Below are positions 1 to 64,000 of a DNA stretch of 64,000 nt, in pieces. The DNA is from Cyclobacteriaceae bacterium. Lineage in GTDB: Bacteria > Bacteroidota > Bacteroidia > Cytophagales > Cyclobacteriaceae. The DNA is taken from NCBI GenBank assembly GCA_019638395.1, contig JAHBTX010000003.1, positions 894,022 to 958,021 of the forward strand, in the 5' to 3' direction. The notes under the pieces are model-generated. The model was not told where the DNA came from, did no database searches, and saw only the letters and a program-made list of their open reading frames with translations. Within the stretch, counting starts at the first letter, position 1. Every line of letters begins with the position of its first letter. Both the position numbers and the translations under genes were made by a program.

Positions 1-1149
1 ATTACAGACTTGAATGTAGAAGATGGTGACTCGGTGCGGGCAGGGGCGGTGCTTGTTAAAATTCGCCCCGATGTTTGGATAAGCCAGTTAGAACGTTCAG
101 AAGCTTCCTATAGTCAGCAGTTAGCTAATCTCGAATCTACCAAGGCAGCCCTTGCAAGAGCGCAAGCTACCTACACACGTGCCGAGCAGGATTATAAACG
201 CCAGGAAAAATTATGGAATGAGAAAGTTATATCGGAAGCAGATTGGCAACTGGCGCAGCAAAATTTTAAAGTGGCTGTTAATGATTTAAAATCGGCCGAA
301 CAATCTGTAGAGGCTGCCCGGTTTGTAGTAAGCAGTACCGAAGCAGGTGTAAAAGAATCGCGCGAAAATGTGCGCAGAACAACTGTACTGGCTCCCATGA
401 ATGGTGTAGTTTCCAAATTAAATGTAAAGCAAGGCGAACGGGTAGTGGGTACAGCTCAAATGGCCGGTACCGAAATGATGCGCATTGCCGACTTGAGTAA
501 AATGGAAGTACGCGTAAACGTTAATGAGAATGATATTGTACGTGTGCACTTGGGCGATTCGGTACTTATTGATGTAGATGCCTACAGTAGTTCGGGTAAA
601 GAGTTTAAAGGTATTGTTACCAACATTGCCAATACAGCCCGCGATAAAGTATCTGCCGATGCCATTACCGAATTTGAAGTACGGATTTTAATTCTTCAAT
701 CCAGTTATGCTGACCTGAGCAAATCCGGAAACAAGTATCCCTTTCGCCCGGGCATGACAGCCAGTGTTGATATTATTACAACACGCAAAGATAATGTGTT
801 GTCAGTTCCGCTTGCAGCGGTAACCACTCGCGCACCGGAAGGTGCTAAAGCTGTGGTTAATCCGGATAATGAACGACCACAAGTAACTGATTCAAGCAAA
901 CCAAAAGCTGAAAAGAAACAAGATAAAGTGGTAGTCTTTATTAACGACAATGGAGTGGCTAAAATGGTTGAAGTAAAAACGGGCATTAGTGATTACGATA
1001 ATATAGAAATTATCTCAGGTTTGCCCGATTCGGCAACCGTTATAACGGGTCCGTTTTTGGAAGTATCCAAGCGATTGAAAGACGGTGATAAGATTACTGT
1101 AAAACAGGATGCAAAAAAAGATGATAAAGCCAAAACCGAAAGCAAATAA
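1..1149 (+). CDS. Efflux RND transporter periplasmic adaptor (HlyD/MacA-like), 5' truncated
   Basis: The reading frame is open to base 1 (I-T-D before the first possible TTG), so the N-terminus lies outside the window. Visible in order: the first half of a biotinyl-lipoyl domain (VEDGDSVRAGAVLVKIRP), a long alanine/glutamine-rich alpha-helical hairpin, the second lipoyl half (APMNGVVSKLNVKQGERV), beta-barrel segments and a membrane-proximal domain. This is the layout of periplasmic adaptors that join an inner-membrane ABC or RND pump to a TolC-like channel. A charged Lys/Asp-rich insert near residues 275-305 and a Lys-rich tail are unusual but low in complexity. The pump gene is not in view; a terminator follows. 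Confidence 0.9.
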   Translation: MTDLNVEDGDSVRAGAVLVKIRPDVWISQLERSEASYSQQLANLESTKAALARAQATYTRAEQDYKRQEKLWNEKVISEADWQLAQQNFKVAVNDLKSAEQSVEAARFVVSSTEAGVKESRENVRRTTVLAPMNGVVSKLNVKQGERVVGTAQMAGTEMMRIADLSKMEVRVNVNENDIVRVHLGDSVLIDVDAYSSSGKEFKGIVTNIANTARDKVSADAITEFEVRILILQSSYADLSKSGNKYPFRPGMTASVDIITTRKDNVLSVPLAAVTTRAPEGAKAVVNPDNERPQVTDSSKPKAEKKQDKVVVFINDNGVAKMVEVKTGISDYDNIEIISGLPDSATVITGPFLEVSKRLKDGDKITVKQDAKKDDKAKTESK

Positions 1150-1166
1150 GGTTTAACACGTGTTAT

Positions 1167-1195
1167 AAAAGCCTGGCCTAAGCCGGGCTTTTTTT
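1167..1195 (+). terminator. Rho-independent terminator after the adaptor gene
   Basis: A 7-bp stem GCCTGGC/GCCGGGC (one G-T wobble) with a CTAA loop is followed directly by seven T. It lies 20 bases after the adaptor stop codon and separates it from ppa. Confidence 0.85.
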
Positions 1196-1250
1196 ATGTC
1201 TGAATTTTTTAGTATAATAACTGTATCTTGCACTATAAACTTTTAAGGCT

Positions 1251-1790
1251 ATGATAGCACACCCCTGGCACGAAGCTCCTGCCGGAACAAACACACCTGA
1301 GTTTGTAAATGCCATCATCGAAATTTCGATTGGCATGCGTACCAAATACGAGGTTGATAAAGACACTGGATTGTTGAAGTTAGATCGGGTTTTATACTCG
1401 GCAGTTCATTACCCGGCTAATTATGGATTTATTCCGCAGTCGCTTGGTGAGGACAACGATCCATTGGATATAATGGTACTTTGTCGCGAACCGATCAGGC
1501 CCTTGTGTTTAGTACCGGCACGGGTAATTGGGGTAATGCGAATGGTAGATCAGGGCCTTGCCGATGATAAAATTCTGGCTGTTGCTGAAAATGATGCTAA
1601 TACGCGCCATGTAACCGACATAGCCGAACTGGCAAATCATTACAAACTTGAATTGAAAGAATTTTTTGAAAGTTACACCCGGCTTGAAAATAAAAAAGTA
1701 TCAGTTCCGGAATTTCAGGGCAAGTCCATCGCCATGAATATTGTGTCGGAAGCAATCGCCTATTACAAAACAAAATTTAAGCAGGCGTGA
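1251..1790 (+). CDS. ppa: Inorganic pyrophosphatase, family I
   Basis: Cytosolic enzyme hydrolysing PPi to two phosphates, which pulls biosynthetic reactions forward. At 179 aa it is the usual length for bacterial family I PPases. The signature DNDPLD (residues 68-73) carries metal-binding aspartates. YPANYGFIP (54-62) and EIS with the following Lys (24-32) match the active-site strands. The start is the only ATG ahead of the conserved EIS segment. A possible -7 box TATCTTG lies at 1224-1230. The stop overlaps the next gene's GTG start (GTGA), suggesting translational coupling. Confidence 0.96.
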   Translation: MIAHPWHEAPAGTNTPEFVNAIIEISIGMRTKYEVDKDTGLLKLDRVLYSAVHYPANYGFIPQSLGEDNDPLDIMVLCREPIRPLCLVPARVIGVMRMVDQGLADDKILAVAENDANTRHVTDIAELANHYKLELKEFFESYTRLENKKVSVPEFQGKSIAMNIVSEAIAYYKTKFKQA

Positions 1791-2905
1791 AAATCGGATT
1801 CGATGCCAAACGACTGTTTCATAACTTTACAGGGCTTGGTAATTACAGTCGTTTTGTAGTAGATGCTTTGGTAAACGGCTATCCCGAACATGATTATCTG
1901 CTTTATACGCCCCGCTTGCGCGATCATCCCGAAACACGGGTGTATCAACACCCCAAGTTTGTTATTCGTAAACCAGAATCGGTTTTAGCCAAGCGCTTCT
2001 CATCTGTATGGAGAAGTTATGCCTTGGGTAATGTGGCTGCAAAAGATGGCGTTACAATTTTTCATGGCCTGAGCAATGAATTACCCATTACCAAACCGGG
2101 TTCACTAAAAACGGTGGTTACCGTTCACGATCTGATCTTCAAACGGTTTCCAGCGTATTACAAAGCAATTGATGTACAGATTTATACATGGAAATTAAAA
2201 AAAGCCTGCGCTTCCGCAGATGTAGTAATTGCCGTTAGCCAACAAACAGCATCCGACCTGCAGGAATTTTTAAATGTACCGGCATCAAAAATAAAGGTGG
2301 TGTATCAAGGTTGCCATCCAAATTTTAAGTTGATTGCTTCGGAGCAACAAAGGCAGCGCGTAAAAGCCAAATACAAACTTCCGAATGAATTTCTGCTTTG
2401 TGTTGGAACAATAGAGCGGAGGAAAAATGTACTCACGTTGTTGAAAGCCGTTGCCGGGTTAAATAATTCACCACCGTTGGTTATAGTAGGTAAAGCCACC
2501 GAATACATAAAAGAAGTCAACGATTTTATTGCAGCCAACAATCTGAAACACCGGGTTTTTATTTATCACGATGTGGCGTTTGCAGATTTGCCAATAGTTT
2601 ATCAGTTGGCACAAGTGTTTATTTATCCTTCTTTGTTCGAAGGGTTTGGAATTCCGATTGTGGAGGCCATTGTAAGCGGTGTGCCGGTTATAACATCAAC
2701 AGGTTCGTGCTTTGTGGAGGCAGGCGGTGAAGCAACAGTTTATGTTGATCCGAACAATGAAGAAGCACTGGCTGCACAAATTCAGCGGCTGTGTTCAGAT
2801 AGCGATTTACGTGCTAACATGATTTTAACTTCACGCGAATATGTTCGCCAATTCGAGCCATCTGTTATTGCTCAAAATCTGATTCAGATTTATCAAGCAC
2901 TTTAA
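1787..2905 (+). CDS. Glycosyltransferase family 4 (GT-B fold)
   Basis: 372-aa cytosolic glycosyltransferase with two Rossmann domains. The C-terminal half has the GT4 donor-site pattern: LCVGTIERRKNVLTLLKA, then LFEGFGIPIVEA with the E-x7-E pair, then GVPVITS. The N-terminal VVTVHDLIFKRFP resembles mannosyl- and rhamnosyltransferases of polysaccharide synthesis. The GTG start at 1787 overlaps the ppa stop by four bases. The stop overlaps the convergent CPBP gene's stop. Donor and acceptor cannot be read from sequence; capsule or cell-surface glycan is likely. Confidence 0.88.
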   Translation: MKIGFDAKRLFHNFTGLGNYSRFVVDALVNGYPEHDYLLYTPRLRDHPETRVYQHPKFVIRKPESVLAKRFSSVWRSYALGNVAAKDGVTIFHGLSNELPITKPGSLKTVVTVHDLIFKRFPAYYKAIDVQIYTWKLKKACASADVVIAVSQQTASDLQEFLNVPASKIKVVYQGCHPNFKLIASEQQRQRVKAKYKLPNEFLLCVGTIERRKNVLTLLKAVAGLNNSPPLVIVGKATEYIKEVNDFIAANNLKHRVFIYHDVAFADLPIVYQLAQVFIYPSLFEGFGIPIVEAIVSGVPVITSTGSCFVEAGGEATVYVDPNNEEALAAQIQRLCSDSDLRANMILTSREYVRQFEPSVIAQNLIQIYQAL

Positions 2906-3834
2906 ATCAATTTCTGAAAATAGGCCCCGGCCTCCATTAGCCAGGCAACGCCTACATGAATAAATACACCACCCCAAACTGACCGGGTATAAAGCGCAAT
3001 GGTTCCTAAAATGTAGCCACCAAAAACCGAACTAATGGTTTCGCCCATAGGTTTTCCGAAGTGCAGGTAGCAATAAATTGTAACCATAGGCAAAATAGCA
3101 TCTTTGCCCAACACCTGTGCCAAACCAATCACAAAGAATCCGCGAAAAAGTAATTCTACATTTAAGAAATCCAATCCGTAAAAGAATTCAAAAATAAGCG
3201 CAGGCAGATAGTAAGGCCAATTCCAGAGCTCAGCTACAGGGGTGGTTTTATAAACAGGGTAGTAGTTTGAAAAGCTGGGGTGAAAACTTGCCATTAAGAT
3301 TAGTGGCGCAACAAGCACCAACAGATATGCATAGGGTTTTATGGTACCCGCATGTGTAAGTCCGTAAAACCCAGACCGCGATTGATCTGCTATTTTATAA
3401 AAGATAAATAATGGTAACAAGGTGAGGAAGAAGCCGGTGATGTGGTTACCGGTTTTGAATAGCCAGGTGTAGCCTTGGTAGTGTTGATCAAAGAAAGAAG
3501 CAATGGCATGCAGATAGGGAAAGCCCCGGTCTGTTGATAACACCAGTAATCCGAATATCGAGAGCAACCAGAATTTTTTATTCTTCCAAAAGTTGTGATT
3601 GCGATTAAACACCGAAATAATTAAACAGGTTATATAATAGCCGGTAGCATAGAGTACGAAATAATATGCAACCCGAATCCATTTACCGGTGTGTTTGTCA
3701 ATTATGCCATTCTCGAGGTTGATGGCGTAATTGATACTGATAGAGATAATCAACAGCAGCGCAATAGCACTATAATACAACGGTTTATAATCGCTGCGCA
3801 GATGGTCTCGTATAATCTTTATTAACTTCTTCAC
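2902..3834 (-). CDS. CPBP-family intramembrane protein (Rce1/Abi-like)
   Basis: 310-aa polytopic membrane protein with about eight hydrophobic segments. The C-terminal third has CPBP glutamic-protease motifs: VELLFRG (Glu227, Arg231), YCYLH (His258) and a third His293 in FIHVG. The usual motif 1 is EExxxR; here the first Glu is Val226, so catalytic competence is uncertain although the second Glu and the histidines remain. Last gene of a tightly packed leftward chain; its ATG overlaps the maf stop by four bases. Confidence 0.75.
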   Translation of the reverse strand: MKKLIKIIRDHLRSDYKPLYYSAIALLLIISISINYAINLENGIIDKHTGKWIRVAYYFVLYATGYYITCLIISVFNRNHNFWKNKKFWLLSIFGLLVLSTDRGFPYLHAIASFFDQHYQGYTWLFKTGNHITGFFLTLLPLFIFYKIADQSRSGFYGLTHAGTIKPYAYLLVLVAPLILMASFHPSFSNYYPVYKTTPVAELWNWPYYLPALIFEFFYGLDFLNVELLFRGFFVIGLAQVLGKDAILPMVTIYCYLHFGKPMGETISSVFGGYILGTIALYTRSVWGGVFIHVGVAWLMEAGAYFQKLI

Positions 3835-4502
3835 CGAAACGAATACAGCTTTTGATAGACCAGATGGATTGGTAACCCCATTACTGTAAAGTAGGAGCCC
3901 ACCATTTTATCTATGATGGTGATGCGTGTGCCGGTTGCCGGCTGGGTAATGGTTTGCTCAATCAGGTTGTGGCGACCAATACTATTTAGGAAATTAATTT
4001 CTTCTTTTGAGCAGGGATTAAAATTTTCGGGCAAACAATCTTGCGCGCCATAAGCTCCTGCTTTATCGAGCGGCTTAAAGTGATCAATGTAGAATTCAAT
4101 ATCTTTTTGCGAAAGCGATCGGAATGTGACGTGTGTTTGGTCGCTAAAGCAGATTGATTTCGTTTTGGACAACAAACATACTGCGGTTACAACCGTATGT
4201 GTTTTACCACTGAGTTTACGAAGCAGGTTAATAGCATCGTTGCGATCGGTTGGTTTGTTCAGGATTTCATTATTGAGAATTACCACCGTATCCGAAGCCA
4301 CAACAACTTCATCTTGTAAGTCAGCTTCAAAAACACGCGCTTTCTTTTCTGCCAGATAAGCCGGCACATCTACCGCGGGTATAGAAGCAGAAAAGGATTC
4401 ATCAATATCAGGAACACGTACTGTAAATAAAAAACCAATCTCACGCATCAGGTATTGCCTGCGAGGCGAACTGGAGGCAAGTATAAGCGGACGGTTGATC
4501 AT
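3831..4502 (-). CDS. maf: Maf-like nucleoside triphosphate pyrophosphatase
   Basis: 223-aa house-cleaning pyrophosphatase acting on dTTP/UTP or modified nucleotides. The N-terminal ASSSPRR (residues 9-15) is the family signature, followed by the DESF and SDTVVILNNEILNKP segments that hold the general base and substrate-binding Lys. The ATG at 4502 is preferred over an upstream in-frame start because it places the signature at the usual distance and gives a 4-base ATGA overlap with the DUF1015 stop. It ends overlapping the CPBP start. Confidence 0.93.
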   Translation of the reverse strand: MINRPLILASSSPRRQYLMREIGFLFTVRVPDIDESFSASIPAVDVPAYLAEKKARVFEADLQDEVVVASDTVVILNNEILNKPTDRNDAINLLRKLSGKTHTVVTAVCLLSKTKSICFSDQTHVTFRSLSQKDIEFYIDHFKPLDKAGAYGAQDCLPENFNPCSKEEINFLNSIGRHNLIEQTITQPATGTRITIIDKMVGSYFTVMGLPIHLVYQKLYSFR

Positions 4503-5806
4503 TTGAAGTCGGGAGCAAAATCTGGAAGTGCAAAATCTTCTTCGCGAATAGAACTGAACAACAATCCACATACAACCTTAGGATAGAAGTATGTTGACTT
4601 CTGCGGCATGGTATAACCACTGGCGCACACCCGCTTTACATCTTCAATGGAAATATCTTGCGTAATGATTGCCATTTGCACTTCCTCACGTATTACTTTG
4701 GCTAAGCAATCTGAAAAACTTCTATCAAATGATATGTTTTCGGACTTGCGTTGATCTTTGCCTTGTATCCCCAAGATTTTCTCAATAATGAAGTAGTGCA
4801 ATACGGTTAGATCTAATGCTTTAATGTCTTCTGGAAAATTCCACTTTAACTTGTGAAAGGCTTCGGGCTTAAGCCTTACTTTTAGCGTTCGGTCTTTCAA
4901 TAAAATTCCAAAAGCCCACTTTTTGCCCAGAATAATTTCATTTAACGTATCCGCATCTTCAATTTCCTTTACAAAAAAATCGGTTTGAAGTTGTTCGATA
5001 AATTCAGTTTCCGAAAAATTTGGTAAATCATGTATAAGTCTGTGCGTAGGCAAAATCCGTAAGTCATCAGCTTCCGTATTGGTCAGGTACATCAAGTGGA
5101 AATTGTACCCTTCATTGCCGGTGTGGTTTGCGTTAAGTTGCATTTGCTGATGTTTGTAAAACAACGAACCTTCATAGCGATGATGGCCATCAGCCAGAAT
5201 TATTTTTTGTACTTTCATCGCATCCATAAACTTCTTGATTACCGATGCATCGTGAATGATTGCCAGTACATCGCGCACACCCTGATAGTCTTCGCTTTCA
5301 TACAAGGGCGAAAGCATAGCTTCATCCATGTATTTTTCTAATTCAAAATCCGGATCGGTATAAAGCCCATGCGTAGGGCTTACATGTAGTTCTGTTTTCT
5401 CCAGCAGTTCAATCCGATCGTTTACTGCTTTTGGTATAGTGCTTTCATGACGTAGAATTACATTATCTTCCCAATCGTATGTGCGTATATGGCAAATAAA
5501 TCCTTTGCGACAATAATCTTTTGTAGAACCCGCCAACTTAAAGTACTGATAGTACACATAAATAGCCGGGAGTTTATCTTGAACCAATGTGCCGTTGTTT
5601 TTCCATTGCTCTAAAAGCAAGCCGGCTTTGGTGGCAGCATTTGGTCCTTGTGGTACTGACAGGTGAATGCTGTTAAGTGGATTTTGAAACAACGCTTTTC
5701 GTTGCTTATCCGATACCACATCGAAGAGGGGCGAAGTAAGTGTATCAATTTTTCGTGTTAACGCTTCGTTATACCGCCACGCGCGGAAGGGTTTTATTTC
5801 GGCCAT
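4499..5806 (-). CDS. DUF1015-family protein
   Basis: 435-aa protein matching the DUF1015 family in N-terminus (MAEIKPFRAWRYN) and in the conserved IILADGHHRYEG and RILPTHRLIHD segments. The ADGHHR motif looks like an active-site or metal-binding loop, but I know of no proven biochemical function. Members often neighbour serine-biosynthesis genes in Bacteroidota; here the neighbours are accC upstream and maf downstream, with a maf overlap suggesting co-expression. No signal peptide or membrane segment. Confidence 0.85.
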   Translation of the reverse strand: MAEIKPFRAWRYNEALTRKIDTLTSPLFDVVSDKQRKALFQNPLNSIHLSVPQGPNAATKAGLLLEQWKNNGTLVQDKLPAIYVYYQYFKLAGSTKDYCRKGFICHIRTYDWEDNVILRHESTIPKAVNDRIELLEKTELHVSPTHGLYTDPDFELEKYMDEAMLSPLYESEDYQGVRDVLAIIHDASVIKKFMDAMKVQKIILADGHHRYEGSLFYKHQQMQLNANHTGNEGYNFHLMYLTNTEADDLRILPTHRLIHDLPNFSETEFIEQLQTDFFVKEIEDADTLNEIILGKKWAFGILLKDRTLKVRLKPEAFHKLKWNFPEDIKALDLTVLHYFIIEKILGIQGKDQRKSENISFDRSFSDCLAKVIREEVQMAIITQDISIEDVKRVCASGYTMPQKSTYFYPKVVCGLLFSSIREEDFALPDFAPDFK

Positions 5807-5878
5807 GTAGAATGCAATTTTTGTTTGAAGGAATCAGACCGATTTACAAATCAGCGTACATGAGTCAGACTCCTTTAG

Positions 5879-7363
5879 TCAAGTTCGGTTTTTCTTCCAA
5901 TTTGAAACGGGTGTTGATTCTGCTGGCGCTATTTGTGTAACTTTTTCTGTTGGTAATGTAGCCAGCAGTGCTACCAAAAGTTCTTCGGTTTCATCACTTT
6001 GTGTCCGCAATACTTCAGGCTTAAAATATTTTTCTACAAACTTGGTATCGAAGTTACCACTGGTAAATGCTTCATGCTTTAAAACGAACTTGCAAAAACC
6101 TAATGTAGTTTCAAGGCCTGTGATTTCGTACTCATCAATTGCCCGAATGGTTTTAGCGATGGCACGCTCTCGGGTACTATCGTGACAGATCATTTTGGCA
6201 ATCATCGGGTCATAATAAAACGGTACGGCCATGCCTTGTTCAAAGCCATCGTCAACCCGAATGCCGTGCCCTTGCGGACGCGTGTAGGTTTTGAGGGTGC
6301 CAATATCCGGTAAGAAATTATTGGCCGGGTCTTCGGCATACACGCGCACTTCAATGGCATGTCCATTGATTTTTAAATCCTCTTGTTTGAACGGAAGTTT
6401 TTCACCTTCCGCAATTTGAATTTGAAGTTTAACCAAATCAAGTCCTGTAATTTCTTCCGTTACCGGATGCTCCACTTGCAACCGCGTATTCATTTCCAGA
6501 AAATAGAAATTCAGATTTTCATCTACAATAAATTCTACCGTACCGGCATTATAGTAATTGGCAGCCTTTGCAACGTTAACAGCCGCTTCACCCATTTTTT
6601 TTCTAAGCGCAGGTGTAAGTACAGATGAAGGCGCTTCTTCAATTACTTTCTGATGCCTGCGTTGAATGGAGCATTCCCGTTCAAACAAGTGCACCACATT
6701 TCCATGTTGGTCGCCAAAAATCTGAAACTCGATGTGGCGGGGCTGCGTAACATATTTTTCAATAAATACAGATCCATCGCCAAAAGCAGATTTAGCTTCG
6801 CTTACGGCACGATCCATTTGCGTTTCGAACTCACTTTCAGCATCTACAATGCGCATGCCTTTGCCACCGCCACCGGCACTTGCTTTTATCAAAATAGGAT
6901 AACCGATTTCGGCAGCAATTTTTTTGGCTTTCACCAGGTCGGAGATAGGCTCCGATGTTCCGGGTACAAGTGGCACATTAAATTTTGCAACCGCGGCTTT
7001 AGCGGCTAGCTTGCTTCCCATCAATTCAATTGATTCGGGCGAAGGCCCAATGAAGATCAAGCCTTCTTTTCTTACTAATGCTGCAAAATCTTCATTCTCT
7101 GAAAGGAAGCCATAACCAGGATGAATAGCATCGGCACCGGTTTGTTTAGCCGCGGCAATGATCTTATCCATCACTAAATAAGATTGTGCAGAAGGTGGTG
7201 GCCCAATACACACGGCTTCATCTGCAAAGCGAACATGTAAGGCTTGGCGGTCGGCCTCACTGTAAACCGCTACGGTTTTGATGTCCATTTCGCGAGCGCT
7301 ACGCATAATGCGCAAGGCAATCTCGCCCCGGTTGGCTACCAATAGTTTTTGAATTTTTTTCAT
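5879..7363 (-). CDS. accC: Acetyl/propionyl-CoA carboxylase, biotin carboxylase subunit
   Basis: ATP-dependent carboxylation of biotin, the first half-reaction of acyl-CoA carboxylases. Start taken at the ATG giving MKKIQKLLVANRGEIA, the classic N-terminus; an in-frame ATG seven codons upstream is less typical. The ATP-grasp glycine loop GGGGKGM is at residues 164-170, HPGYGFLSEN near 81-90, and EMNTRLQVEH near 290-299. At 494 aa it is longer than AccC of enterobacteria because of a low-similarity tail after residue ~450. No biotin carrier (BCCP) domain is fused or adjacent, so the carrier and carboxyltransferase are elsewhere. Confidence 0.94.
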   Translation of the reverse strand: MKKIQKLLVANRGEIALRIMRSAREMDIKTVAVYSEADRQALHVRFADEAVCIGPPPSAQSYLVMDKIIAAAKQTGADAIHPGYGFLSENEDFAALVRKEGLIFIGPSPESIELMGSKLAAKAAVAKFNVPLVPGTSEPISDLVKAKKIAAEIGYPILIKASAGGGGKGMRIVDAESEFETQMDRAVSEAKSAFGDGSVFIEKYVTQPRHIEFQIFGDQHGNVVHLFERECSIQRRHQKVIEEAPSSVLTPALRKKMGEAAVNVAKAANYYNAGTVEFIVDENLNFYFLEMNTRLQVEHPVTEEITGLDLVKLQIQIAEGEKLPFKQEDLKINGHAIEVRVYAEDPANNFLPDIGTLKTYTRPQGHGIRVDDGFEQGMAVPFYYDPMIAKMICHDSTRERAIAKTIRAIDEYEITGLETTLGFCKFVLKHEAFTSGNFDTKFVEKYFKPEVLRTQSDETEELLVALLATLPTEKVTQIAPAESTPVSNWKKNRT

Positions 7364-7535
7364 TGGCAAAGTTCTATTCTGCAATGCTAACGAATTAGGG
7401 AAACAAGTGCGCAGGTTTTTGATTTAAAATCTACAGAATTCAGTACTTAATCTTGGTTGTAAAGTAACGTCTCTATTTGTACCTTGAGAATAATACTACC
7501 TATTTGAGAGATTATAAATAATACCCTATACCTTA

Positions 7536-8086
7536 ATGAGCAAGTCACTAATAATCACCGATGAAGCGGTAACCAATAAGATATATCTTATAAGGGGTAA
7601 AAAGGTAATGATGGATAGAGATTTATCTGAGATGTACGGAGTTGAAACGAGGTGATTAAATGAACAAGTTAAACGCAATGAAAAACGCTTTCCTAATGAT
7701 TTCATGTTCCAGATGACACATATAGAGTTAGAGGATTGGAAGTCGCGTTTTGCGACATCCAAAAAAGAAAAGATGGGCTTACGAAAGCTACCATATGTAT
7801 TTACTGAGCAAGGTGTAGCAATGTTGTCGAGTGTTTTAAACAGTGAAACAGCCATTGAAGTGAACATCGGGATAATACGGGTATTTACGCGTATGCGCGA
7901 AATGTTGATTACCCAAAAAGATGTTTTATTAAAGTTAGAGCAGATTGAGAAAAGGTATTAAAACAAGATAGTAAATTGAACAAGCACGAAAAAGAAATGC
8001 AAGTTGTTTTCAAGGCATTGAAAGAGTTACTCAACACAAAAACGGAACCTATGCGTAAGATTGGGTTTAAACAAAAAGAAGAGTAG
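7536..8086 (+). pseudogene. ORF6N-domain protein, broken by a TGA and a frameshift
   Basis: Reading from ATG 7536 gives an ORF6N N-terminus (ITDEAVTNKIYLIRGKKVMM, then DRDLSEMYGVETR), then an in-frame TGA at 7653-7655. The same frame continues with LNEQVKRNEKRFPNDFMF and LPYVFTEQGVAMLSSVLNS to ...LEQIEKRY and a TAA at 7959. Dropping one A from the A4 run at 7950-7953 restores EKVLKQDSKLNKHEKEM through IGFKQKEE and a stop at 8084. The family (phage/mobile-element regulators with a KilA-N-like DNA-binding region) is unmistakable from the intact relative at 32785. Two independent lesions argue for a true pseudogene. Confidence 0.85.
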
Positions 8087-8137
8087 TTATCCCAATTACA
8101 AACCAATGATATTTTTAATAAATCGGACGCAAGATTT

Positions 8138-8422
8138 ATGAAAGTTTGTATGTTTTTCTTATTACTGATTTTAGTAGTAGGCATAAGGTGCCAAAAATCA
8201 ACTAGTACTGATATCAAATTCAATGATACGACCTATTTGGATCTTAATTCATTAGAAACTGAACAGTATCCTTACTTTATGAAAATTGAGGACACTTTGA
8301 GACACCCTCTTAATATAACCGATCAAAATGAAATTGATGAGATGATGCAGTCTTTAATTAATGAAGGAGATGTAGATGCACCATTTATTCTTGAGAAGGA
8401 TAATGGGTTACTTAAACGTTAG
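8138..8422 (+). CDS. Small exported hypothetical protein
   Basis: 94 aa. The first ~18 residues (MKVCMFFLLLILVVGIRC) form a hydrophobic signal-like helix with a Cys, but Arg before the Cys makes a lipobox unlikely. The rest is acidic and polar with no motif I recognise. It follows the ORF6N pseudogene by 51 bases and may belong to the same decaying accessory patch. It could be a real short secreted protein or a fragment. Confidence 0.4.
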   Translation: MKVCMFFLLLILVVGIRCQKSTSTDIKFNDTTYLDLNSLETEQYPYFMKIEDTLRHPLNITDQNEIDEMMQSLINEGDVDAPFILEKDNGLLKR

Positions 8423-8669
8423 ATATGTTGGTTATGAGGAGTTCAAAATTAACTTCCGACAAATAAAACGGGACAGCGAACTTTTGGATTGCCTCTACCA
8501 CAACCATCAAACAATGAAGCCTTTATCAAGCAAAAGGCTAATGAAACACCTTTTACTCGTATTTATGAACTCTGTGTTAATTTTTCTATTTTTGCCGCGA
8601 ATTTTGGCGCAGATAAGTCTGACCAAAACAGTTTAAAAATCAAGTGCTTACGTTTACTCAAACCTTACT
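8423..8669. other. Non-coding or decayed stretch before the acyltransferase gene
   Basis: Two overlapping short frames are open here, one ending in a signal-like helix (MKHLLLVFMNSVLIFLFLP). Neither has a recognisable family or a good start, so I read this as decayed coding DNA plus the promoter region of the next gene. No clear terminator or promoter was found. Confidence 0.3.
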
Positions 8670-9923
8670 ATGGTCGATTTATTTGACAAGCTGAAAATGG
8701 AGGCCGGTCCGCTGGCCAAATACTCACACCTGCCCGATGACTATTTCTTCTTTCCCAAACTGGAGGGCGAGATTGGCCCGCGCATGAAGTTTAACGGTAA
8801 AACCGTTTTGAACTGGAGTTTGAATAACTACCTCGGATTAGCCAACCACCCCGAAGTAAGAAAGGCAGATGCCGATTCGGCTGCGCAGTACGGTCTTGCT
8901 TCGCCCATGGGTGCGCGTATGATGTCCGGTAACTCCGTGCATCATCTTGAATTTGAAAAGCAACTGGCGGCTTTCGTACAGAAAGAAGATGCTATGTTGT
9001 TGAACTATGGCTATCAAGGTGTGCTTTCAATTATCGATGCCATTGTAGATCGTAAAGATGTGATTGTGTACGACAGCGAATCGCACGCCTGTATTATTGA
9101 TGGCGTTCGTCTGCACATGGGTAAGCGTTTTGTGTACCCGCACAACAACATGGAAAACCTCGAAAAGCAATTGCAACGTGCTACCAAATTAGCCAACGAA
9201 ACCGGTGGTGGTATTCTGGTAATTACCGAAGGCGTTTTCGGAATGTCAGGTAACATGGGCGATTTGAAAGGAATTGTTGAACTGAAGAAGAAATACAATT
9301 TCCGGTTGTTTGTAGATGATGCGCACGGCTTTGGAACGATGGGTGCTACCGGTGCAGGCGTAGGTGAGGAGCAAGGTGTACAAGATCAGATTGATTTATA
9401 CTTCTCTACGTTTGCCAAATCAATGGCCAGCATTGGTGCATTTGTGGCTGGCGATAAAAAGATCCTAAAGTTTTTACGCTACAGTGTGCGTTCACAGATT
9501 TATGCCAAGTCGTTGCCGATGCCGTTGGTGATTGGTGGATTGAAACGATTAGAGTTGGTGAAGAAACATCCGGAATTACGGGCCGATCTTAAGAAGATTA
9601 TGGCTGCTATTAAATCCGGGTTGAAAGATCGTGGGTTTAGTATTAATCCTACACAAACACCACCCACCCCGGTTCTATTCAAAGGTGGGGTTGGTGAGGC
9701 GGCTAATATGTCGATGGACTTGCGCGAGAATTATGGCATATTCTGCTCGGTGGTAATCTACCCGGTGGTACCAAAAGATGTAATTATGTTTCGGATTATT
9801 CCTACAGCAGCGCATACGCTGGCCGATGTGGAAGAGACCCTAAACGCGTTTTCCGCGCTAAAAACGAAGCTTGATAGCGGTTTTTATAAGGAGGAAGTAT
9901 TAGTTTCGGTTACTAAAGTCTAA
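8670..9923 (+). CDS. Alpha-oxoamine synthase, serine palmitoyltransferase-like
   Basis: 417-aa fold-type I PLP enzyme that condenses an acyl-CoA with an amino acid and releases CO2. PLP-site residues are visible: SESHACIID (His139, ring stacking), VDDAHGFG (Asp216/His219) and TFAKSMASIG with Schiff-base Lys250. The KSMASIG form and the N-terminal FPKLEGEIGPRMKFNGK are closer to bacterial serine palmitoyltransferase than to BioF or Kbl, so it probably makes 3-ketosphinganine for sphingolipids, known in many Bacteroidota. KBL/AONS remains possible. A ceramidase-like gene at 25.8 kb fits a sphingolipid-making host. Confidence 0.82.
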   Translation: MVDLFDKLKMEAGPLAKYSHLPDDYFFFPKLEGEIGPRMKFNGKTVLNWSLNNYLGLANHPEVRKADADSAAQYGLASPMGARMMSGNSVHHLEFEKQLAAFVQKEDAMLLNYGYQGVLSIIDAIVDRKDVIVYDSESHACIIDGVRLHMGKRFVYPHNNMENLEKQLQRATKLANETGGGILVITEGVFGMSGNMGDLKGIVELKKKYNFRLFVDDAHGFGTMGATGAGVGEEQGVQDQIDLYFSTFAKSMASIGAFVAGDKKILKFLRYSVRSQIYAKSLPMPLVIGGLKRLELVKKHPELRADLKKIMAAIKSGLKDRGFSINPTQTPPTPVLFKGGVGEAANMSMDLRENYGIFCSVVIYPVVPKDVIMFRIIPTAAHTLADVEETLNAFSALKTKLDSGFYKEEVLVSVTKV

Positions 9924-9940
9924 AAAAGTGGCCTTTTGGC

Positions 9941-9969
9941 TTGTTTTTGAAGGCTTTTGCTTACATTAG
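9941..9969 (+). promoter_or_regulatory. Putative Bacteroidota promoter for the histone-like gene
   Basis: TTG at 9941-9943, an 18-base spacer, then TACATTAG at 9962-9969, one mismatch from the TAnnTTTG -7 consensus. It sits about 40 bases before the histone-like start codon. Read by eye only. Confidence 0.35.
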
Positions 9970-10010
9970 CCTTACGAAATCAAAAATTTTAACATCTAAA
10001 CATCCATAAA

Positions 10011-10193
10011 ATGAAAAAATTTGAAGAACTAAAGACCATCATTGCATCATTGGAAGCCGATGCAGATAAGTTCTACAATAAGGGCAATAGCGCTGCCGGA
10101 ACCCGTATCCGTAAAGGAATGCAAGATTTGAAAAATGCAGCTCAGGCTATCCGCCAGGAAGTGCAGGAATTAAAGAATAAGGAAGGTCAATAA
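10011..10193 (+). CDS. Histone H1-like nucleoid protein
   Basis: 60-aa basic, helical protein (MKKFEELKTIIASLEADADK, KGNSAAGTRIRKGMQDLK). This is the pattern of the short histone H1-like (Hc1-type) proteins that are widespread in Bacteroidota. It probably binds and compacts DNA non-specifically. It lacks the long Lys/Ala tail of chlamydial Hc1. Monocistronic, with a promoter-like box upstream and a very strong terminator right after, as expected for an abundant small protein. Confidence 0.85.
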   Translation: MKKFEELKTIIASLEADADKFYNKGNSAAGTRIRKGMQDLKNAAQAIRQEVQELKNKEGQ

Positions 10194-10211
10194 TTTTATC
10201 ATCTTAGTAAA

Positions 10212-10247
10212 AGGCTGAATCAACTTTGGTTGATTCAGCCTTTTTTT
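10212..10247 (+). terminator. Strong rho-independent terminator after the histone-like gene
   Basis: A perfect 13-bp stem (10212-10224 with 10229-10241; arm AGGCTGAATCAAC) and a TTTG loop, followed by a run of seven T. It can also serve the convergent TPR gene in part because the left flank is A-rich. Confidence 0.93.
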
Positions 10248-10317
10248 GTTTACAAAGCGTCTTGAAATTGAACATAAGTCGGCAGTATGTTCTGTTAACT
10301 TAATAATTCGTTTGGAG

Positions 10318-11523
10318 TTACTTGCAGATAGTGGTTTCTACTTTAGTGGGAATGGTTATGCCGAACGATTTTGCTTTATGCAAGTCATTACACGCTTCAC
10401 CCTGTTTTCCCAGCCTATGCCAGGCTTGCGCGCGGTTATAAAAAGCAAGTCCGTATTCGGGGTAGTAGGTAGCTGCAGTTGTATAGTCTTCAATAGCCTC
10501 CGCAAAGCGGTTTAATTTTACCATTACATTACCGTGGCTAAGCCAACCCTTTTCATAATCTGGCTTAAGAGCGATTACCTGCCTGTAATCAGCTAAAGCT
10601 CCAGCAAAATCTTTTGTGCGCTCTTTTATCAGGCCACGATTCAGATAATAATCGTAATTATCGGGTTCTATTTTAATGGCTTCGTTGTAATCGCTTAATG
10701 CACCGGCATAGTTGCCTGCATTTAATCGAAGCAAACCACGCTCGGCATAGGAGTATGGTAACTTGGGATTGGCAGCAATGGCTTCACTTAGCATCTGCTC
10801 CGTTTCTGCTGCAGGTTGATTTACCTTTAATAAAGCCATGTTATACAGGGCCAGGCTGTTACCAGAATCTAATTGCAAAACCTTTTCAAAGTCAGTTCGG
10901 GCTTTTGTGGTATCACCTATTTGCTGATGCGCCAACCCACGACTTAAATAGAAATTATATTGATCGGGTGCTAAATGGATAGCCGAATCAAAACAAAGAA
11001 TAGCTTGCGTGTAATTCTTCAACCTCAATTCAATCTGCCCGAGGTAATCATAAAACACTGGGCGTAAATTGTTACCGGTTGAGAATGCGCGGCTGGCACC
11101 TTCATCACCTTTCTGGGTTTGGAAGAAAACGGTATTGGTTTCGCCTCCAGCCGGTAGTTTGAGTAACTGCAGAAAGTCTTCTTTGGCAACAGCCCACTGT
11201 CCGTATTCAAACCGGCTTACCGCGCGACTAAACAAGGCCTCTTTGTTTTCAGGGTTGGTTTCCAGGTAGATGTTGTAGTCCGTTAACGCACCCTGTTTAT
11301 CGCCTAAGGCTTCGCGCACTTGTGCCCTGCTGAAATAAGCCTGCATGAAGTAAGGTTCCAGCCGCAAGCATTCTGTAAAGTGGGCGAGGGCCGTTTTGTA
11401 GGATTTGGCAGTAGCTGCGGCCTCGCCTTTTTCGAAATAATACTGGGCAGTTCGTTTTTCCTGGGCAACTAATACCCCACTAAAAACAAAAACCACCACA
11501 CAACAGGTGCGAATCAAAGCCAT
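10318..11523 (-). CDS. Exported TPR-repeat protein
   Basis: 401 aa with a signal peptide (cleavage expected after VLVAQ). The rest is tandem tetratricopeptide repeats with the usual W/Y-G-A-F-P spacing, for example YNEAIKIEPDNYDYYLNRGL, over about nine units. Such proteins are periplasmic or outer-membrane scaffolds; no enzymatic domain is present. It stands alone, convergent to the histone-like gene and divergent from the TetR gene. Specific partner unknown. Confidence 0.85.
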   Translation of the reverse strand: MALIRTCCVVVFVFSGVLVAQEKRTAQYYFEKGEAAATAKSYKTALAHFTECLRLEPYFMQAYFSRAQVREALGDKQGALTDYNIYLETNPENKEALFSRAVSRFEYGQWAVAKEDFLQLLKLPAGGETNTVFFQTQKGDEGASRAFSTGNNLRPVFYDYLGQIELRLKNYTQAILCFDSAIHLAPDQYNFYLSRGLAHQQIGDTTKARTDFEKVLQLDSGNSLALYNMALLKVNQPAAETEQMLSEAIAANPKLPYSYAERGLLRLNAGNYAGALSDYNEAIKIEPDNYDYYLNRGLIKERTKDFAGALADYRQVIALKPDYEKGWLSHGNVMVKLNRFAEAIEDYTTAATYYPEYGLAFYNRAQAWHRLGKQGEACNDLHKAKSFGITIPTKVETTICK

Positions 11524-11626
11524 GATTCAAGATGCGTAATTATTCGCCTAAAAGAAAACCGTTAACAGGCTATTAACGTTTTAAGATTGGTTGTAAACCA
11601 AACAGTACAAATCTTGTTTAATTGAT

Positions 11627-12292
11627 ATGGAAAAAGTTAAGAAGACCAAAACTCAAAAGGCTATCTCAGCCGATAAAATAGCCGAGGCTTACCGCGAACA
11701 AATTTTAACTTCGGGCAAAGTGCCGGCTTCGGTGTTTACATTCTGTAAAAGCATCGGTATTACCGAAAGCGATTTCTATCAACACTTTGCTTCTTTCGAA
11801 GCCATTGAAAAGTCGATCTGGACCAACCTCATTGAATCTACCCGTAAGCGCATTGAGACTGATGCCGATTACCAGGCTTTTGGAGCCCGAGAAAAAATTC
11901 TTACGTTCTACTTCAGTTTGATTGAAGCACTTAAAACAGACCGGAGTTTTATTCTATATCAATTAAAAGGCTGGAAGCAACCGCTTATGCCTGTTTTCCT
12001 GAAGGGTTTTAAAACTTCATTCGATGAATGGATCAACTCGGTGCTGAATGCGGGCAAAGTTTCGGGCGAGGTAGCCAACCGACCTCTTCTCGATAAACGC
12101 TACGATGTTTTGTTCTGGATGCATTTCATGTTCATTCTGCAATTCTGGACACACGATGACAGTGCCAACTTCGAGAAAACAGACGCTGCTATTGAAAAAT
12201 CGGTAAACCTGGCTTTCGATTTAATTGGAAAAGGAGTGCTCGACAATGCACTCGACTTTGGAAAGTTTTTGTACCGGAACGCCAGGAACTAA
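11627..12292 (+). CDS. TetR-family transcriptional regulator
   Basis: 221 aa. The N-terminal helix-turn-helix is preceded by a Lys-rich stretch: IAEAYREQILTSG, then SVFTFCKSIGITESDFYQHF ending with YQHFASFEAIEKSIW, the TetR DNA-binding pattern. The all-helical C-terminal domain would bind an unknown ligand. It lies 6 bases upstream of an ABC1-family kinase gene, so the two are almost certainly one transcript and the regulator probably acts on this operon. Confidence 0.85.
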   Translation: MEKVKKTKTQKAISADKIAEAYREQILTSGKVPASVFTFCKSIGITESDFYQHFASFEAIEKSIWTNLIESTRKRIETDADYQAFGAREKILTFYFSLIEALKTDRSFILYQLKGWKQPLMPVFLKGFKTSFDEWINSVLNAGKVSGEVANRPLLDKRYDVLFWMHFMFILQFWTHDDSANFEKTDAAIEKSVNLAFDLIGKGVLDNALDFGKFLYRNARN

Positions 12293-12298
12293 ATCCGA

Positions 12299-13612
12299 AT
12301 GAAAGAACAAAAAAGTATTCCGGTAGGTAAGGTACAACGCGCTTCCAAATTCATTTCCACCGGTGCCAAAATCGGAACCAATTACCTGAAGCATTACGGC
12401 AAAAAACTGGTTAACCCCGATCTCTCCAAAGATGAATTGCATCAGGACAATGCTACTGATATCTACAAATCGTTAAGCGAATTAAAAGGCAGTGCGCTTA
12501 AAGTGGCGCAAATGCTAAGCATGGATAAGAACCTGCTACCCACAGCCTATCAGCAACAGTTTGCTATGGCCCAATACAGTGCGCCACCACTCTCTTATCC
12601 GTTGGTTGTGCGCACCTTCGAGAAATCGCTGCAGAAAAAACCAGCCGAGTTGTTCGATTCCTTTCAGACATCGGCCAGTAATGCAGCATCTATCGGACAA
12701 GTTCATCAGGCCACATTAAAGGGAAAAAAGCTTGCAGTTAAAATTCAATACCCGGGTGTGGCCGATAGCGTAAAGAGCGACCTGGCTATGGTAAAGCCAA
12801 TTGCTCTGCGCATGTTTAAACTAAACCCTGCCGATTACGATGAGTTTATTGGCGAGGTTGAAGTGCGGTTGTTGGAAGAAGCGGATTACAAACTGGAATT
12901 GAAACGATCCATTGAATTATCGAAACAATGTGCTGAAATTCCAAACCTGGTTTTTCCAAAGTATTATCCCGGCCTTTCGGCCGATCGCATTTTAACCATG
13001 GATTGGATTGAAGGAAAACCATTGGGTGAAATGTTTAAGGCCAACTCATGGTCGCAGGAAGAGCGCAACAACATCGGGCAGGCCTTGTGGGACTTCTATC
13101 ACTTCCAGATTCATACGTTGCGTTCGGTACATGCCGATCCGCATCCGGGTAATTTCATTATTACCCCCGATAGTAAATTGGGCATCATCGATTTTGGTTG
13201 TGTAAAAGTTGTGCCACAGGCATTTTACAAAGTTTACTTTCAGTTATTGGACAAGGATATCCTGAACGATAAACCTCGGCTGAACAAAGTATTTCACGAT
13301 TTGCGCTTTATTTATCCCGATGACACCAAACAAGACATTACCTTCTTTACGGAAGTATTTACCCGCCTTGTTGAGTTATTGGGCCGTCCGTTTCGTACCC
13401 CTCGGTTTGATTTCTCAGAAAAGCAATACTTCGAATCGCTGTATGCATTTGGTGAAGAAATTGGGCAGATGAAAGCTTTCCGCGAGTCGAAAAAAGCCCG
13501 GGGTGTAAAAGATGCTTTGTATATCAACCGAACCTATTACGGACTTTATAACCTGCTGCACGAGTTGAAAGCGGAAATTGACACCACCTCTTTTGTCGCG
13601 TTTACCCCCTAA
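12299..13612 (+). CDS. ABC1/UbiB/AarF-family atypical kinase
   Basis: 437 aa. UbiB-family landmarks are in order: SALKVAQMLSMDKNLLP (the KxGQ-like N-terminal extension, here K-V-A-Q), the Ala-rich loop ASIGQVHQA, LAVKIQYPGV with the ATP Lys, the ExD-containing EEADYKLE, the catalytic HADPHPGNF and the metal-binding IIDFGCVK. These ATPases support isoprenoid-quinone or lipid metabolism. Unlike UbiB, no C-terminal transmembrane pair is obvious. It is coupled to the TetR gene upstream. Confidence 0.88.
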   Translation: MKEQKSIPVGKVQRASKFISTGAKIGTNYLKHYGKKLVNPDLSKDELHQDNATDIYKSLSELKGSALKVAQMLSMDKNLLPTAYQQQFAMAQYSAPPLSYPLVVRTFEKSLQKKPAELFDSFQTSASNAASIGQVHQATLKGKKLAVKIQYPGVADSVKSDLAMVKPIALRMFKLNPADYDEFIGEVEVRLLEEADYKLELKRSIELSKQCAEIPNLVFPKYYPGLSADRILTMDWIEGKPLGEMFKANSWSQEERNNIGQALWDFYHFQIHTLRSVHADPHPGNFIITPDSKLGIIDFGCVKVVPQAFYKVYFQLLDKDILNDKPRLNKVFHDLRFIYPDDTKQDITFFTEVFTRLVELLGRPFRTPRFDFSEKQYFESLYAFGEEIGQMKAFRESKKARGVKDALYINRTYYGLYNLLHELKAEIDTTSFVAFTP

Positions 13613-13683
13613 AGTTAATTTTGAAAAAATATTCATAACCAATAACTTAGTGGCCTGTAGTTAATTTTTTAAACTAACATACT

Positions 13684-14532
13684 ATGAGGGCCATCTGGAA
13701 GGGACACATCCAATTTTCGCTTGTTACAATTCCGGTGCGGATTTACAACGCGATTGATACCGGGCAAACAATCAGCTTTAACTTGTTGAGTAAAGACGGC
13801 CACAACCCGGTTAGCTACGAGAAAAAAGATAAGGTAACCGGACAACCCCTCAAGAACGAAGACATTGTGAAAGGGTATCAATACGAACCGGGCCAGTTCG
13901 TGATTATTGAACAAGAAGATTTGAATAAAGTAAAACTCAAGAGCGAGAAGATTATAGAAATGGAAGGCTTTGTGAAAGCCGAAGAAGTGCACCACACTTT
14001 ATTTGAGGCACCTTACTTCATTGGTCCCGATGGCGATATCGCTGCCAAGACTTACGGATTGCTCTGCCAGACCTTAAAGGAAAGTGGCAAAGTAGGGGTG
14101 GGTAAAGTGGTATTGCGCGATCGGGAAACCCCGGTATTGATTTCACCGCACGAAGGTGGTATTCTGATGTACCGTTTGCGCTACCCGAATGAAGTACGCA
14201 AAATGAGTGAAGTTCCACAATTATTGGAAGTAAAGGCAGATAAAGAACAATTAAAACTGGCTAAAACATTAGTTGATTCCATGACCACCACCTTCACCAA
14301 AATAGAAATGAAGGATCATTATTACGATGCGCTCAAGGCGATTATCGATGCGAAGATTGCCGGTAAAGAGATTGTAATGGTTGCCGAAGAAGAACCCGTG
14401 GTGGTTGATATTATGACTGCTTTGAAAGCCAGCATTGAAGCCGCCAAAAAGAAGCCGATGGAAAAAGCCAAAGGCACAACTATGAAAGTTGAGAAGGAAA
14501 CGAAAAAGGTTGTGCGCAGAAAAGCAAGTTGA
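13684..14532 (+). CDS. ku: Ku protein, bacterial non-homologous end joining
   Basis: 282 aa. The N-terminus MRAIWKGHIQFSLVTIPVRIYNA and segments ISPHEGGILMYRLRYPNEVR and ALKAIIDAKIAGKEIV are hallmarks of bacterial Ku, a homodimeric ring that threads onto DNA ends and recruits LigD. The C-terminus is Lys-rich, a known variable DNA-binding extension. No ligD or other ligase is beside it or elsewhere in the window; neighbours are a UbiB-like kinase and a TPR gene, so any partner would be unlinked. Confidence 0.94.
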   Translation: MRAIWKGHIQFSLVTIPVRIYNAIDTGQTISFNLLSKDGHNPVSYEKKDKVTGQPLKNEDIVKGYQYEPGQFVIIEQEDLNKVKLKSEKIIEMEGFVKAEEVHHTLFEAPYFIGPDGDIAAKTYGLLCQTLKESGKVGVGKVVLRDRETPVLISPHEGGILMYRLRYPNEVRKMSEVPQLLEVKADKEQLKLAKTLVDSMTTTFTKIEMKDHYYDALKAIIDAKIAGKEIVMVAEEEPVVVDIMTALKASIEAAKKKPMEKAKGTTMKVEKETKKVVRRKAS

Positions 14533-14567
14533 TCTTTTGATTTAGCGGCTCAAAACTTCATTATTAA

Positions 14568-14634
14568 TTCAGAATTCAACTCCGTTAGGAGTTAAATATT
14601 TGTAGCCACCGGTCTTTAGCCGGTGGTTTTTTAT
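14568..14634 (+). repeat. Two-hairpin intergenic element, doubling as terminator after ku
   Basis: Two palindromes lie back to back: AACTCC-GTTA-GGAGTT near 14578-14593, and CCACCGG (14606-14612) with CCGGTGG (14620-14626), followed by six T. The ATTTGTAG-like linker and paired hairpins resemble short dispersed elements common in Bacteroidota intergenic DNA. The second hairpin with its T-run should terminate ku transcription. Only one copy is in this window. Confidence 0.6.
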
Positions 14635-14777
14635 TGTTTAAAAAGAGTAGGTGTCGATTACAAGCTAATGGATGAAATGAGTCTTTGAGCGACACCAGAG
14701 CAATGCTTGTTTCCAGTTCTGTTTCATTCCTAAGCTAAAGCTTCAGGTAATTCGTAACAAACCAACTTCATTTTGGT

Positions 14778-14785
14778 TAATTTTG
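14778..14785 (+). promoter_or_regulatory. Putative -7 box, possibly giving a leaderless transcript
   Basis: TAATTTTG is an exact TAnnTTTG match only five bases before the ATG at 14790. A start site about seven bases downstream of the box would fall on or at the start codon. No convincing -33 TTG is placed correctly, so the call is tentative. Confidence 0.35.
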
Positions 14786-14789
14786 CACA

Positions 14790-15389
14790 ATGGCTAAAGT
14801 TATCCAGTTTCCAATTCCAAATCCTGAAAAGTTTGGGTTTAAGCCGGTTCGGAAAAAGAAACCCGATACCAATACAAACAAGCCTGGCCAGTTGCACTTA
14901 TTTGGAGGTGCAAAAATTGTAAACCTCAACAACTTAACGCCATTTGAAGAAGCACTAATACTTGATGAGCAAGGCGACAACCGTGCCGCTGTTCAATATC
15001 AAAAAGCCATCGATGCCGGGGATTCCATTGCCGATGCCTATTGTAACCTGGGTATCATCGAATCGGGTAATCAACATTACACCAAAGCGGTGGATTGTTT
15101 TACCCGCGCACTTAAAGCAGACCCGCGCCACTTCGAAGCACATTACAACCTGGCCAATGTGTATGCCGAAATAGGGAACATGGCATTGGCCAAAATTCAC
15201 TACCAAATCTCAATCGAAATTGAACCTACCTTTCCCAACAGTTACTTTAACCTGGGGATTACATTGGCTATGAATAAAGAAATTCACGAAGCAATTCAAA
15301 GTTTACTTACTTATCGCAAACTTGCCGGCACCGAAGATCAGAGCCAGGCAGAAGAATTAATTGCAAGCCTGATGCGTTCGTTGCGTTGA
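14790..15389 (+). CDS. Cytosolic TPR-repeat protein
   Basis: 199 aa, no signal peptide. An N-terminal basic segment (MAKVIQFPIPNPEKFGFKP) precedes about four TPR units, for example CFTRALKADPRHFEAHYNLA. It is a protein-interaction module with no identifiable enzymatic part. The stop lies two bases from the convergent DUF3667 stop. Confidence 0.8.
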   Translation: MAKVIQFPIPNPEKFGFKPVRKKKPDTNTNKPGQLHLFGGAKIVNLNNLTPFEEALILDEQGDNRAAVQYQKAIDAGDSIADAYCNLGIIESGNQHYTKAVDCFTRALKADPRHFEAHYNLANVYAEIGNMALAKIHYQISIEIEPTFPNSYFNLGITLAMNKEIHEAIQSLLTYRKLAGTEDQSQAEELIASLMRSLR

Positions 15390-15390
15390 T

Positions 15391-16206
15391 TTACATCATA
15401 AAGATGGTAACGAAGAAAAGCACGCTCCGGTAAACTTCAAGGGCTACTTTCAAAAACAAGATCAGGATTACTGATTTTATTAATAATCGCCAGCCTCGTT
15501 CGTGGTAAAAAGTATAGCTGCTGCGCAATACGAAATACAGGTTGGTGGAAATAAATATTGCGGTCAGGATGGTTTCATCTAAGTACGAACCCAGCCCCAG
15601 CAGCCGCACCACAATGGTAAGTACAATTGCGTTTATAAAAAGATTAAAGCTTGCCAGTTCAACCGCATACCCCACATGATCCATAAAGAACTTATTCTTT
15701 TTCCAGTACAACACATTCAGAGGCAGCGAACTAATCACCACAAAAACCATTACCAGCAATTTTGCCAGGGTGGCCGTTTTTAAATTGTACAGCATGGCAA
15801 ATGCATTTATATCTACACCCAGGTTTACGGCCTTTGTGGCAATAATTGTTTTATAAAACGCGCTAAAAGGCGACATGAGTTGTGTGGTAAGCGAAGCATT
15901 AAACAGTTGGATGAGCGGAAAGAAAAAATAGATCAGGTTCAATACAAAAAACAACGACATCGGGCTGACGTTCTTTACCCTTTTACCGGCAGCAAAATCG
16001 CGGGCTACGGTACCCGGTTTACGAAGCACCTGCCAAAGTGTGCGGATAAATTTGCTATCGGCAAACGTAACCGTTAGCATTACTGAGTTGAGAATAGACT
16101 TAAATGATTTATCCGCTGTGGTCAGAACTTTTTCGCCACAAATATTGCAGTAAGTTCCAATAAATTCATTGCTACAACTTTTGCAAGTATGGCGAGTGTC
16201 AGTCAT
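15391..16206 (-). CDS. DUF3667 membrane protein with zinc-ribbon N-terminus
   Basis: 271 aa. The N-terminus has CKSC and YCNICGEK, a four-Cys zinc ribbon, followed by the family-specific segment VLRKPGTVARDFAAGKRVKNVSP and about five transmembrane helices. This is the DUF3667 architecture, common in Bacteroidota. Function unknown; the zinc ribbon should face the cytoplasm. Monocistronic. Confidence 0.85.
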   Translation of the reverse strand: MTDTRHTCKSCSNEFIGTYCNICGEKVLTTADKSFKSILNSVMLTVTFADSKFIRTLWQVLRKPGTVARDFAAGKRVKNVSPMSLFFVLNLIYFFFPLIQLFNASLTTQLMSPFSAFYKTIIATKAVNLGVDINAFAMLYNLKTATLAKLLVMVFVVISSLPLNVLYWKKNKFFMDHVGYAVELASFNLFINAIVLTIVVRLLGLGSYLDETILTAIFISTNLYFVLRSSYTFYHERGWRLLIKSVILILFLKVALEVYRSVLFFVTIFMM

Positions 16207-16239
16207 GCCAGCAAAAGTAAACCTTATTTAAAAACAGAA

Positions 16240-17583
16240 CTATTGTCGTTTGGCAAGGGTGTACACAGTACCCAGCTTATCGGTTAATAATAAAATGCGC
16301 CCACCTTTTACTGCTTCAAACTGGCAGGCAAAGTTTTCCGTTTCGCCCTGAAAGCGATTGGTTAATGTAAGTGTCCAGTTATTGGAAGAGAACTTTCCAT
16401 TATAAACTTGTCTCGAAAATTTTTGGTTGCCCACTACACCGGAAGCACCAGCATGATCGCTTTGATAGGTGCCATTGGGATTGAATGTAAAGATGTGTGC
16501 CAATGAGGTTGCCGTGGCCCCGGCATAGCCACCGCCATTTACATAGTAGTAAGAGAGCGAAGCATAATCGCTTGCTCCCCATGTTCCGGTAAGGTCAGTT
16601 GCAGCTACAGCAAATTTATTCCGGTATTGCATGTTTACATTTTTATCCCACCCAAACTCATCGTTGTGGTAGGGTACAAACTCATTATCGTAGGTTTGTT
16701 TGTTGGGTGATACAAATTCAAGGTAGCGGCCATTGCCATTGGAGTAATGTTTTTTGAAAAGTACAATATGAAATTGTTTGCCACTTGCTTTTTCAATTCC
16801 ATCAGCCGAAGCAAACGAAACGGATTCCCAGCTTTGAATGGGTTTTACTTCCAGATTGCGGATATTGGTGTAACGTGGAGCTACCAATACACTCCAGGCT
16901 GTTGCAAGGCCATCGCGTAGAACGGAATTGTAGGCATCGGCTTGTGCATTCGGGTAATGGACTAATACTTTTAGATTACCTTTTGTAACAGTTACAAAAT
17001 CAGGTTCGGCAGTTGCACTCCAGCCATCATCAAAATTAGTTGTTTGAAAAGAATAAGATTGACTAGATATAGGTTGAACGGTTGTTTTGCTTGTAACCTC
17101 AGCGGCAAGTGGTAAAAACTTTAACGACTGAATAAATTGATCAATTGTTGCCTGGTATTTGTTGCTGTTGGTAACAAGGATTACCGCTATGTAACGCGCT
17201 TGTTGTGTAGCAACCACTTGCCAAACCCAACCGGCAGTATTCCGATCTTTAAACGAGGTAGAGCCAGAAATTATTTGCCATCCGTTTTGATTTACTACCT
17301 GATTAAGTTGAGGTTGCGAAGTAACCGAAACTGTCTGTTGTGCAATTTGTTCCCACGCTTGATTGAAATTTTCTGAGGCTGAACTCAACCCTTGTTGCGA
17401 TGGATAAATTCCGGCCATTGCATACGTACCATCATTTGTATCCATAACCGTAAGCTGAACTACATCGGTACGTTTGGTATCGATACCCCACCCGGTTGGT
17501 ACATGGTACATAACATAATCAAATTGTTGTTGCGCAATTGTTTGTGTACTTACCAAAATCAGAATAGTGAATGCTGTTTTCAT
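16240..17583 (-). CDS. Secreted protein with lipocalin-like C-terminus, function unknown
   Basis: 447 aa with a signal peptide (MKTAFTILILVSTQTIAQ). The N-terminal ~150 residues resemble a PsbP/fibronectin-like periplasmic fold (YVMYHVPTGWGIDTKRTDVV), repeated in weaker form around residues 175-280. The C-terminal ~120 residues (LTGTWGASDYASLSYYYVNG ... FNPNGTYQSDHAG) look like a lipocalin-type beta-barrel of extracytoplasmic Bacteroidota proteins. No catalytic motif. 50 bases downstream of the HEAT-like gene, so possibly cotranscribed. Confidence 0.6.
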   Translation of the reverse strand: MKTAFTILILVSTQTIAQQQFDYVMYHVPTGWGIDTKRTDVVQLTVMDTNDGTYAMAGIYPSQQGLSSASENFNQAWEQIAQQTVSVTSQPQLNQVVNQNGWQIISGSTSFKDRNTAGWVWQVVATQQARYIAVILVTNSNKYQATIDQFIQSLKFLPLAAEVTSKTTVQPISSQSYSFQTTNFDDGWSATAEPDFVTVTKGNLKVLVHYPNAQADAYNSVLRDGLATAWSVLVAPRYTNIRNLEVKPIQSWESVSFASADGIEKASGKQFHIVLFKKHYSNGNGRYLEFVSPNKQTYDNEFVPYHNDEFGWDKNVNMQYRNKFAVAATDLTGTWGASDYASLSYYYVNGGGYAGATATSLAHIFTFNPNGTYQSDHAGASGVVGNQKFSRQVYNGKFSSNNWTLTLTNRFQGETENFACQFEAVKGGRILLLTDKLGTVYTLAKRQ

Positions 17584-17633
17584 GGAGTATGGTTTACAAA
17601 CCCAATCGAAGATAGCAAGAATTCCGCCAACCT

Positions 17634-18140
17634 TTATCGAAGTTGTTTCAGCACTTTTCTGGCGCGCGAAACAAAACCAGGCGAACCAAACGGCAACTGA
17701 CTTTCTAAGATGAGAACGATTTCGTTCTTCAATTCGCGATTTGTGTTGGCAAGATTGGCCAGCACGGTCATGGCAAAAACTTTAATAGCGGTTGGTTCAT
17801 TACTGGTTAAGAATGCAAAGCAACAATTTGCAATTCGCCCCTGATACCGGGAAGGTATCTGAACAAACTGAAGTGCCCGTAATAGGTTTCGTTTTATAGC
17901 ATCGGCAAGTACTGTGGCTTCCAACATTTTTGCGATTGTTGCAAAGTGTTTATTTAAAAATGCGGGTTGGCGCTGCACGCAATAACTAAGCGGCCATGCT
18001 GCGCGTTGGGTAACCCGATACGGCCCGGCAGCAAATACCAACATTAGTTCATCAAACTTCTGTTGGCTGGTTATTTGACTAATAATTCTGTCGCGCTGTG
18101 CTTTTGTTTGAGGTTGCTCCAGTAATTCTACCAATTTCAT
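17634..18140 (-). CDS. HEAT-like helical repeat protein
   Basis: 168 aa, entirely helical by composition, with repeated pairs ending in LLRALQFVQIP and VLANLANTNRELKNEIVLIL that suggest HEAT/ARM-type repeats. No signal peptide, no enzymatic motif. Probably an adaptor; specific role unknown. It precedes the secreted protein gene on the same strand. Confidence 0.6.
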   Translation of the reverse strand: MKLVELLEQPQTKAQRDRIISQITSQQKFDELMLVFAAGPYRVTQRAAWPLSYCVQRQPAFLNKHFATIAKMLEATVLADAIKRNLLRALQFVQIPSRYQGRIANCCFAFLTSNEPTAIKVFAMTVLANLANTNRELKNEIVLILESQLPFGSPGFVSRARKVLKQLR

Positions 18141-18253
18141 TTTCAGCAGATTAAGCTCTAATAATACTTAAATTTTTAAATATAACTTATTGATAATGTG
18201 GATTTTTAAATAATCTATCTTAACTTTATGTTTAATATAAAATTGATGGAGTT

Positions 18254-18343
18254 ATGATGCTCATTTTTACCATCGCAGCAACCGCATTTTTTCAACTGGG
18301 TTTGTGCTTTTTCTGCTTTTATATGAAGCAACGCACCGCCTGA
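18254..18343 (+). CDS. Possible 29-aa single-pass membrane protein
   Basis: ATG ATG start, then a 21-residue hydrophobic helix (LIFTIAATAFFQLGLCFFCF) and a basic end (YMKQRTA). A purine-rich GATGGAG lies 5-11 bases upstream. Hydrophobic-then-basic layout is typical of small inner-membrane proteins, but a chance frame in A/T-rich intergenic DNA cannot be excluded. Confidence 0.3.
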   Translation: MMLIFTIAATAFFQLGLCFFCFYMKQRTA

Positions 18344-18417
18344 TTGAGTCTGCACTGCGCCTTATAATTTATTTTCAACCCTTGCTTTAACACGCTTCGG
18401 GGCTAACTGGGTTATGT

Positions 18418-18425
18418 TAATTTTG
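18418..18425 (+). promoter_or_regulatory. Bacteroidota -7 box upstream of uup-like gene
   Basis: TAATTTTG matches TAnnTTTG exactly. TTC, one base off the -33 TTG, lies 19 bases upstream (18396-18398). It would give a short leader before the GTG start at 18448. Confidence 0.5.
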
Positions 18426-18447
18426 CGATCTTAATTTGATACGTTTC

Positions 18448-20304
18448 GTGAATTATCTCTCTGCAGAAGGAATTGCCAAGTCGTTTAATGATCGCTGGTT
18501 GTTTAAAGATCTTACCCTGGGTATGGCACAAGGTGAGAAGCTTGCATTGGTAGGCGAGAACGGTACCGGTAAATCAACCCTGTTGAAAATTCTTACCGGA
18601 CAACTTGCTGCCGATGCCGGTGTTATTTCCTTTCGGGAAGGAATTAAGTCCGGATTTTTAACACAACAACCAGTAGCCGATGATCGGCTTACCGTAAAGG
18701 AAATCATCTTCGACAAAAACAATCTGGTGGCGGCCGCGGTAAACGAATATGAATCGTGTTTACACGACCCGCAGGTTTCGCCTGAGCGCATGCAACATGC
18801 CTTAGAGCAAATGGAAGCATTGAATGCGTGGGACTACGATGCGAAGGTTCAGACCATAACCGGTAAACTTGGAATTGTTAATCTCGATCAACCTTTCGGT
18901 GAACTTTCCGGAGGTCAGCGAAAGCGAATTTTTCTCGCTCAACTGTTACTGGCCGAACCGGACCTGATCATCATGGATGAGCCTACCAACCATTTGGACC
19001 TGGAGGCTATTGAATGGCTGGAAACTTACCTGAGCGGACAGAACATAACCTTGCTAATGGTTACCCACGATCGCTACTTCTTAGACAATGTGGCCAACCA
19101 GATTCTGGAACTTGACCGAGGTAAACTTTATCGGTATAAAGGCAACTATGCCTATTTTTTAGAGAAGAAGTCGGAACGGGAAGAGATGTTAAAAACTGAA
19201 GTTGCCAAGGCCCGCAATCTTATGAAAAAGGAATTGGAGTGGATGCGCAAGCAACCGCGGGCAAGGGGAACGAAAGCCAAATATCGCATTGATGCATTTT
19301 ATGAGTTGCAGGAAAAAGCATCCGTTAATCTGAAGAAAGACAAGCTGGAATTAGATGTGCAAGAGGCACGCCAGGGCGGTAAAGTATTAGAACTACACAA
19401 AGTGAACAAACGCTTTGGTGAGGCTGTGATGGTGGACAATTTTTCGTATGTATTTAAAAAGAAAGATCGGATTGGAATTGTGGGCAAGAACGGTGTGGGT
19501 AAGTCAAACTTTTTGGATTTACTTACCGGAAAAACCAAACCCGATAGCGGTGAAATTATTCCGGGTGTAACAACCAAGATCGGATACTTTACACAAGAAG
19601 TGGAAGACCTGAATCCCGCACATCGAGTTATTGAAGAAGTAAAAGAGATTGCCGAGTTTATAACGTTAGCGGATGGATCGCAGGTATCGGCATCGAAATT
19701 TTTAGATACATTTTTATTCGCGCCTGAAAAGCAGCACAACTTTATTGACAAACTTAGTGGTGGCGAAAAAAAACGATTACAACTATTAAAAGTGTTGGTA
19801 CGCAATCCAAACTTTTTGGTGTTGGATGAACCCACCAACGATTTTGATATCGACACCTTAAATGTGTTGGAAGAATTTCTGGAAAAGTTCAACGGTTGCC
19901 TCGTGTTGGTTTCGCACGATCGTTACTTTATGGATCACCTGGTAGAACAGCTTTTTGTGTTTGAAGGCGATGGCAAAATCCGATTGTTCAATGGTAATTA
20001 TTCCGATTACCGCTTGTGGGCTGATGGCCAAACTTCAGAGGAAGAAGTTACTCCGGTAATTGTAGAGACAAAAAATGAAGAGCTTAAAAAGCGCCTTAAT
20101 TTTAAAGAAAAGCAAGAATTTGAGCGTTTGCAAGCTGAAATTCAAAACCTGGAGCAGCAAAAGACAGAACTAACCAATCAACTGAACAGTGGCATCAATG
20201 ATCATCACAAACTGCAAGAACTGGCAAGCCAGATTAAACACGTTGCGGATGATCTGGATACTAAAACCATGCGTTGGCTGGAGCTTTCTGAATTCGAGAA
20301 TTAG
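18448..20304 (+). CDS. uup: ABC-F ATPase, Uup-like
   Basis: 618-aa soluble protein with two ABC nucleotide-binding domains and no membrane segment, as in ribosome-associated ABC-F proteins. Walker A GENGTGKST (~36-44) and GKNGVGKS; signatures LSGGQRKRIFLAQ and LSGGEKKRLQLLK; Walker B LIIMDEPTNHLD and FLVLDEPTNDFD. A charged coiled-coil C-terminus (from ~540) with runs of Glu/Gln/Lys is typical of Uup rather than EttA. The GTG at 18448 is chosen because VNYLSAEGIAKSF aligns with family N-termini; a TTG four codons upstream overlaps the leader. Confidence 0.9.
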   Translation: MNYLSAEGIAKSFNDRWLFKDLTLGMAQGEKLALVGENGTGKSTLLKILTGQLAADAGVISFREGIKSGFLTQQPVADDRLTVKEIIFDKNNLVAAAVNEYESCLHDPQVSPERMQHALEQMEALNAWDYDAKVQTITGKLGIVNLDQPFGELSGGQRKRIFLAQLLLAEPDLIIMDEPTNHLDLEAIEWLETYLSGQNITLLMVTHDRYFLDNVANQILELDRGKLYRYKGNYAYFLEKKSEREEMLKTEVAKARNLMKKELEWMRKQPRARGTKAKYRIDAFYELQEKASVNLKKDKLELDVQEARQGGKVLELHKVNKRFGEAVMVDNFSYVFKKKDRIGIVGKNGVGKSNFLDLLTGKTKPDSGEIIPGVTTKIGYFTQEVEDLNPAHRVIEEVKEIAEFITLADGSQVSASKFLDTFLFAPEKQHNFIDKLSGGEKKRLQLLKVLVRNPNFLVLDEPTNDFDIDTLNVLEEFLEKFNGCLVLVSHDRYFMDHLVEQLFVFEGDGKIRLFNGNYSDYRLWADGQTSEEEVTPVIVETKNEELKKRLNFKEKQEFERLQAEIQNLEQQKTELTNQLNSGINDHHKLQELASQIKHVADDLDTKTMRWLELSEFEN

Positions 20305-20374
20305 CCTGAGGCCAAACGAACAAGTGTTATTTAACCATTCAACCAAAAATTTTACCGAACTGCGTTATTTGCAC

Positions 20375-20382
20375 TACCTTTG
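20375..20382 (+). promoter_or_regulatory. -7 box upstream of the ECF sigma gene
   Basis: TACCTTTG is an exact TAnnTTTG match, 18 bases before the GTG start. The -33 element is weak (TTA about 20 bases upstream). Confidence 0.45.
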
Positions 20383-20400
20383 CGTTAATTAATTCTACCT

Positions 20401-21021
20401 GTGAATCACGCGCAAACCATAACACTTTATCAACCGCTGCTGCACCAGATTGCTTACAACATTTTACGTTGTAAGGCCGATGCAGAAGATATGGTACAGG
20501 AAACGTTTACCCGTTGGCTTACCATCGATCAGACCAAAATTGAAAATACAAAGGCTTACTTGATGCGGGCCGTTACAAACAACTGCCTCAATCACTTAGC
20601 CACACTAAAGAAAACCCGCTTCATTGATTGGGAACAGGTTAGTGTAAAAGATTGGATGGGGAAGTTCAAAGAAATAGACCTGTCTCACATAGATGTAGAA
20701 AAAGAACTTTCGGCAGCTTTTAAAGTTATTCAACACAAATTAGAACCGCTGGAGCGTGCTGCTTATTTGCTACGCGAAGTCTTTGATTTTGATTACCACG
20801 AAATTCAGGAAGTATTAAACAAAAAGGCCGACCACTGCCGGCAGTTGTTCAGTCGGGCCAATAAAAAATTAACTGCTGAAAAAAGCAAAATTCATAGTGG
20901 ACTTCCAGATACCTCGCATCTTTTTGAAAGTTTTAAAAAAGCCTGCCATCTGCAAGATGCTCAGGAGTTTATCCAGCAACTGAAAGCTGATGTTACGCAG
21001 GCATTGGCAGGCAAAAAATAA
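20401..21021 (+). CDS. ECF-type RNA polymerase sigma factor (SigJ/ECF41-like)
   Basis: 206 aa from a GTG start. Sigma region 2 is seen as IAYNILRCKADAEDMVQETF followed by TRWL, and region 4 as LEPLERAAYLLREVFDFDYH followed by EIQEVLNKKADHCRQLFSRA. The ERAAYLLREVF phrase is typical of SigJ/ECF41 relatives. These usually carry a ~100-residue SnoaL-like C-terminal domain; here only ~40 residues follow region 4, so the regulatory tail is short. No anti-sigma gene is adjacent; the next gene is an acyl desaturase. Confidence 0.85.
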   Translation: MNHAQTITLYQPLLHQIAYNILRCKADAEDMVQETFTRWLTIDQTKIENTKAYLMRAVTNNCLNHLATLKKTRFIDWEQVSVKDWMGKFKEIDLSHIDVEKELSAAFKVIQHKLEPLERAAYLLREVFDFDYHEIQEVLNKKADHCRQLFSRANKKLTAEKSKIHSGLPDTSHLFESFKKACHLQDAQEFIQQLKADVTQALAGKK

Positions 21022-21121
21022 TTTCCAGAATTCTGTCACAAAGTACGTTCGAATTGGTCTTACAATTCGGCAGGTTATAACCTCCTGCCTGTAACATTAT
21101 TTATTAACCGAACTTATTTCG

Positions 21122-21892
21122 ATGAAAGAGATTTTGATTTTTTTTGTTGCCCACTGGTATCTTTCCCTGTTTTTCCAAACATTTTTTCTGCACCGGTATG
21201 CTTCGCACAAAGCATTTACCATGAATAAGTTTACCGAACGCGTGTTCTTCGTACTTACCTGGATTTTTCAAGGCTCCAACTACCTAAGCCCGTTTGGTTA
21301 CGGAACAATGCACCGCATGCACCATGCATTTGCCGATACGGAAGATGATCCACATTCACCCATGTACGATGAAACCATCTGGAACATGATGTGGAAAACC
21401 AAAACTATTTACTCGGATATTGCCAGCGGACGTGTAGTGCCCGATAAGCGCTTTACAGAAGGCGTACCGCGTTGGGATGCGTTTGATAAGATTGCCCGCT
21501 CATGGCCATCACGCATTTTCTGGGGCGCGTTGTACATCGCATTCTATGTAAAGTTTGCTACCGTTTGGTGGTTATGGCTTTTATTGCCGCTACAATTTTT
21601 AATGAGCCCGATTCACGGTGCTATAATTAATTGGTTTGCGCACAAATACGGTTATACCAACTTCGAGGTACGCGATACGTCCAAGAATTTCCTTCCGGTT
21701 GATGTGTTGATGATGGGCGAAAGCTACCACAACAACCATCATAAGTTTGGTTCAAGAGCCAATTTTGGTGGAATTCGTTGGCACGAAATCGATCCCACCT
21801 ATCTGGTTATTCGGGTATTAGATAAATTACGAATAATTCGTTTGGCGAAGCAAAAAGAGGTTACGCTGGAGCGGATGAAGCGGGCAGCGTAA
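21122..21892 (+). CDS. Acyl-CoA (fatty acid) desaturase
   Basis: 256-aa membrane di-iron desaturase introducing a double bond, probably delta-9, into acyl chains. All three histidine boxes are present: HRYASH (24-29), HRMHH (64-68) and HNNHH (203-207). Hydrophobic segments flank the boxes. A cold-shock gene lies 64 bases downstream, which fits a membrane-fluidity role, but each may have its own promoter. Confidence 0.92.
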   Translation: MKEILIFFVAHWYLSLFFQTFFLHRYASHKAFTMNKFTERVFFVLTWIFQGSNYLSPFGYGTMHRMHHAFADTEDDPHSPMYDETIWNMMWKTKTIYSDIASGRVVPDKRFTEGVPRWDAFDKIARSWPSRIFWGALYIAFYVKFATVWWLWLLLPLQFLMSPIHGAIINWFAHKYGYTNFEVRDTSKNFLPVDVLMMGESYHNNHHKFGSRANFGGIRWHEIDPTYLVIRVLDKLRIIRLAKQKEVTLERMKRAA

Positions 21893-21956
21893 GCTTACGG
21901 TTATTCCGGATATTATCCGTATGTTTGTACCATCAAATTATTAACAAATCATTTTA

Positions 21957-22151
21957 ATGAAAGAAGGAACAGTAAAATTCTTTAACGAAACCAAAGGATT
22001 CGGTTTTGTAAAAGAAACAGCAACAGGACAAGAGTACTTTGTACACGTGTCAGGCCTGGTAGATCAGATTCGTGAGAACGACACGATTACTTTTGAACTG
22101 AAGGAAGGAAAAAAAGGTTTGAATGCAGTTAACGTTCGCGTTACTAACTAA
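21957..22151 (+). CDS. Cold-shock-domain protein
   Basis: 64-aa single OB-fold RNA chaperone. RNP1 GFGFV follows KGFGF spacing as in CspA (KFFNETKGFGFV); RNP2 is YFVHVS. Length is the family norm. Followed immediately by a GC-rich terminator. Confidence 0.95.
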   Translation: MKEGTVKFFNETKGFGFVKETATGQEYFVHVSGLVDQIRENDTITFELKEGKKGLNAVNVRVTN

Positions 22152-22174
22152 TAACTAATTTTTCGAAGTGAAAA

Positions 22175-22199
22175 GCCCCGCCCACAAGCGGGGTTTTTT
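22175..22199 (+). terminator. Rho-independent terminator after the cold-shock gene
   Basis: Stem CCCCGC (22176-22181) with GCGGGG (22188-22193), loop CCACAA, then six T. Confidence 0.9.
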
Positions 22200-22245
22200 G
22201 TTGGTAATAAAAAGTTAGGATTCATTTTGGTTGGATATCTCAGTT

Positions 22246-22274
22246 TTGATAAAGCCTCACTTTTTGTAACTTTA
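22246..22274 (+). promoter_or_regulatory. Putative promoter of the toxin-antitoxin pair
   Basis: TTG (22246-22248), an 18-base spacer, then TAACTTTA (22267-22274), one base from TAnnTTTG. Located 17 bases before the antitoxin start. Confidence 0.35.
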
Positions 22275-22290
22275 ATTATTCAATAAATCA

Positions 22291-22530
22291 GTGAAAATGG
22301 ATATCAATGCAGAAAAAGCTTCATTGATTCGAGAAATTGAACAACTGAATGATATTTCTCTTTTGAGAGTCCTGAAGTCAATGCTTCATTACGGCTTAAA
22401 GAATGAAGGAAGTATAAGCCTGGAGCAATACAGCCAGGAGTTGGATGAAGCTGATGCTGAAATTGAGCGGGGTGAATTTTTAACTCAAGAGGAGGCACTC
22501 AAAGAAATTCGCTCATGGCGAGAACAGTAG
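22291..22530 (+). CDS. Antitoxin of a ParE/RelE-type module
   Basis: 79-aa acidic protein with an N-terminal helical segment (EKASLIREIEQLNDISLLRV) and a C-terminal acidic, toxin-binding-like tail (DEADAEIERGEFLTQEEALK EIRSWREQ in two parts). Similar small proteins partner ParE toxins in Bacteroidota. Its last 16 bases overlap the toxin reading frame. Family assignment rests on this layout and the downstream toxin. Confidence 0.7.
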   Translation: MKMDINAEKASLIREIEQLNDISLLRVLKSMLHYGLKNEGSISLEQYSQELDEADAEIERGEFLTQEEALKEIRSWREQ

Positions 22531-22809
22531 TCTGGAATAAGCAACCTGTCAGCTTTTTAATTCGGGCACTCAAATGGATCAGCGCTGATTCTGTACTGCA
22601 GGCTGAGCGCATAGAACAAGAAATTATAAGAGCTGTAAATAGTATCCCGGATAACCCTGAAAAGTATCCACCAGATAGATTCAGACGAGCCAATACTGGC
22701 AATTTTCGAGCTTTTGAAGTTGTCTTTTAGTATTGCTTACAGAATCATAAGTTCTCAAATCAGAATATTGCGCATCCGGCACGTTAAGCAAGAACCAAAA
22801 GTATATTGA
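22515..22809 (+). pseudogene. ParE/RelE-type toxin broken by a one-base insertion
   Basis: The first 71 codons read as a RelE/ParE toxin (VLQAERIEQEIIRAVNSIPD, then NPEKYPPDR and FRAFEVVF) and stop at TAG 22728. Removing one T from the T4 run at 22725-22728 restores the canonical ending SIAYRIISSQIRILRIRHVK plus QEPKVY and a stop at 22807, giving a 97-aa full-length toxin. The restored part matches the family's conserved RIxYRI...RIRH core, so the frameshift is clear. It may be a real inactivating mutation or a homopolymer sequencing error. Confidence 0.85.
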
Positions 22810-22828
22810 TCCAAGTATAGAAAATCTG

Positions 22829-23812
22829 CTACTTCTTAATCAGCGCAGCCGCTACACCCTCAAACGTAATCTTCACCGGAAGAATTTTGCCTTCGGCATC
22901 AAACTCCATCTTATCGATACAGACTACACGTGCGTTGCGATCGGTTTGATCTAATGGCCTGCGGTGATATACAATGAACCACTCATCGGTGCCGGGACGA
23001 TTAATAACGGAATGATGGCCCGCTCCTGTAGCCACCGTAGCATCTTGTTGTAGAATTTTAGCTTCGCGCTTAAAGGGTCCAAACGGACTATCCGAAATAG
23101 CGTAGGCCACACTGTAATCGGGGCCGGTCCAGCCGCCTTCCGACCACATGAAGTAGTATTTATCATTGCGCTTAAACATGAATGGGCCTTCCACATACCC
23201 TTCGGGTGTTACTTCACGAAACAGAGTACCATCCGCTTGGGGTAGAAAGGTTTTGAAATCGGAACTTAGTTGAGCGATGTTGCAATGCCGCCATCCACCA
23301 TAAATCAAATAGTAATTTCCATTATCATTAAATACAAATTGATCGATTGGTTGGGCACCGTTATAAAACTGACTTACCAAAGGCTTGCCTAAGTAATCGC
23401 TGAAAGGGCCTTCTGGTTTATCGGCTACACCAATTCCAATTCCGCCATACTCTTCATTGCTCTGAATATCATTCGCACCAAAAAATAAAAAGTATTGATT
23501 GTCTTTATGGATAATGGCCGGAGCCCACATGGCGCGCTTTGCCCATTTGATTGCTGCGGTATCAATTATTCGTTCATGCTTTGTCCAAGTCACTAAATCG
23601 GGCGATGAAAACGCATCCATATAAACTTGCTGATCATACGGAGCCGAAAATGTTGGATAGATCCAATACGTGTTGTTGAATACGATCCCTTCCGGGTCGG
23701 CATACCAGCCTTCAAAAACCGGGTTGCCAGATTTTTCTTTTTGAGCAGTTTCTTTGGTTTGGCAACTGAGCAGGCTGGCAGCAACTGCAACAATGAATAA
23801 CTTTTGCATCAT
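22829..23812 (-). CDS. GH43-family glycoside hydrolase lipoprotein
   Basis: Five-bladed propeller hydrolase of arabinan/xylan-type substrates. Start taken at the ATG giving MMQKLFIVAVAASLLSCQTK, a lipoprotein signal with the lipidated Cys in SLLSC; an upstream in-frame start adds 16 unlikely residues. The three catalytic acids fit GH43: Asp in YADPEG, Asp in PIDQFVF, Glu in YVEGPFMF. Probably anchored in the outer or inner membrane. It stands alone, without SusC/D partners, so it is not a classic polysaccharide-utilisation locus. Confidence 0.88.
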   Translation of the reverse strand: MMQKLFIVAVAASLLSCQTKETAQKEKSGNPVFEGWYADPEGIVFNNTYWIYPTFSAPYDQQVYMDAFSSPDLVTWTKHERIIDTAAIKWAKRAMWAPAIIHKDNQYFLFFGANDIQSNEEYGGIGIGVADKPEGPFSDYLGKPLVSQFYNGAQPIDQFVFNDNGNYYLIYGGWRHCNIAQLSSDFKTFLPQADGTLFREVTPEGYVEGPFMFKRNDKYYFMWSEGGWTGPDYSVAYAISDSPFGPFKREAKILQQDATVATGAGHHSVINRPGTDEWFIVYHRRPLDQTDRNARVVCIDKMEFDAEGKILPVKITFEGVAAALIKK

Positions 23813-23903
23813 GGATTTTTTTGTAAGCAGGTTCGTTACGATTTGATAAATAAACAACAAATGTAGTTCAATGAAAGTTGAAGTGGATGGAATGAAGTTT
23901 CAA

Positions 23904-24299
23904 CTACATAAACGGTTCCATCATACCAGATTCAATCCGTTTTGGATTTAATGTATGCGCATCCAACATATACCAAACCGTACGGGCTTTAGCTAATGTT
24001 TTGCCAGAAGCACTCATAATCTCTACAAAGCGAACTGATTTAACACCACCCGTTTCACCTACCCAGGTTTTAGCCTGCAATGTTTCGCCAGCAAAAGCAG
24101 GAGCGAGGTAATCAATCTCATGACGAAGTACTACCCAAAGTACAGCAGTTTGAAGTTTTACATCAGCCAGAGCTTGCCAATGTGCCGTAGCAGCTTCTTG
24201 TACATAGCGCAGGTAAACTACATTGTTTACATGGCCCATTACATCAATGTCGCCTGCTGAAACCGTAATCGGATGGGTATAAAAATTCGGGTTGGTCAT
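23904..24299 (-). CDS. 4-hydroxybenzoyl-CoA-type acyl-CoA thioesterase
   Basis: 131-aa hotdog-fold thioesterase. The phrase VSAGDIDVMGHVNNVVYLRY contains the catalytic Asp and the GHVNNxxYL signature. RHEIDYLAPAFAGETLQAKT is also typical. Cytosolic; substrate not predictable. Confidence 0.88.
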   Translation of the reverse strand: MTNPNFYTHPITVSAGDIDVMGHVNNVVYLRYVQEAATAHWQALADVKLQTAVLWVVLRHEIDYLAPAFAGETLQAKTWVGETGGVKSVRFVEIMSASGKTLAKARTVWYMLDAHTLNPKRIESGMMEPFM

Positions 24300-24457
24300 G
24301 ACGTTTGAAAGCCGCTGTTAAGATAATTTATTTCGAATGATATTCTTAGCCAATGCCGCAAGCCTGAAGTCTGCTGGCTCATAACCCTGAAGTACCACGC
24401 TATGTTTCCCCAACTTATTGTACCTTGCGCTATGTTTCATTTTTTAAACTTATTCAC

Positions 24458-25708
24458 TTGACATTTCATGAATTTGGTTTTCATGCCCGCTTACTTGACG
24501 GACTGGATGCCATGGGCTTTTCGAAAGCTACCCCTATACAAGAACAGGCCATACCGGTTATTCTCGATAAAAAAGATTTGATTGCCTGCGCGCAAACCGG
24601 TACGGGTAAAACGGCTGCGTACGTGCTACCCATTCTGCATAATATTGTTAGCAAACAAAGTGGCCAACTGAATACTGTAATTATTGCGCCTACGCGCGAG
24701 TTAGCTCAACAGATTGATCAACAGATTGAAGGATTCTCGTACTTTTTGGGTGTAAGCTCCATTCCCATTTACGGGGGTGGCGATGGCGCCATCTGGGATC
24801 AGCAAAAGCGGGCAATGGAAGGTGGTGTGGATATTATTATAGCAACACCAGGTCGTTTGATTGCACAAATGGCGATGGGTACCATTAAGTTCGATCAGGT
24901 GGAGCACCTGGTGTTAGATGAAGCCGACCGTATGCTCGACATGGGCTTTTATGACGATATAATCCGCATCATCAAACAATTACCCCAGCAACGCCAAACG
25001 CTTTTATTCTCGGCAACCATGCCTCCTAAAATAAGAGCATTGGCTAACAAGATTTTAAATAGGCCAGAGGAGATTAATATTGCTATATCTAAACCTGCCG
25101 AAGGAATTTTACAACAGGCCTATGTGGTGTTTAATGAACAGAAGGAAAAACTAATTGACTCGCTTCTGAAAGATAAGACCTTCAACAGTGTTATCATCTT
25201 TGCATCTACTAAAGAGAATGTGAAGAAGTTGGATCGTAACCTGCACAAGTTGGGCATTCAATCCAAGTCGATACACAGCGATTTGGAACAAATTGAACGC
25301 GAACACATACTACGTGAGTTTAAGAACAAACAACTGAATGTATTAATTGGTACCGATGTGCTTTCGCGCGGGATTGACGTAGAAGGAATTGATCTGGTAA
25401 TTAACTACGATGTGCCGCCCGATCCGGAGGATTACATTCATCGCATTGGTCGCACGGCAAGGGCTGCTACTACCGGTACAGCCATTACATTTATCAACGA
25501 CCTTGATCAACGAAAATTCTTTCGCATCGAAAGCCTGATTGGTAAAGAGGTACCCAAGATGCCGCTACCAACTGAATTGGGTGCAGGGCCAGCCTACACT
25601 CCGGAAGTGAAAAGAGAATCTACTGGCAACCGTGGTGGTGGCAAGAAGAATTTCAGGCGCAAACCCTTTCGGGGGAAGAAAGGTGGGAAACCTTCACAAT
25701 CAAATTGA
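24458..25708 (+). CDS. DEAD-box RNA helicase (RhlE-like)
   Basis: 416-aa ATP-dependent RNA helicase. Motifs in order: Q motif GFSKATPIQEQA, AQTGTGKT (I), PTRELAQQ (Ia), TPGR (Ib), VLDEADRML (II), SAT (III), and IGRTARA (VI). A basic Gly/Lys/Arg-rich tail (RGGGKKNFRRKPFRGKKGGK) should add RNA affinity. The TTG at 24458, giving LTFHEFGFHARLLDGLD, matches family N-termini better than a TTG 11 codons upstream that overlaps a TACCTTG promoter-like box (24421-24427). Confidence 0.92.
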   Translation: MTFHEFGFHARLLDGLDAMGFSKATPIQEQAIPVILDKKDLIACAQTGTGKTAAYVLPILHNIVSKQSGQLNTVIIAPTRELAQQIDQQIEGFSYFLGVSSIPIYGGGDGAIWDQQKRAMEGGVDIIIATPGRLIAQMAMGTIKFDQVEHLVLDEADRMLDMGFYDDIIRIIKQLPQQRQTLLFSATMPPKIRALANKILNRPEEINIAISKPAEGILQQAYVVFNEQKEKLIDSLLKDKTFNSVIIFASTKENVKKLDRNLHKLGIQSKSIHSDLEQIEREHILREFKNKQLNVLIGTDVLSRGIDVEGIDLVINYDVPPDPEDYIHRIGRTARAATTGTAITFINDLDQRKFFRIESLIGKEVPKMPLPTELGAGPAYTPEVKRESTGNRGGGKKNFRRKPFRGKKGGKPSQSN

Positions 25709-25756
25709 CAATTGACAAAGGGCAATTGTCAATTTGTTGATGCCGATAGCTATCGG
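25702..25756. repeat. Convergent-end hairpins after the helicase gene
   Basis: A 13-bp perfect stem (25702-25714 with 25723-25735; arm AAATTGACAATTG) overlaps the helicase stop codon. A 14-base palindrome CCGATAGCTATCGG follows at 25743-25756. The position between convergent genes suggests transcription termination in both directions. Confidence 0.6.
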
Positions 25757-25765
25757 GATTGGCTA

Positions 25766-27103
25766 TTACTTCGTGATTAATCTTTTAATCATCTCAGTAT
25801 AATACTCACCAAAGTAAGGGCCAACCCAATTCAGGGTGGTTACTTCTTCGCGCAAGCTATTGTTGTAGTGTGCATCTTCTGTAATGTAACCGGTATAATC
25901 GCCATTAAAACTGGTGATAATTAAACGCTTATTATGTAGGGCCGCTGCTGCCGCTAAATTTTTAGTTACGTAAATCTCTCCTGAGAAATCGCATGGAGTT
26001 CCTACCAACATAACCGATCCGATCTGCAAGCAGGTAAGTTCGCCTTGCAGGGGTTGTAGCAAAGTTGAAAAAATCCAGTTGCGGAGTTTATAATTTTGAT
26101 TGAGGCGTAATTGGGAATTTCCATGCTCAATAGGAATGTGCATTGTTTTTATTTCAGCGTTTAATTGATGCTGAACGGCTGGATGCAAGGCCTTATCGGC
26201 AAGAATTTTAGCGGCTTGTGCGGCACCGGCAAATTCAGTTTCGGTAACTCCAGCTAATCGATGGCTGCCCACCATACCGGCCATAAACATTCCAAAATTT
26301 TGTTTATTGGTTTCAATCTGGTTAACCAATGCTGCCGGGTAATCGCCCGAAAGGGCAGTACTTTTTTTGCTGATGCTGGTTGCGTGTGCACTAAAGGTAA
26401 CAAGATAGGCGTGCGTACTATCTGCTCTCGAAAATCTTAAACCCCGCAATTCACCATCGTACGAGTTACCAGCTTGTAGTCGGTTGGCCGCGTATGGGTG
26501 GGCATCGGTTTGCCAGTACCATGCTTGTGTGGGTAACAAGTTGATTCTTGCGTTCGCGATGGCACTGGCTATACGTTTAGCCGTAGCTTGAATCCAATTC
26601 TCTTGGTAGTTGCCCACGGCAAATTGGGCGCCCCACGCAGCATGCCAGCCACCCAAACCATTATGCGTATGCGTAGCACTGTAGTAAAGAAAAGTGGGTT
26701 TGCCTGTTGTGGTTAACTGGGCTTCTAGTTCTTTCTTTAAGGCTGGTGGAAAGATCAGCAAATCCGCACTGATCAGTATAGCTTCTACACTTCCATTGTC
26801 AATAACAATTGTGCGTACGAACAAGGAGTCGTGCACACTTTCAAATGTTGGTCGGGGACGATACCCGGCCATGGGCATGGAATAAGCAGGTGTAATGTTT
26901 ACCTTACCCCAGGCTGCCGAAAGTGTTTTGGATGGATAAGCTGATGGCTGTACTGTATCCAGTTTTGCCAGCATGCGGGTGTAAAAATCCTGGTTATGCA
27001 AAGGTGTTCGATCAATCCGGCCAACGATGCTTGCAAAAATACCAGTAGCAATAAGTACAAATACACTCAGCCTGACTATCCACTTACGCAGGCTTATGTT
27101 CAT
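25766..27103 (-). CDS. Neutral/alkaline ceramidase N-terminal-domain protein
   Basis: 445 aa with one N-terminal membrane anchor (LSVFVLIATGIFASIV). The ceramidase-like catalytic domain shows WGKVNITPAYSMPMAGY at its start, SATHTHNG (zinc-binding His), FSAHATS, SGDYPA and SFNGDYTGYITEDAHY. Neutral ceramidases release fatty acid from ceramide, but the same domain also occurs in uncharacterised surface hydrolases. It lacks the C-terminal Ig-like domain of full ceramidases. The ATG overlaps the upstream OmpA-family stop by one base, so the pair is coupled. Confidence 0.75.
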   Translation of the reverse strand: MNISLRKWIVRLSVFVLIATGIFASIVGRIDRTPLHNQDFYTRMLAKLDTVQPSAYPSKTLSAAWGKVNITPAYSMPMAGYRPRPTFESVHDSLFVRTIVIDNGSVEAILISADLLIFPPALKKELEAQLTTTGKPTFLYYSATHTHNGLGGWHAAWGAQFAVGNYQENWIQATAKRIASAIANARINLLPTQAWYWQTDAHPYAANRLQAGNSYDGELRGLRFSRADSTHAYLVTFSAHATSISKKSTALSGDYPAALVNQIETNKQNFGMFMAGMVGSHRLAGVTETEFAGAAQAAKILADKALHPAVQHQLNAEIKTMHIPIEHGNSQLRLNQNYKLRNWIFSTLLQPLQGELTCLQIGSVMLVGTPCDFSGEIYVTKNLAAAAALHNKRLIITSFNGDYTGYITEDAHYNNSLREEVTTLNWVGPYFGEYYTEMIKRLITK

Positions 27104-29175
27104 TATTTTTCGATAATGGTAAACTCTGTTCTGCGGTTAAGCTGGCGATTGGCCCGGGTTTTATTATCGGCAATGGGCTTATCCGGGCCATAGCCGGCAA
27201 CAGTAATTCTGCTTTCATCGATACCCGCATTCACAAGATGTTTTTTTACTGCTTGTGCGCGTCTCTGGCTTAGCCCAACGTTGTAGGCATACGATCCAAC
27301 ATTATCGGTATGTCCGCTAATTTCTACTTTGATAGATGCCGCAGTTTTCATGATTTGTTCGAGGTATAAAATATCTTCAAATGATTTGGGTATATCGCTG
27401 TCATGCGCAAAATAAACGTTGAGTGTGCGTTTATAATTAACGGCAATTTTATCTAAGTATATGGTATCTGTTAAAGCGGTGGTCATGCCCGGTCCGAACA
27501 AGTAAGTGGATGAGTAGGGTATGTGTTCCATACCCGATACCAGCAGTTTGTAGCGTTCAACACCAGTGGTTTTGTTTTTAACATGCGTAAAATACGTTCC
27601 GGGTTTGGTGGCTGTCAGGTTCACATCAGTACCAACTGCGGTTAATTTTACTTTTGCATTTGATATAGGCTGTTTGGTGTCGCCTTCGGCTACATAAACC
27701 GTTAACTCTACGTTAGCTGGTGTAAGGGCAGGTTTTTCAGAAGCTACGGGTTTGGTTTTTGTTTGAGTGTTGGTTTCTGTTTGGGGTCGGCCACCAAATA
27801 GAGGCATTTGATCTTCCATGGCTAACACGGCATCGGCAAAATCGGGTTGTGTATAAACCGGTTCTTTCCAATTGCGGATGTCAATTTTATAAATGTCTTG
27901 CTCGCCAATACCTTCCGGGCGCAAGGAAGATATGTAGGCATAATCTTCGTTGCGGGTTAACACTATGTAGATATCGTTTTCAACCGAGTTGATAGGGTAA
28001 CCCATGTTTATTGGTTTTTCCCACATATCTTTTTCAGCGTTAAAGGTAGATCGATAAATATCCAGATCGCCCATGCCAGCATGGCCATTGGAGCTGAAGT
28101 ATAAATGCTTACCACTTGCTGAAACATAAACACCGTCTTCATCCATTTCGGTATTCACGTTTCTTCCCAGGTTGCGGGGTGTTCCCCAACGGCCTTTCGA
28201 ATCTTTTGTGCTTACATAAATATCGGTACCACCGTAACCTCCCGGGCGATTGCTGGAGAAGAAGAGTTTGTTGCCATCGGCCGTAATGGTGGCTGAGTTT
28301 TCGATGTACTCGGTATTGATTTCGAGTATTTCTTTCGGGTCGGTCCAGGTACCATCAGGTTTTAGAAATGAAGCCAGAATATCGCCCCCGTTGCTATCGT
28401 GGTAGAGTAACATCTCCTTTCCATCAGGCGAAAGGTTTATGCTTGCATTATGGTAATTATTATTAAGAGGCCCCGAAAGATTACGGGCCGGAGTCCATTG
28501 GCCATCAACCTTTTTAGAGTAAAAAATTTCTTCGTAGTACTCGTTGTCGGCTGCTAACCGGTTATTCAAATTTTCTTCGGGCCTGCGCGTGGTAAATACC
28601 ATAAACGTTTCATCAGCATTAATAGCGGGCGCATAATCCGGCCATTCTGAGTTGATATTATTATCCAGGTGCGAAATAGAAACATCCACCGGCTGGGCAA
28701 TCATAATTTTGGCATTATGACACTCGAATATTTTTCTGTTTACTTCATTAATTTTTTTCGATTTTTCGTAATCGAGCGAGCGGGCCAAAAGCCGGTTATA
28801 CCGATCGTACAGTAAAATGGCGCTGTCAAATTTTTCGGAATAATGATAGGCCTGGCCGAGATAGAATAAAATTTCGGTATCGATTTTAGGATCGAGTTGA
28901 TACGCGTTTTTAAAATATTGCAGTGAAAGTTCTTTACGCACGGTAAGCATGATGGAGCGGCCTGCCATAAACTGAGCTTTCGCATTTTTTGGATTGGCCT
29001 CTACAGCCAGTATAAATAATTCGGAAGCAACCTTACGGTGCTCGTAATCAAAAATTTCCATGCCTTGTGCATAATACTGCTCGGATAGGGCTATCGAATC
29101 TTGTTGAGAAAAAAGCGGAAAGTAAAGGCCGGTAAAAACTGCAATTGCCAGCAGGCGTTTGTAAGCGTTAGCCAT
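27103..29175 (-). CDS. OmpA-family protein with TPR and PD40 repeats
   Basis: 690 aa with a signal peptide (MANAYKRLLAIAVFTGLYFPLFSQ split after residue 24). N-terminal TPRs, then WD40-like PD40 beta-propeller repeats (FSSNRPGGYGGTDIYVS, FSSNGHAGMGDLDIYRS), a carboxypeptidase-regulatory-like segment, and a C-terminal OmpA peptidoglycan-binding domain (ISGHTDNVGSYAYNVGLSQR, ANRQLNRRTEF). This architecture matches outer-membrane/periplasmic proteins linked to the type IX secretion and gliding machinery (PorE-like), though most genomes carry several paralogues. Coupled to the ceramidase-like gene. Confidence 0.85.
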   Translation of the reverse strand: MANAYKRLLAIAVFTGLYFPLFSQQDSIALSEQYYAQGMEIFDYEHRKVASELFILAVEANPKNAKAQFMAGRSIMLTVRKELSLQYFKNAYQLDPKIDTEILFYLGQAYHYSEKFDSAILLYDRYNRLLARSLDYEKSKKINEVNRKIFECHNAKIMIAQPVDVSISHLDNNINSEWPDYAPAINADETFMVFTTRRPEENLNNRLAADNEYYEEIFYSKKVDGQWTPARNLSGPLNNNYHNASINLSPDGKEMLLYHDSNGGDILASFLKPDGTWTDPKEILEINTEYIENSATITADGNKLFFSSNRPGGYGGTDIYVSTKDSKGRWGTPRNLGRNVNTEMDEDGVYVSASGKHLYFSSNGHAGMGDLDIYRSTFNAEKDMWEKPINMGYPINSVENDIYIVLTRNEDYAYISSLRPEGIGEQDIYKIDIRNWKEPVYTQPDFADAVLAMEDQMPLFGGRPQTETNTQTKTKPVASEKPALTPANVELTVYVAEGDTKQPISNAKVKLTAVGTDVNLTATKPGTYFTHVKNKTTGVERYKLLVSGMEHIPYSSTYLFGPGMTTALTDTIYLDKIAVNYKRTLNVYFAHDSDIPKSFEDILYLEQIMKTAASIKVEISGHTDNVGSYAYNVGLSQRRAQAVKKHLVNAGIDESRITVAGYGPDKPIADNKTRANRQLNRRTEFTIIEK

Positions 29176-29270
29176 AGGTAAAATGGGTCAAGGTTGGGGT
29201 GTTCAATACAACCTTAAAGGTATTGAATTTTTAGCTTTTATTGCGGTACCAAATGGCTGTGCTTAATTTT

Positions 29271-29591
29271 TCAGGCACTGTGTCGGTATTGCTCTACTTC
29301 CCAGTTGGTCATTTTCTTTATCAGTGCTTCTTCCTGTAGCGAAAGGGTAGAGTCTGCATGTTCTTCCGGTACGGCATAGTGAAATTGCAATCGATACTTA
29401 AAGATCAGTTTGCTGCCCAATTCACTTTTAAAGTCCCGTAAAGGCAAAGTGCTATCAATCCAATACAGCAATAAGTCGTGCTCCGATTCGGCCGAGCCCG
29501 GTAAGTAATACCTGCTTGTGCCAGATAGTTTATCTAACACAGCTTCTTTAAAGCCAGGCCTTCCGCTAATATATAATGTAGTCCATGCCAT
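29271..29591 (-). CDS. Small conserved-looking protein of unknown function
   Basis: 106 aa from the second ATG (MAWTTLYISGRPGFKEAVLD). No signal peptide. Acidic, with WIDSTLPLRDFKSELGSKLI suggesting an alpha/beta fold. I do not recognise the family. It sits about 95 bases upstream of the OmpA-family gene on the same strand. Confidence 0.55.
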   Translation of the reverse strand: MAWTTLYISGRPGFKEAVLDKLSGTSRYYLPGSAESEHDLLLYWIDSTLPLRDFKSELGSKLIFKYRLQFHYAVPEEHADSTLSLQEEALIKKMTNWEVEQYRHSA

Positions 29592-29967
29592 ATACAATCA
29601 TCCTTCATAACAACTAAAAAAACATCCTTTTACGTATGTATGGATTGTCAGAACTTTCGTTCGCTACCGGAGAAGATTAAAAAATAAAATTCAGTTGGTA
29701 GATTTTTATAATTCAGGATACGCTTTAGAATACGCAGCGATGTGGAAATGGTTACAATAATTTATTGCTCGCTACTACTCGTTGCTGGCTGGTGGTTGCT
29801 GGTTAGTCTTTTCGCACGAGTAACACAATCGAGTTTACGGCAATACGTAGAATACCCCAGGTGGGCCATTTAATCCCAAAACGGGAGAACCGGTGTTTTA
29901 ATAACCTTGAAATTTAGTCAAAAAGCCAGTTTCGGGTGCTGGCATGATAATGCTTGCTGGGTACAGC
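29592..29967. other. Intergenic region with a GCTGGTTGCTGG-rich patch
   Basis: No credible gene. A low-complexity patch of repeated TTGCTGG units lies near 29777-29805; a similar patch recurs at 32240-32275. The rest is A/T-rich with no clear palindrome. Confidence 0.4.
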
Positions 29968-30348
29968 ATGAAAAAGAAAATAACAATCGGGGTTTTTGAA
30001 AATGACTCAATCAACCGTTTTATCTACAAACGAATGGTTAAGTTACAACCCGGAAAAGTAGATGCCCACATCTTTGAAAATCATGAAGAAGGAATTGAAA
30101 AGGTGCAACAATTAAAACCGGATGTTCTTTTTGTTGACTTACACATGCATGGCGAATACTTAGGTGGTATAGAATGGTTACGAACCATGAAATTGGTTTT
30201 GCCCCACACGAGGTTTGTGGCGATGACTACCCTTGTTCAAAAGAACGATCAGGAGACTGCGCTGAATGCTGGTTTCACCATGTGCATTGAAAAACCATTA
30301 CCTTTCTACGACATGGAGCGGTTGTTGAAACAGGTATCGGATAATTAA
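29968..30348 (+). CDS. Single-domain response regulator
   Basis: 126-aa receiver domain with no output domain. The phosphoacceptor is Asp57 in VLFVDLHMHG, the acidic pocket is E11-N-D13, the switch Thr is in VAMTT and the conserved Lys in IEKPLP. The N-terminus MKKKITIGVFENDS sets the start; an earlier ATG adds eight unlikely residues. No histidine kinase is adjacent, so it probably works in a phosphorelay or by protein contact. Confidence 0.82.
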   Translation: MKKKITIGVFENDSINRFIYKRMVKLQPGKVDAHIFENHEEGIEKVQQLKPDVLFVDLHMHGEYLGGIEWLRTMKLVLPHTRFVAMTTLVQKNDQETALNAGFTMCIEKPLPFYDMERLLKQVSDN

Positions 30349-30374
30349 CCTGAACACTTCGTTGGCTTATTGTA

Positions 30375-30404
30375 AACCTGTGTGCAAAGCATGCGGGTTT
30401 TTTT
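30375..30404 (+). terminator. Terminator after the response regulator
   Basis: An 11-bp stem with three G-T wobbles (30375-30385 with 30389-30399), loop AAA, followed by a seven-T run. Confidence 0.7.
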
Positions 30405-30485
30405 ATTCGTTATTAGCCATAGAAGTTATTAGCGAATGGGGACTTACTTATAAAAAATTTGCATCTTCCCACCTAAACATAATGT

Positions 30486-31427
30486 ATGGCAACGCTCGAT
30501 AAACTGCTTGGCATTGAATACCCTATTCTGGTTGCGCCTATGTTTTTGATTTCCAACACCAAAATGGTAAAAGCTGCTTTAGACAGCGGTATTACAGCAG
30601 CGTTTCCGGCACTCAACTATCGCACCGATGCCGAACTGCGGGCTGCCATACACGAGATAAAAGCCCATACTCAAAAACCTTTTGGTGTTAACCTGATTGT
30701 AAACAAATCCAACTTTAAGTATAAAGATCAACTGAAAACACTTGTTGAATTAAAAGTGGATTTCATCATTACCTCACTCGGTAGTCCGCAAGAAGTAATT
30801 GAACAATGCAAACCAGTGGGCATAAAAGTTTTTTGTGATGTGATTGACCTGGAGTATGCCAAAAAAGTGGAATCGATGGGGGCAGATGCACTGATTGCCG
30901 TAAACAACCAGGCCGGTGGACATGCTGGAAAAATTTCGCCCAAAGAACTGATAACCTTGCTCACTGCAAATTGTAGTATTCCGGTTATCTCAGCCGGAGG
31001 TATTGCTTTCGCCAAAGATGTTGCAGAAGTTATGAGCTGGGGTGCGTCAGGTGTATCGGTGGGCACCATTTTTATGGCAAGCGAAGAAGCACCAATCTCT
31101 GCTGATTACAAACAGGCTTTAATTGATTATGGAGCCGGTGACATTGTTATGACATCTAAACTTTCAGGTTCACCCTTAACTGTGATCAACACGCCTTATG
31201 TAAAGCAATTAGGTACTGAAGCCAATTGGTTAGAGCGATTACTGCAAAAGAACAAACGACTAAAGAAATATGTAAAGCTGTTGATTGCCTGGAAAGGCAT
31301 GAAGCAAATTGAGAAAGCCGCCTTTAGCGCAACCTACCAAACTGTATGGTGTGCCGGCCCGGCTATTGAACATGTGCATAACGTACGGCCGATGAAGGAG
31401 ATTGTGAAACAGTTAACTAACGAGTAA
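30486..31427 (+). CDS. Nitronate monooxygenase-family FMN oxidoreductase
   Basis: 313-aa TIM-barrel flavoenzyme of the nitronate monooxygenase/2-nitropropane dioxygenase family. Family features: YPILVAPMFLISN at the N-terminus, KPFGVNL, NNQAGGHAG (His as candidate base), PVISAGGIA and the phosphate-binding GASGVSVGTIFMASEEA. These enzymes oxidise nitronates; some members reduce enoyl-ACP. Cytosolic. A methyltransferase follows 63 bases later. Confidence 0.85.
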   Translation: MATLDKLLGIEYPILVAPMFLISNTKMVKAALDSGITAAFPALNYRTDAELRAAIHEIKAHTQKPFGVNLIVNKSNFKYKDQLKTLVELKVDFIITSLGSPQEVIEQCKPVGIKVFCDVIDLEYAKKVESMGADALIAVNNQAGGHAGKISPKELITLLTANCSIPVISAGGIAFAKDVAEVMSWGASGVSVGTIFMASEEAPISADYKQALIDYGAGDIVMTSKLSGSPLTVINTPYVKQLGTEANWLERLLQKNKRLKKYVKLLIAWKGMKQIEKAAFSATYQTVWCAGPAIEHVHNVRPMKEIVKQLTNE

Positions 31428-31490
31428 TAAGTATCAAGTAGTGAGTATTGAGACTAACCTATTATGTCTTGGTTCTAATTTCTAAAAGGA

Positions 31491-32234
31491 ATGAATGAGA
31501 AAAAGCATTGGGAGCGGCTCGCTCCGGAATACAACAACGAAATCTTCGATGTTTATGCCAGCGATAAATTCAAAAAACTTCCGCGCTACATTCGTAAACA
31601 TGCTGCACACACTAAAACTGCAATCGACTTTGGTTGTGGCAATGGTAAATCGTTTCGCTATTTAGCACCCGTATTTAAAAGTGTATTAGGTGTAGATATC
31701 TCCAAAGGATTATTGAAACAAGCTGCAACACGCAATTATAAAAACGTAACACTCAAAGCGCATGATGTAACACGCAGGTTGCAGGCGCCCAAAGCCGACT
31801 TTGCTTTTTGTTGTAACGTAGTGATGTTTCCCGATCTCGATAAAAATACAAAGGCCTTTCAAAACATTGGCAAAGCCCTTAAGCCTGGTGGCACTGCGTT
31901 GTTTGTATTACCATCCTTAGACTCAGCCATATTCTCTTCGTGGCAGTTGATTCAGTTGTATAAAAGTGAAGGAGTAAAGGCGGCCGATATTCCCGCCCAT
32001 GAGTTTCACTTTAAAGGCAACAAGCGCGACATGCTGCAAGGTATTGTACACATCGACAGAGTACCCACCAAACATTATTCAGCCAGCGAGTTGGAAGTGA
32101 TCTTACCACAAGCAGGCTTCACCATTACCAAACTTGAAAAATTAGAATACGATTGGGACACCGAGTTAACAAACCCGCCTAAACATCTGGGTGCACCCTA
32201 TCCGTGGGATTGGTTGGTGGAAGTGAGGGTGTGA
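31491..32234 (+). CDS. SAM-dependent methyltransferase, class I
   Basis: 247 aa. The SAM-binding motif I AIDFGCGNGKSFRYL is followed by VLGVDISKGLL (acidic residue at the end of strand 2), a post-I region KAHDVTRRL and the ALKPGGTALFVLPS segment. The N-terminus HWERLAPEYNNEIFDVY is typical of small-molecule or lipid methyltransferases. Substrate unknown. Confidence 0.85.
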   Translation: MNEKKHWERLAPEYNNEIFDVYASDKFKKLPRYIRKHAAHTKTAIDFGCGNGKSFRYLAPVFKSVLGVDISKGLLKQAATRNYKNVTLKAHDVTRRLQAPKADFAFCCNVVMFPDLDKNTKAFQNIGKALKPGGTALFVLPSLDSAIFSSWQLIQLYKSEGVKAADIPAHEFHFKGNKRDMLQGIVHIDRVPTKHYSASELEVILPQAGFTITKLEKLEYDWDTELTNPPKHLGAPYPWDWLVEVRV

Positions 32235-32572
32235 ATAAGTTGCTGGTTGCTGTTTTCTTATAGCTGGTTGTGAGAATAAGTTACCGGTTTCCGGTGTCTT
32301 GTTAATCAAAATAAATTCTGAGTGGTAAGTCGCGCTCATTTATTGATTAGCAATGATGAAGTTAACAGAATCGATAAGTAAAACCGAAATAAACGAACGA
32401 AGAATCCTCAGCTTCGAAGCCACTAGCAGATTGGCCACACCAGCTTTCATTGAAGCGGGGGAAAACCACATCCGATTTGTGGAAAAACCTCTATCGTAAA
32501 ATCGCCCTGTTTGGTTGAATTAAAGTAATTTTAGGGTTAGTCAATTTTTTTATAGAACTCCTGATTTTGTCA

Positions 32573-32698
32573 ATGTCAACTAAATTCTTCACCAATTCCA
32601 ACGAAAACACACTCCTCGAAAAATTCAAAGGCGTATTTACTTACACTAAGGTGGCCGCCTTCGATGCGCTGGTAGGAGCCAGGAAGCTGGTTCATTGA
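32573..32698 (+). pseudogene. N-terminal remnant of a PLD/SNF2-type helicase or nuclease
   Basis: The first ~36 codons (MSTKFFTNSNENTLLEKFKG, then VFTYTKVAAFDALVG) match the characteristic N-terminus of large Bacteroidota proteins carrying a phospholipase-D-like nuclease domain, often fused to an SNF2 helicase and found in defence loci. After FDALVG the similarity ends and the frame closes within six codons. The rest of the gene has been deleted. Confidence 0.65.
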
Positions 32699-32720
32699 AC
32701 AAACGAAATAAGAAATCTTG

Positions 32721-32769
32721 AGGTCGCAAATTGCGTCCTTTAACTTCTAAGGTCACAGATTGTGATCTT
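32721..32769 (+). promoter_or_regulatory. Two tandem operator-like palindromes before the ORF6N gene
   Basis: Palindrome 1, AGGTCGCAAATTGCGTCCT (32721-32739), pairs 8 of 9 positions. Palindrome 2 (32749-32769), with arms AAGGTCACA and TGTGATCTT, pairs 8 of 10. Both share the half-site AGGTCRCA and lie about 29 bases centre to centre, on the same face of the helix if three turns apart. They end 16 bases before the ORF6N start, a place suited to autoregulation. Confidence 0.5.
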
Positions 32770-32784
32770 AGACAAATTTGAAAT

Positions 32785-33309
32785 ATGAAAGAACTATCTG
32801 TTATTACCACCCCCGATTTCATCGCCACAAAAATTCTATTTCTGCGGAGCGAAAAAGTGCTGTTGGATTCCGATTTGGCTCTTTTATACGGGGTTGAAAC
32901 CAGAGTTTTAAATCAAGCTGTTAGGAGAAATGCAGATCGTTTCCCAAATGATTTCATGTTTGAACTGACACGGGATGAATTCGATGGTTTGATATCACTA
33001 ACTGTGACATCAAACAAAGGCCGAGGCGGGCGAAGGAAATTACCGCTTGCCTTTACCGAACAAGGGGTGGTCATGCTCTCAGGAATTCTCAACAGCCCAC
33101 GAGCTGTAGAAACCAACATTGCCATTATGCGCACGTTTGTGGCTCTGCGCAAACTCATGGAAACCAATAAAGACCTCGCAGCCAAAATCCGCCAACTAGA
33201 GAAAAAGTACGATCAACGTTTTAAATTGGTGTTCGATGCCATTCAAAAATTAATCAAGCAGGAAAAGGAAGCACGACCGATTGGCTTCGAAATCGGAAAA
33301 AAGAAATAG
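32785..33309 (+). CDS. ORF6N-domain DNA-binding protein
   Basis: 174 aa, intact. The ORF6N domain spans about residues 8-120: VLLDSDLALLYGVETRVLNQ, AVRRNADRFPNDFMFEL, LPLAFTEQGVVMLSGILNS. A helical, charged C-terminus (LEKKYDQRFKLVFDAIQKLI) ends in the family-typical PIGFEIGKKK. Such proteins derive from phage antirepressors and accompany mobile restriction or defence genes. The next reading frame starts two bases after its stop but is truncated. Relative of the pseudogene at 7536. Confidence 0.88.
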   Translation: MKELSVITTPDFIATKILFLRSEKVLLDSDLALLYGVETRVLNQAVRRNADRFPNDFMFELTRDEFDGLISLTVTSNKGRGGRRKLPLAFTEQGVVMLSGILNSPRAVETNIAIMRTFVALRKLMETNKDLAAKIRQLEKKYDQRFKLVFDAIQKLIKQEKEARPIGFEIGKKK

Positions 33310-33311
33310 CC

Positions 33312-33377
33312 ATGCCCAACACCGACATCAAAAACATCTTCCAAAGCAACCTCACTTCACATACTCAATCTTTGTAA
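33312..33377 (+). pseudogene. Stub of the gene once downstream of ORF6N
   Basis: ATG at 33312, two bases after the ORF6N stop, opens 21 codons (MPNTDIKNIFQSNLTSHTQS L) and runs into the convergent greB 3' end, whose stop is at 33352. The operon-like spacing and abrupt loss suggest that a following gene was removed by a deletion ending at the greB terminus. Too short to identify. Confidence 0.45.
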
Positions 33378-33831
33378 TGCGCCACACAAACTGATGCGTA
33401 GGCGTTTTAACAACCACTTCATCGCCCACTTCTTTTTTGAGCAACGCTTGCGCCATAGGCGAGTCCATCGAGATGTAATCTTTGGCACCAATTAATTCTT
33501 CACCACCCACAATGCGAAACCGGTTTTTCATGCCTTTGTTATTCTCAATTGATACCCACGCGCCAAACATCACTTTACCTTCCTGAAAAGGAGAGTAGTG
33601 TACTACTTTCAATTCATCAATGCATTTGCGCAAATACAAAATTCGTTTGTCGATTTCGCGCAAGCGTTTTTTGTTGTAATGATAGTCAGCATTTTCGGAA
33701 CGATCGCCCAGGCTGGCAGCCCACGCTACTTTGGCAGTGGTGTCGGGTCGTTCTACCCGCCACAGGTGATCAAGTTCGGCTTTTAACTTCTCCAAACCTT
33801 CGGGGGTGATCATGGGTGTTTTTACCAACAT
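33352..33831 (-). CDS. greB: Transcription elongation factor GreB
   Basis: 159 aa. The N-terminal coiled-coil (MITPEGLEKLKAELDHLWRV) carries the acidic tip and the GreB-type phrase SLGDRSENADYHYNKKRLRE. The C-terminal FKBP-like domain follows (ISMDSPMAQALLKKEVGDEV). It rescues backtracked RNA polymerase by stimulating transcript cleavage. An alternative start six codons downstream (MITPEGL) is possible. Confidence 0.9.
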   Translation of the reverse strand: MLVKTPMITPEGLEKLKAELDHLWRVERPDTTAKVAWAASLGDRSENADYHYNKKRLREIDKRILYLRKCIDELKVVHYSPFQEGKVMFGAWVSIENNKGMKNRFRIVGGEELIGAKDYISMDSPMAQALLKKEVGDEVVVKTPTHQFVWRITKIEYVK

Positions 33832-33921
33832 CTATAACTTCAGTTACTTGCTCTCAGAATTTTCGGGTTGAAGATATTGAATAGGAATCTTGCTACTGGC
33901 AAACAGTAGTCGCAAACTTTT

Positions 33922-35559
33922 TTACGCTTTCCGTTCAATCTCCTTCAAGTTCTCCATTTTCTTATTGCGCAAAAAGCCGTTGATGTCTTCAAAGTGTTCG
34001 CGTACCCGTTTGTTACCGAATTCAAATACTTTTTGAGCCAGGCCATCCAAGAAATCACGATCGTGCGAAACGAGTATTAAGGTGCCATCAAATGCGAGCA
34101 AGGCATCTTTCAGAATGTCTTTTGTTTTTATGTCGAGGTGGTTGGTAGGTTCATCCAGAATTAACAGGTTAACCGGTTGCAATAATAACTTCAGCATGGC
34201 GAGGCGGGTTTTCTCACCACCCGAAAGTACTTTCACTTTCTTGTCGATATTTTCGCCACTAAACATAAATGCACCGAGCATATCTTTAATCTTGGTGCGG
34301 ATGTCGCCAAATGCTACCTGATCGATGGTTTCAAATACTGTAAGTTCACCATCCAAGAGAGACGCCTGATTCTGTGCAAAGTATCCGATCATACTATTAT
34401 GCCCCACCTGCAGTTTTCCTTCGTAGTCAATTTCACCCATAATAGCTTTTATCATGGTTGATTTACCTTCACCATTCTTACCTACAAAGGCAACTTTTTC
34501 ACCACGGGCAATGGTAAGCGATGCATCTTTAAACACGAGATGATCGCCATAGGCCTTGGTTAGCCCATCTACAATTACAGGATAGTTACCCGAGCGTGGG
34601 GCTGGTGGAAACTTCAAGTTAAGGGCTGAGGTATCCATTTCATCCACCTGCACAATCTCAATCTTCTCCAGCATTTTTACACGCGATTGCACTTGCAATG
34701 TTTTGGAATACGTGCCCTTAAAGCGTTCTATAAAAGCGGTGATATCGGCAATTTCTTTCTGCTGATCTTCAAAATGTTTTTGTTGCTGCTCGCGCCTTTC
34801 CTTGCGCAGTTGCAGGTAATGCGAGTAGTTGGTTTTATAATCGTAAATGCGGCCCATGGTTACTTCAATGGTACGATTGGTTAGATTATCCACAAATGTT
34901 TTATCGTGGCTGATCACAATTACTGCCTTTGCACCTGTCTTTAAAAATTCTTCCAGCCATTGTACCGATTCAATGTCCAGGTGATTGGTTGGTTCATCCA
35001 ATAAAATCAAATCCGGTTTTTGCAACAAAATCTTGGCTAACTCAATGCGCATGCGCCAGCCACCGCTGTATTCTTTAGTAGGTCTTGTGAAGTCGCTACG
35101 CTCAAAGCCGAGGCCCATCAGGGTTTTTTCAATCTCAGCATCGTAGTTGATTTCCTCAATCGAATAAAACTTCTCACTCAACTCCGACACTTCTTCAATA
35201 ATTTTCGCGTATTCATCCGATTCATAATCGGTTCGGGTTTCCAGTTGATGATTCAATTCATCAATCCGTTTTTTCATACCGTGAATTTTCGAAAATGCCT
35301 TGCTGGTTTCTTCAAACACGGTGCAATCATCTTCGGTAAGCAAGTGCTGAGGCAGGTAGGCGATAATGGCATCTTTGGGTGCCGATACCTTACCGCGGGT
35401 AGGTTTGTTTTTTCCGGCAATTATTTTTAACAGCGTGGATTTGCCCGCCCCGTTTTTACCCATAAGGGCAATGCGATCGTTTTCGTTAATGTTAAAGGTG
35501 ATGTCGCTAAAAAGAGCCGAACCATTAAACTCTACCGTTACTGCGTCAACCGAGATCAT
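33922..35559 (-). CDS. ABC-F ATPase
   Basis: 545 aa with two ABC domains and no membrane helices. Walker A GKNGAGKST and GKNGEGKST; signatures YSGGWRMRIELAK and LSGGEKTRLAMLK; Walker B LILLDEPTNHLD twice. A long charged linker between the domains (RKERREQQQKHFEDQQKEIA) is the P-site tRNA-interaction motif region. Start chosen at MISVDAVTVEFNG; an upstream in-frame start adds 17 residues atypical of the family. Distinct subgroup from the Uup-like gene at 18448; resembles YbiT-type. Confidence 0.88.
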   Translation of the reverse strand: MISVDAVTVEFNGSALFSDITFNINENDRIALMGKNGAGKSTLLKIIAGKNKPTRGKVSAPKDAIIAYLPQHLLTEDDCTVFEETSKAFSKIHGMKKRIDELNHQLETRTDYESDEYAKIIEEVSELSEKFYSIEEINYDAEIEKTLMGLGFERSDFTRPTKEYSGGWRMRIELAKILLQKPDLILLDEPTNHLDIESVQWLEEFLKTGAKAVIVISHDKTFVDNLTNRTIEVTMGRIYDYKTNYSHYLQLRKERREQQQKHFEDQQKEIADITAFIERFKGTYSKTLQVQSRVKMLEKIEIVQVDEMDTSALNLKFPPAPRSGNYPVIVDGLTKAYGDHLVFKDASLTIARGEKVAFVGKNGEGKSTMIKAIMGEIDYEGKLQVGHNSMIGYFAQNQASLLDGELTVFETIDQVAFGDIRTKIKDMLGAFMFSGENIDKKVKVLSGGEKTRLAMLKLLLQPVNLLILDEPTNHLDIKTKDILKDALLAFDGTLILVSHDRDFLDGLAQKVFEFGNKRVREHFEDINGFLRNKKMENLKEIERKA

Positions 35560-35642
35560 AAAGTCGTTAAAATAAGGCCGCAAAGATATTAGATTCTGGG
35601 GTGAGCTCAATACTTACTTTGAATTCATTTTATACTTTAGAT

Positions 35643-35752
35643 GTAGGCAGTAAGCAGATTACAGTAGGCAGGTTGATAAGTTAGCGTTATTTTTAAGCTT
35701 GCAATATATAAGTGCCATATGCCTGCCAACTGCTTACTGCCAACTGCCTACT
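35643..35752. repeat. Large intergenic inverted repeat
   Basis: GTAGGCAGTAAGCAG (35643-35657) is the complement of CTGCTTACTGCC...TAC at 35730-35751, where a seven-base duplication AACTGCC interrupts the right arm. An inner GTAGGCAGGTTG / CAACTGCCTAC pairing is an alternative. It lies between divergent promoters. Confidence 0.55.
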
Positions 35753-35773
35753 TATTAACAATAAACTAAGCCA

Positions 35774-36454
35774 ATGCAACCCATTCTTGATTTTCTAAAA
35801 CTCAGCATCGAAGACCAGTTCTTTTCAAAGTCGGAACGTAAAACGTTGCGCGAGATTGTAGAAGAAGCAAAACCTACCGACAATCAGTTAGCATTTTTAC
35901 GAAGCCAGGTTTTTGAATTGGCCAATCAGAAAGCTACGCCCGAAAACTATCGCTTTATTGTAGAATGGATTCGCGATGCTACCAGCGCGTTGATGAATAC
36001 CACACCCAACACACCCGGTTCTGATGCCTATTTTAGTCCGGGTGAAACGTGCCGCAACATCATCATGCAACAGATTCGACAAGCCACACACCATATTCAG
36101 ATTTGCGTGTTTACCATCAGCGATGATATAATTACCCATGCCGTTATCGACTCGCACAAGCGCAAGGTTCCGGTAAAAATTATTACCGATAACGATAAGA
36201 TGCTGGACGAAGGTTCTGATATTGATCAGTTAGCCAGTGCCGGTATTCCCATTCGCATCGATCGCACGGCCAACCACATGCATCACAAGTTTATGATTAC
36301 CGATAACAAAGCGTTGATTACCGGTAGCTATAACTGGACGTGAAGTGCCGCAAAGTTCAATCACGAAAATATTTTGCTTACGCGCGATGGCAGTGTGATT
36401 AAATCCTTTGCCAAAGAATTTGATCAACTGTGGAATACCTTGGCGGAATATTAA
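35774..36454 (+). pseudogene. PLD-like nuclease with an in-frame TGA
   Basis: Encodes a phospholipase-D-superfamily protein. A helical N-terminus (~90 aa) precedes an HKD half-domain whose catalytic HxKx4D is intact in MHHKFMITDN, followed by ALITGSYNWT. A TGA at 36341-36343 interrupts here. The same frame then continues cleanly for 36 codons (SAAKFNHENILLTRDGSVIK ... FDQLWNTLAEY) to TAA. The family motif is GSYNWTRSAAKFNHEN, so TGA replaces an Arg codon (CGA to TGA is one change). The truncated product would keep the catalytic residues but lose the last strands. Confidence 0.8.
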
Positions 36455-36595
36455 AATAGCCAGTACTCCTTTGTCAAGTTTAATAAGTAGTCTGAAGAAT
36501 GATTCTTAACAATTTAGATAAGTTTCCATTTTGAAACTCAAGTGCGCTGGCCCGACAAAAAGGCGGGGGTGCAATGGTAGGTGGGGGGAAGCATC

Positions 36596-36648
36596 TTTTT
36601 GTCTTGACTTTTTTTGGGTACTTTTTTGTGTCAAGACAAAAAAGTACC
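36596..36648. repeat. Overlapping alternative hairpins, TTTTGTCTTGAC type
   Basis: Arm TTTTTGTCTTGAC (36596-36608) pairs with GTCAAGACAAAAA (36630-36642). Alternatively GGTACTTTTTTGT (36617-36629) pairs with ACAAAAAAGTACC (36636-36648). The two 13-bp stems exclude each other. This motif resembles an intergenic repeat that is common in Bacteroidota genomes. Confidence 0.6.
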
Positions 36649-36749
36649 AATTAGAATTTAGAGGGAGAAAGAATTATCAAATAGAATAATTTAACTTCTA
36701 TCACCTGATATAAGCATCTTATCGAAGCGCATTAGTTAAAATAAAATGC

Positions 36750-37700
36750 ATGAAAGAAAAAATTCTACTCAAAGTTAATCACCTCACCAAGACCACTGAG
36801 TTTGGCAAAGTACTCAGCAAGGTTAGGTTTGAGATAAAACAAAACGAGCACGTGGTAATTGCCGGTGAAACCGGTTCGGGAAAAAGTACGCTACTAAGAA
36901 TAATTGCCGGTCTCGAACAACCTGATAGTGGAACAGTAACGCTGAACAATGAGCTTGTGCGCGGCCCGGCTGATAACCTCGTGCCAGGTCATCCGGAAAT
37001 TGCTTACCTATCGCAGCATTTTGAGTTGCCAAAATTTTTGCGGGTGGAGCAAGTATTGGTGTATGCGAGTAATGTAACCGATGCGTACCGGCAACGGATT
37101 ATTTCTATTTGTAAAATCAAACATCTGCTTTCTCGGAAAACGGATCAGCTTTCAGGTGGGGAGAAGCAACGCATAGCTATTGCAAGGTTGTTGTTAACAC
37201 ATCCAAAGGTGCTGTTATTGGATGAACCGTATTCGCACTTAGACACCGGCTTGAAGGCCATCTTAAAAGAAGTAGTGAATCAAATCAGCACGAAACTGGG
37301 TGTTACGTGTATCCTGGTTTCACACCATCCAGAAGATACGTTACCGTGGGCACATCGGATACTGGTAATGAAGAAGGGCGTCATCGTGCAGCAAGGCAAG
37401 CCCGAGGAAGTGTACCACCAACCTAAAAATGAATACGTAGCGCGGTTGTTTGGTGAATACAATTTTATGGATGCCAGCCTTGCACGGTTGTTAGGCAAAT
37501 CAAACCTGAAAGGAAAATTTCTAAGACCCGAACAACTTCGGCTCATCAATAAGAAAACCGGCAAGTGGGTTATAAGGGAAGTAGCGTATTATGGAAGTTA
37601 TTATCTGATTAGGGTTGGGTATAAAGAAAAATTGATAGTAGTATTTTCATTACGCAAATGGGTTGTGGGAGAAATGGTGGAGTTGAATTTGAGTAAGTGA
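36750..37700 (+). CDS. ABC transporter ATP-binding protein with C-terminal accessory domain
   Basis: 316 aa. ABC domain with Walker A GETGSGKST, signature LSGGEKQRIAIARLLL, Walker B VLLLDEPYSHLD and switch His in LVSHHPEDTLPWA. The last ~90 residues (FLRPEQLRLINKKTGKWVIR) resemble the regulatory/TOBE-like domain of MalK/FbpC-type importers, but no permease or binding protein is adjacent. The partner must be elsewhere. Confidence 0.82.
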   Translation: MKEKILLKVNHLTKTTEFGKVLSKVRFEIKQNEHVVIAGETGSGKSTLLRIIAGLEQPDSGTVTLNNELVRGPADNLVPGHPEIAYLSQHFELPKFLRVEQVLVYASNVTDAYRQRIISICKIKHLLSRKTDQLSGGEKQRIAIARLLLTHPKVLLLDEPYSHLDTGLKAILKEVVNQISTKLGVTCILVSHHPEDTLPWAHRILVMKKGVIVQQGKPEEVYHQPKNEYVARLFGEYNFMDASLARLLGKSNLKGKFLRPEQLRLINKKTGKWVIREVAYYGSYYLIRVGYKEKLIVVFSLRKWVVGEMVELNLSK

Positions 37701-37900
37701 TATAAAATTCTTTCTACTTAGTTGCTGTAAGGTCTGTGCCCTGGCAGACTTACAAAACCGTCAGGTTGAAAAACCTGACGGCAGTAATAGAATTGAATTT
37801 GAGTAAATGATTAAAAGCCTTTCATCCGCTTTTAAGACGCTGTCAGGTCTTCCGAACTGACGGGCTCAAAAAAACCTCAGGTTGAAAACCTGACGGCAGT
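37683..37900. repeat. Duplicated ~110-base unit ending in a CRISPR-unrelated hairpin
   Basis: The 3' end of the ABC gene (TTGAATTTGAGTAAGTGAT at 37684) is repeated at 37794 with few changes. Each copy is followed by a GCTGT(A/C)AGGTCT segment and a hairpin. Hairpin 1 (37758-37781) has perfect 10-bp arms CCGTCAGGTT/AACCTGACGG with a GAAA loop. Hairpin 2 (37876-37896) has CAGGTT/AACCTG with the same right arm. A third, weaker copy sits at 38359-38383 on the other side of the EthD gene. Confidence 0.6.
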
Positions 37901-37907
37901 TACATAT

Positions 37908-38312
37908 TCACCTTACCACCTCACTAATAATAATTACCGGTGAAGCGTTGGTATAATTTACAAAATCGGCACGGATAGCATCGCGGTTGGGTGCTATAGC
38001 TGCCAGGTAGTCATTCAGGTTTTTAACATAGAAAGTACCAATAGCCATGTAGGGAAGTGGTTGATTCGGAATGCCACTTGCAGTAACTTTTTCGATCGTG
38101 TATTTGACGAGGTTGTTTCCTATAAACTTAGCTACCATGGGCATGTGTGTTTTTTCATAGTAGTCCATATTAAAAGTATTACCTTCTGCATACGGATACA
38201 TAATAGAAACTTTGATCAAACCCTTTTCAACAACAGCCACTTGTTTGTCCTGGCTGAATGCAATGAAACTTACGGTGAGCAATAAACAGGATAAGATGAG
38301 TCTTGATTTCAT
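37908..38312 (-). CDS. Exported EthD-like protein
   Basis: 134 aa with a signal peptide (MKSRLILSCLLLTVSFIAFS, then QDK). The mature part is an EthD-type dimeric alpha/beta-barrel domain: IKVSIMYPYAEGNTFNMDYY, KTHMPMVAKFIGNNLVKYTI, AIGTFYVKNLNDYL. EthD proteins are small ferredoxin-like-fold proteins found with oxidative degradation genes; export is less usual. No neighbour hints at a pathway. Confidence 0.8.
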   Translation of the reverse strand: MKSRLILSCLLLTVSFIAFSQDKQVAVVEKGLIKVSIMYPYAEGNTFNMDYYEKTHMPMVAKFIGNNLVKYTIEKVTASGIPNQPLPYMAIGTFYVKNLNDYLAAIAPNRDAIRADFVNYTNASPVIIISEVVR

Positions 38313-38358
38313 GATCGTGTGTTTTTGTTTAAAGTAAAAGTTTTTAAGGTTTCAAAAA

Positions 38359-38383
38359 CCGTCAGGTTGTTTAAGCCTGATGG
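38359..38383. repeat. Third copy of the CCGTCAGG hairpin
   Basis: CCGTCAGG (38359-38366) pairs with CCTGATGG (38376-38383) with one G-T wobble. Same arm sequence as the two hairpins at 37758 and 37876. It lies upstream of the EthD-like gene. Confidence 0.5.
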
Positions 38384-38417
38384 CAATAACGAGTCTTAAT
38401 AGTTAATCGGTGAGTCT

Positions 38418-40472
38418 CTATTTTTTCAATACCAAATGCTGAATAAAAAACTCCATCATCCGGTCGCGGTTCATGGCCACGTGTCCGCCATCAGGCGCAA
38501 TCTGAACTTCAAAACTCTTACCTGCCTTTTGCAAAGCATCAATTAATTGTAAGGAGTTGGATGGATGCACGTTGTTATCGGCCGTGCCGAAAAAAATCAT
38601 CAACTCACCTTTCAGATTTTTAGCCATTGGCATTAAGCTGGAAGCATCGTATCCTTTTTTATTATTCTCAAGCGTATTCATAAAACGTTCGGTATAAACA
38701 TTATCATAATTGCGCCAATCCGTTACGGCCGAGTTGGCAACTGCTGCATGAAATACATCAGGGTAACGCAACAATAATGTTGCGGCAGTGGTGCCTCCAT
38801 ACGAAGTACCATAAACCCCTACACGATTTTTATCAAAATACGGACGATCGTACAGTGCCTTTACTCCTGCAGCAAAATCATCCATTTCTACAAAGCCCAG
38901 GTTACCATAAAGCTGATCCAATAACTTTTTGCCTTTACCACCCGCGTTGCGACCGTCAATGTTTAGTACCAGGAAACCAAACTCTGCTAAAGCATCGGGG
39001 TAGGTAAAGTTTTCACGGAAAGCATTGGTGGCAGGGCCGCCATAGTTGCTGAGGATAACCGGATATTTTTTGGCAGGATCGAAGTTGGAGGGAAAATGAA
39101 TTACACCATGCAAGGGCGTAACACCATCAGCAGAAGTAAATGTAAATACTTCTACTTTCTTCAAACCCAATTGTTCAAACTTGCTCATATCGCTCTTGGC
39201 TACCTCGGCCACCACTTTGCCTTTTGCATCAACCAAATAGGTAGTTGGTGGCGTGCTGTGTGTCTCGGCCACGTCCACAAAAAATTTATTATTGGGCGAA
39301 AGCGTAATGGTATGATTAAATGCCGGGTTGGTTAAGCGTACATCTTTTGTGCCGTCCAGCTTTACACGATGCAGTTGCAGCTTCATGTGGTTATCGCCAC
39401 TGCGGGCCATGTAGTACAACTCGCCAAGCTTTTCATCTACTTTCACAATACGCGAAACTTCAAACGGATGTTTGGTGATGGTGCTGATCAAGTTGCCACT
39501 CCAATCGTACAAATAATAGTTATTAAAGCCACTTCGTTCAGAAGCCCAGATAAAACGCTTACCATCTTTCAATACATAAATTTCGGGTGTGTTTTTGGTA
39601 AAGCTGGCTAACCATTCTTCACGTACCACCGTGCGACTTTTTCCCGTTACCGGATCAGCAGCCCGGTATTCCATAATATCTTGTTTGCGATTGGTGCTAT
39701 GGTATAATAGTTCCTTGCCATCCGGTGTCCAATCCATACCATAGATGTAAGTACCTAAATCGCCATCGTTGTAAGGTTTTCCATCACGTAAGTCTAACGT
39801 TGTAGTTTTTTTGGTTTCCACGTCATACACCATCAAATCTACCGGTAGGTTAAGGGCACCTACTTTCGGGTAAGCCTCAATCTCCAACGAATCCTGTAGC
39901 TTAAGTTGGTTCAGTAGCACATAAAATTTACGGGCATTTTTTTCATCGAACTTATAGAAAGCAACTTTCTTACTGTCTGGCGACCACCACATGGCGGTGT
40001 TTTGTCCCAGTTCTTCGCCATATACCCACGTAGCAATTCCATATTTAATTTGATTCTGTTCGTTACCATCGGTAGTAATAGCAACCGGATTAGAACCGTT
40101 AATTTCACTCAAATACATATTCCGATCTTTGGTATAGGCTTTCCATTTGCCATCGGGCGAGTTGGCGAAATCATACTGCCGGCCACGAACCGGGCGTGGT
40201 GGCATTCGTCTTTCTGTTGCCGGAGCATCTCCAACTTCTTTTACAGTTTTGGTTTTTACTGCATAGCGATAAAGTTTTTTGTCTTCCACGTAATCAAACG
40301 TTGCGCCATCTTCACTCCAGGTAACGGAAAGATTTCCGGGCTTTACAGATGAACGGATCTGCGGGGCCATCTTACTATATTGGTCATAGCCCGGCATGCG
40401 TTTCAGTTTGTCCTGGGCTAAAGAAACGAATGGAAGAATGGCCAATAGGCAGAGTTTGGTGAGCTTATTCAT
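38418..40472 (-). CDS. S9-family peptidase, dipeptidyl-peptidase IV-type
   Basis: 684 aa with a signal peptide (MNKLTKLCLLAILPFVSLAQ). An N-terminal beta-propeller (DPP-IV N-terminal) is followed by an alpha/beta-hydrolase domain. The nucleophile is Ser in VYGTSYGGTTAA, Asp in FFGTADNNVHP, His in PDGGHVAMNRD. The double-Glu-like YGEELGQNTAMWWSPD resembles the N-terminal substrate-amine clamp. It cleaves Xaa-Pro dipeptides in the periplasm. Monocistronic. Confidence 0.92.
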   Translation of the reverse strand: MNKLTKLCLLAILPFVSLAQDKLKRMPGYDQYSKMAPQIRSSVKPGNLSVTWSEDGATFDYVEDKKLYRYAVKTKTVKEVGDAPATERRMPPRPVRGRQYDFANSPDGKWKAYTKDRNMYLSEINGSNPVAITTDGNEQNQIKYGIATWVYGEELGQNTAMWWSPDSKKVAFYKFDEKNARKFYVLLNQLKLQDSLEIEAYPKVGALNLPVDLMVYDVETKKTTTLDLRDGKPYNDGDLGTYIYGMDWTPDGKELLYHSTNRKQDIMEYRAADPVTGKSRTVVREEWLASFTKNTPEIYVLKDGKRFIWASERSGFNNYYLYDWSGNLISTITKHPFEVSRIVKVDEKLGELYYMARSGDNHMKLQLHRVKLDGTKDVRLTNPAFNHTITLSPNNKFFVDVAETHSTPPTTYLVDAKGKVVAEVAKSDMSKFEQLGLKKVEVFTFTSADGVTPLHGVIHFPSNFDPAKKYPVILSNYGGPATNAFRENFTYPDALAEFGFLVLNIDGRNAGGKGKKLLDQLYGNLGFVEMDDFAAGVKALYDRPYFDKNRVGVYGTSYGGTTAATLLLRYPDVFHAAVANSAVTDWRNYDNVYTERFMNTLENNKKGYDASSLMPMAKNLKGELMIFFGTADNNVHPSNSLQLIDALQKAGKSFEVQIAPDGGHVAMNRDRMMEFFIQHLVLKK

Positions 40473-40546
40473 GCGAGAAATGTTTTATAATTCAAAATTA
40501 GCAGAATGACAAAATACACATTTACATTACTACACGAATGGTCAGT

Positions 40547-40652
40547 CCCTCACCCAATAAAACTTTTCAGTTCAGTTAATTTCTACAGCCCTCTCCCGCG
40601 GGCGAGGGCCAGACAACTCTTAGTTCACGCACAAGTTACAATTGGGTGAGGG
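40547..40652. repeat. REP-like nested inverted repeat
   Basis: Outer arms CCCTCACCCAAT (40547-40558) and ATTGGGTGAGGG (40641-40652) are perfect complements. Between them, a 22-base palindrome (40588-40609) has arms GCCCTCTCCCG and CGGGCGAGGGC with one mismatch. CCCTCACCC/CCCTCTCCC cores like these are dispersed in many bacterial genomes. Confidence 0.6.
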
Positions 40653-40690
40653 TCAAATACTTCTTATCTTTCGAAACTAATTTAAAAGCA

Positions 40691-43600
40691 ATGCGCCCTA
40701 AAGTATCTATTCTGCTACTCCTTATTTCGATCGTTTTCAGTTGCGAAAAACCACCGGCTGATCTTCGAACAAAACAATTGACACCATCCAAAGCTGCTGC
40801 ACTTTCGCAAGCCATTCAAAAAACGGTAGCACCCCAAATCGATTCGGGTTTGGTGCTTACCCTCTGGGGTAGTGATTCATTGGTGGCCGATCCGGTATCC
40901 ATAGACATTGACGACCAGGGAAGAATCTATTACACCCGCACCAATCGCCAGAAGGATTCTGAGTTTGATATCCGCGGCCATCAGGATTGGGAGATCGGTT
41001 CTATTTCATTACAAACAATCGAAGACAAACGCGCTTTCTTAAAGAAAGTATTGGCACCTGAACTTAGTTCCAAAAACGAATGGCTGCCCGACTTAAATAA
41101 AGATGGCTCGCACGACTGGCGCGATCTAACCATTCAAAAAGAACACATCTATCGCATTGAAGACACCGATGGCGATGGCTTTGCCGATAAATCACAATTG
41201 GTTGTGGAAGACTTCAACGATGAAACCACCGATGCAGCGGGTGGGGTTTTAAAACATGGTGATGATCTGTTCGTAGCCATTGGCCCCGATCTGTGGCGCA
41301 TTAATGAAAACAAGTGGGGACTTGCTGAAAAGAAAAAGTCACTCTCACATGGCTATGGCATCCACATCGGTTTTGGTGGTCATGGTATGTCGGGCATAGA
41401 AGTTGGCCCGGATGGTCGTATCTATTGGCAGATTGGTGATATTGGTTTTAATGGTACCGGCCCTAATGGCGAAAAGTACGAGCATCCCAACAGCGGTGTG
41501 ATTGTACGATCAGAACCCGATGGCAGCAACTTTGAAGTATTTGCGTACGGTAATCGCAATACACACGAATTTGTATTTGATGAATACGGCAACCTGATCA
41601 GCGAAGATAACGATGGCGATCATCCCGGAGAAAGTGAGCGACTGGTGTATGTTGTAGATGGTGCCGACATTGGTTGGCGTACTAACTGGCAGTTTGGTAA
41701 ATATCGCGATCCGGATAACAACACCTACAAAGTATGGATGGACGAAAAGATGTACATCCCGCGTCATGAAGGTCAGCCGGCATACATTCTACCCACTATC
41801 AAAAATTTTGTGAACGGCCCCACGGGCATGTTGTACAACCCCGGCACAGCTTTGGGCGAACGATTCAAGAACACATTTTTTATTGTGGAGTTTGTGGGCA
41901 ACCCCACAAAGTCGGGTATTCATTCCTTTAAGCTCAAACCAAAAGGTGCTTCGTTCGAGTTTGTAGAATCGAAAATGATCTTGAGCGGTGTACTGGCAAC
42001 CGGTATTGATTTCGGTCCCGATGGTGCCATGTACATGGGCGATTGGATTGAAGGTTGGGGTACAAAAGATTACGGTCGCATCTGGAAATTGGATGTAAAC
42101 AATCCCGATAGAGTACTACGTGCCGAAACTGAAAAACAGATTCGTGCTGATTTTAAAAAGTATAAAACCGATGCATTGGGCGAATTGTTGAAACATGCCG
42201 ATATGCGGGTGCGACAAAAAGCGCAATTTGAATTGGCAGCGCGCAAGCAAACAGAAGAATTTAAAAACTACTTGAGTCAAAAAGAAAACAAATTGGCACG
42301 GGTTCATGCCGTGTGGGGTTTGAGTCAGATTGCAAGGAAAGATTTTGCTGTTGCTGATAATTTGGTTCCTTACCTGAAAGATGAAGATGCTGAAATTCGC
42401 GCGCAAGCTGCCCGTTGGTTAGGCGATGTACGGTATGCTAAAGCTGCTGGCGATTTGATTCCATTATTGAAAGATGAAAATCCGCGCGTAAAATTTTTCG
42501 CAGCCGAAGCATTGGGCCGTGTAGCACATGAACCTGCTTTTGATGCATTGATCGAATTACTTCAAACCAATAACGATTCGGATGAATACATTCGCCATGC
42601 AGCGGCATTGGCGCTTGCGCGGATTGGCAAGGCAGAAAAACTGATGGCGTTGAGTAGTCATCCATCCAAAGCAGTACGCCTTGGAGCTGTATTGGCATTA
42701 AGACGCATTCAACATCCGGGTATTGCAATGTATCTTAACGATGTGGATGAGTTTATTGTAACAGAAACCACCCGCGCCATCAACGATGATAAGTCTATAC
42801 CAGACGCATTACCGGCATTGGCTAACCTTTTAACAACAACTACTTTTTCGAATGAAGCATTGATTCGCAGAAGCATTAATGCCAACCTGCGGGTGGGTTC
42901 CGATGTAGCCTTGCAAAATTTACTAACCTATCTGCAAAAACAGAATGCGCCAATTGCGTTGAGAGCCGAAGCCATAGCCGCTTTAAGTACCTGGGCAAAA
43001 CCTTCGGTATTAGATAGGGTAGATGGTCGCTATCGGGGTGAAATTACGCGCGATCTGGCCACGGTGCAACAGAAGTCAGAAGCCGTATTGATTCAACAGC
43101 TTGCCAATTCGGAAGCAACCATTCGCACCAGTACCGCAAAAGCAATTGGCAAATTAAAACTTGATGCAGCTGCTAAACAGTTGTTAACGCGAATAAAATC
43201 CGACAAGCAACCGGAAGTAAAAACCGAAGCACTTCGGGCATTGGCCAAACTAAACACATCGCTCATGCAAGATGCAATTGCTGTGGCACTGGCCGATAAA
43301 GACAAAAGTGTTCGCGTGACTGGATTAGATCTCTTAGGCAAAATCGACCTCGATAAAAAAGTGATGGCCACTTTGCTTACCGATGTAATCAACACCCGGA
43401 CAACAGAAGAACAACAAGCAGCCATCACTACACTGGGCAGCTTACCCTTAGAGTTTTCTGAAAAGACCTTTGAAAATATCCTTACTAAACTGGAATCAAA
43501 AAAACTTCCTGTCGAATTGCAATTAGAGTTAGCTGAAGCAATTGATAGCACAAAATCACAAATCTTAAAAGACCGGTTTGCAAAAGCCGTTCGTACCCAA

Positions 43601-44065
43601 TCAGCAGATTCGTTGGGCGCAAGCTTTGCCGGTGCATTGTTGGGTGGCGATCCGTCCAAAGGTGGAAGACTCTTCTGGAGTCACCCCACCGCGCAATGTG
43701 TACGGTGTCATTCCATTGATGACTATGGCGGAACTGCGGGCCCACGCATTAATGGAGTAGCCAAACGCTTAACACGCGAGCAACTATTGGAATCCATGAT
43801 CAACCCAAGTGCGCGTATTGCTGATGGCTACGGAGTAGTAACACTTGAACTTACATCGGGCAAAAAAGTGATTGGTATTTTACAAAAGGAACTAACCGAT
43901 TCGTTTGTGATAAAGTCGGGTGATAAACCCGATACCGTGATTCTTAAAACCGCTGTAAGCAAGCGCACAGATTCACCATCCAGTATGCCACCCATGCAAT
44001 ACTTGCTTACCAAACGCGATATCCGCGATGTGGTAAGCTTCCTCGCTACATTGAAAGAGGAGTAA
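40691..44065 (+). CDS. Lipoprotein cytochrome c with GSDH-like propeller and HEAT repeats
   Basis: 1124 aa. Start set at MRPKVSILLLLISIVFSCEK, a lipoprotein signal (Cys in VFSC). The first ~450 residues form a soluble glucose-dehydrogenase-like propeller (PVC-type membrane-bound dehydrogenase domain: DTDGDGFADKSQ, FGGHGMSGIEVGPDGRIYW, GNRNTHEFVFDEYGN). The middle is a long HEAT-repeat array (RVRQKAQFELAARK, RIGKAEKLMALSS and others). The C-terminus is a c-type haem domain with CVRCH near residues 1003-1007 and a Met ligand candidate in SSMPPMQ. Likely a periplasmic sugar or alcohol dehydrogenase with its own electron acceptor. The flavoenzyme ATG overlaps its stop by one base. Confidence 0.88.
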   Translation: MRPKVSILLLLISIVFSCEKPPADLRTKQLTPSKAAALSQAIQKTVAPQIDSGLVLTLWGSDSLVADPVSIDIDDQGRIYYTRTNRQKDSEFDIRGHQDWEIGSISLQTIEDKRAFLKKVLAPELSSKNEWLPDLNKDGSHDWRDLTIQKEHIYRIEDTDGDGFADKSQLVVEDFNDETTDAAGGVLKHGDDLFVAIGPDLWRINENKWGLAEKKKSLSHGYGIHIGFGGHGMSGIEVGPDGRIYWQIGDIGFNGTGPNGEKYEHPNSGVIVRSEPDGSNFEVFAYGNRNTHEFVFDEYGNLISEDNDGDHPGESERLVYVVDGADIGWRTNWQFGKYRDPDNNTYKVWMDEKMYIPRHEGQPAYILPTIKNFVNGPTGMLYNPGTALGERFKNTFFIVEFVGNPTKSGIHSFKLKPKGASFEFVESKMILSGVLATGIDFGPDGAMYMGDWIEGWGTKDYGRIWKLDVNNPDRVLRAETEKQIRADFKKYKTDALGELLKHADMRVRQKAQFELAARKQTEEFKNYLSQKENKLARVHAVWGLSQIARKDFAVADNLVPYLKDEDAEIRAQAARWLGDVRYAKAAGDLIPLLKDENPRVKFFAAEALGRVAHEPAFDALIELLQTNNDSDEYIRHAAALALARIGKAEKLMALSSHPSKAVRLGAVLALRRIQHPGIAMYLNDVDEFIVTETTRAINDDKSIPDALPALANLLTTTTFSNEALIRRSINANLRVGSDVALQNLLTYLQKQNAPIALRAEAIAALSTWAKPSVLDRVDGRYRGEITRDLATVQQKSEAVLIQQLANSEATIRTSTAKAIGKLKLDAAAKQLLTRIKSDKQPEVKTEALRALAKLNTSLMQDAIAVALADKDKSVRVTGLDLLGKIDLDKKVMATLLTDVINTRTTEEQQAAITTLGSLPLEFSEKTFENILTKLESKKLPVELQLELAEAIDSTKSQILKDRFAKAVRTQSADSLGASFAGALLGGDPSKGGRLFWSHPTAQCVRCHSIDDYGGTAGPRINGVAKRLTREQLLESMINPSARIADGYGVVTLELTSGKKVIGILQKELTDSFVIKSGDKPDTVILKTAVSKRTDSPSSMPPMQYLLTKRDIRDVVSFLATLKEE

Positions 44066-45213
44066 TGGCATTGTATGATGTAATTGTAGTTGGAGTAGGC
44101 TCGATGGGCGCGGCAGCCTGTTATTACCTTGCCAAAGGTGGTACAAAGGTTTTGGGTATTGAACAATTCAGTATTCCGCATGAAAATGGTTCGCATGCCG
44201 GCCAAAGTCGCATCATTCGCAAAGCCTACTTTGAACATCCGGATTATGTTCCATTATTGGAACGCGCGTATCATAACTGGAAACAACTGGAAGCTGAAGC
44301 CGGAACACAACTTTACTTTCCTACCGGATTATTATACGCGGGTAAACCCGATGGGGTATTAATGAAAGGTGTAAAAGAATCTGCGAAACAATACAACATC
44401 AACATTGAAAAAGTTAAACACAGTGAAAGTAAAAGCAGGTTCCCTACATTCACGATCCCGGAAGACTTTGAAATTTTGTTTGAACCCGCTGCCGGATTTT
44501 TAATTCCGGAGCGCTGCATACTTTCATTTACTGAACTGGCAATTAAAGCCGGAGCAACCATCCACACCCAGGAACAGTTGGTGAGCTGGAAGCAGGAGGG
44601 AAGTGTGATTAGTGTACAGACGAGCAAACAACACTACCGTTGTAAAAAATTGATCGTAACCACCGGAGCCTGGACTTCAGATGTGTTACCCGTGTTGCGA
44701 CAACAGCTTTCGGTTACACGGCAAGTTATTACGTGGGGCATTCCCCAACAGTGGGAAGAATTTACGCTGGGTAATTTTCCATGTTGGCTGATTGATGATG
44801 CCCAACAACCGGGTATGTATTATGGATTTCCGATCCTACCAGCTTCAAAAATAGGTGGCCCCATTGGATTAAAAGCTGCGTATCATTATCCCGGCAAACC
44901 AACTGATGCCAATCATGTGGATCGAACCATTACACCTACTGAAGAAACTGAGTTAGTAAAGTCGGTTAAGCAGTATATACCTACTGGTTTTAATTCCATT
45001 CACTTGTCCAAAACCTGTTTATACACCAACACGCCCGATGAAAATTTTATTATTGATTTCCTTCCGAACAATAACAACGTAATTGTAGCTGCTGGGTTCA
45101 GCGGGCACGGCTTTAAGTTTGCATCAGTAGTAGGTGAGGTGTTGAGTGAGTTGGCTTTGAAAGGCGAGACAACTATGCCGATTGGATTTTTGAATAGCAC
45201 GAGGTTTAAGTAA
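44065..45213 (+). CDS. Sarcosine oxidase/N-methyltryptophan oxidase-family flavoenzyme
   Basis: 382 aa, cytosolic. FAD-binding GVGSMGAAACYYLA (from residue 10), then GSHAGQSRIIRKAYFEHPDY as in monomeric sarcosine oxidase. Cys318 in KTCLYTNTPDENFIID matches the Cys that carries covalent FAD in that family. It should oxidise a secondary amine. One-base coupling to the cytochrome gene links its expression to that protein, but the two act in different compartments. The stop overlaps the convergent NUDIX gene by eight bases. Confidence 0.85.
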   Translation: MALYDVIVVGVGSMGAAACYYLAKGGTKVLGIEQFSIPHENGSHAGQSRIIRKAYFEHPDYVPLLERAYHNWKQLEAEAGTQLYFPTGLLYAGKPDGVLMKGVKESAKQYNINIEKVKHSESKSRFPTFTIPEDFEILFEPAAGFLIPERCILSFTELAIKAGATIHTQEQLVSWKQEGSVISVQTSKQHYRCKKLIVTTGAWTSDVLPVLRQQLSVTRQVITWGIPQQWEEFTLGNFPCWLIDDAQQPGMYYGFPILPASKIGGPIGLKAAYHYPGKPTDANHVDRTITPTEETELVKSVKQYIPTGFNSIHLSKTCLYTNTPDENFIIDFLPNNNNVIVAAGFSGHGFKFASVVGEVLSELALKGETTMPIGFLNSTRFK

Positions 45214-45916
45214 TCCCAACCTGTTTTTTAAAACTATATAAATAGGGAGCCTTATGAGCCTTGCCCAAAAATTGTTTCTCGTGGCGTTTCAAAACATCGG
45301 CAGCTAACATCTTTCGCTGAAAGGTTGTTCTGCGAAGTTTAACACCCAGTATCGCTTCATATACTTTTTGCAATTCATTCATCGTAAACTTTTTGGGTAA
45401 CAAATTTCCGCCTACCAATTTCCGATCGAGATTATCGCGCAGAGTTTGAATTGCTTTTTCTACAATTAGTTTATGATCCAGTATCAACTTCGGTAATTTT
45501 TTGATCGGATACCATTCGCAGGAATCGGAGAGCGCATCGGGGCGAGGTGTTACATCTTTGTAATTGATCAACGCATAGTAGGCCACCGTTACAAACCTGT
45601 CCAGCATCCATTTGTATTCGCCTTTTGCATCAATGCCGTTTGCCTCCAGCAATGTTTGCATTACCTCCGGTTTAAATCGGGCCATATCGCCAAAGGTGTA
45701 AAATTGCTCTAAATAAATGTTGGCAATACCCGTACGTTCGTGCAAACCCCGCAATACCGCATCATTCAAATTCTCGTTTGTTTGTACGAAGCCACCCGGC
45801 AAAGCAAACAAACCGGTATTATGGTACTCCATAATCAGGATTTTCAATTCACCGTCCGAAAATCCAAATATCACGGAGTCGTACGCCAAATGTGGTAAAT
45901 AAGTCTTCTTCGCCAT
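45206..45916 (-). CDS. NUDIX-domain transcriptional regulator (NrtR/AraR type)
   Basis: 236 aa: N-terminal NUDIX domain, C-terminal winged helix (PKKFTMNELQKVYEAILGVK LRRTTFQRKM in two parts). The Nudix box reads GGFVQTNENLNDAVLRGLHE then RTGI: RE becomes RG and EE becomes ER, so two metal-binding Glu are lost and hydrolysis is unlikely. This combination is known in sugar-responsive repressors of Bacteroidota such as AraR. It is divergent from the esterase run (76-base gap), which is the likely target. Confidence 0.88.
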   Translation of the reverse strand: MAKKTYLPHLAYDSVIFGFSDGELKILIMEYHNTGLFALPGGFVQTNENLNDAVLRGLHERTGIANIYLEQFYTFGDMARFKPEVMQTLLEANGIDAKGEYKWMLDRFVTVAYYALINYKDVTPRPDALSDSCEWYPIKKLPKLILDHKLIVEKAIQTLRDNLDRKLVGGNLLPKKFTMNELQKVYEAILGVKLRRTTFQRKMLAADVLKRHEKQFLGKAHKAPYLYSFKKQVGIT

Positions 45917-45970
45917 GCCCTTTCAACTTTCCTCAAAAATAACTGGCATCTGTGCAAAACCCTACTTATT

Positions 45971-45991
45971 ATTGTTACAAATTGAGACAAT
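45971..45991 (+). promoter_or_regulatory. 21-bp palindrome, candidate NUDIX-regulator operator
   Basis: Half-sites ATTGTnnCAA and TTGnnACAAT around one central base; 8 of 10 positions pair. It ends one base before the esterase ATG at 45993 and sits between that gene and the divergent NUDIX regulator. The 21-bp size and two-fold symmetry suit an NrtR-family dimer. Binding here would block initiation or translation-region access of the operon. Confidence 0.45.
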
Positions 45992-45992
45992 A

Positions 45993-47603
45993 ATGAAATA
46001 CTTCACACACATTTTACTGATGCTGGCCATAAGTTCGGCATGGGCGCAAGGCAACGACTCTTTTCCCGTTCAAACCAAAATTGAAAATGGAACAATCGAA
46101 GGGTTGTACGATACCCGTTCGGGTTTGCAAATTTATCTTGGTGTACCGTTTGCCAAGCCACCGGTTGGCAACTTACGTTGGAAGGCTCCACAGCCATTAG
46201 ATAACTGGACAGGTGTTAAACAAACCAAAAAGTTTGGGCCACGCCCCGTGCAAGCCATTGTGTTTGGCGATATGAATTCCCGCTCGGACGGCATCAGTGA
46301 GGATTGTTTGTATCTGAATGTGTGGACACCAGCTAAAAAGAACACCACCGGCTTACCCGTGTTGGTTTATTTCTATGGTGGTGGCTTTGTAGCAGGCGAT
46401 GGTTCGGAACCGCGTTATGATGGTGCCGCTATGGCGAAGAAAGGAATTGTAGTGGTTACCGTGAATTATCGGTTAGGCTTGTTCGGATTTTTTGCACACC
46501 CGGAGTTGAGTAAAGAAACTACTTATAAAGGTTCGGGCAACTATGGCTACCTCGATCAGGCATGGGCACTGCAATGGGTACAAAAGAACATTGCCGCTTT
46601 TGGTGGTGATGCCAAGAAGGTAACAATTGCGGGCGAATCGGCCGGCTCCATTTCAGTAAGTGCGCAAATGGTATCACCGCTTTCGCGGAAGTTGATTGCA
46701 GGTGCCATTGGTGAAAGTGGATCTGGTATTAGTGCGTTGGCTGCCGTGCCGATGGCAGAAGCCGAAAAGACCGGTGCTGAGTTTGCTAAGAATGCAGGTT
46801 ATACTTCTTTGGCACAAATGCGCCAGGCATCTACCCGCGAGTTGTATGAAGTATATGTAGATTCAAAACGATTTGGTTTCCCACCGGCAATTGATGGTTA
46901 TTTTTTCACCAAGGGTATGCTGGAAACATTCAATGCAAAAGAACAAGCGCAGGTTCCATTATTGTTAGGTTGGAACTCAGCCGAAATTCCCGGTGTGGCA
47001 TTTACGCAAGGACCTATCAACGAAGAAACCCTGATTAAGAAAGTAAAGGAAGCTTATCCCAACGATTGGGAAGAAGCATTAAAAGTCTATCCGCATGGCA
47101 ATCCCAAAGAAGTAGAATGGGCGGCTACCAACCTGGCATCCGATCGGTTTATTTCTTATAGCACCTGGAAATGGTTCGATGCACATCGTAAAAATAGTTC
47201 GCAACCCGTGTATCGTTATTTGTATAGCAAACTTCGTCCACCGTTGGTGGATAAAAACTTAACTCCGGGTTTAGCTGGTGGCACACAACAAGGTGGTATG
47301 CAAATGCCGGAACCCATTGGTGCGCCACATGCCTGCGAGATTGAATATTGCATGGGCAATCTTTCGTTGGTAAAGGACTATGCGTGGACTGCCGATGATT
47401 ACAAAGTTTCAGATACCATGCTGAACTACTTCGCCAACTTTGTTAAAACCGGAAATCCGAATGGCGATAAACTTCCGGAGTGGCCTGCAGCACAACCCAA
47501 TGATAACTCACCAGCGGTGATGATACTGGATACCGAATCGAAAGCAGTAAAGTATGATGATGCGCGGTATTTGTTTTTGGATAAAATGAACAAGCCTAAA
47601 TAA
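45993..47603 (+). CDS. Type-B carboxylesterase 1, secreted
   Basis: 536 aa with a signal peptide (MKYFTHILLMLAISSAWAQG). Carboxylesterase fold: PFAKPPVGNLRWKAPQPLDN, SEDCLYLNVWTPA, oxyanion FYGGGFVAGDG, nucleophile Ser216 in IAGESAGS, and C-terminal FANFVKTGNPNG. It hydrolyses carboxylic esters in the periplasm or outside the cell. First gene of an eight-gene rightward run; an earlier in-frame ATG would remove the signal peptide and is rejected. Confidence 0.92.
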   Translation: MKYFTHILLMLAISSAWAQGNDSFPVQTKIENGTIEGLYDTRSGLQIYLGVPFAKPPVGNLRWKAPQPLDNWTGVKQTKKFGPRPVQAIVFGDMNSRSDGISEDCLYLNVWTPAKKNTTGLPVLVYFYGGGFVAGDGSEPRYDGAAMAKKGIVVVTVNYRLGLFGFFAHPELSKETTYKGSGNYGYLDQAWALQWVQKNIAAFGGDAKKVTIAGESAGSISVSAQMVSPLSRKLIAGAIGESGSGISALAAVPMAEAEKTGAEFAKNAGYTSLAQMRQASTRELYEVYVDSKRFGFPPAIDGYFFTKGMLETFNAKEQAQVPLLLGWNSAEIPGVAFTQGPINEETLIKKVKEAYPNDWEEALKVYPHGNPKEVEWAATNLASDRFISYSTWKWFDAHRKNSSQPVYRYLYSKLRPPLVDKNLTPGLAGGTQQGGMQMPEPIGAPHACEIEYCMGNLSLVKDYAWTADDYKVSDTMLNYFANFVKTGNPNGDKLPEWPAAQPNDNSPAVMILDTESKAVKYDDARYLFLDKMNKPK

Positions 47604-47659
47604 TGCTTAACCGCAAAGTACGCGAAGACGCAAAGGAATAAATCAAAATCAAAAGAATT

Positions 47660-49312
47660 ATGAAAAGTCTTAAACATGTAGTATTATTTTTCTTAGGCTT
47701 GATATTTTTTTCAGCATGCGAACAAAAGCAAGTAACCACTAACCCGACACCGCTGCTAGCTGGTGAAAACATTGCCGTAACCGATACCGAATCCGGAAAA
47801 GTGCGCGGTTATATCCACAACGGAATCTTTACTTACAAAGGCATTCCCTATGCGCAAGCCGCACGTTTTGAAGCGCCACAAAAAGTAAAACCGTGGCAAG
47901 GCGTGCGCAGTTCCATGACGTACGGCCCGGTAGCACCTCTTGTGGATCCTACTACAACTGTAAATGATGAATCGGAGTTTGTATTTCATCACGACTGGGG
48001 TTATGTCAATGAAGATTGTCAACGCATCAACATCTGGACTCCGGCTATCAAAGGTGAACCGAAGGGTGATCAGAAAAGACCGGTATTGGTTTGGTTACAC
48101 GGTGGCGGCCATACGGCTGGTTCCTCGCAGGAGTTGCCTTCTTATGATGGTGAAAACCTTTCGCGCAAAGGCGATGTGGTGGTGGTGAGTATCAACCATC
48201 GCTTGAATATTTTGGGTTTCTTAAACTTAACTGCATATGGCGCTAAGTATAAGACCTCGGCCAACAACAGTATTCTCGATATTGTGGCTGCGTTGCAATG
48301 GGTAAAAGCCAACATCGCCAACTTTGGTGGCGATCCGGATAACGTGTTGATCTTTGGTCAATCGGGTGGTGGTGGAAAAGTAAATACACTTTTAAATGCA
48401 CCATCCGCAAAAGGATTATTTCACAAAGCGGTAATTCAAAGTGGTGGCTTGGGTTTGAGTTTTCATAGCAATGAAAATACGCAACGCATTGGTGCTGCAG
48501 TATTGGAAGAATTAAAACTGAAACCCACGCAAGTGGATTCCCTGCAAAAAGTTCCGTTCGCTGTGTTGGCGGCAGCAGGTAAAAAAGCAGTTGCAAAAGT
48601 GATGGCCCAAATGCGGGCCGAAGGTCATCAGTTTGGAAGATTTGGTTTAAGCTGGGGCCCAGTATTGGATGGAACATTTTTACCCTATCAACCTACACAA
48701 CCTGAAGCACAAGCCATCTCAGCGGATATTCCAGTGATGATTGGTTCTACCAAAAATGAATTCATGACCTCGCTGTTCATGCCACAGTTGCGCAATGCAT
48801 CGTTGGATTCGGTGAAGGCGCACATCGCACGACAGTATGGCGATAAGGCGGAAGATTTTATTGCAGCCGTGAAGAAGGCCTATCCCAACGATACCAAACC
48901 AACCGATTTGATTGATGTGGATGCCATGTTCCGCAAAGGTGCTTTGAAGATGGCGGAATTGAAATCGGCTTCGCCTGCTCCGGTATATATGTATTTGTTC
49001 AGTTGGCAATCGCCTGTACTGGATGGCAGCTACAAGTCGTTGCATTGCATGGAGATTCCATTTGTGTTCGATAACATTGCACGCTGTGAAGAGATGACGG
49101 GCGGCACGCCAGAGGCCTATGCATTGGCCGATAAGGTGAGCCAGGCGTGGATCAACTTTGCACGCACCGGAAATCCGAACCACAAAGGTTTACCCGAGTG
49201 GGGTGCTTACAAACCTGATAATGGTATTACGATGATCTTCGACAACACATGCGAGATTAAACAACACCACGATAAAGATTATCTTGCAATTGTTCCTGAT
49301 CCGGCCATCTAA
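47660..49312 (+). CDS. Type-B carboxylesterase 2, lipoprotein
   Basis: 550 aa. Lipoprotein signal MKSLKHVVLFFLGLIFFSAC places a lipidated Cys at residue 20. Esterase features: GIPYAQAARFEAPQKVKPWQ, VNEDCQRINIWTP, WLHGGGHTAGSS, nucleophile Ser235 in FGQSGGGGK (a GQSGG variant of GESAG), LHCMEIPFVF (His) and FARTGNPNHKG. About as divergent from genes 1 and 3 as they are from each other, so a real paralogue rather than a recent duplicate. Confidence 0.9.
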   Translation: MKSLKHVVLFFLGLIFFSACEQKQVTTNPTPLLAGENIAVTDTESGKVRGYIHNGIFTYKGIPYAQAARFEAPQKVKPWQGVRSSMTYGPVAPLVDPTTTVNDESEFVFHHDWGYVNEDCQRINIWTPAIKGEPKGDQKRPVLVWLHGGGHTAGSSQELPSYDGENLSRKGDVVVVSINHRLNILGFLNLTAYGAKYKTSANNSILDIVAALQWVKANIANFGGDPDNVLIFGQSGGGGKVNTLLNAPSAKGLFHKAVIQSGGLGLSFHSNENTQRIGAAVLEELKLKPTQVDSLQKVPFAVLAAAGKKAVAKVMAQMRAEGHQFGRFGLSWGPVLDGTFLPYQPTQPEAQAISADIPVMIGSTKNEFMTSLFMPQLRNASLDSVKAHIARQYGDKAEDFIAAVKKAYPNDTKPTDLIDVDAMFRKGALKMAELKSASPAPVYMYLFSWQSPVLDGSYKSLHCMEIPFVFDNIARCEEMTGGTPEAYALADKVSQAWINFARTGNPNHKGLPEWGAYKPDNGITMIFDNTCEIKQHHDKDYLAIVPDPAI

Positions 49313-49322
49313 ATTTTATGCT

Positions 49323-50852
49323 ATGCACTTCCGGTACTATGCAAATTTGTTTTTAGTTCTGGTAATCGTTCAGGTGAATGCCCAATCATTGCTGGAAACA
49401 TCTACCAATGGTGGCAAAGTAAAAGGTGTAACCAATACCGATCGCACAGTGACAGCATTTAAAGGAATTCCATTTGCTGCAGCACCGGTTGGTGAGTTGC
49501 GTTGGAAGGAACCTCAACCGGTAAAACCGTGGTCAGGGGTGTTGATGTGTGATAAATTTTCTGCAAGTCCGGTACAAAACACACCAGTACCATTTGCTAT
49601 GTGGACGGAAGAGTTTATTGCACCGCCCGAACCCTTGAGTGAAGATTGCTTATACCTGAATGTGTGGACACCCGCGAAATCACCAAAAGAGAAACTACCG
49701 GTGCTGATGTGGATTTACGGTGGTGGGTTTGTTTCAGGTTCTGCTGCCTGTGCCGTTTACGATGGCGAAGCCTTGGCGAAAGAAGGAATCATTTTCGTAA
49801 GCATCAATTATCGCGTGGGTGTGTTTGGATTTTTATCGCATCCGGATCTCACGAAGGAATCAGGCAAAAATGCATCAGGTAACTATGCGTTGCTGGATCA
49901 ATTGGCAGCATTGAAGTGGATTAAAGCAAACATTGCTGCCTTCGGTGGTGATCCGGGTAAAGTTACCATTGCCGGGCAATCAGCAGGATCATTTAGTGTA
50001 CAAGCATTGGTGGCTTCACCGTTATCGAAAGGTTTGTTTCGGGGAGCGATAGCACACAGCGGAGCTTCGATGGGCAGGTTTTCGAAGAAGTTGAGTGATG
50101 CTGAAAAAACCGGGATTGAACTTTCGCAAAAAGTTAAATCAATCAGCATTGCAGCGTTGCGCAAGCTACCAGCCGATAGCGTGTGGAAGTTAGCCAGCAC
50201 ACTTCCGTATGGATCGTTCGCGCCCATTACCGATGGCTATGTGTTGCCCGATGACATCGGCTCAATCTTTAAAAACAAAAAACATAACGATGTAGCGTTG
50301 ATGGCCGGATGGGTAACAGGCGATGCTGCGTTAACCGGTCAGCCTAAATCGGCTACGGAATTTAAAGCCTGGGCAAGTGCAACCTATCAAGCAAAACAAT
50401 CAGAATTTCTGAAAGCATTTCCTGCTAATACCGATGCAGAAGCTTTGCAATCGCAAAACAAATTGGGCAACCTGAACTTTGCCGGCTATGCCAATCATGT
50501 GTGGGCAACAAACAATACGAGCAACAGTTACTTATACCAATTCAGTTATGTACCCACCGATAAGCCGAGCTTTCCGAATTACGGTGCGTTTCACACTTCA
50601 GAAGTTCCGTTTGCGCTGCACACTTTATCGAAGTGGAACAGACCGTGGAAGGATACTGACTATGCTGTTGAGAAAGCCATGTCTGCCTATTGGATTAACT
50701 TCGTGAAAACCGGAAATCCCAACAGTAACGGTTTACCCGAATGGAAAAAGTACGATGCCTCACAACCCATTATGGAGTTGACTGAAAAACCGGTATTGAA
50801 ACCAGGGTTGTTCAAAAAGGAGTTTATGGTTTTGGAATCCGTTAATCGATAG
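49323..50852 (+). CDS. Type-B carboxylesterase 3, secreted
   Basis: 509 aa with signal peptide (MHFRYYANLFLVLVIVQVNA, then QS). GIPFAAAPVGELRWKEPQPV, SEDCLYLNVWTPA, IYGGGFVSGSA, Ser220 in IAGQSAGS, FHTSEVPFAL (His) and FVKTGNPNSNG. The start at 49323 is 10 bases after the upstream stop; a longer frame would overlap that gene. Tandem triplication with the previous two genes. Confidence 0.9.
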   Translation: MHFRYYANLFLVLVIVQVNAQSLLETSTNGGKVKGVTNTDRTVTAFKGIPFAAAPVGELRWKEPQPVKPWSGVLMCDKFSASPVQNTPVPFAMWTEEFIAPPEPLSEDCLYLNVWTPAKSPKEKLPVLMWIYGGGFVSGSAACAVYDGEALAKEGIIFVSINYRVGVFGFLSHPDLTKESGKNASGNYALLDQLAALKWIKANIAAFGGDPGKVTIAGQSAGSFSVQALVASPLSKGLFRGAIAHSGASMGRFSKKLSDAEKTGIELSQKVKSISIAALRKLPADSVWKLASTLPYGSFAPITDGYVLPDDIGSIFKNKKHNDVALMAGWVTGDAALTGQPKSATEFKAWASATYQAKQSEFLKAFPANTDAEALQSQNKLGNLNFAGYANHVWATNNTSNSYLYQFSYVPTDKPSFPNYGAFHTSEVPFALHTLSKWNRPWKDTDYAVEKAMSAYWINFVKTGNPNSNGLPEWKKYDASQPIMELTEKPVLKPGLFKKEFMVLESVNR

Positions 50853-50857
50853 TCTGA

Positions 50858-51886
50858 ATGAAAAGAAGTCTTGTATTGATTCTGCTGTTAGTTGGCGTAA
50901 ATGCACTTGCGCAGCAACAAGGTAAAGTAGTAAGCTTTACTATAAATGCGAAGACGCTTCAAAATACAGGTGGTGAAAATCCCAATCGTAAAGTGTCGGT
51001 CTATTTGCCGCCTGATTATGATCAACCTGGAAAACGGTTTCCGGTTATTTATTATTTGCACGGATTCATGGGTACCGACAGCATCTATCAACAAATGAAG
51101 TTGATTCTCGATCGGGCCATCACACAAAAGAAGATCCGATCTTTTATTTTGGTTCAGGCTAATCAATACACGCAGTATGAGGGTAGTTTTTATAGTAATT
51201 CAACGCTCACCGGAAATTGGTCGGACTTTACGGCAAAGGAATTGGTAGCGTATGTCGATAAAAACTATAAGACGATTGCCCATCGCGAAAGCAGGGGAAT
51301 AGCTGGCCACTCGATGGGAGGTTACGGTGCCCTTAAAATTGCCATGCTTTATCCGGACGTGTTTAGCAGTGTGTATGCATTAAGTCCGGGTTTGCTGGCT
51401 TTTGTTAAAGAGTTTGGTCCCAATAGTTCCTCGTTTAGAGATTTGGGTAAAGTAACTTCGCAGGAAGAACTCAAGCGAACTTATTATCCGAAAGTACTGG
51501 TGGCAGTAGCGCGGGCATGGTCGCCCAATCCAAACAAACCACCCTTTTATTGCGATGTTCCTTTTACCTATCAAGGTGATAGCATGATTGTAAACCAGGC
51601 GGTGTTGCAAAAGTGGAATGAAAACATGCCCGTTTACATGGTTGATAAGTATGCAGATAATCTGCGCAAGCTTAAAGCCATTAAGTTGGATTGGGGAAGA
51701 AATGATGCGGCTCGTTTTCCTTTGCAATGTGGTATGTTTAGCCAGCGTCTGGAAAATCTCGGTATCGCGCATTATGCTGAAGAATACATTGGCGACCACG
51801 GCAATAAAATCTGGACAATTGATGGTCGCGTCTTAAACGATTTGTTACCTTTCTTTAACGAGTACCTGAAGTTCGAAACCAACTAA
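50858..51886 (+). CDS. Esterase D/feruloyl-esterase-like alpha/beta hydrolase
   Basis: 342 aa with a signal peptide (MKRSLVLILLLVGVNALAQQ). Putative-esterase family: VSVYLPPDYDQPGKRFPVIY, YYLHGFMGTDS, nucleophile Ser152 in IAGHSMGGYGA, His in EYIGDHGNKIW. Relatives include feruloyl and acetyl esterases. Five bases after esterase 3, so cotranscribed. It extends the ester-cleaving set to a different fold subfamily. Confidence 0.88.
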   Translation: MKRSLVLILLLVGVNALAQQQGKVVSFTINAKTLQNTGGENPNRKVSVYLPPDYDQPGKRFPVIYYLHGFMGTDSIYQQMKLILDRAITQKKIRSFILVQANQYTQYEGSFYSNSTLTGNWSDFTAKELVAYVDKNYKTIAHRESRGIAGHSMGGYGALKIAMLYPDVFSSVYALSPGLLAFVKEFGPNSSSFRDLGKVTSQEELKRTYYPKVLVAVARAWSPNPNKPPFYCDVPFTYQGDSMIVNQAVLQKWNENMPVYMVDKYADNLRKLKAIKLDWGRNDAARFPLQCGMFSQRLENLGIAHYAEEYIGDHGNKIWTIDGRVLNDLLPFFNEYLKFETN

Positions 51887-51895
51887 CTACTTCGC

Positions 51896-53191
51896 TTGCT
51901 TGCACTTTTTGGATTTGGAACCATTGCCGTATTTCTGATACTCATTATTTCAAAGCGATTATCAGTAATCACTGCTTTGGTTTTGGTGCCGGTTGTATTT
52001 GGCTTGTTAGCTGGCATATCGGTTAAAGATCTTTCCGAAATGATGTTGGCTGGAATCAAGCAGGTAGCACCAACGGGCATCTTGCTGGTGTTTGCTGTGC
52101 TGTATTTTGCGGTGATGCTGGATGTAGGCTTGTTTGATCCGGTGATAACCTTTATCATCAAACAAGTAAAAGGCGATCCATTGAAGGTAGTAATGGGTAC
52201 TGCTATCCTTACTATGATTGTGCATTTGGATGGCGATGGCACTGCAACTTTCATGATTGTTATATCAGCCTTTCTGCCTATCTACAAAGAATTAAAAATG
52301 AATAAGCTGGTATTGGCCGGGATCGTGGCATTAAGTGTTGGCCCGCTGCATCTCGTTCCCTGGTCGGGTACTTCCGCACGAGCCATTGCTACTATGAATA
52401 GCACTGCGCCTGAAATCTTCAATCCCAATATTCCCGCTATACTCGGTGGAATCGCCTGGGTATTGTTGGTTGCATATGTCTGGGGTAAGCGTGAACGCAA
52501 ACGACTGGGAGTAGCAGATCTAAACTATAGCCATCACGAATCCCTAACAGAAGAACAACGCGCACTGCGCAGACCTAAGCTGATTTGGCTGAATGCACTG
52601 CTTACTATAACGCTGATCATCGTTTTAATGATGGGTTGGATTCCAACACCGGTTTTGTTTTTGGTGGCAGCGGCTTTGGCATTGCTTGTTAACTATCCTA
52701 ACCTGAAGGATCAACAGAAAATTGTTAAGAGTCATGGTGCAAATATTTTTCTTGTTTCGAGTATGATTTTCGCAGCGGGAATATTTTCAGGGATTCTTAC
52801 CGGTTCTAAAATGATTGATGCCATGGCAACCTCGTTAGTGAACCTGATACCCGAAAGTCAGGCTGGTTTATTACCTTTATTAACAGCCGTTACGAGTATG
52901 CCTGCCAGCTTATTGTTTACACCCGATGCGTATTACTTTGGCGTTGTGCCGGTGCTAAGCGAAACCGCACAGCATTTTAACATCGATCATCTGGAGATTG
53001 GTCGTGCGGCTTTGCTTGGGCAGATGACGGTTGGGTTTCCCTTGAGCCCACTTACGGCTTCCACTTTTTTATTGATAGGATTATGTGAAGTGGATCTGGG
53101 CGATCATCAGAAGTTTGTGTTTAAATGGGCGATGGGCACTACGCTGGTGATGACACTTATAGCTTTGCTTACAGGATCCATTCATCTATGA
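51896..53191 (+). CDS. CitMHS-family carboxylate transporter
   Basis: 431 aa, about 11-12 transmembrane helices, from a TTG start nine bases after the previous stop. The N-terminus LALFGFGTIAVFLILIISKR and the MIVHLDGDGTATFMIV and PWSGTSARAIATMNST motifs match the CitM/CitH metal-citrate:H+ symporters. It would import a di- or tricarboxylate or hydroxyacid, possibly as a metal complex, perhaps a product of the esterases. Overlaps the AtuA-type gene by four bases. Confidence 0.9.
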   Translation: MLALFGFGTIAVFLILIISKRLSVITALVLVPVVFGLLAGISVKDLSEMMLAGIKQVAPTGILLVFAVLYFAVMLDVGLFDPVITFIIKQVKGDPLKVVMGTAILTMIVHLDGDGTATFMIVISAFLPIYKELKMNKLVLAGIVALSVGPLHLVPWSGTSARAIATMNSTAPEIFNPNIPAILGGIAWVLLVAYVWGKRERKRLGVADLNYSHHESLTEEQRALRRPKLIWLNALLTITLIIVLMMGWIPTPVLFLVAAALALLVNYPNLKDQQKIVKSHGANIFLVSSMIFAAGIFSGILTGSKMIDAMATSLVNLIPESQAGLLPLLTAVTSMPASLLFTPDAYYFGVVPVLSETAQHFNIDHLEIGRAALLGQMTVGFPLSPLTASTFLLIGLCEVDLGDHQKFVFKWAMGTTLVMTLIALLTGSIHL

Positions 53192-54507
53192 AAGAGAAAA
53201 TCAGAGTTGGGTGTGGGGCTGGCTTTTCGGGTGACCGATTAGACCCTGCTGTGATTCTGGTAGAACATGGTGAACTGGATTACCTTGTATTGGAGTGCCT
53301 GGCCGAACGAACTATTGCACTCGCACAAAAACGTAAACTTCAAAATCCACAGGCCGGCTATGATCCGCTACTAGAGCGAAGAATAGAGTTGTTGCTGGAG
53401 CCTTTGCTTCGTAAACGAGTAAAACTCATCACTAACATGGGCGCTGCTAATCCCCAGGCTGCGGCCGGTAAGATAATAGAGATTGCTAAACGAAAGAAGC
53501 TACAAGTGAAAGTAGCCGCAGTTGTGGGCGATGATGTATTGACCAGCATCGATCCCACCGCACCCACACTTGAAACATCGCAACCATTGGTAACACACGG
53601 GTCTTTGATTTCTGCCAATGCTTACATGGGGGTTGAAGGAATCCTGGAAGCCTTGCAAACAAATGCTGATATTATAATTACCGGTCGCGTGGCCGACCCT
53701 TCACTTTTTGTAGCCCCGATGATGCATGCGTTTGGTTGGACTGAACAAAACTATGATCTGCTTGGTAAAGGAACTGTGTTGGGTCATTTGCTGGAATGCG
53801 CAGGTCAATTAACCGGTGGCTATTATGCTGATCCGGGAAAAAAAGATGTGCCCGACATGGCTCACCTCGGTCATCCGTTTGTAGATGTGCAGGCCGATGG
53901 GAGTGGAATGCTTGGTAAAGTAAAGGGAACCGGTGGTTTGATTAACCTGGATACAGTGAAAGAACAATTGCTGTACGAAGTGGTAAACCCACATGCGTAT
54001 TACACACCCGATGTAATTGCCGATTTTACATCGGTAAAGTTAATGCAACACGCTCAGGATGAAGTTAAGGTTATGGGTGGAGCTGGCCAATCAAAACCCA
54101 ACACTTTAAAAGTAAGTGTGGGCTACCAAGCTGGGTATTTGGGGGAAGGGGAAATTACCTATGCCGGCACTAATGCTGTTGGCCGTGCCACGCTTGCAGG
54201 AGAAATTGTTAAGGAGCGGTTGAGGTCTGTGCTTCCGGATTTGCGTATCGATCTGATCGGACAAAATTCAGTGCATGGGAATGCGTTTCACCGCAACGAG
54301 CCCTATGAAGTGCGGCTTCGGGTTGCGACAAAGACGAGTGATGCCAGTCTCGCTGCATTAGTGGGTGAAGAAGTAGAAGCTTTATATACCAACGGCCCCG
54401 GTGGTGGTGGCGGTGTACGAAAATATGTTCATGAAACGATTGGTATAGTTTCAACACTTATTGACCGGCAACTTGTAAAACCACAAATTATAGTTAAGAC
54501 TTCATGA
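53188..54507 (+). CDS. AtuA-family (DUF1446) protein
   Basis: 439 aa. Family segments: VRVGCGAGFSGDRLDPAVIL-like start, LITNMGAANPQAAAGKIIEI, ANAYMGVEGILEALQTNADI, ITGRVADPSLF and GAGQSKPNTLKVSVGY. AtuA was named for acyclic terpene (citronellol) utilisation in Pseudomonas; its reaction is unclear and homologues sit in diverse acyl-CoA and hydroxyacid catabolic clusters. The ATG at 53188 gives an ATGA overlap with the transporter. Its C-terminal domain is a separate gene here. Confidence 0.85.
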   Translation: MKEKIRVGCGAGFSGDRLDPAVILVEHGELDYLVLECLAERTIALAQKRKLQNPQAGYDPLLERRIELLLEPLLRKRVKLITNMGAANPQAAAGKIIEIAKRKKLQVKVAAVVGDDVLTSIDPTAPTLETSQPLVTHGSLISANAYMGVEGILEALQTNADIIITGRVADPSLFVAPMMHAFGWTEQNYDLLGKGTVLGHLLECAGQLTGGYYADPGKKDVPDMAHLGHPFVDVQADGSGMLGKVKGTGGLINLDTVKEQLLYEVVNPHAYYTPDVIADFTSVKLMQHAQDEVKVMGGAGQSKPNTLKVSVGYQAGYLGEGEITYAGTNAVGRATLAGEIVKERLRSVLPDLRIDLIGQNSVHGNAFHRNEPYEVRLRVATKTSDASLAALVGEEVEALYTNGPGGGGGVRKYVHETIGIVSTLIDRQLVKPQIIVKTS

Positions 54508-54803
54508 AACTGTATGATATTGCACACAGCAGGGCGGGCGATAAAGGAAACACCTTAACGCTTTCGCTGATTCCCTATAAAGAATCGGATTATTCCATGT
54601 TGTGCGAAAAGGTGACGGCTGAAAAAGTGAAAGCACATTTGAAGGAAATTATAAAAGGTGAAGTAGTGCGTTACGAACTTCCGAATATAGCTTCATTACT
54701 GTTTGTGTGTCAGCAAGCGCTTAGTACCGGAGTAACCACTTCTTGGGTGATGGATGCACATGGTAAAACGTTGAGCTACGCCTTACTGGAGATGGAAATC
54801 TAA
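54504..54803 (+). CDS. AtuA-like C-terminal (ferredoxin-fold) protein
   Basis: 99 aa (MKLYDIAHSRAGDKGNTLTL, LPNIASLLFVCQQALSTGVT). This matches the small domain that is fused to the C-terminus of AtuA in many bacteria and stands alone in others. The ATGA overlap with the AtuA gene and the shared context indicate that the two products form one complex. SRAGDKGN is the conserved signature, perhaps the active-site loop. Confidence 0.82.
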   Translation: MKLYDIAHSRAGDKGNTLTLSLIPYKESDYSMLCEKVTAEKVKAHLKEIIKGEVVRYELPNIASLLFVCQQALSTGVTTSWVMDAHGKTLSYALLEMEI

Positions 54804-54813
54804 ACGATCAGGA

Positions 54814-56319
54814 ATGAAAACCTTGAGAGTAATTCAGCTTTTGATACTCTTGTTCGGAGCAATAACTGTTGCCGCGCAAGAACAAAAACCTCGCACCATC
54901 GTTACCACCGATGGCGAATTGGATGATGTGGATTCTTTCATCCGGCTGTTGTTGCATGCCAACGAATTTAAAATCGAGGGTCTCATCATCAGCAGTTCCA
55001 TGTGGCATTACAAAGGCGATGGAAACGGTACGAAGTTCACCTCCGAGATGGAGATGACCAAAAAACTCTATGGTGAACGTACGGAATTACGTTGGCCGGG
55101 CACGGATTGGATTTACAACCTGTTGGAGGCTTACGGAAAAGTTTATCCTAACCTGAAATTGCACTCACCCAATTTTCCTACTGCTGAATACTTACGCTCG
55201 GTCACCCGTATTGGTAATATTGATTTTGAAGGTGAGATGGAAAAAGACACGGAAGGTTCCGAATTTATCAAGGCAAGTTTATTGGATGATAATACCGAGC
55301 CACTTTACCTGCAGGTGTGGGGTGGCACCAATACGATTGCGCGTTCGTTAAAGTCGATTGAAGATCAATACAAAAACACCCCGCAGTGGAAGTCCATTTA
55401 TAAGAAAGTTTGTGACAAGGCCATCATCTATGCCATACTTGATCAGGATGCTACTTACCGCAAGTACATTTCTGTTAACTGGCCCGATGTAAAAATTTAT
55501 TACAATGCCAGCCAGTTCTGGTGTTTTGCCTACTTCTGGAAACGGGCTGTGCCGGAGCAGTGGCACCACTATATGCAAGGTAAGTTCATGGGGCCAATCA
55601 TCAACAACAGTGGACCCTTGTTGAAAATGTATTACAGCTATGGCGATGGTAATCCGCCAGCAGGCGAGTTAGAAGACATCTATAGCGATCCTGAGAAAAT
55701 AAAGAGCAACATGTGGGGTAGCTTCACGCAATACGATTTTATTTCGGAAGGCGACTCGCCAGCATTCTTTCATTTGATAGATGTTGGGTTGGATAACCTG
55801 AACAATCCACACTATGGAGGGTGGGGTGGAAGGTTGGTTCAATCAATCACTGTACCTTCTCGTTGGGAAGATGGCGAACACGTGGTGGACTATAATCCGT
55901 TTACCCAAAAGCCGGATGCAGCTTATCCGCAAACGCGGTGGGTAGATGTGCTGCAAAATGAATTTGCGGCCCGGGCTGCATGGTGCGTGCAGCCGTATAA
56001 CAAAGCCAATCATCCACCCAGGGTTATCTTGAAAGTTCCTGAGAATAAAGAAGTAAAAGCGGGTGAAAAAATAAAGTTATTGGTAAAATCGTCCGATCCT
56101 GACTCCGGGCAAGAAATAAAATTTAAATGGTGGCAATACCATGAAGTGGATTCTTATGCAGGAAAAATCAATCTTGAAAATGAGAATGGCGCCACACTTA
56201 TGCTACGTGTACCGGCCGATGCCAAACCCGGAGATGATATTCACATCATTCTCTCAGCCACCGATACGGGTACGCCTGCGCTTACACGGTATGTGCGGGT
56301 GGTGTTGAAGGTGAGGTGA
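54814..56319 (+). CDS. DUF1593 nucleoside-hydrolase-like secreted protein
   Basis: 501 aa with a signal peptide (MKTLRVIQLLILLFGAITVA). The N-terminal domain has the Asp cluster of nucleoside hydrolases (TTDGELDDVDSFIRLL), with WGGTNTIARSL and a helical core. The C-terminal ~90 residues form an Ig-like DUF1593 C-terminal domain (VKAGEKIKLLVKSSDPDSGQ). Substrate could be a ribo- or glycosyl conjugate. Ten bases after the previous gene; last member of the run. Confidence 0.85.
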   Translation: MKTLRVIQLLILLFGAITVAAQEQKPRTIVTTDGELDDVDSFIRLLLHANEFKIEGLIISSSMWHYKGDGNGTKFTSEMEMTKKLYGERTELRWPGTDWIYNLLEAYGKVYPNLKLHSPNFPTAEYLRSVTRIGNIDFEGEMEKDTEGSEFIKASLLDDNTEPLYLQVWGGTNTIARSLKSIEDQYKNTPQWKSIYKKVCDKAIIYAILDQDATYRKYISVNWPDVKIYYNASQFWCFAYFWKRAVPEQWHHYMQGKFMGPIINNSGPLLKMYYSYGDGNPPAGELEDIYSDPEKIKSNMWGSFTQYDFISEGDSPAFFHLIDVGLDNLNNPHYGGWGGRLVQSITVPSRWEDGEHVVDYNPFTQKPDAAYPQTRWVDVLQNEFAARAAWCVQPYNKANHPPRVILKVPENKEVKAGEKIKLLVKSSDPDSGQEIKFKWWQYHEVDSYAGKINLENENGATLMLRVPADAKPGDDIHIILSATDTGTPALTRYVRVVLKVR

Positions 56320-56788
56320 GGAATTTTAAGGTCTTACAATCTATATGCAAATTCAGGTTGCCGAAAATTATATATAAAGTGCTACAATTTTTCGTAAATT
56401 CAGGGTTCCAATAAGGGTATATAAGCAACTCGTTGCTTATAGCCGGACGTTAGCGCCAATGCCCTTCCAGCACCGCGGACAATTACGACCAAGCCGACAA
56501 AGACTCGGCTCCGCAGACAAGAAAAAAATTAACGGGTGACACTCTACTAATTCAGATTCCCCACGCGGACAATTGAACGTTTCTTTAGACAACGTGGGAC
56601 TGAAAATCAAAAAATATAACTTGGGACACGACTACGAATTAAGATTCGTACCATATCCACCCACCGCACAGCAACCGTGGAGAGATTCTCTCCCACGCTT
56701 TTGGCACATGCCATAGCCGCACAAACCCACGCGATACCAAAGCTATGGCAAGAGCCAAACCCACAACAAAAAAATACTAAATTTGAGT
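56320..56788. other. Entry to the accessory array: palindrome, attC-like end, hairpin element
   Basis: Contains a 10-bp perfect palindrome TATAAGCAAC/GTTGCTTATA (56420-56429, 56432-56441) followed by GCCGGACGTTAGCGCC, similar to the right ends of the attC-like sites downstream. Next come two GCGGACAATT words (56475, 56565) in DNA without a coherent gene, and then the first copy of the covarying hairpin element. No open frame of note. Confidence 0.55.
56703..56757 (+). repeat. Covarying hairpin element, copy 1
   Basis: Outer stem TTGGC/GCCAA, internal loop ACAT/AAGA, inner stem GCCATAGC (56710-56717) with GCTATGGC (56742-56749), and a 24-base loop with CGCAC, ACGC and CCAAA. Copy 2 at 61061 keeps the loops but has GCCAAAGC/GCTTTGGC and GGCAC/GTGCC stems. 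32 bases before the HEPN gene. Confidence 0.75.
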
Positions 56789-57592
56789 ATGGCTATTCAA
56801 TCTTTTGACGAAGTGACTTTGCGAAACATTTCAAAAATATTTTCCGATATTTTGTCACACAAGCAAATAACAGAACAGTTTACAATTTGTGGAATCGTAG
56901 AATCAGGACCTGGTTCAAACAGGGAGGATAGAATCTACTACTCACTCCAAGAAAGGCAAAAGCAGGACAATTGCGGAAATACAGTATTAAGTTTCATTCT
57001 CAAAGTAATACAGCCAAAACGCTATAGTGATGAGGATACGTATGAACTACACAGGACAAGAATAAACGAGAAGCTTATTTATGATGGAATTGAAATTGAC
57101 AAAGCAGGCCAACCCAAATCAGTTGCTAAAGCAAAAACTATTTCGGAGGCTAAAGAGCGTTCCTTAAAAATAAAGCAAAAGGTACATGGACTTAATATTC
57201 ATCATGAGATATTGCCGTATTGTGAGGAAGAGTGGTTAAAAGAAAATTACTTTCATTCCATTTTAGAAATCACGAAAAGCGTTGCTGAAAGACTTCGACA
57301 GCTTAGTGGCTATACCAATGATGGTGCGGACTTAGTCGATGATTGCTTTGGACTTGGGAAGGACAACAAACCAATGCTTGCGTTCAACTTACTAAAACTT
57401 GAAAGTGAATTAAGTGAGCATAAAGGATTTGGACATTTTATTAAAGGTTTTTTCAGTATGTACAGAAACCCAAAAGCTCATGACCCTAAGATTTCAAGCG
57501 AATCAGGTCTACTCCAAATGACAGAGGTTTTGGTTATCTCTACAATAATTCACAACAAATTGGATAAAACATTTAAGACGGGATATAAATGA
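56789..57592 (+). CDS. TIGR02391 (Ymh-type) HEPN protein
   Basis: 267 aa. The C-terminal half matches the Ymh/TIGR02391 domain: YFHSILEITKSVAERLRQLS, DGADLVDDCFGLGKDNKP, GFGHFIKGFFSMYRNPKAHD. RNPKAH (about 226-231) fits the RxxxxH catalytic motif of HEPN ribonucleases that act in abortive infection and toxin systems. The N-terminal ~140 residues are unfamiliar. ATG at 56789 is chosen over a TTG two codons upstream. First of four closely spaced genes (12, 33 and -1 base gaps). Confidence 0.78.
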   Translation: MAIQSFDEVTLRNISKIFSDILSHKQITEQFTICGIVESGPGSNREDRIYYSLQERQKQDNCGNTVLSFILKVIQPKRYSDEDTYELHRTRINEKLIYDGIEIDKAGQPKSVAKAKTISEAKERSLKIKQKVHGLNIHHEILPYCEEEWLKENYFHSILEITKSVAERLRQLSGYTNDGADLVDDCFGLGKDNKPMLAFNLLKLESELSEHKGFGHFIKGFFSMYRNPKAHDPKISSESGLLQMTEVLVISTIIHNKLDKTFKTGYK

Positions 57593-57604
57593 ATGAATTA
57601 GAAA

Positions 57605-58375
57605 ATGAGCATCAATAATTGGGCAATTCTAGCCTACTTCCTATTAAAACTTTTAGTACCTGAGCTGCTTCCTAACTCTTATAAATTAGAGGCAGAGATT
57701 TCGCTTTCGTGTATTGGTATTGGCCTAATAGCAGTAGGTTTATTGAATTTATTTATAAGTGAGAAAAGGCTCAGGAAGATTTCTGAGATAACAACAAATG
57801 AAAATATCGGTGCGTATTTTAAGCTTATTCTGTTACTGTCATTTACAAGGCTGGATTCATTAGGAAGCGGTGGTCCAATAGTATACATGACCATTACTCT
57901 GTCTTTACTTCTTTTCTGCCTTTTCGTTATTTTGAAAGAAATAAAACTAACAAAAACTCTTATTAATGGAGTAATCGTTGGGCACATCGTTTTTGGTTAC
58001 TTTCTTTACAATTGGAGTAAGAGCACGTATGTTAGAAACTACGGAAATGAAATAATCGGAAGTTATTGGGAAAAGCCGGATTACCGAACGAAGTACTTAG
58101 TAAAAATGTCAAAGAGTGAAGATTTCTCAAGAGCTTATACATTGCCTGCCCAAGTCCATGTATACACTATTGTCGAGGAGAGTGACTATCCGCAGGAGGA
58201 TGCATACGGCAATGAATATTATGACTCATATCGTCATAAATACATAATCATCGAAAAAGTATTTTGGCCAAATGGTGGTTTCTTGGAATTTCAAGACTGC
58301 GATTTGGAGGAAAGTGACTATTGTCATGATAGTCACGGTAGGTATTGGTACTTAAAAATTGATAAGAAATTGTAA
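57605..58375 (+). CDS. Membrane protein of unknown function
   Basis: 256 aa. About four transmembrane helices in the first 145 residues (WAILAYFLLKLLV; LSCIGIGLIAVGLLNLFI; VYMTITLSLLLFCLFVIL; LINGVIVGHIVFGYFLY), then a ~110-residue polar domain rich in Tyr and acidic residues. Family not recognised. Starts 12 bases after the HEPN gene. A membrane-anchored sensor or effector would fit an abortive-infection operon, but this is inference. Confidence 0.6.
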   Translation: MSINNWAILAYFLLKLLVPELLPNSYKLEAEISLSCIGIGLIAVGLLNLFISEKRLRKISEITTNENIGAYFKLILLLSFTRLDSLGSGGPIVYMTITLSLLLFCLFVILKEIKLTKTLINGVIVGHIVFGYFLYNWSKSTYVRNYGNEIIGSYWEKPDYRTKYLVKMSKSEDFSRAYTLPAQVHVYTIVEESDYPQEDAYGNEYYDSYRHKYIIIEKVFWPNGGFLEFQDCDLEESDYCHDSHGRYWYLKIDKKL

Positions 58376-58408
58376 TCCCGAGTTCGAAAAGACAAATATT
58401 ATTCAATT

Positions 58409-59650
58409 ATGGATAAGAATAAAAGTGATACTAAATCAATTATTTTAAGGCAGAATACAAGCATTTTCAAACTAGGTAGTTCAATAGCAATTACAAACAA
58501 ACTACTATTCGGAGATATTGAATCGTTTTTTAACCAGGCATTTGTCTTAATGAATAGCCGTGATATAAGTTCAGTAAAGGAAAACTATCTATCGAATTTT
58601 GAATATGATAACGATTATGAAGCTAAAATGAAATTTCGCTATTGGTCACCCTCAGAAGATAACGAAAAGGCTATCGCTTTACTAAATAAGGTCGTTGAAA
58701 TAAGAAGTAAACATTTCTTGTCTTATTACTTGAGGGGTATCGCAAATAGAAATTTAAGAAACTTTGAACAGGCAATTTCAGATTTTTCTAAAGTGATTGC
58801 TATAGAACCTTATTATACAAATGCGTATCGTAAACGCGGTAAAGCAAAAGTTTCTTTAAAAGATAAACTAGGAGCAATCAATGATTATTCAAAAATAATT
58901 GAAATTGAAAATCGAGCCATCTCCTATTTTGAAAGAGGGCGTATAATGCAAGAATTTAGGCACTTCTCAAAAGCATGTGATGACTATTCAAAGGCGATAG
59001 AGATGGACCAAAATTATTATGAGGCTTACTTATATCGTGGTAACGCTAAGCAGTTTTTGAGGGATACCAGGGGTGCATTAGAAGATTACTCAGCCAGTAT
59101 TAGAATAAATCCAACCTATACTTTTGGATATGTACAGCGGGGAAATCTTAAAATAAAATTAAAAGACTTAGAAGGAGCAATTGAGGATTACTCGAAAGCA
59201 ATTGAAACAAGTCCTAACCGAGGTCATGCATATGAACTTAGAGCCATTGCAAAGACTGAAATACGAGACATTGAAGGTGCCATTCAAGATTATAATAATG
59301 CGATAGAAAACGATAGTCATCCATCACCACGTATTTTTGTCGATAGAGGTAGATTAAAAGTAAATCTTAGAGATTTTAAAGGAGCTATAGAGGATTTCTC
59401 TAGGGCAAACGATATATACGACACAGATTTCTCGGAGGCATGTTATGAACGGGCGAACGCAAAAGCTCTCTTGCAAGATTATCAAGGAGCTATCGAAGAC
59501 TATTCAAAGGCAATTGAATCGTATAACGACATAACACGCATTGAAATCGAGACAATTTATCTCGCCCGAAGTAAAGCAAAAGAGGCATTGAATGATTTTG
59601 AGGGTGCTGACCAAGATATCAGAAAGTACAAAAACTTAAATGAAGGATAA
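58409..59650 (+). CDS. TPR-repeat protein
   Basis: 413 aa, no signal peptide. After a ~90-residue unfamiliar N-terminus come about nine to ten regular TPRs with consensus like LKDLEGAIEDYSKAIETSP and YYEAYLYRGNAKQFLRDTRG. A regular solenoid of this kind binds partner proteins or peptides. Its stop codon overlaps the PLD/J-domain gene's ATG by one base, so the two are translationally coupled and probably form a complex. Confidence 0.82.
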   Translation: MDKNKSDTKSIILRQNTSIFKLGSSIAITNKLLFGDIESFFNQAFVLMNSRDISSVKENYLSNFEYDNDYEAKMKFRYWSPSEDNEKAIALLNKVVEIRSKHFLSYYLRGIANRNLRNFEQAISDFSKVIAIEPYYTNAYRKRGKAKVSLKDKLGAINDYSKIIEIENRAISYFERGRIMQEFRHFSKACDDYSKAIEMDQNYYEAYLYRGNAKQFLRDTRGALEDYSASIRINPTYTFGYVQRGNLKIKLKDLEGAIEDYSKAIETSPNRGHAYELRAIAKTEIRDIEGAIQDYNNAIENDSHPSPRIFVDRGRLKVNLRDFKGAIEDFSRANDIYDTDFSEACYERANAKALLQDYQGAIEDYSKAIESYNDITRIEIETIYLARSKAKEALNDFEGADQDIRKYKNLNEG

Positions 59651-61026
59651 TGCAAATAGAGGCAGTATTTGAAAATGTTCAAGAACGGATAGTCCAAGAA
59701 ATAAGGAGTGCAAAGAAGTCGATTTATGTCGTTATAGATAATCCTAATAACAAGATTCTTTCCAATGAATTACTTAAGAAAGCTAAGGATGGCTGCGCAG
59801 TATCACTTATTATATATATAGACAACATCAACTTAAATCCATCAATCAATTTTCATGAACTTTTAGTCAACAAGGCTAACCTCTATAAAATTGAAAATAG
59901 TAAGCCGGATTTGAGGCATGCCAACTATTATGTAATTGATTTTAGCAAAGTAATTACTGGTTCTTACAATTGGGGCATTGAATTAGAAAACAATTTTGCT
60001 AGTGCAATTATCACAAGTAATGATACCTCTTTGGCCGAACAATTCATTTCAGACTTCAATAAGATTAAAAATCAATATTATTCAAATGACATAAAGGAGG
60101 AAATCGATTTTCCTCTGAATAAAATCATCAAAAGACTCGAGATACTAAAAAACTATATTCTCCTTGAAGATATTAAGGAGTTAAACAAAGAGATTTTAAA
60201 ACTCAAAGAATACGAGTTTAATTCGGACTTATTTGAAATAGTTGATGCCTTAAATAGAAATGAATTCGCATTGGCTATCAGTAGAATTGAAATATTTGTA
60301 TCTAAAAATCAACAACTTTCAATTTGGACTGACCCAGAACTTATTGCTCTAAAATTGGAAATTAGAAATCTCGAAAACCAAATAAATGCATTTGATAACG
60401 AAAAAATTGAACTTGAAAAGTTAATTACTGAATTTCATCATCGCCATACAATTGAGTTAGGCGACATCATTCTTAATATTTTGAATTTACGTAAACGGAA
60501 ATATAGAGCCGACAAATCAAAGTATGAAGAAGCCACAAATGATGAAAAACAATATCGACAACAGTATGAATCAGAAAGTAAAAAACAAATATTCGATTTA
60601 ACCGAGGAGCAAAAAAAGGAATTGAAAAAAAAGTTCAGAAAAGCAACTGTATTGTGCCATCCAGACAAGGTGAGTGATGAATTCAAAGAAGCAGCACAAA
60701 AGATATTTATTGAACTAAAGCAGGCCTATGATGCTAACGACCTAGAAAAAGTAAATGCTATTCTTGAAGACCTAGAAAAAGGAAATTACTTTAGGTCAAA
60801 GTCTGAAATGGTTTCGGAAAAAGAGCTACTAAAACTCGCTATAGCAAGACTAAGAATACAAATAGATAATTTGGAACAAGAAATTATAGCAATCAAGCAA
60901 AGTGAAACATACAAAACGATTATTGGTATTTCTGACTGGGACGATTTCTTCAAAAAAACAAAGATTAAATTACAAAAGGAACTTGAGCAACTAAAGCTGG
61001 AAATAAACCAAAACTCTAAGCACTAA
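59650..61026 (+). CDS. PLD-like domain fused to a DnaJ-like domain
   Basis: 458 aa. N-terminal PLD-superfamily domain (~1-150): a single half-site with H90-A-N92-YYVI-D97 and GSYNWG (104-109). The catalytic Lys of HxKx4D is replaced by Asn92, so nuclease activity is doubtful. A helical/coiled-coil middle follows. A J-domain lies near residues 315-375 with the HPD motif intact (His337-Pro338-Asp339 in LCHPDKV). A second coiled coil closes the protein. The J-domain could recruit DnaK to remodel the PLD target. Overlaps the TPR gene by one base. Confidence 0.78.
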   Translation: MQIEAVFENVQERIVQEIRSAKKSIYVVIDNPNNKILSNELLKKAKDGCAVSLIIYIDNINLNPSINFHELLVNKANLYKIENSKPDLRHANYYVIDFSKVITGSYNWGIELENNFASAIITSNDTSLAEQFISDFNKIKNQYYSNDIKEEIDFPLNKIIKRLEILKNYILLEDIKELNKEILKLKEYEFNSDLFEIVDALNRNEFALAISRIEIFVSKNQQLSIWTDPELIALKLEIRNLENQINAFDNEKIELEKLITEFHHRHTIELGDIILNILNLRKRKYRADKSKYEEATNDEKQYRQQYESESKKQIFDLTEEQKKELKKKFRKATVLCHPDKVSDEFKEAAQKIFIELKQAYDANDLEKVNAILEDLEKGNYFRSKSEMVSEKELLKLAIARLRIQIDNLEQEIIAIKQSETYKTIIGISDWDDFFKKTKIKLQKELEQLKLEINQNSKH

Positions 61027-61060
61027 TGTTGCGAATATTATGAAATTGAATTCTCACCGC

Positions 61061-61123
61061 GCTGGCACACATGCCAAAGCCGCACGTTCCAAACGCACAT
61101 CCAAAGCTTTGGCAAGAGTGCCG
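61061..61123 (+). repeat. Covarying hairpin element, copy 2
   Basis: GGCAC/GTGCC outer stem, ACAT/AAGA internal loop, inner stem GCCAAAGC (61073-61080) with GCTTTGGC (61106-61113), 25-base loop with CGCAC, ACGC and CCAAA. Begins 35 bases after the PLD/J gene stop, in the same orientation as copy 1, so the two copies bracket the four-gene operon. Confidence 0.75.
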
Positions 61124-61281
61124 CCACCGCACCACGGGGACAAAGTAGTAAGAGTTCACAGTAAACCGATAATGTAGTGTAACGGTTGCCCCGTCCGCGA
61201 CTTAAGTTTCACGAAACAATTCGGTGGACAAATTGACAATATAACGGTGGACAAATCACCAAGGACGGGAGAAGGGCACAG

Positions 61282-61452
61282 GCGCTAACAAAATGTTTCT
61301 GCAATGTGGGGGTTCGGTGTAGGTATTAAAAGTAATTTCTTAATTTAGTTCGGTGTCGGGGGACAGAGACGTGCAGGTCGGGCTTAACATTTCGCTGCGC
61401 TTCATTTTTAAGCCCTCCTATTCCCCACACTGCAGAAACACAAACGTTGTGT
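61282..61452 (+). repeat. attC-like long hairpin site 1
   Basis: GCGCTAAC on the left, then a 17-base arm (61295-61311, starting GTTTCTGCA) that pairs with 61423-61439 at 16 of 17 positions, and ACGTTGTGTGC on the right. AAC and GTT face each other outside the stem. The middle contains TTTCTTAATTTAGTTC, GGGGACAG and a hairpin with CATTTCGCTGCGCTTCATT. The single mismatch is A-C on this strand and would be a G-T wobble on the other. Confidence 0.6.
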
Positions 61453-61479
61453 GCCATTTCCGGGACAGAAAATTTAAAG

Positions 61480-61965
61480 ATGACAGACGACAAATTTCTG
61501 AGTTCTGACTACTTCAACAAATCTTGGACTTGGTACAAGAGACTTGGATATTTTTTATTCTTCGTTTTTCTCGTGACAGCTTGGGAGATTGCAGAAGACC
61601 CGTGGGATTTTTGGTGGATAAAGTATGCAATACTGACATTTATTTCATTGGGACTATTTCTATCTCCAGTTGACGACATTGCAATTGACGACAATTATTT
61701 CTACCATATCAAAAGGTCGTTATTAAAATCTAAGAACAAAATTGACAAGTACGACATCTCGACAATTAAATCAGTAAGATGTTTGGGGGTTCACGTTCCA
61801 GGACTTAGTCTCCAAGAAATGGCGGGGACGAATAGACAATTGAGTACCGAGACCAATACTATTGAGATAACTTTTAAAGACGGGACATATAAAAGTATAG
61901 AACTCGCGATTTATAAAAAGGAGTTAATCTTTTATGCGGAGAAAATTAGAGAACGACTTAAATGA
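61480..61965 (+). CDS. Small membrane protein, cassette-borne, function unknown
   Basis: 161 aa with two hydrophobic segments (YFLFFVFLVTAWEIA and IKYAILTFISLGLFLSPV) and a polar C-terminal beta-rich domain (NTIEITFKDGTYKSIELAIY), reminiscent of PH-like membrane proteins. ATG 61480 chosen; an upstream frame would start inside the attC-like right end. It lies alone between two attC-like sites, the layout of a one-gene cassette. Confidence 0.6.
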   Translation: MTDDKFLSSDYFNKSWTWYKRLGYFLFFVFLVTAWEIAEDPWDFWWIKYAILTFISLGLFLSPVDDIAIDDNYFYHIKRSLLKSKNKIDKYDISTIKSVRCLGVHVPGLSLQEMAGTNRQLSTETNTIEITFKDGTYKSIELAIYKKELIFYAEKIRERLK

Positions 61966-61970
61966 AAACG

Positions 61971-62145
61971 GCACACAACACTGTGCATAAGCCATAGCGG
62001 GGTTCAGTGTTGCATTATAGTTTTTGTTTCTTAATTTCGTTCACCCACGTGGGACAAGGCGCAGCAGGTCGGCCTTGGCATTCCGCTTCGCTTCATTGCC
62101 AAGTCCTCCTAAACCCCGCTACGGCTCATGCACTCACGTTGTGGC
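61971..62145 (+). repeat. attC-like long hairpin site 2
   Basis: GCACACAAC on the left, a 22-base arm (61983-62004, starting GTGCATAAGCC) pairing with 62112-62133 at 20 of 22 positions, then CACGTTGTGGC on the right. The middle has TTTCTTAATTTCGTTC, GGGACAAGGCG, GCAGGTCGG and a hairpin with CATTCCGCTTCGCTTCATT, all shared with site 1. Both mismatches (61989/62127 and 61994/62122) are A-C here, G-T on the other strand. Confidence 0.65.
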
Positions 62146-62489
62146 TCATTTGCTGAAATTGGTCACGCGGACAGTGACGACCTTGACGATTTAGATTTTT
62201 CTACGCGTAAAGAGTGGACTGAAATAAATTAAAAAATATCAGACCAGATCAGTAACGCACGACACCGCGACTACTTTGGGACTTTAACAAAAAACTAAAA
62301 ACGGGGACAAGGACTTTTTATTTACGCGGACAATTTTCCAACGGTTGACAGTTTTTCACTCCGCGGAGAAAGAAATAAACGGGGACTTGACCTCGCCCGA
62401 CAATTGATTTTAAATGGAGCTCGCTTCTTCGTGACAACAATTTAGGGTCGACACGGTCGACAACAAAGTCTACGGACGAAGCAAACGAG
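62146..62489. other. Non-coding stretch between attC-like sites 2 and 3
   Basis: No coherent reading frame on either strand. Rich in GGACA words and includes GCGGACAGT (62167) and GCGGACAATT (62326), also present at 56475 and 56565. Could be a decayed cassette or encode an RNA. Confidence 0.5.
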
Positions 62490-62622
62490 CCACAACAACA
62501 TGTTTGCGTCAGGCGGGGTTGACGTGTAGTTTGAAGTTTTGTTATCTTTAGTTCGTTTGGTGTCGGGGACAGGGCGTAGTTTCAAATTCCCGCCCGACCG
62601 CAAACACAAACGTTGCCGGCAA
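62490..62622 (+). repeat. attC-like long hairpin site 3
   Basis: CCACAACAAC on the left, arm TGTTTGCGTCAGGCGGG (62501-62517) pairing with 62589-62606 (one bulged C at 62598, one A-C mismatch 62511/62595), then AACGTTGCCGGC on the right. The middle has TTTAGTTCG, GTGTCGGGGACAG as in site 1. The loop is shorter than in sites 1 and 2. Confidence 0.6.
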
Positions 62623-62653
62623 GCCATTTTAGGGTCATCAAAATTTGACAATT

Positions 62654-63337
62654 ATGTTTGATAATAAAAATATTAGGTTTTACAATTGGCCAGAGTTCCA
62701 CTATATTGAATTAGAACTTAATATATCGTTTAGTGCTTTACTTCTTCTGAGTAGGAACAATGAAGAGATATTGAATCACAAAATGACTGAGCTGGAAAAC
62801 GCAATCAAGAACGACAATTTACTTAGTTCCCTAGACGGCTCAGATGGTGCAAACTACTTTTCGCAACAATACGAATATTCAGTTATGACAATCAAAGAGA
62901 TAAGTCAAAAACAGCGATTTGCAATGGTACTTACAATATTCGCAACTATTGAAAATCATCTAAAAAGAATTATTGGAATAGTTGAGACTAGGAGAAATTC
63001 TAAAATTAAATTGAATACTTCACTAAGTAAGATTCAGAATTACTATAATTTCCTTGCAAAAGAATTTAGCATAACTTCTGAATCAATTATTTCATTATTT
63101 ACAATGCTCAACGACCAAAGACATATTAGAAATGCGATTGCACATGGTGATGGATCAATTACTGGAACGCAAATAGCCAATACTGATTATGGTATTAGTG
63201 TAGCAGTGAATGGCGATTCAAAGCAGCTTATAATTAGCGAAAGTATCTATGTAGAGTACCTTCTTAAGACCAGTCAGGATTTTCTTGACAAACTGTTATT
63301 TGAGATAAATTCTAAAACTACTCCAATCCAAACCTGA
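62654..63337 (+). CDS. HEPN-like protein
   Basis: 227 aa, mostly helical. NDQRHIRNAIAHGDG holds an RxxxxH motif (Arg159-His164), the signature of HEPN domains of the MAE_28990/RiboL-PSP type; IFATIENHLKRIIGIVE is the preceding helix. These are often RNases in toxin or anti-phage systems. ATG 62654 preferred over a TTG three codons earlier. It follows attC-like site 3 by 31 bases and is five bases upstream of the next gene. Confidence 0.68.
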   Translation: MFDNKNIRFYNWPEFHYIELELNISFSALLLLSRNNEEILNHKMTELENAIKNDNLLSSLDGSDGANYFSQQYEYSVMTIKEISQKQRFAMVLTIFATIENHLKRIIGIVETRRNSKIKLNTSLSKIQNYYNFLAKEFSITSESIISLFTMLNDQRHIRNAIAHGDGSITGTQIANTDYGISVAVNGDSKQLIISESIYVEYLLKTSQDFLDKLLFEINSKTTPIQT

Positions 63338-63343
63338 TTGAAC

Positions 63344-63862
63344 ATGAAACTCCAATTGCTACTATTAATTTTTATTCCGAGTGCTGTATTTGCTCAGACG
63401 GAAGCTGAGACAAAGGCTTTTATTGAAAATATCGTATTTCACAATCCTTCCGAAATTCAAAATTTCTACTATCGTTTTTTTTTCAAATCTGACAACTCTG
63501 GATTTTCAATTAACATAGCAAATTGCCCCCCAAAGAAAACCGACTACAACGCTCCAGACTTTATGATTATTGAAAGAAAAGACGTTAAAGAAGGAAAGTA
63601 TTCTTCGGACTATTTAAGAATATCTTACTTAAGAGGCTATAAGATCACAACATATAATAACACATACTACATCGAATTACAGACCAAGGGTAGTGATGGA
63701 GCATTTTTTGAAATGGCGTGTGCAGATTCAAGCTGGTCTTCAACTACTCTTTCAACGAGTTCAAAGGAAGATGCAACTAAATTTATTAAAGCACTAAAAC
63801 ATCTGTGTAGCTTATACAAAACTTCATTTGTTGACCTGGACAATTTATTTAATGATAAATAG
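63344..63862 (+). CDS. Exported protein of unknown function
   Basis: 172 aa with a signal peptide (MKLQLLLLIFIPSAVFAQ). The mature part is polar, with two Cys (NCPPKK, MACADS) and no recognised domain. It follows the HEPN-like gene by six bases and is probably cotranscribed, an odd partner for an intracellular RNase. Confidence 0.6.
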   Translation: MKLQLLLLIFIPSAVFAQTEAETKAFIENIVFHNPSEIQNFYYRFFFKSDNSGFSINIANCPPKKTDYNAPDFMIIERKDVKEGKYSSDYLRISYLRGYKITTYNNTYYIELQTKGSDGAFFEMACADSSWSSTTLSTSSKEDATKFIKALKHLCSLYKTSFVDLDNLFNDK

Positions 63863-63952
63863 CTTCTATGTGAAGGTGACTGCTGAATAATAAGGTACCC
63901 GGACAGTTTTGTTTTCAGCGACAAAAATTCACCAACACGGAAAATTTGAGAA

Positions 63953-64000
63953 ATGGAATACAAACAACGACTGACCATTGTGACACGGTGGGCTGAAAAT
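63953..64000 (+). CDS. Possible start of a gene cut by the window edge
   Basis: ATG opens 16 codons (MEYKQRLTIVTRWAEN) to the end of the window. Too short to identify; listed only because the accessory array continues here. Confidence 0.25.
   Translation, partial: MEYKQRLTIVTRWAEN

Follow-up and report, generated by a model that had tools for sequence, protein, structure and literature searches.

A four-gene operon is the cargo of a hairpin-framed cassette in an integron-like array of a Cyclobacteriaceae bacterium

Toward the end of the analyzed stretch of DNA (the window, 64,000 nucleotides in its entirety), four co-oriented open reading frames (ORFs) span positions 56783 to 61026 with gaps of 12, 33, and -1 bases (Table 1). 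Their coordinates bear out the initial annotation, which had placed four such genes between two hairpins. The match to PD-Lambda-3_B covers almost all of the HEPN-like product of the first gene; the other three operon proteins match no PD-Lambda-3 model, leaving the B component as the only one present. The four genes had also been read as one set. A genome-wide search for relatives that covered the gene 4 (PLD-J) protein alone found two, one full length and one split over two contigs; both stand without a hairpin and among neighbors unrelated to the other three genes. As far as this search reaches, a conserved four-gene system is therefore unsupported.

An integron-like array takes up the end of the window, and one large cassette of this array carries the operon as its cargo. 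The span from 56703 to 61123, previously proposed as the unit, is only its inner part, and the unit itself extends from approximately 56450 to 61446. The frame runs from core R' through a leader to hairpin H1; the cargo follows, and hairpin H2 then leads through a trailer to R''/attC. The cassette carries an inverted repeat (56449 to 56467 and 61271 to 61289, 89%), the arms of its attC-like site are 94% complementary, and positions 61272 to 61451 are 91% identical to the corresponding part of a cassette on contig C5. Contig C21 has an integrase gene at its other end, and the segment that closes this gene is, judged by eye, of one sequence type with the attI-like start.

Table 1 Features of the operon, its cassette, and the neighboring array (window coordinates)
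Feature	Position	Strand	Details
attI-like array start (TTCCAATAAGGG - hairpin - GACG)	56406-56449	+	No intact integrase gene beside it
Whole cassette carrying the operon	56450-61446	+	R' TTAGCGCC at 56450; R'' GGCGCTAAC ending at 61289; 8/8 match
Leader, 5' part of frame	56450-56699	+	85% identity over 94 nt (56447-56540) to start of Zorya-bearing cassette, same genome
Hairpin H1 (class 1), inner frame edge	56700-56759	+	84.2 bits; DNA fold z -5.5 on +, -5.0 on -
Possible -7 promoter element TAAATTTG	56778-56785	+	Pattern match; downstream of H1; overlaps called TTG start of gene 1
Gene 1: HEPN-like (Ymh) protein, PD-Lambda-3_B-like, RNPKAH motif	56783-57592	+	PF09509 (Ymh HEPN-like) 2.8e-28; PADLOC PD-Lambda-3_B 3.7e-49
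Gene 2: hydrophobic N-terminal half	57605-58375	+	No family match; membrane nature judged by eye
Gene 3: TPR-repeat protein	58409-59650	+	PF00515 5.2e-34
Gene 4: PLD-like protein with DnaJ-like segment	59650-61026	+	PF13091 2.6e-11; DnaJ 2.5e-5 (24.7 bits, under the curated cut-off of 27.8)
Hairpin H2 (class 2)	61063-61123	+	36 nt past last stop codon; 74.7 bits; DNA fold z -3.2 on +, -4.65 on -
Trailer, 3' part of frame	61124-61280	+	61065-61202 77% identical to H2-trailer stretch of a G078 cassette
attC-like site	61281-61446	+	R'' 61281-61289; arms 61294-61311 and 61423-61440; crossover G^TT at 61446/61447
Next cassette, small, one gene (61477-61965)	61447-62138	+	No hairpin pair; R' TTGTGTGCC and R'' GGCACACAAC match
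Third cassette	62139-62612	+	No ORF of at least 80 aa; R' TTGTGGCTC at 62139; R'' GAGCCACAAC ending at 62496; next boundary 62613
Start of fourth cassette, cut by contig end	62613-64000	+	Boundary ACG^TTGCCGGCAAG

As in an integron, folded attC-like sites bound the tandem cassettes, and the R' and R'' cores match. A recombinase gene directly precedes the first cassette in this genome and in three others (G078, G019, and G289, where the match contains a stop), and an attI-like candidate segment, a copy of which lies in the window, follows the recombinase gene in four genomes. This genome's recombinase scores below the cut-offs of the IntI-family models TIGR02249 (182.6 bits versus 265) and NF040815 (208.7 versus 220) and lacks the IntI additional domain, having 22 residues where IntI4 has 65. 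Relatives of the recombinase occur in 30 of the 42 genomes that have the hairpin and in 89 of the 249 that lack it (Fisher p 3e-5, uncorrected for kinship).

The two hairpins lie in the same orientation, with stems and internal-loop words exactly as the initial annotation described them, and the compensating stem changes that it reported are upheld by covariation above that of shuffles in two alignments. Among 13 copies from this genome, 96.2% of paired cells were pairable versus 70.5% in shuffles and at most 42.4% in slid controls, and 11 of 14 pairs showed double changes. Among 73 copies drawn from across the order, the corresponding values were 94.4% and 59.4%, with a covariation score of 0.826 versus 0.212 that was reached by 0 of 500 shuffles; two of five measures did not exceed shuffles in this set (pairs with a double change, 63/500; pair types, 229/500). 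Relatedness of the sequences inflates these covariation counts. The most frequent stem mismatch is C.T (30 cells), a point against the reading that we prefer below.

A covariance model located further copies bracketing other cassettes, as had been anticipated: 42 of the 291 genomes from the order and 67 of the 395 from the phylum carry the hairpin, about half of them in two or more copies. Within this genome, 16 of 20 model matches at E up to 1 (the 13 model seeds included) lie on array contigs, and trailer sequence follows two of the four others; a structural scan of window positions 1 to 50000 on both strands found no copy. Rfam 15 covariance models gave no match at E up to 5 in window positions 54000 to 64000 and, at nine further array loci, matched only a group II intron. 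We considered and rejected a group II intron edge at the C4 and C27 hairpins, where the segment proved to be leader sequence. Two exact hairpin patterns, which miss most subtypes, had no matches in viral_contigs. Three relatives with the Sde182-like upstream gene had no hairpin within about 19 kb, a comparison that covers one array flank and falls short of full empty-site proof. A literature search returned no description of the element.

Much of the bracketed cargo matches defense families, in keeping with the defense link proposed earlier. Cargo includes Zorya, DISARM, Wadjet, Mokosh, and restriction-system proteins, together with metabolic and regulatory genes. It reaches 11.6 kb and 10 ORFs, and 15 of 145 cargo ORFs are on the opposite strand, in counts that omit C4 6742-309, itself bracketed by H1 and H2. 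A reading of the Zorya cargo as a DNA segment moved from or to another place was rejected, as among 395 genomes of the class it matched its own genome only at E 1e-20.

One framed cassette is common to two families of the class; its outer blocks are about 90% identical, its inner blocks are 81 to 85% identical, and part of the cargo gives no alignment. Homology runs from the predicted first base to one base past R'', so that its two edges lie 206 and 166 bp beyond H1 and H2, and we therefore rejected the view that what moves is delimited by the hairpins. The earlier suggestion of a mobile cassette with hairpin ends is therefore retained for a kind of cassette shared between genomes and revised for the hairpins, which are inside the unit. 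Two copies of a cassette in one genome are 98% identical. Across cassette comparisons, leader identity reaches 0.90 and the cargo side is close to the 0.53 ± 0.03 obtained for shuffled sequence. The cassette architecture is thus shown: cassettes are shared whole, their frames are homologous outside the hairpins, and the cargo, mostly unrelated, changes at the hairpins. Ordinary homologous recombination within frames would give the same pattern, and we saw no close strains that had exchanged cargo.

All rows of our cassette table not judged spurious have hairpins co-oriented with the cassette at a few offsets from its ends, 31 to 65 nt from the cores in some frames and 140 to 264 nt in others. 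A second set of loci, retrieved with one H2 pattern and scanned with a crude detector, had an attC-like site downstream in 38 of 63 cases, upstream in 3 of 74, and in 15 of 210 random stretches; that detector found no downstream site at the remaining 25 of 63.

Because homology starts and stops at the predicted bases, the whole framed cassette appears to be what moves, most likely by a tyrosine recombinase acting at attC-type sites. H1 and H2 belong to the reusable frame rather than to the operon and mark where cargo changes. attC sites keep their structure and conserve their mismatches while stem sequence varies freely. H1 and H2 are alike in all three respects and differ in lying inside the cassette rather than at crossover points. 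Free stem variation together with almost exclusively Watson-Crick pairing favors folded DNA: stems contain 10 G.T and 9 A.C pairs among 1,016 cells and, in a separate count by class, 3 and 2 among 490 for H1 and 6 and 9 among 672 for H2, and tRNAs of this genome contain 50 G.T among 731 (34 structures from 30 loci, some counted twice), a comparison that is fair for G.T only, as ARAGORN structures contain no A.C. The equality of G.T and A.C favors neither strand. That H1 and H2 act as folded DNA is thus supported, and the initial annotation's alternative of RNA elements is disfavored by the scarcity of G-U wobble. A role in joining and a protein that binds the hairpins are inferred. The reading we prefer, to which we give a little short of an even chance, is that of an integron-like framed cassette in which H1 and H2 may be recognized by shape, as attC sites are, and multi-gene cargo may be joined to the frame or swapped within it at these elements.

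The serious rival is transcription insulation, a possible but distinctly less probable reading in which H1 would stop upstream read-through into a self-promoted operon and H2 would end its transcript, both as RNA hairpins and perhaps with a factor. In 76 of 80 loci, H2 starts 3 to 44 nt past the last stop codon (13 to 19 nt in 38; median, 17), and in 41 of 50 loci of another list it lies within 37 nt of that codon; this proximity counts against DNA joining, since an RNA 3'-end element would sit alike. Small cassettes are equally compact before R''. Insulation would also suit hairpins co-oriented with the cassette, as for action in the array direction, their carriage by long cassettes, and the -7-like boxes just inside H1 (11 of 30, with 3.1 expected), which we also count in favor of the preferred reading. 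Boxes of the -33 and -7 types seldom occur as a pair, in 3 of 30 cases toward the cargo and in none within the leader, which weighs against that reading; in the window, TAAATTTG is possibly a -7 element by its match to the consensus, and no -33 element was found beside it. Four or more T's follow the stem in 12 of 35 H1 copies, consistent with a terminator role in some hairpin subtypes, but in only 4 of 48 H2 copies; neither window hairpin is followed by a T-run, and an intrinsic terminator was rejected for the window copies. These T-run counts slightly raised our confidence in insulation and slightly lowered that in the preferred reading. Against insulation also stand G.T pairs no commoner than A.C, the opposite-strand genes in some cargo, and the absence of an Rfam match.

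Cassette length bears on another, rather unlikely explanation, that H1 and H2, flanking attC in the circular cassette, fold with it in single-stranded DNA and help bring distant ends of long cassettes close for recombination. Hairpins are absent from all 31 core-matched cassettes under 2 kb in this genome and the relative G078 but present in 7 of the 8 that measure at least 3 kb, the exception holding an IS110-type transposase gene. Only this subset permits a fair size comparison, because other loci were fetched for holding hairpins; it omits the C4, C5, C27, and window cassettes, for which at least one end escaped recognition. Hairpins lying 31 to 65 nt from the cores suit such an aid, as might the apparent resemblance of variable stems and fixed mismatches to structure-based attC recognition, whereas distances of 140 to 264 nt in other frames do not, nor do the 6 of 11 hairpin-less cassettes of 2 to 3 kb in the wider table. 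That table has 74 rows, at least two of which look spurious (L172 minus strand 2756-15089 and L099 plus strand 1777-6368); its line for at least 5 kb (12/12 with hairpins) includes the L172 row, and its row G078 50946-59918 begins at a missed boundary. Single-strand transposon ends of the IS200/IS605 type, delimiting the cargo segment or an H2-attC-H1 module that has no transposase inside as judged from the 25 commonest cargo families, would account for two similar same-orientation hairpins bracketing a unit and for frame types that look matched at both ends by eye, but are highly improbable given that nearly all matches in this genome lie on array contigs or precede trailer sequence.

Anti-phage cassettes are known from both sedentary chromosomal integrons and mobile ones, as reviewed in PMC12409362. 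Those of Darracq et al. 2025, Kieffer et al. 2025, and Getz et al., as presented in that source, resemble the present arrays in their tandem cassettes, attC-like folded sites, G^TT crossover, recombinase at the array start, and defense cargo. Integron defense systems are described there as streamlined and small, and integrons as devoid of larger systems with more than two genes; here, cargo can be as long as 11.6 kb with as many as 10 ORFs, cassettes contain a hairpin pair, and the examined recombinase is without the IntI additional domain. Integrons have been reported in the Bacteroidetes/Chlorobi group, from genes chosen by the intI additional domain or patch (PMC2426708), and are listed for Bacteroidota at the phylum level (PMC8618304); both concern the same phylum, and the relevant passages of both leave hairpins and large cassettes unmentioned.

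The hairpins are a structured element found across Bacteroidota that marks the border between a reusable frame and exchangeable, often anti-phage cargo. To our knowledge, how genes become integron cassettes is still an open question, and frame homology that ends at a defined hairpin while cargo changes offers a concrete junction for cargo loading. We tentatively suggest, as a doubtful extension of the preferred reading, a two-level cassette system in which Bacteroidota and relatives would load or swap multi-gene cargo through inner shape-recognized DNA sites, H1 and H2. This would lift the size limit described for integrons and provide a route of origin for large cassettes, and the arrays may function as libraries through which complete multi-gene systems, notably anti-phage ones, are exchanged. 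The hairpin pair is also a search handle for complete, often unlabeled multi-gene systems across a phylum.

The initial annotation's description of the four genes, their intergenic gaps and the two flanking hairpins was confirmed throughout, as were the compensating stem changes between the two window copies, in which ACAT, AAGA and the loop ends are kept. Stems of the class 1 hairpin ahead of the genes (H1) read, for example, TTTGGC/GCCAAA, and those of the class 2 hairpin behind them (H2) read RGCAC/GTGCY or CCACAC/GTGTGT. Across 13 copies in the source genome, 96.2% of stem cells are paired, against 70.5% of shuffled cells; double changes occur in 11 of the 14 stem pairs. For 73 copies collected in genomes of the order, 94.4% of stem cells are paired (59.4% shuffled) and the covariation score is 0.826 (0.212 shuffled), with two of five measures no higher than in shuffles. 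G-U pairs are expected to be tolerated in RNA hairpins. Mismatches among 1016 stem cells included 10 G.T, 9 A.C and 30 C.T; tRNAs of the source genome, for comparison, contained G.T in 50 of 731. The equal G.T and A.C counts favor DNA over RNA and support the reading of H1 and H2 as folded DNA. Boxes resembling the -7 element are enriched just inside H1 (11/30; 3.1 expected) and less so in the leader outside it (3/30; 1.2 expected), so H1 probably lies outside the cargo's own transcript.

Alternatively, the hairpins could insulate transcription. The distance from a stop codon to the H2 that follows it is 3 to 44 nt in 76/80 loci (median, 17), and at least four T residues follow the stem in 12/35 H1 copies and 4/48 H2 copies; the closeness to the stop codon and the T-runs are features to be expected of RNA elements. 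In small cassettes, the stretch ahead of R'', the core at the cassette end, is similarly compact. We regard insulation as a serious alternative, less probable than the reading given at the end.

The window covers one end of contig C21, where an attI-like segment (array start) is followed by the first cassette, which contains the operon. Sites resembling attC were found at both ends of this contig and on contigs C2, C4, C5, C26, and C27. At the start of a cassette, a variable core, TTRnnnn (R'), follows G^ and is matched at the other end of that cassette by its complement ending in AAC (R''); the cores of the operon-bearing cassette match at 8/8. At the opposite end of C21, a tyrosine recombinase gene is followed by an attI-like segment of the same type. 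The recombinase scored 182.6 bits against a cutoff of 265 for integron integrases and has 22 residues at the place of 65 in IntI4, which we take to be the position of the IntI additional domain; by this comparison, the domain seems to be absent. Given the score and the apparent lack of the domain, we term the arrays integron-like. Relatives of the recombinase also stand directly ahead of the first cassette in three other genomes (G078, G019, and G289), the match in G289 containing a stop codon.

Coordinates of features in the window and in other loci read (L numbers)
Feature	Locus	Coordinates	Strand	Remark
Array with attI-like segment only	window	56406-64000
attI-like segment	window	56406-56449
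Framed cassette	window	56450-61446
H1	window	56700-56759
Four-gene operon	window	56783-61026
H2	window	61063-61123
Array with intact recombinase gene	L030	1-4247		opposite end of C21
Tyrosine recombinase gene	L030	4247-3132	minus	opposite end of C21
Segment bracketed by H1/H2	L022	6742-309	minus	contig C4; 6.4 kb
Partial reverse transcriptase gene	L022	7016-7576	plus	inside attC-like site of C4 array
IS110-type transposase gene	L024	3367-4437		within cassette array
IS110-type transposase gene	L031	6608-7633		within cassette array
MotB/OmpA-like frame	L024	7048-7731		apparently split between ZorA2-like and ZorE2-like genes (by eye)
Group II intron match	L094	7209-7531
Outer blocks of shared cassette	L091	5092-5779, 10373-13128		90% identical, G078/G575
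Framed segment nearly free of ORFs	L097	5836-10423		both hairpins remain; only one ORF reaches 90 aa (opposite strand, 9% coverage)
Lone H2, then trailer and R''	L058	1501		directly after apparent end of type I restriction gene (by eye)

Framed cassettes run in the order core, leader, H1, cargo, H2, trailer, attC. Most spacings, measured from the cassette start to H1 and from H2 to R'', belong to a few classes (about 32/48 to 65, 40/34 to 44, 165 to 206/140 to 182, and about 263/108 to 115 nt), with a further class at 62/76 and the window's cassette at 250/166. Among core-matched cassettes of the source genome and G078, hairpins were present in 0/31 below 2 kb, 1/4 of 2 to 3 kb, 4/5 of 3 to 5 kb, and 3/3 above 5 kb; the sole hairpin-free cassette of at least 3 kb holds an IS110-type transposase gene. 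A wider table, biased toward hairpin-bearing loci and with at least two spurious rows, gave 0/33 below 1 kb, 1/11 at 1 to 2 kb, 5/11 at 2 to 3 kb, 5/7 at 3 to 5 kb, and 12/12 above. Help for long cassettes strikes us as an unlikely role for the hairpins.

Type III methylase genes are carried by a framed cassette common to G078, from the source genome's family, and G575, from another family of the same class. Two inner blocks are 81 to 85% identical and part of the cargo is unaligned; homology begins at the predicted first base and ends one base beyond the predicted R''. In G348, one framed cassette is present at two different sites, the copies being 98% identical and their homology beginning one base ahead of the predicted boundary. 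These edges at predicted cassette bounds mark the whole framed cassette as the unit shared between places. We consider it highly improbable that the hairpins are the ends of a single-strand transposon.

Within frames, the cargo varies. Among 36 class 1 hairpins, 59 pairs, which share members and are not independent, had leader identity of at least 0.62; the cargo side fell below 0.62 in 51, near the shuffled-flank baseline (0.53 +/- 0.03; maximum, 0.60). Two hairpins of one locus (L092:12006 and L092:18070) have leaders 0.90 identical and cargo sides 0.58. In the 51-pair profile, identity is 0.48 to 0.59 inward from the first 15 nt, a profile flattened by picking pairs on cargo-side identity, and 0.60 to 0.85 outward, where in the shortest frames the 120-nt stretch extends into the adjacent attC. 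Class 2 gave 45 pairs among 35 hairpins, of which 41 were used (0.50 to 0.59 inward, 0.61 to 0.77 outward); the pairs dropped from the profiles were shared cassettes or borderline. Outward homology with near-baseline inward identity demonstrates, at the level of sequence comparison, that cargo changes between frames at the hairpins. By eye, leader and trailer types seem matched within cassettes.

In 33 bracketed segments, 130 of 145 ORFs run in the array direction. At 1e-8, 512 PADLOC families matched in 140/145 cargo proteins versus 9 in 54 small-cassette proteins, a tally that, given the overlap among families and the greater length of cargo proteins, is not a count of systems. In 24 of the segments, between one and four proteins each, for the most part the largest, were scanned; 14 segments had a match at 1e-30 or better and 10 had none among the proteins scanned. 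The matches were the window HEPN protein, a helicase like GajB or a DRT helicase, ZorA2 with ZorE2, PDC-S26, restriction enzymes or methylases of types I, II (two), IIG, and III, MkoA, DrmA, JetC, a PD-T4-6-like kinase, and PDC-S37. Kinase, helicase, and methylase matches alone do not prove defense. The Zorya-like system of L024 may be inactive, or the assembly may be wrong. Nondefense cargo includes a molybdopterin-binding oxidoreductase (C5) and an F420-dependent oxidoreductase-like protein (C27). The L022 segment, which is not defense-like and was left out of the cargo counts, encodes, among other things, a histidine kinase, a LytTR response regulator, and an M1-peptidase protein; behind it lie a trailer and an R'' matching the core ahead of its H1.

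Covariance models, whose search filters lose weak matches, found the hairpin in 42/291 genomes of the order (model R1, E up to 0.01) and 67/395 of the phylum (model R2, E up to 0.001), with at least two copies in 20/42 and 34/67, respectively, and one in the remainder. Of 20 loci picked for two hairpins a few kilobases apart, 8 had them enclosed by a core-matched cassette; by eye, attC-like sites lie beside the hairpins in others, though not all. One H2 pattern matched 100 stretches in genome_contigs, a set only partly new, as at least three appear to repeat loci already covered. Among the 80 listed, nearly all are labeled Bacteroidota or subgroups, with one Chlorobiaceae record, one Ignavibacteriaceae record, and four metagenome-assembled genome records labeled Desulfobulbaceae, Sphingomonadales, or Caldisericales (L244, L245, L256, and L267), which may reflect either spread beyond the phylum or misbinning. 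Of the distinct stretches with enough sequence, 38/63 have an attC-like site downstream of the pattern; upstream, 3/74 do, compared with 15/210 random stretches. Because no attC was recognized near some hairpins (e.g., L105 and L150), the association is strong but not complete. The lone H2 of L058, which lies outside the arrays, seems to be a vestige of a framed cassette.

Integrons are already on record from the Bacteroidetes/Chlorobi group (PMC2426708, in excerpt) and Bacteroidota (PMC8618304, in excerpt). Excerpts of a review of Vibrio defense islands describe integron defense systems as streamlined and state that integrons lacked larger ones comprising more than two genes (PMC12409362). 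The titles and abstract openings searched, which included few subscription papers or preprints, held no description of hairpin-framed or large multigene cassettes. The cassette architecture, whole-cassette sharing, and cargo change at the hairpins demonstrated here may best be explained by folded-DNA sites for joining or swapping cargo: some protein would recognize the folded hairpins, which would serve in loading cargo into a frame or swapping it.
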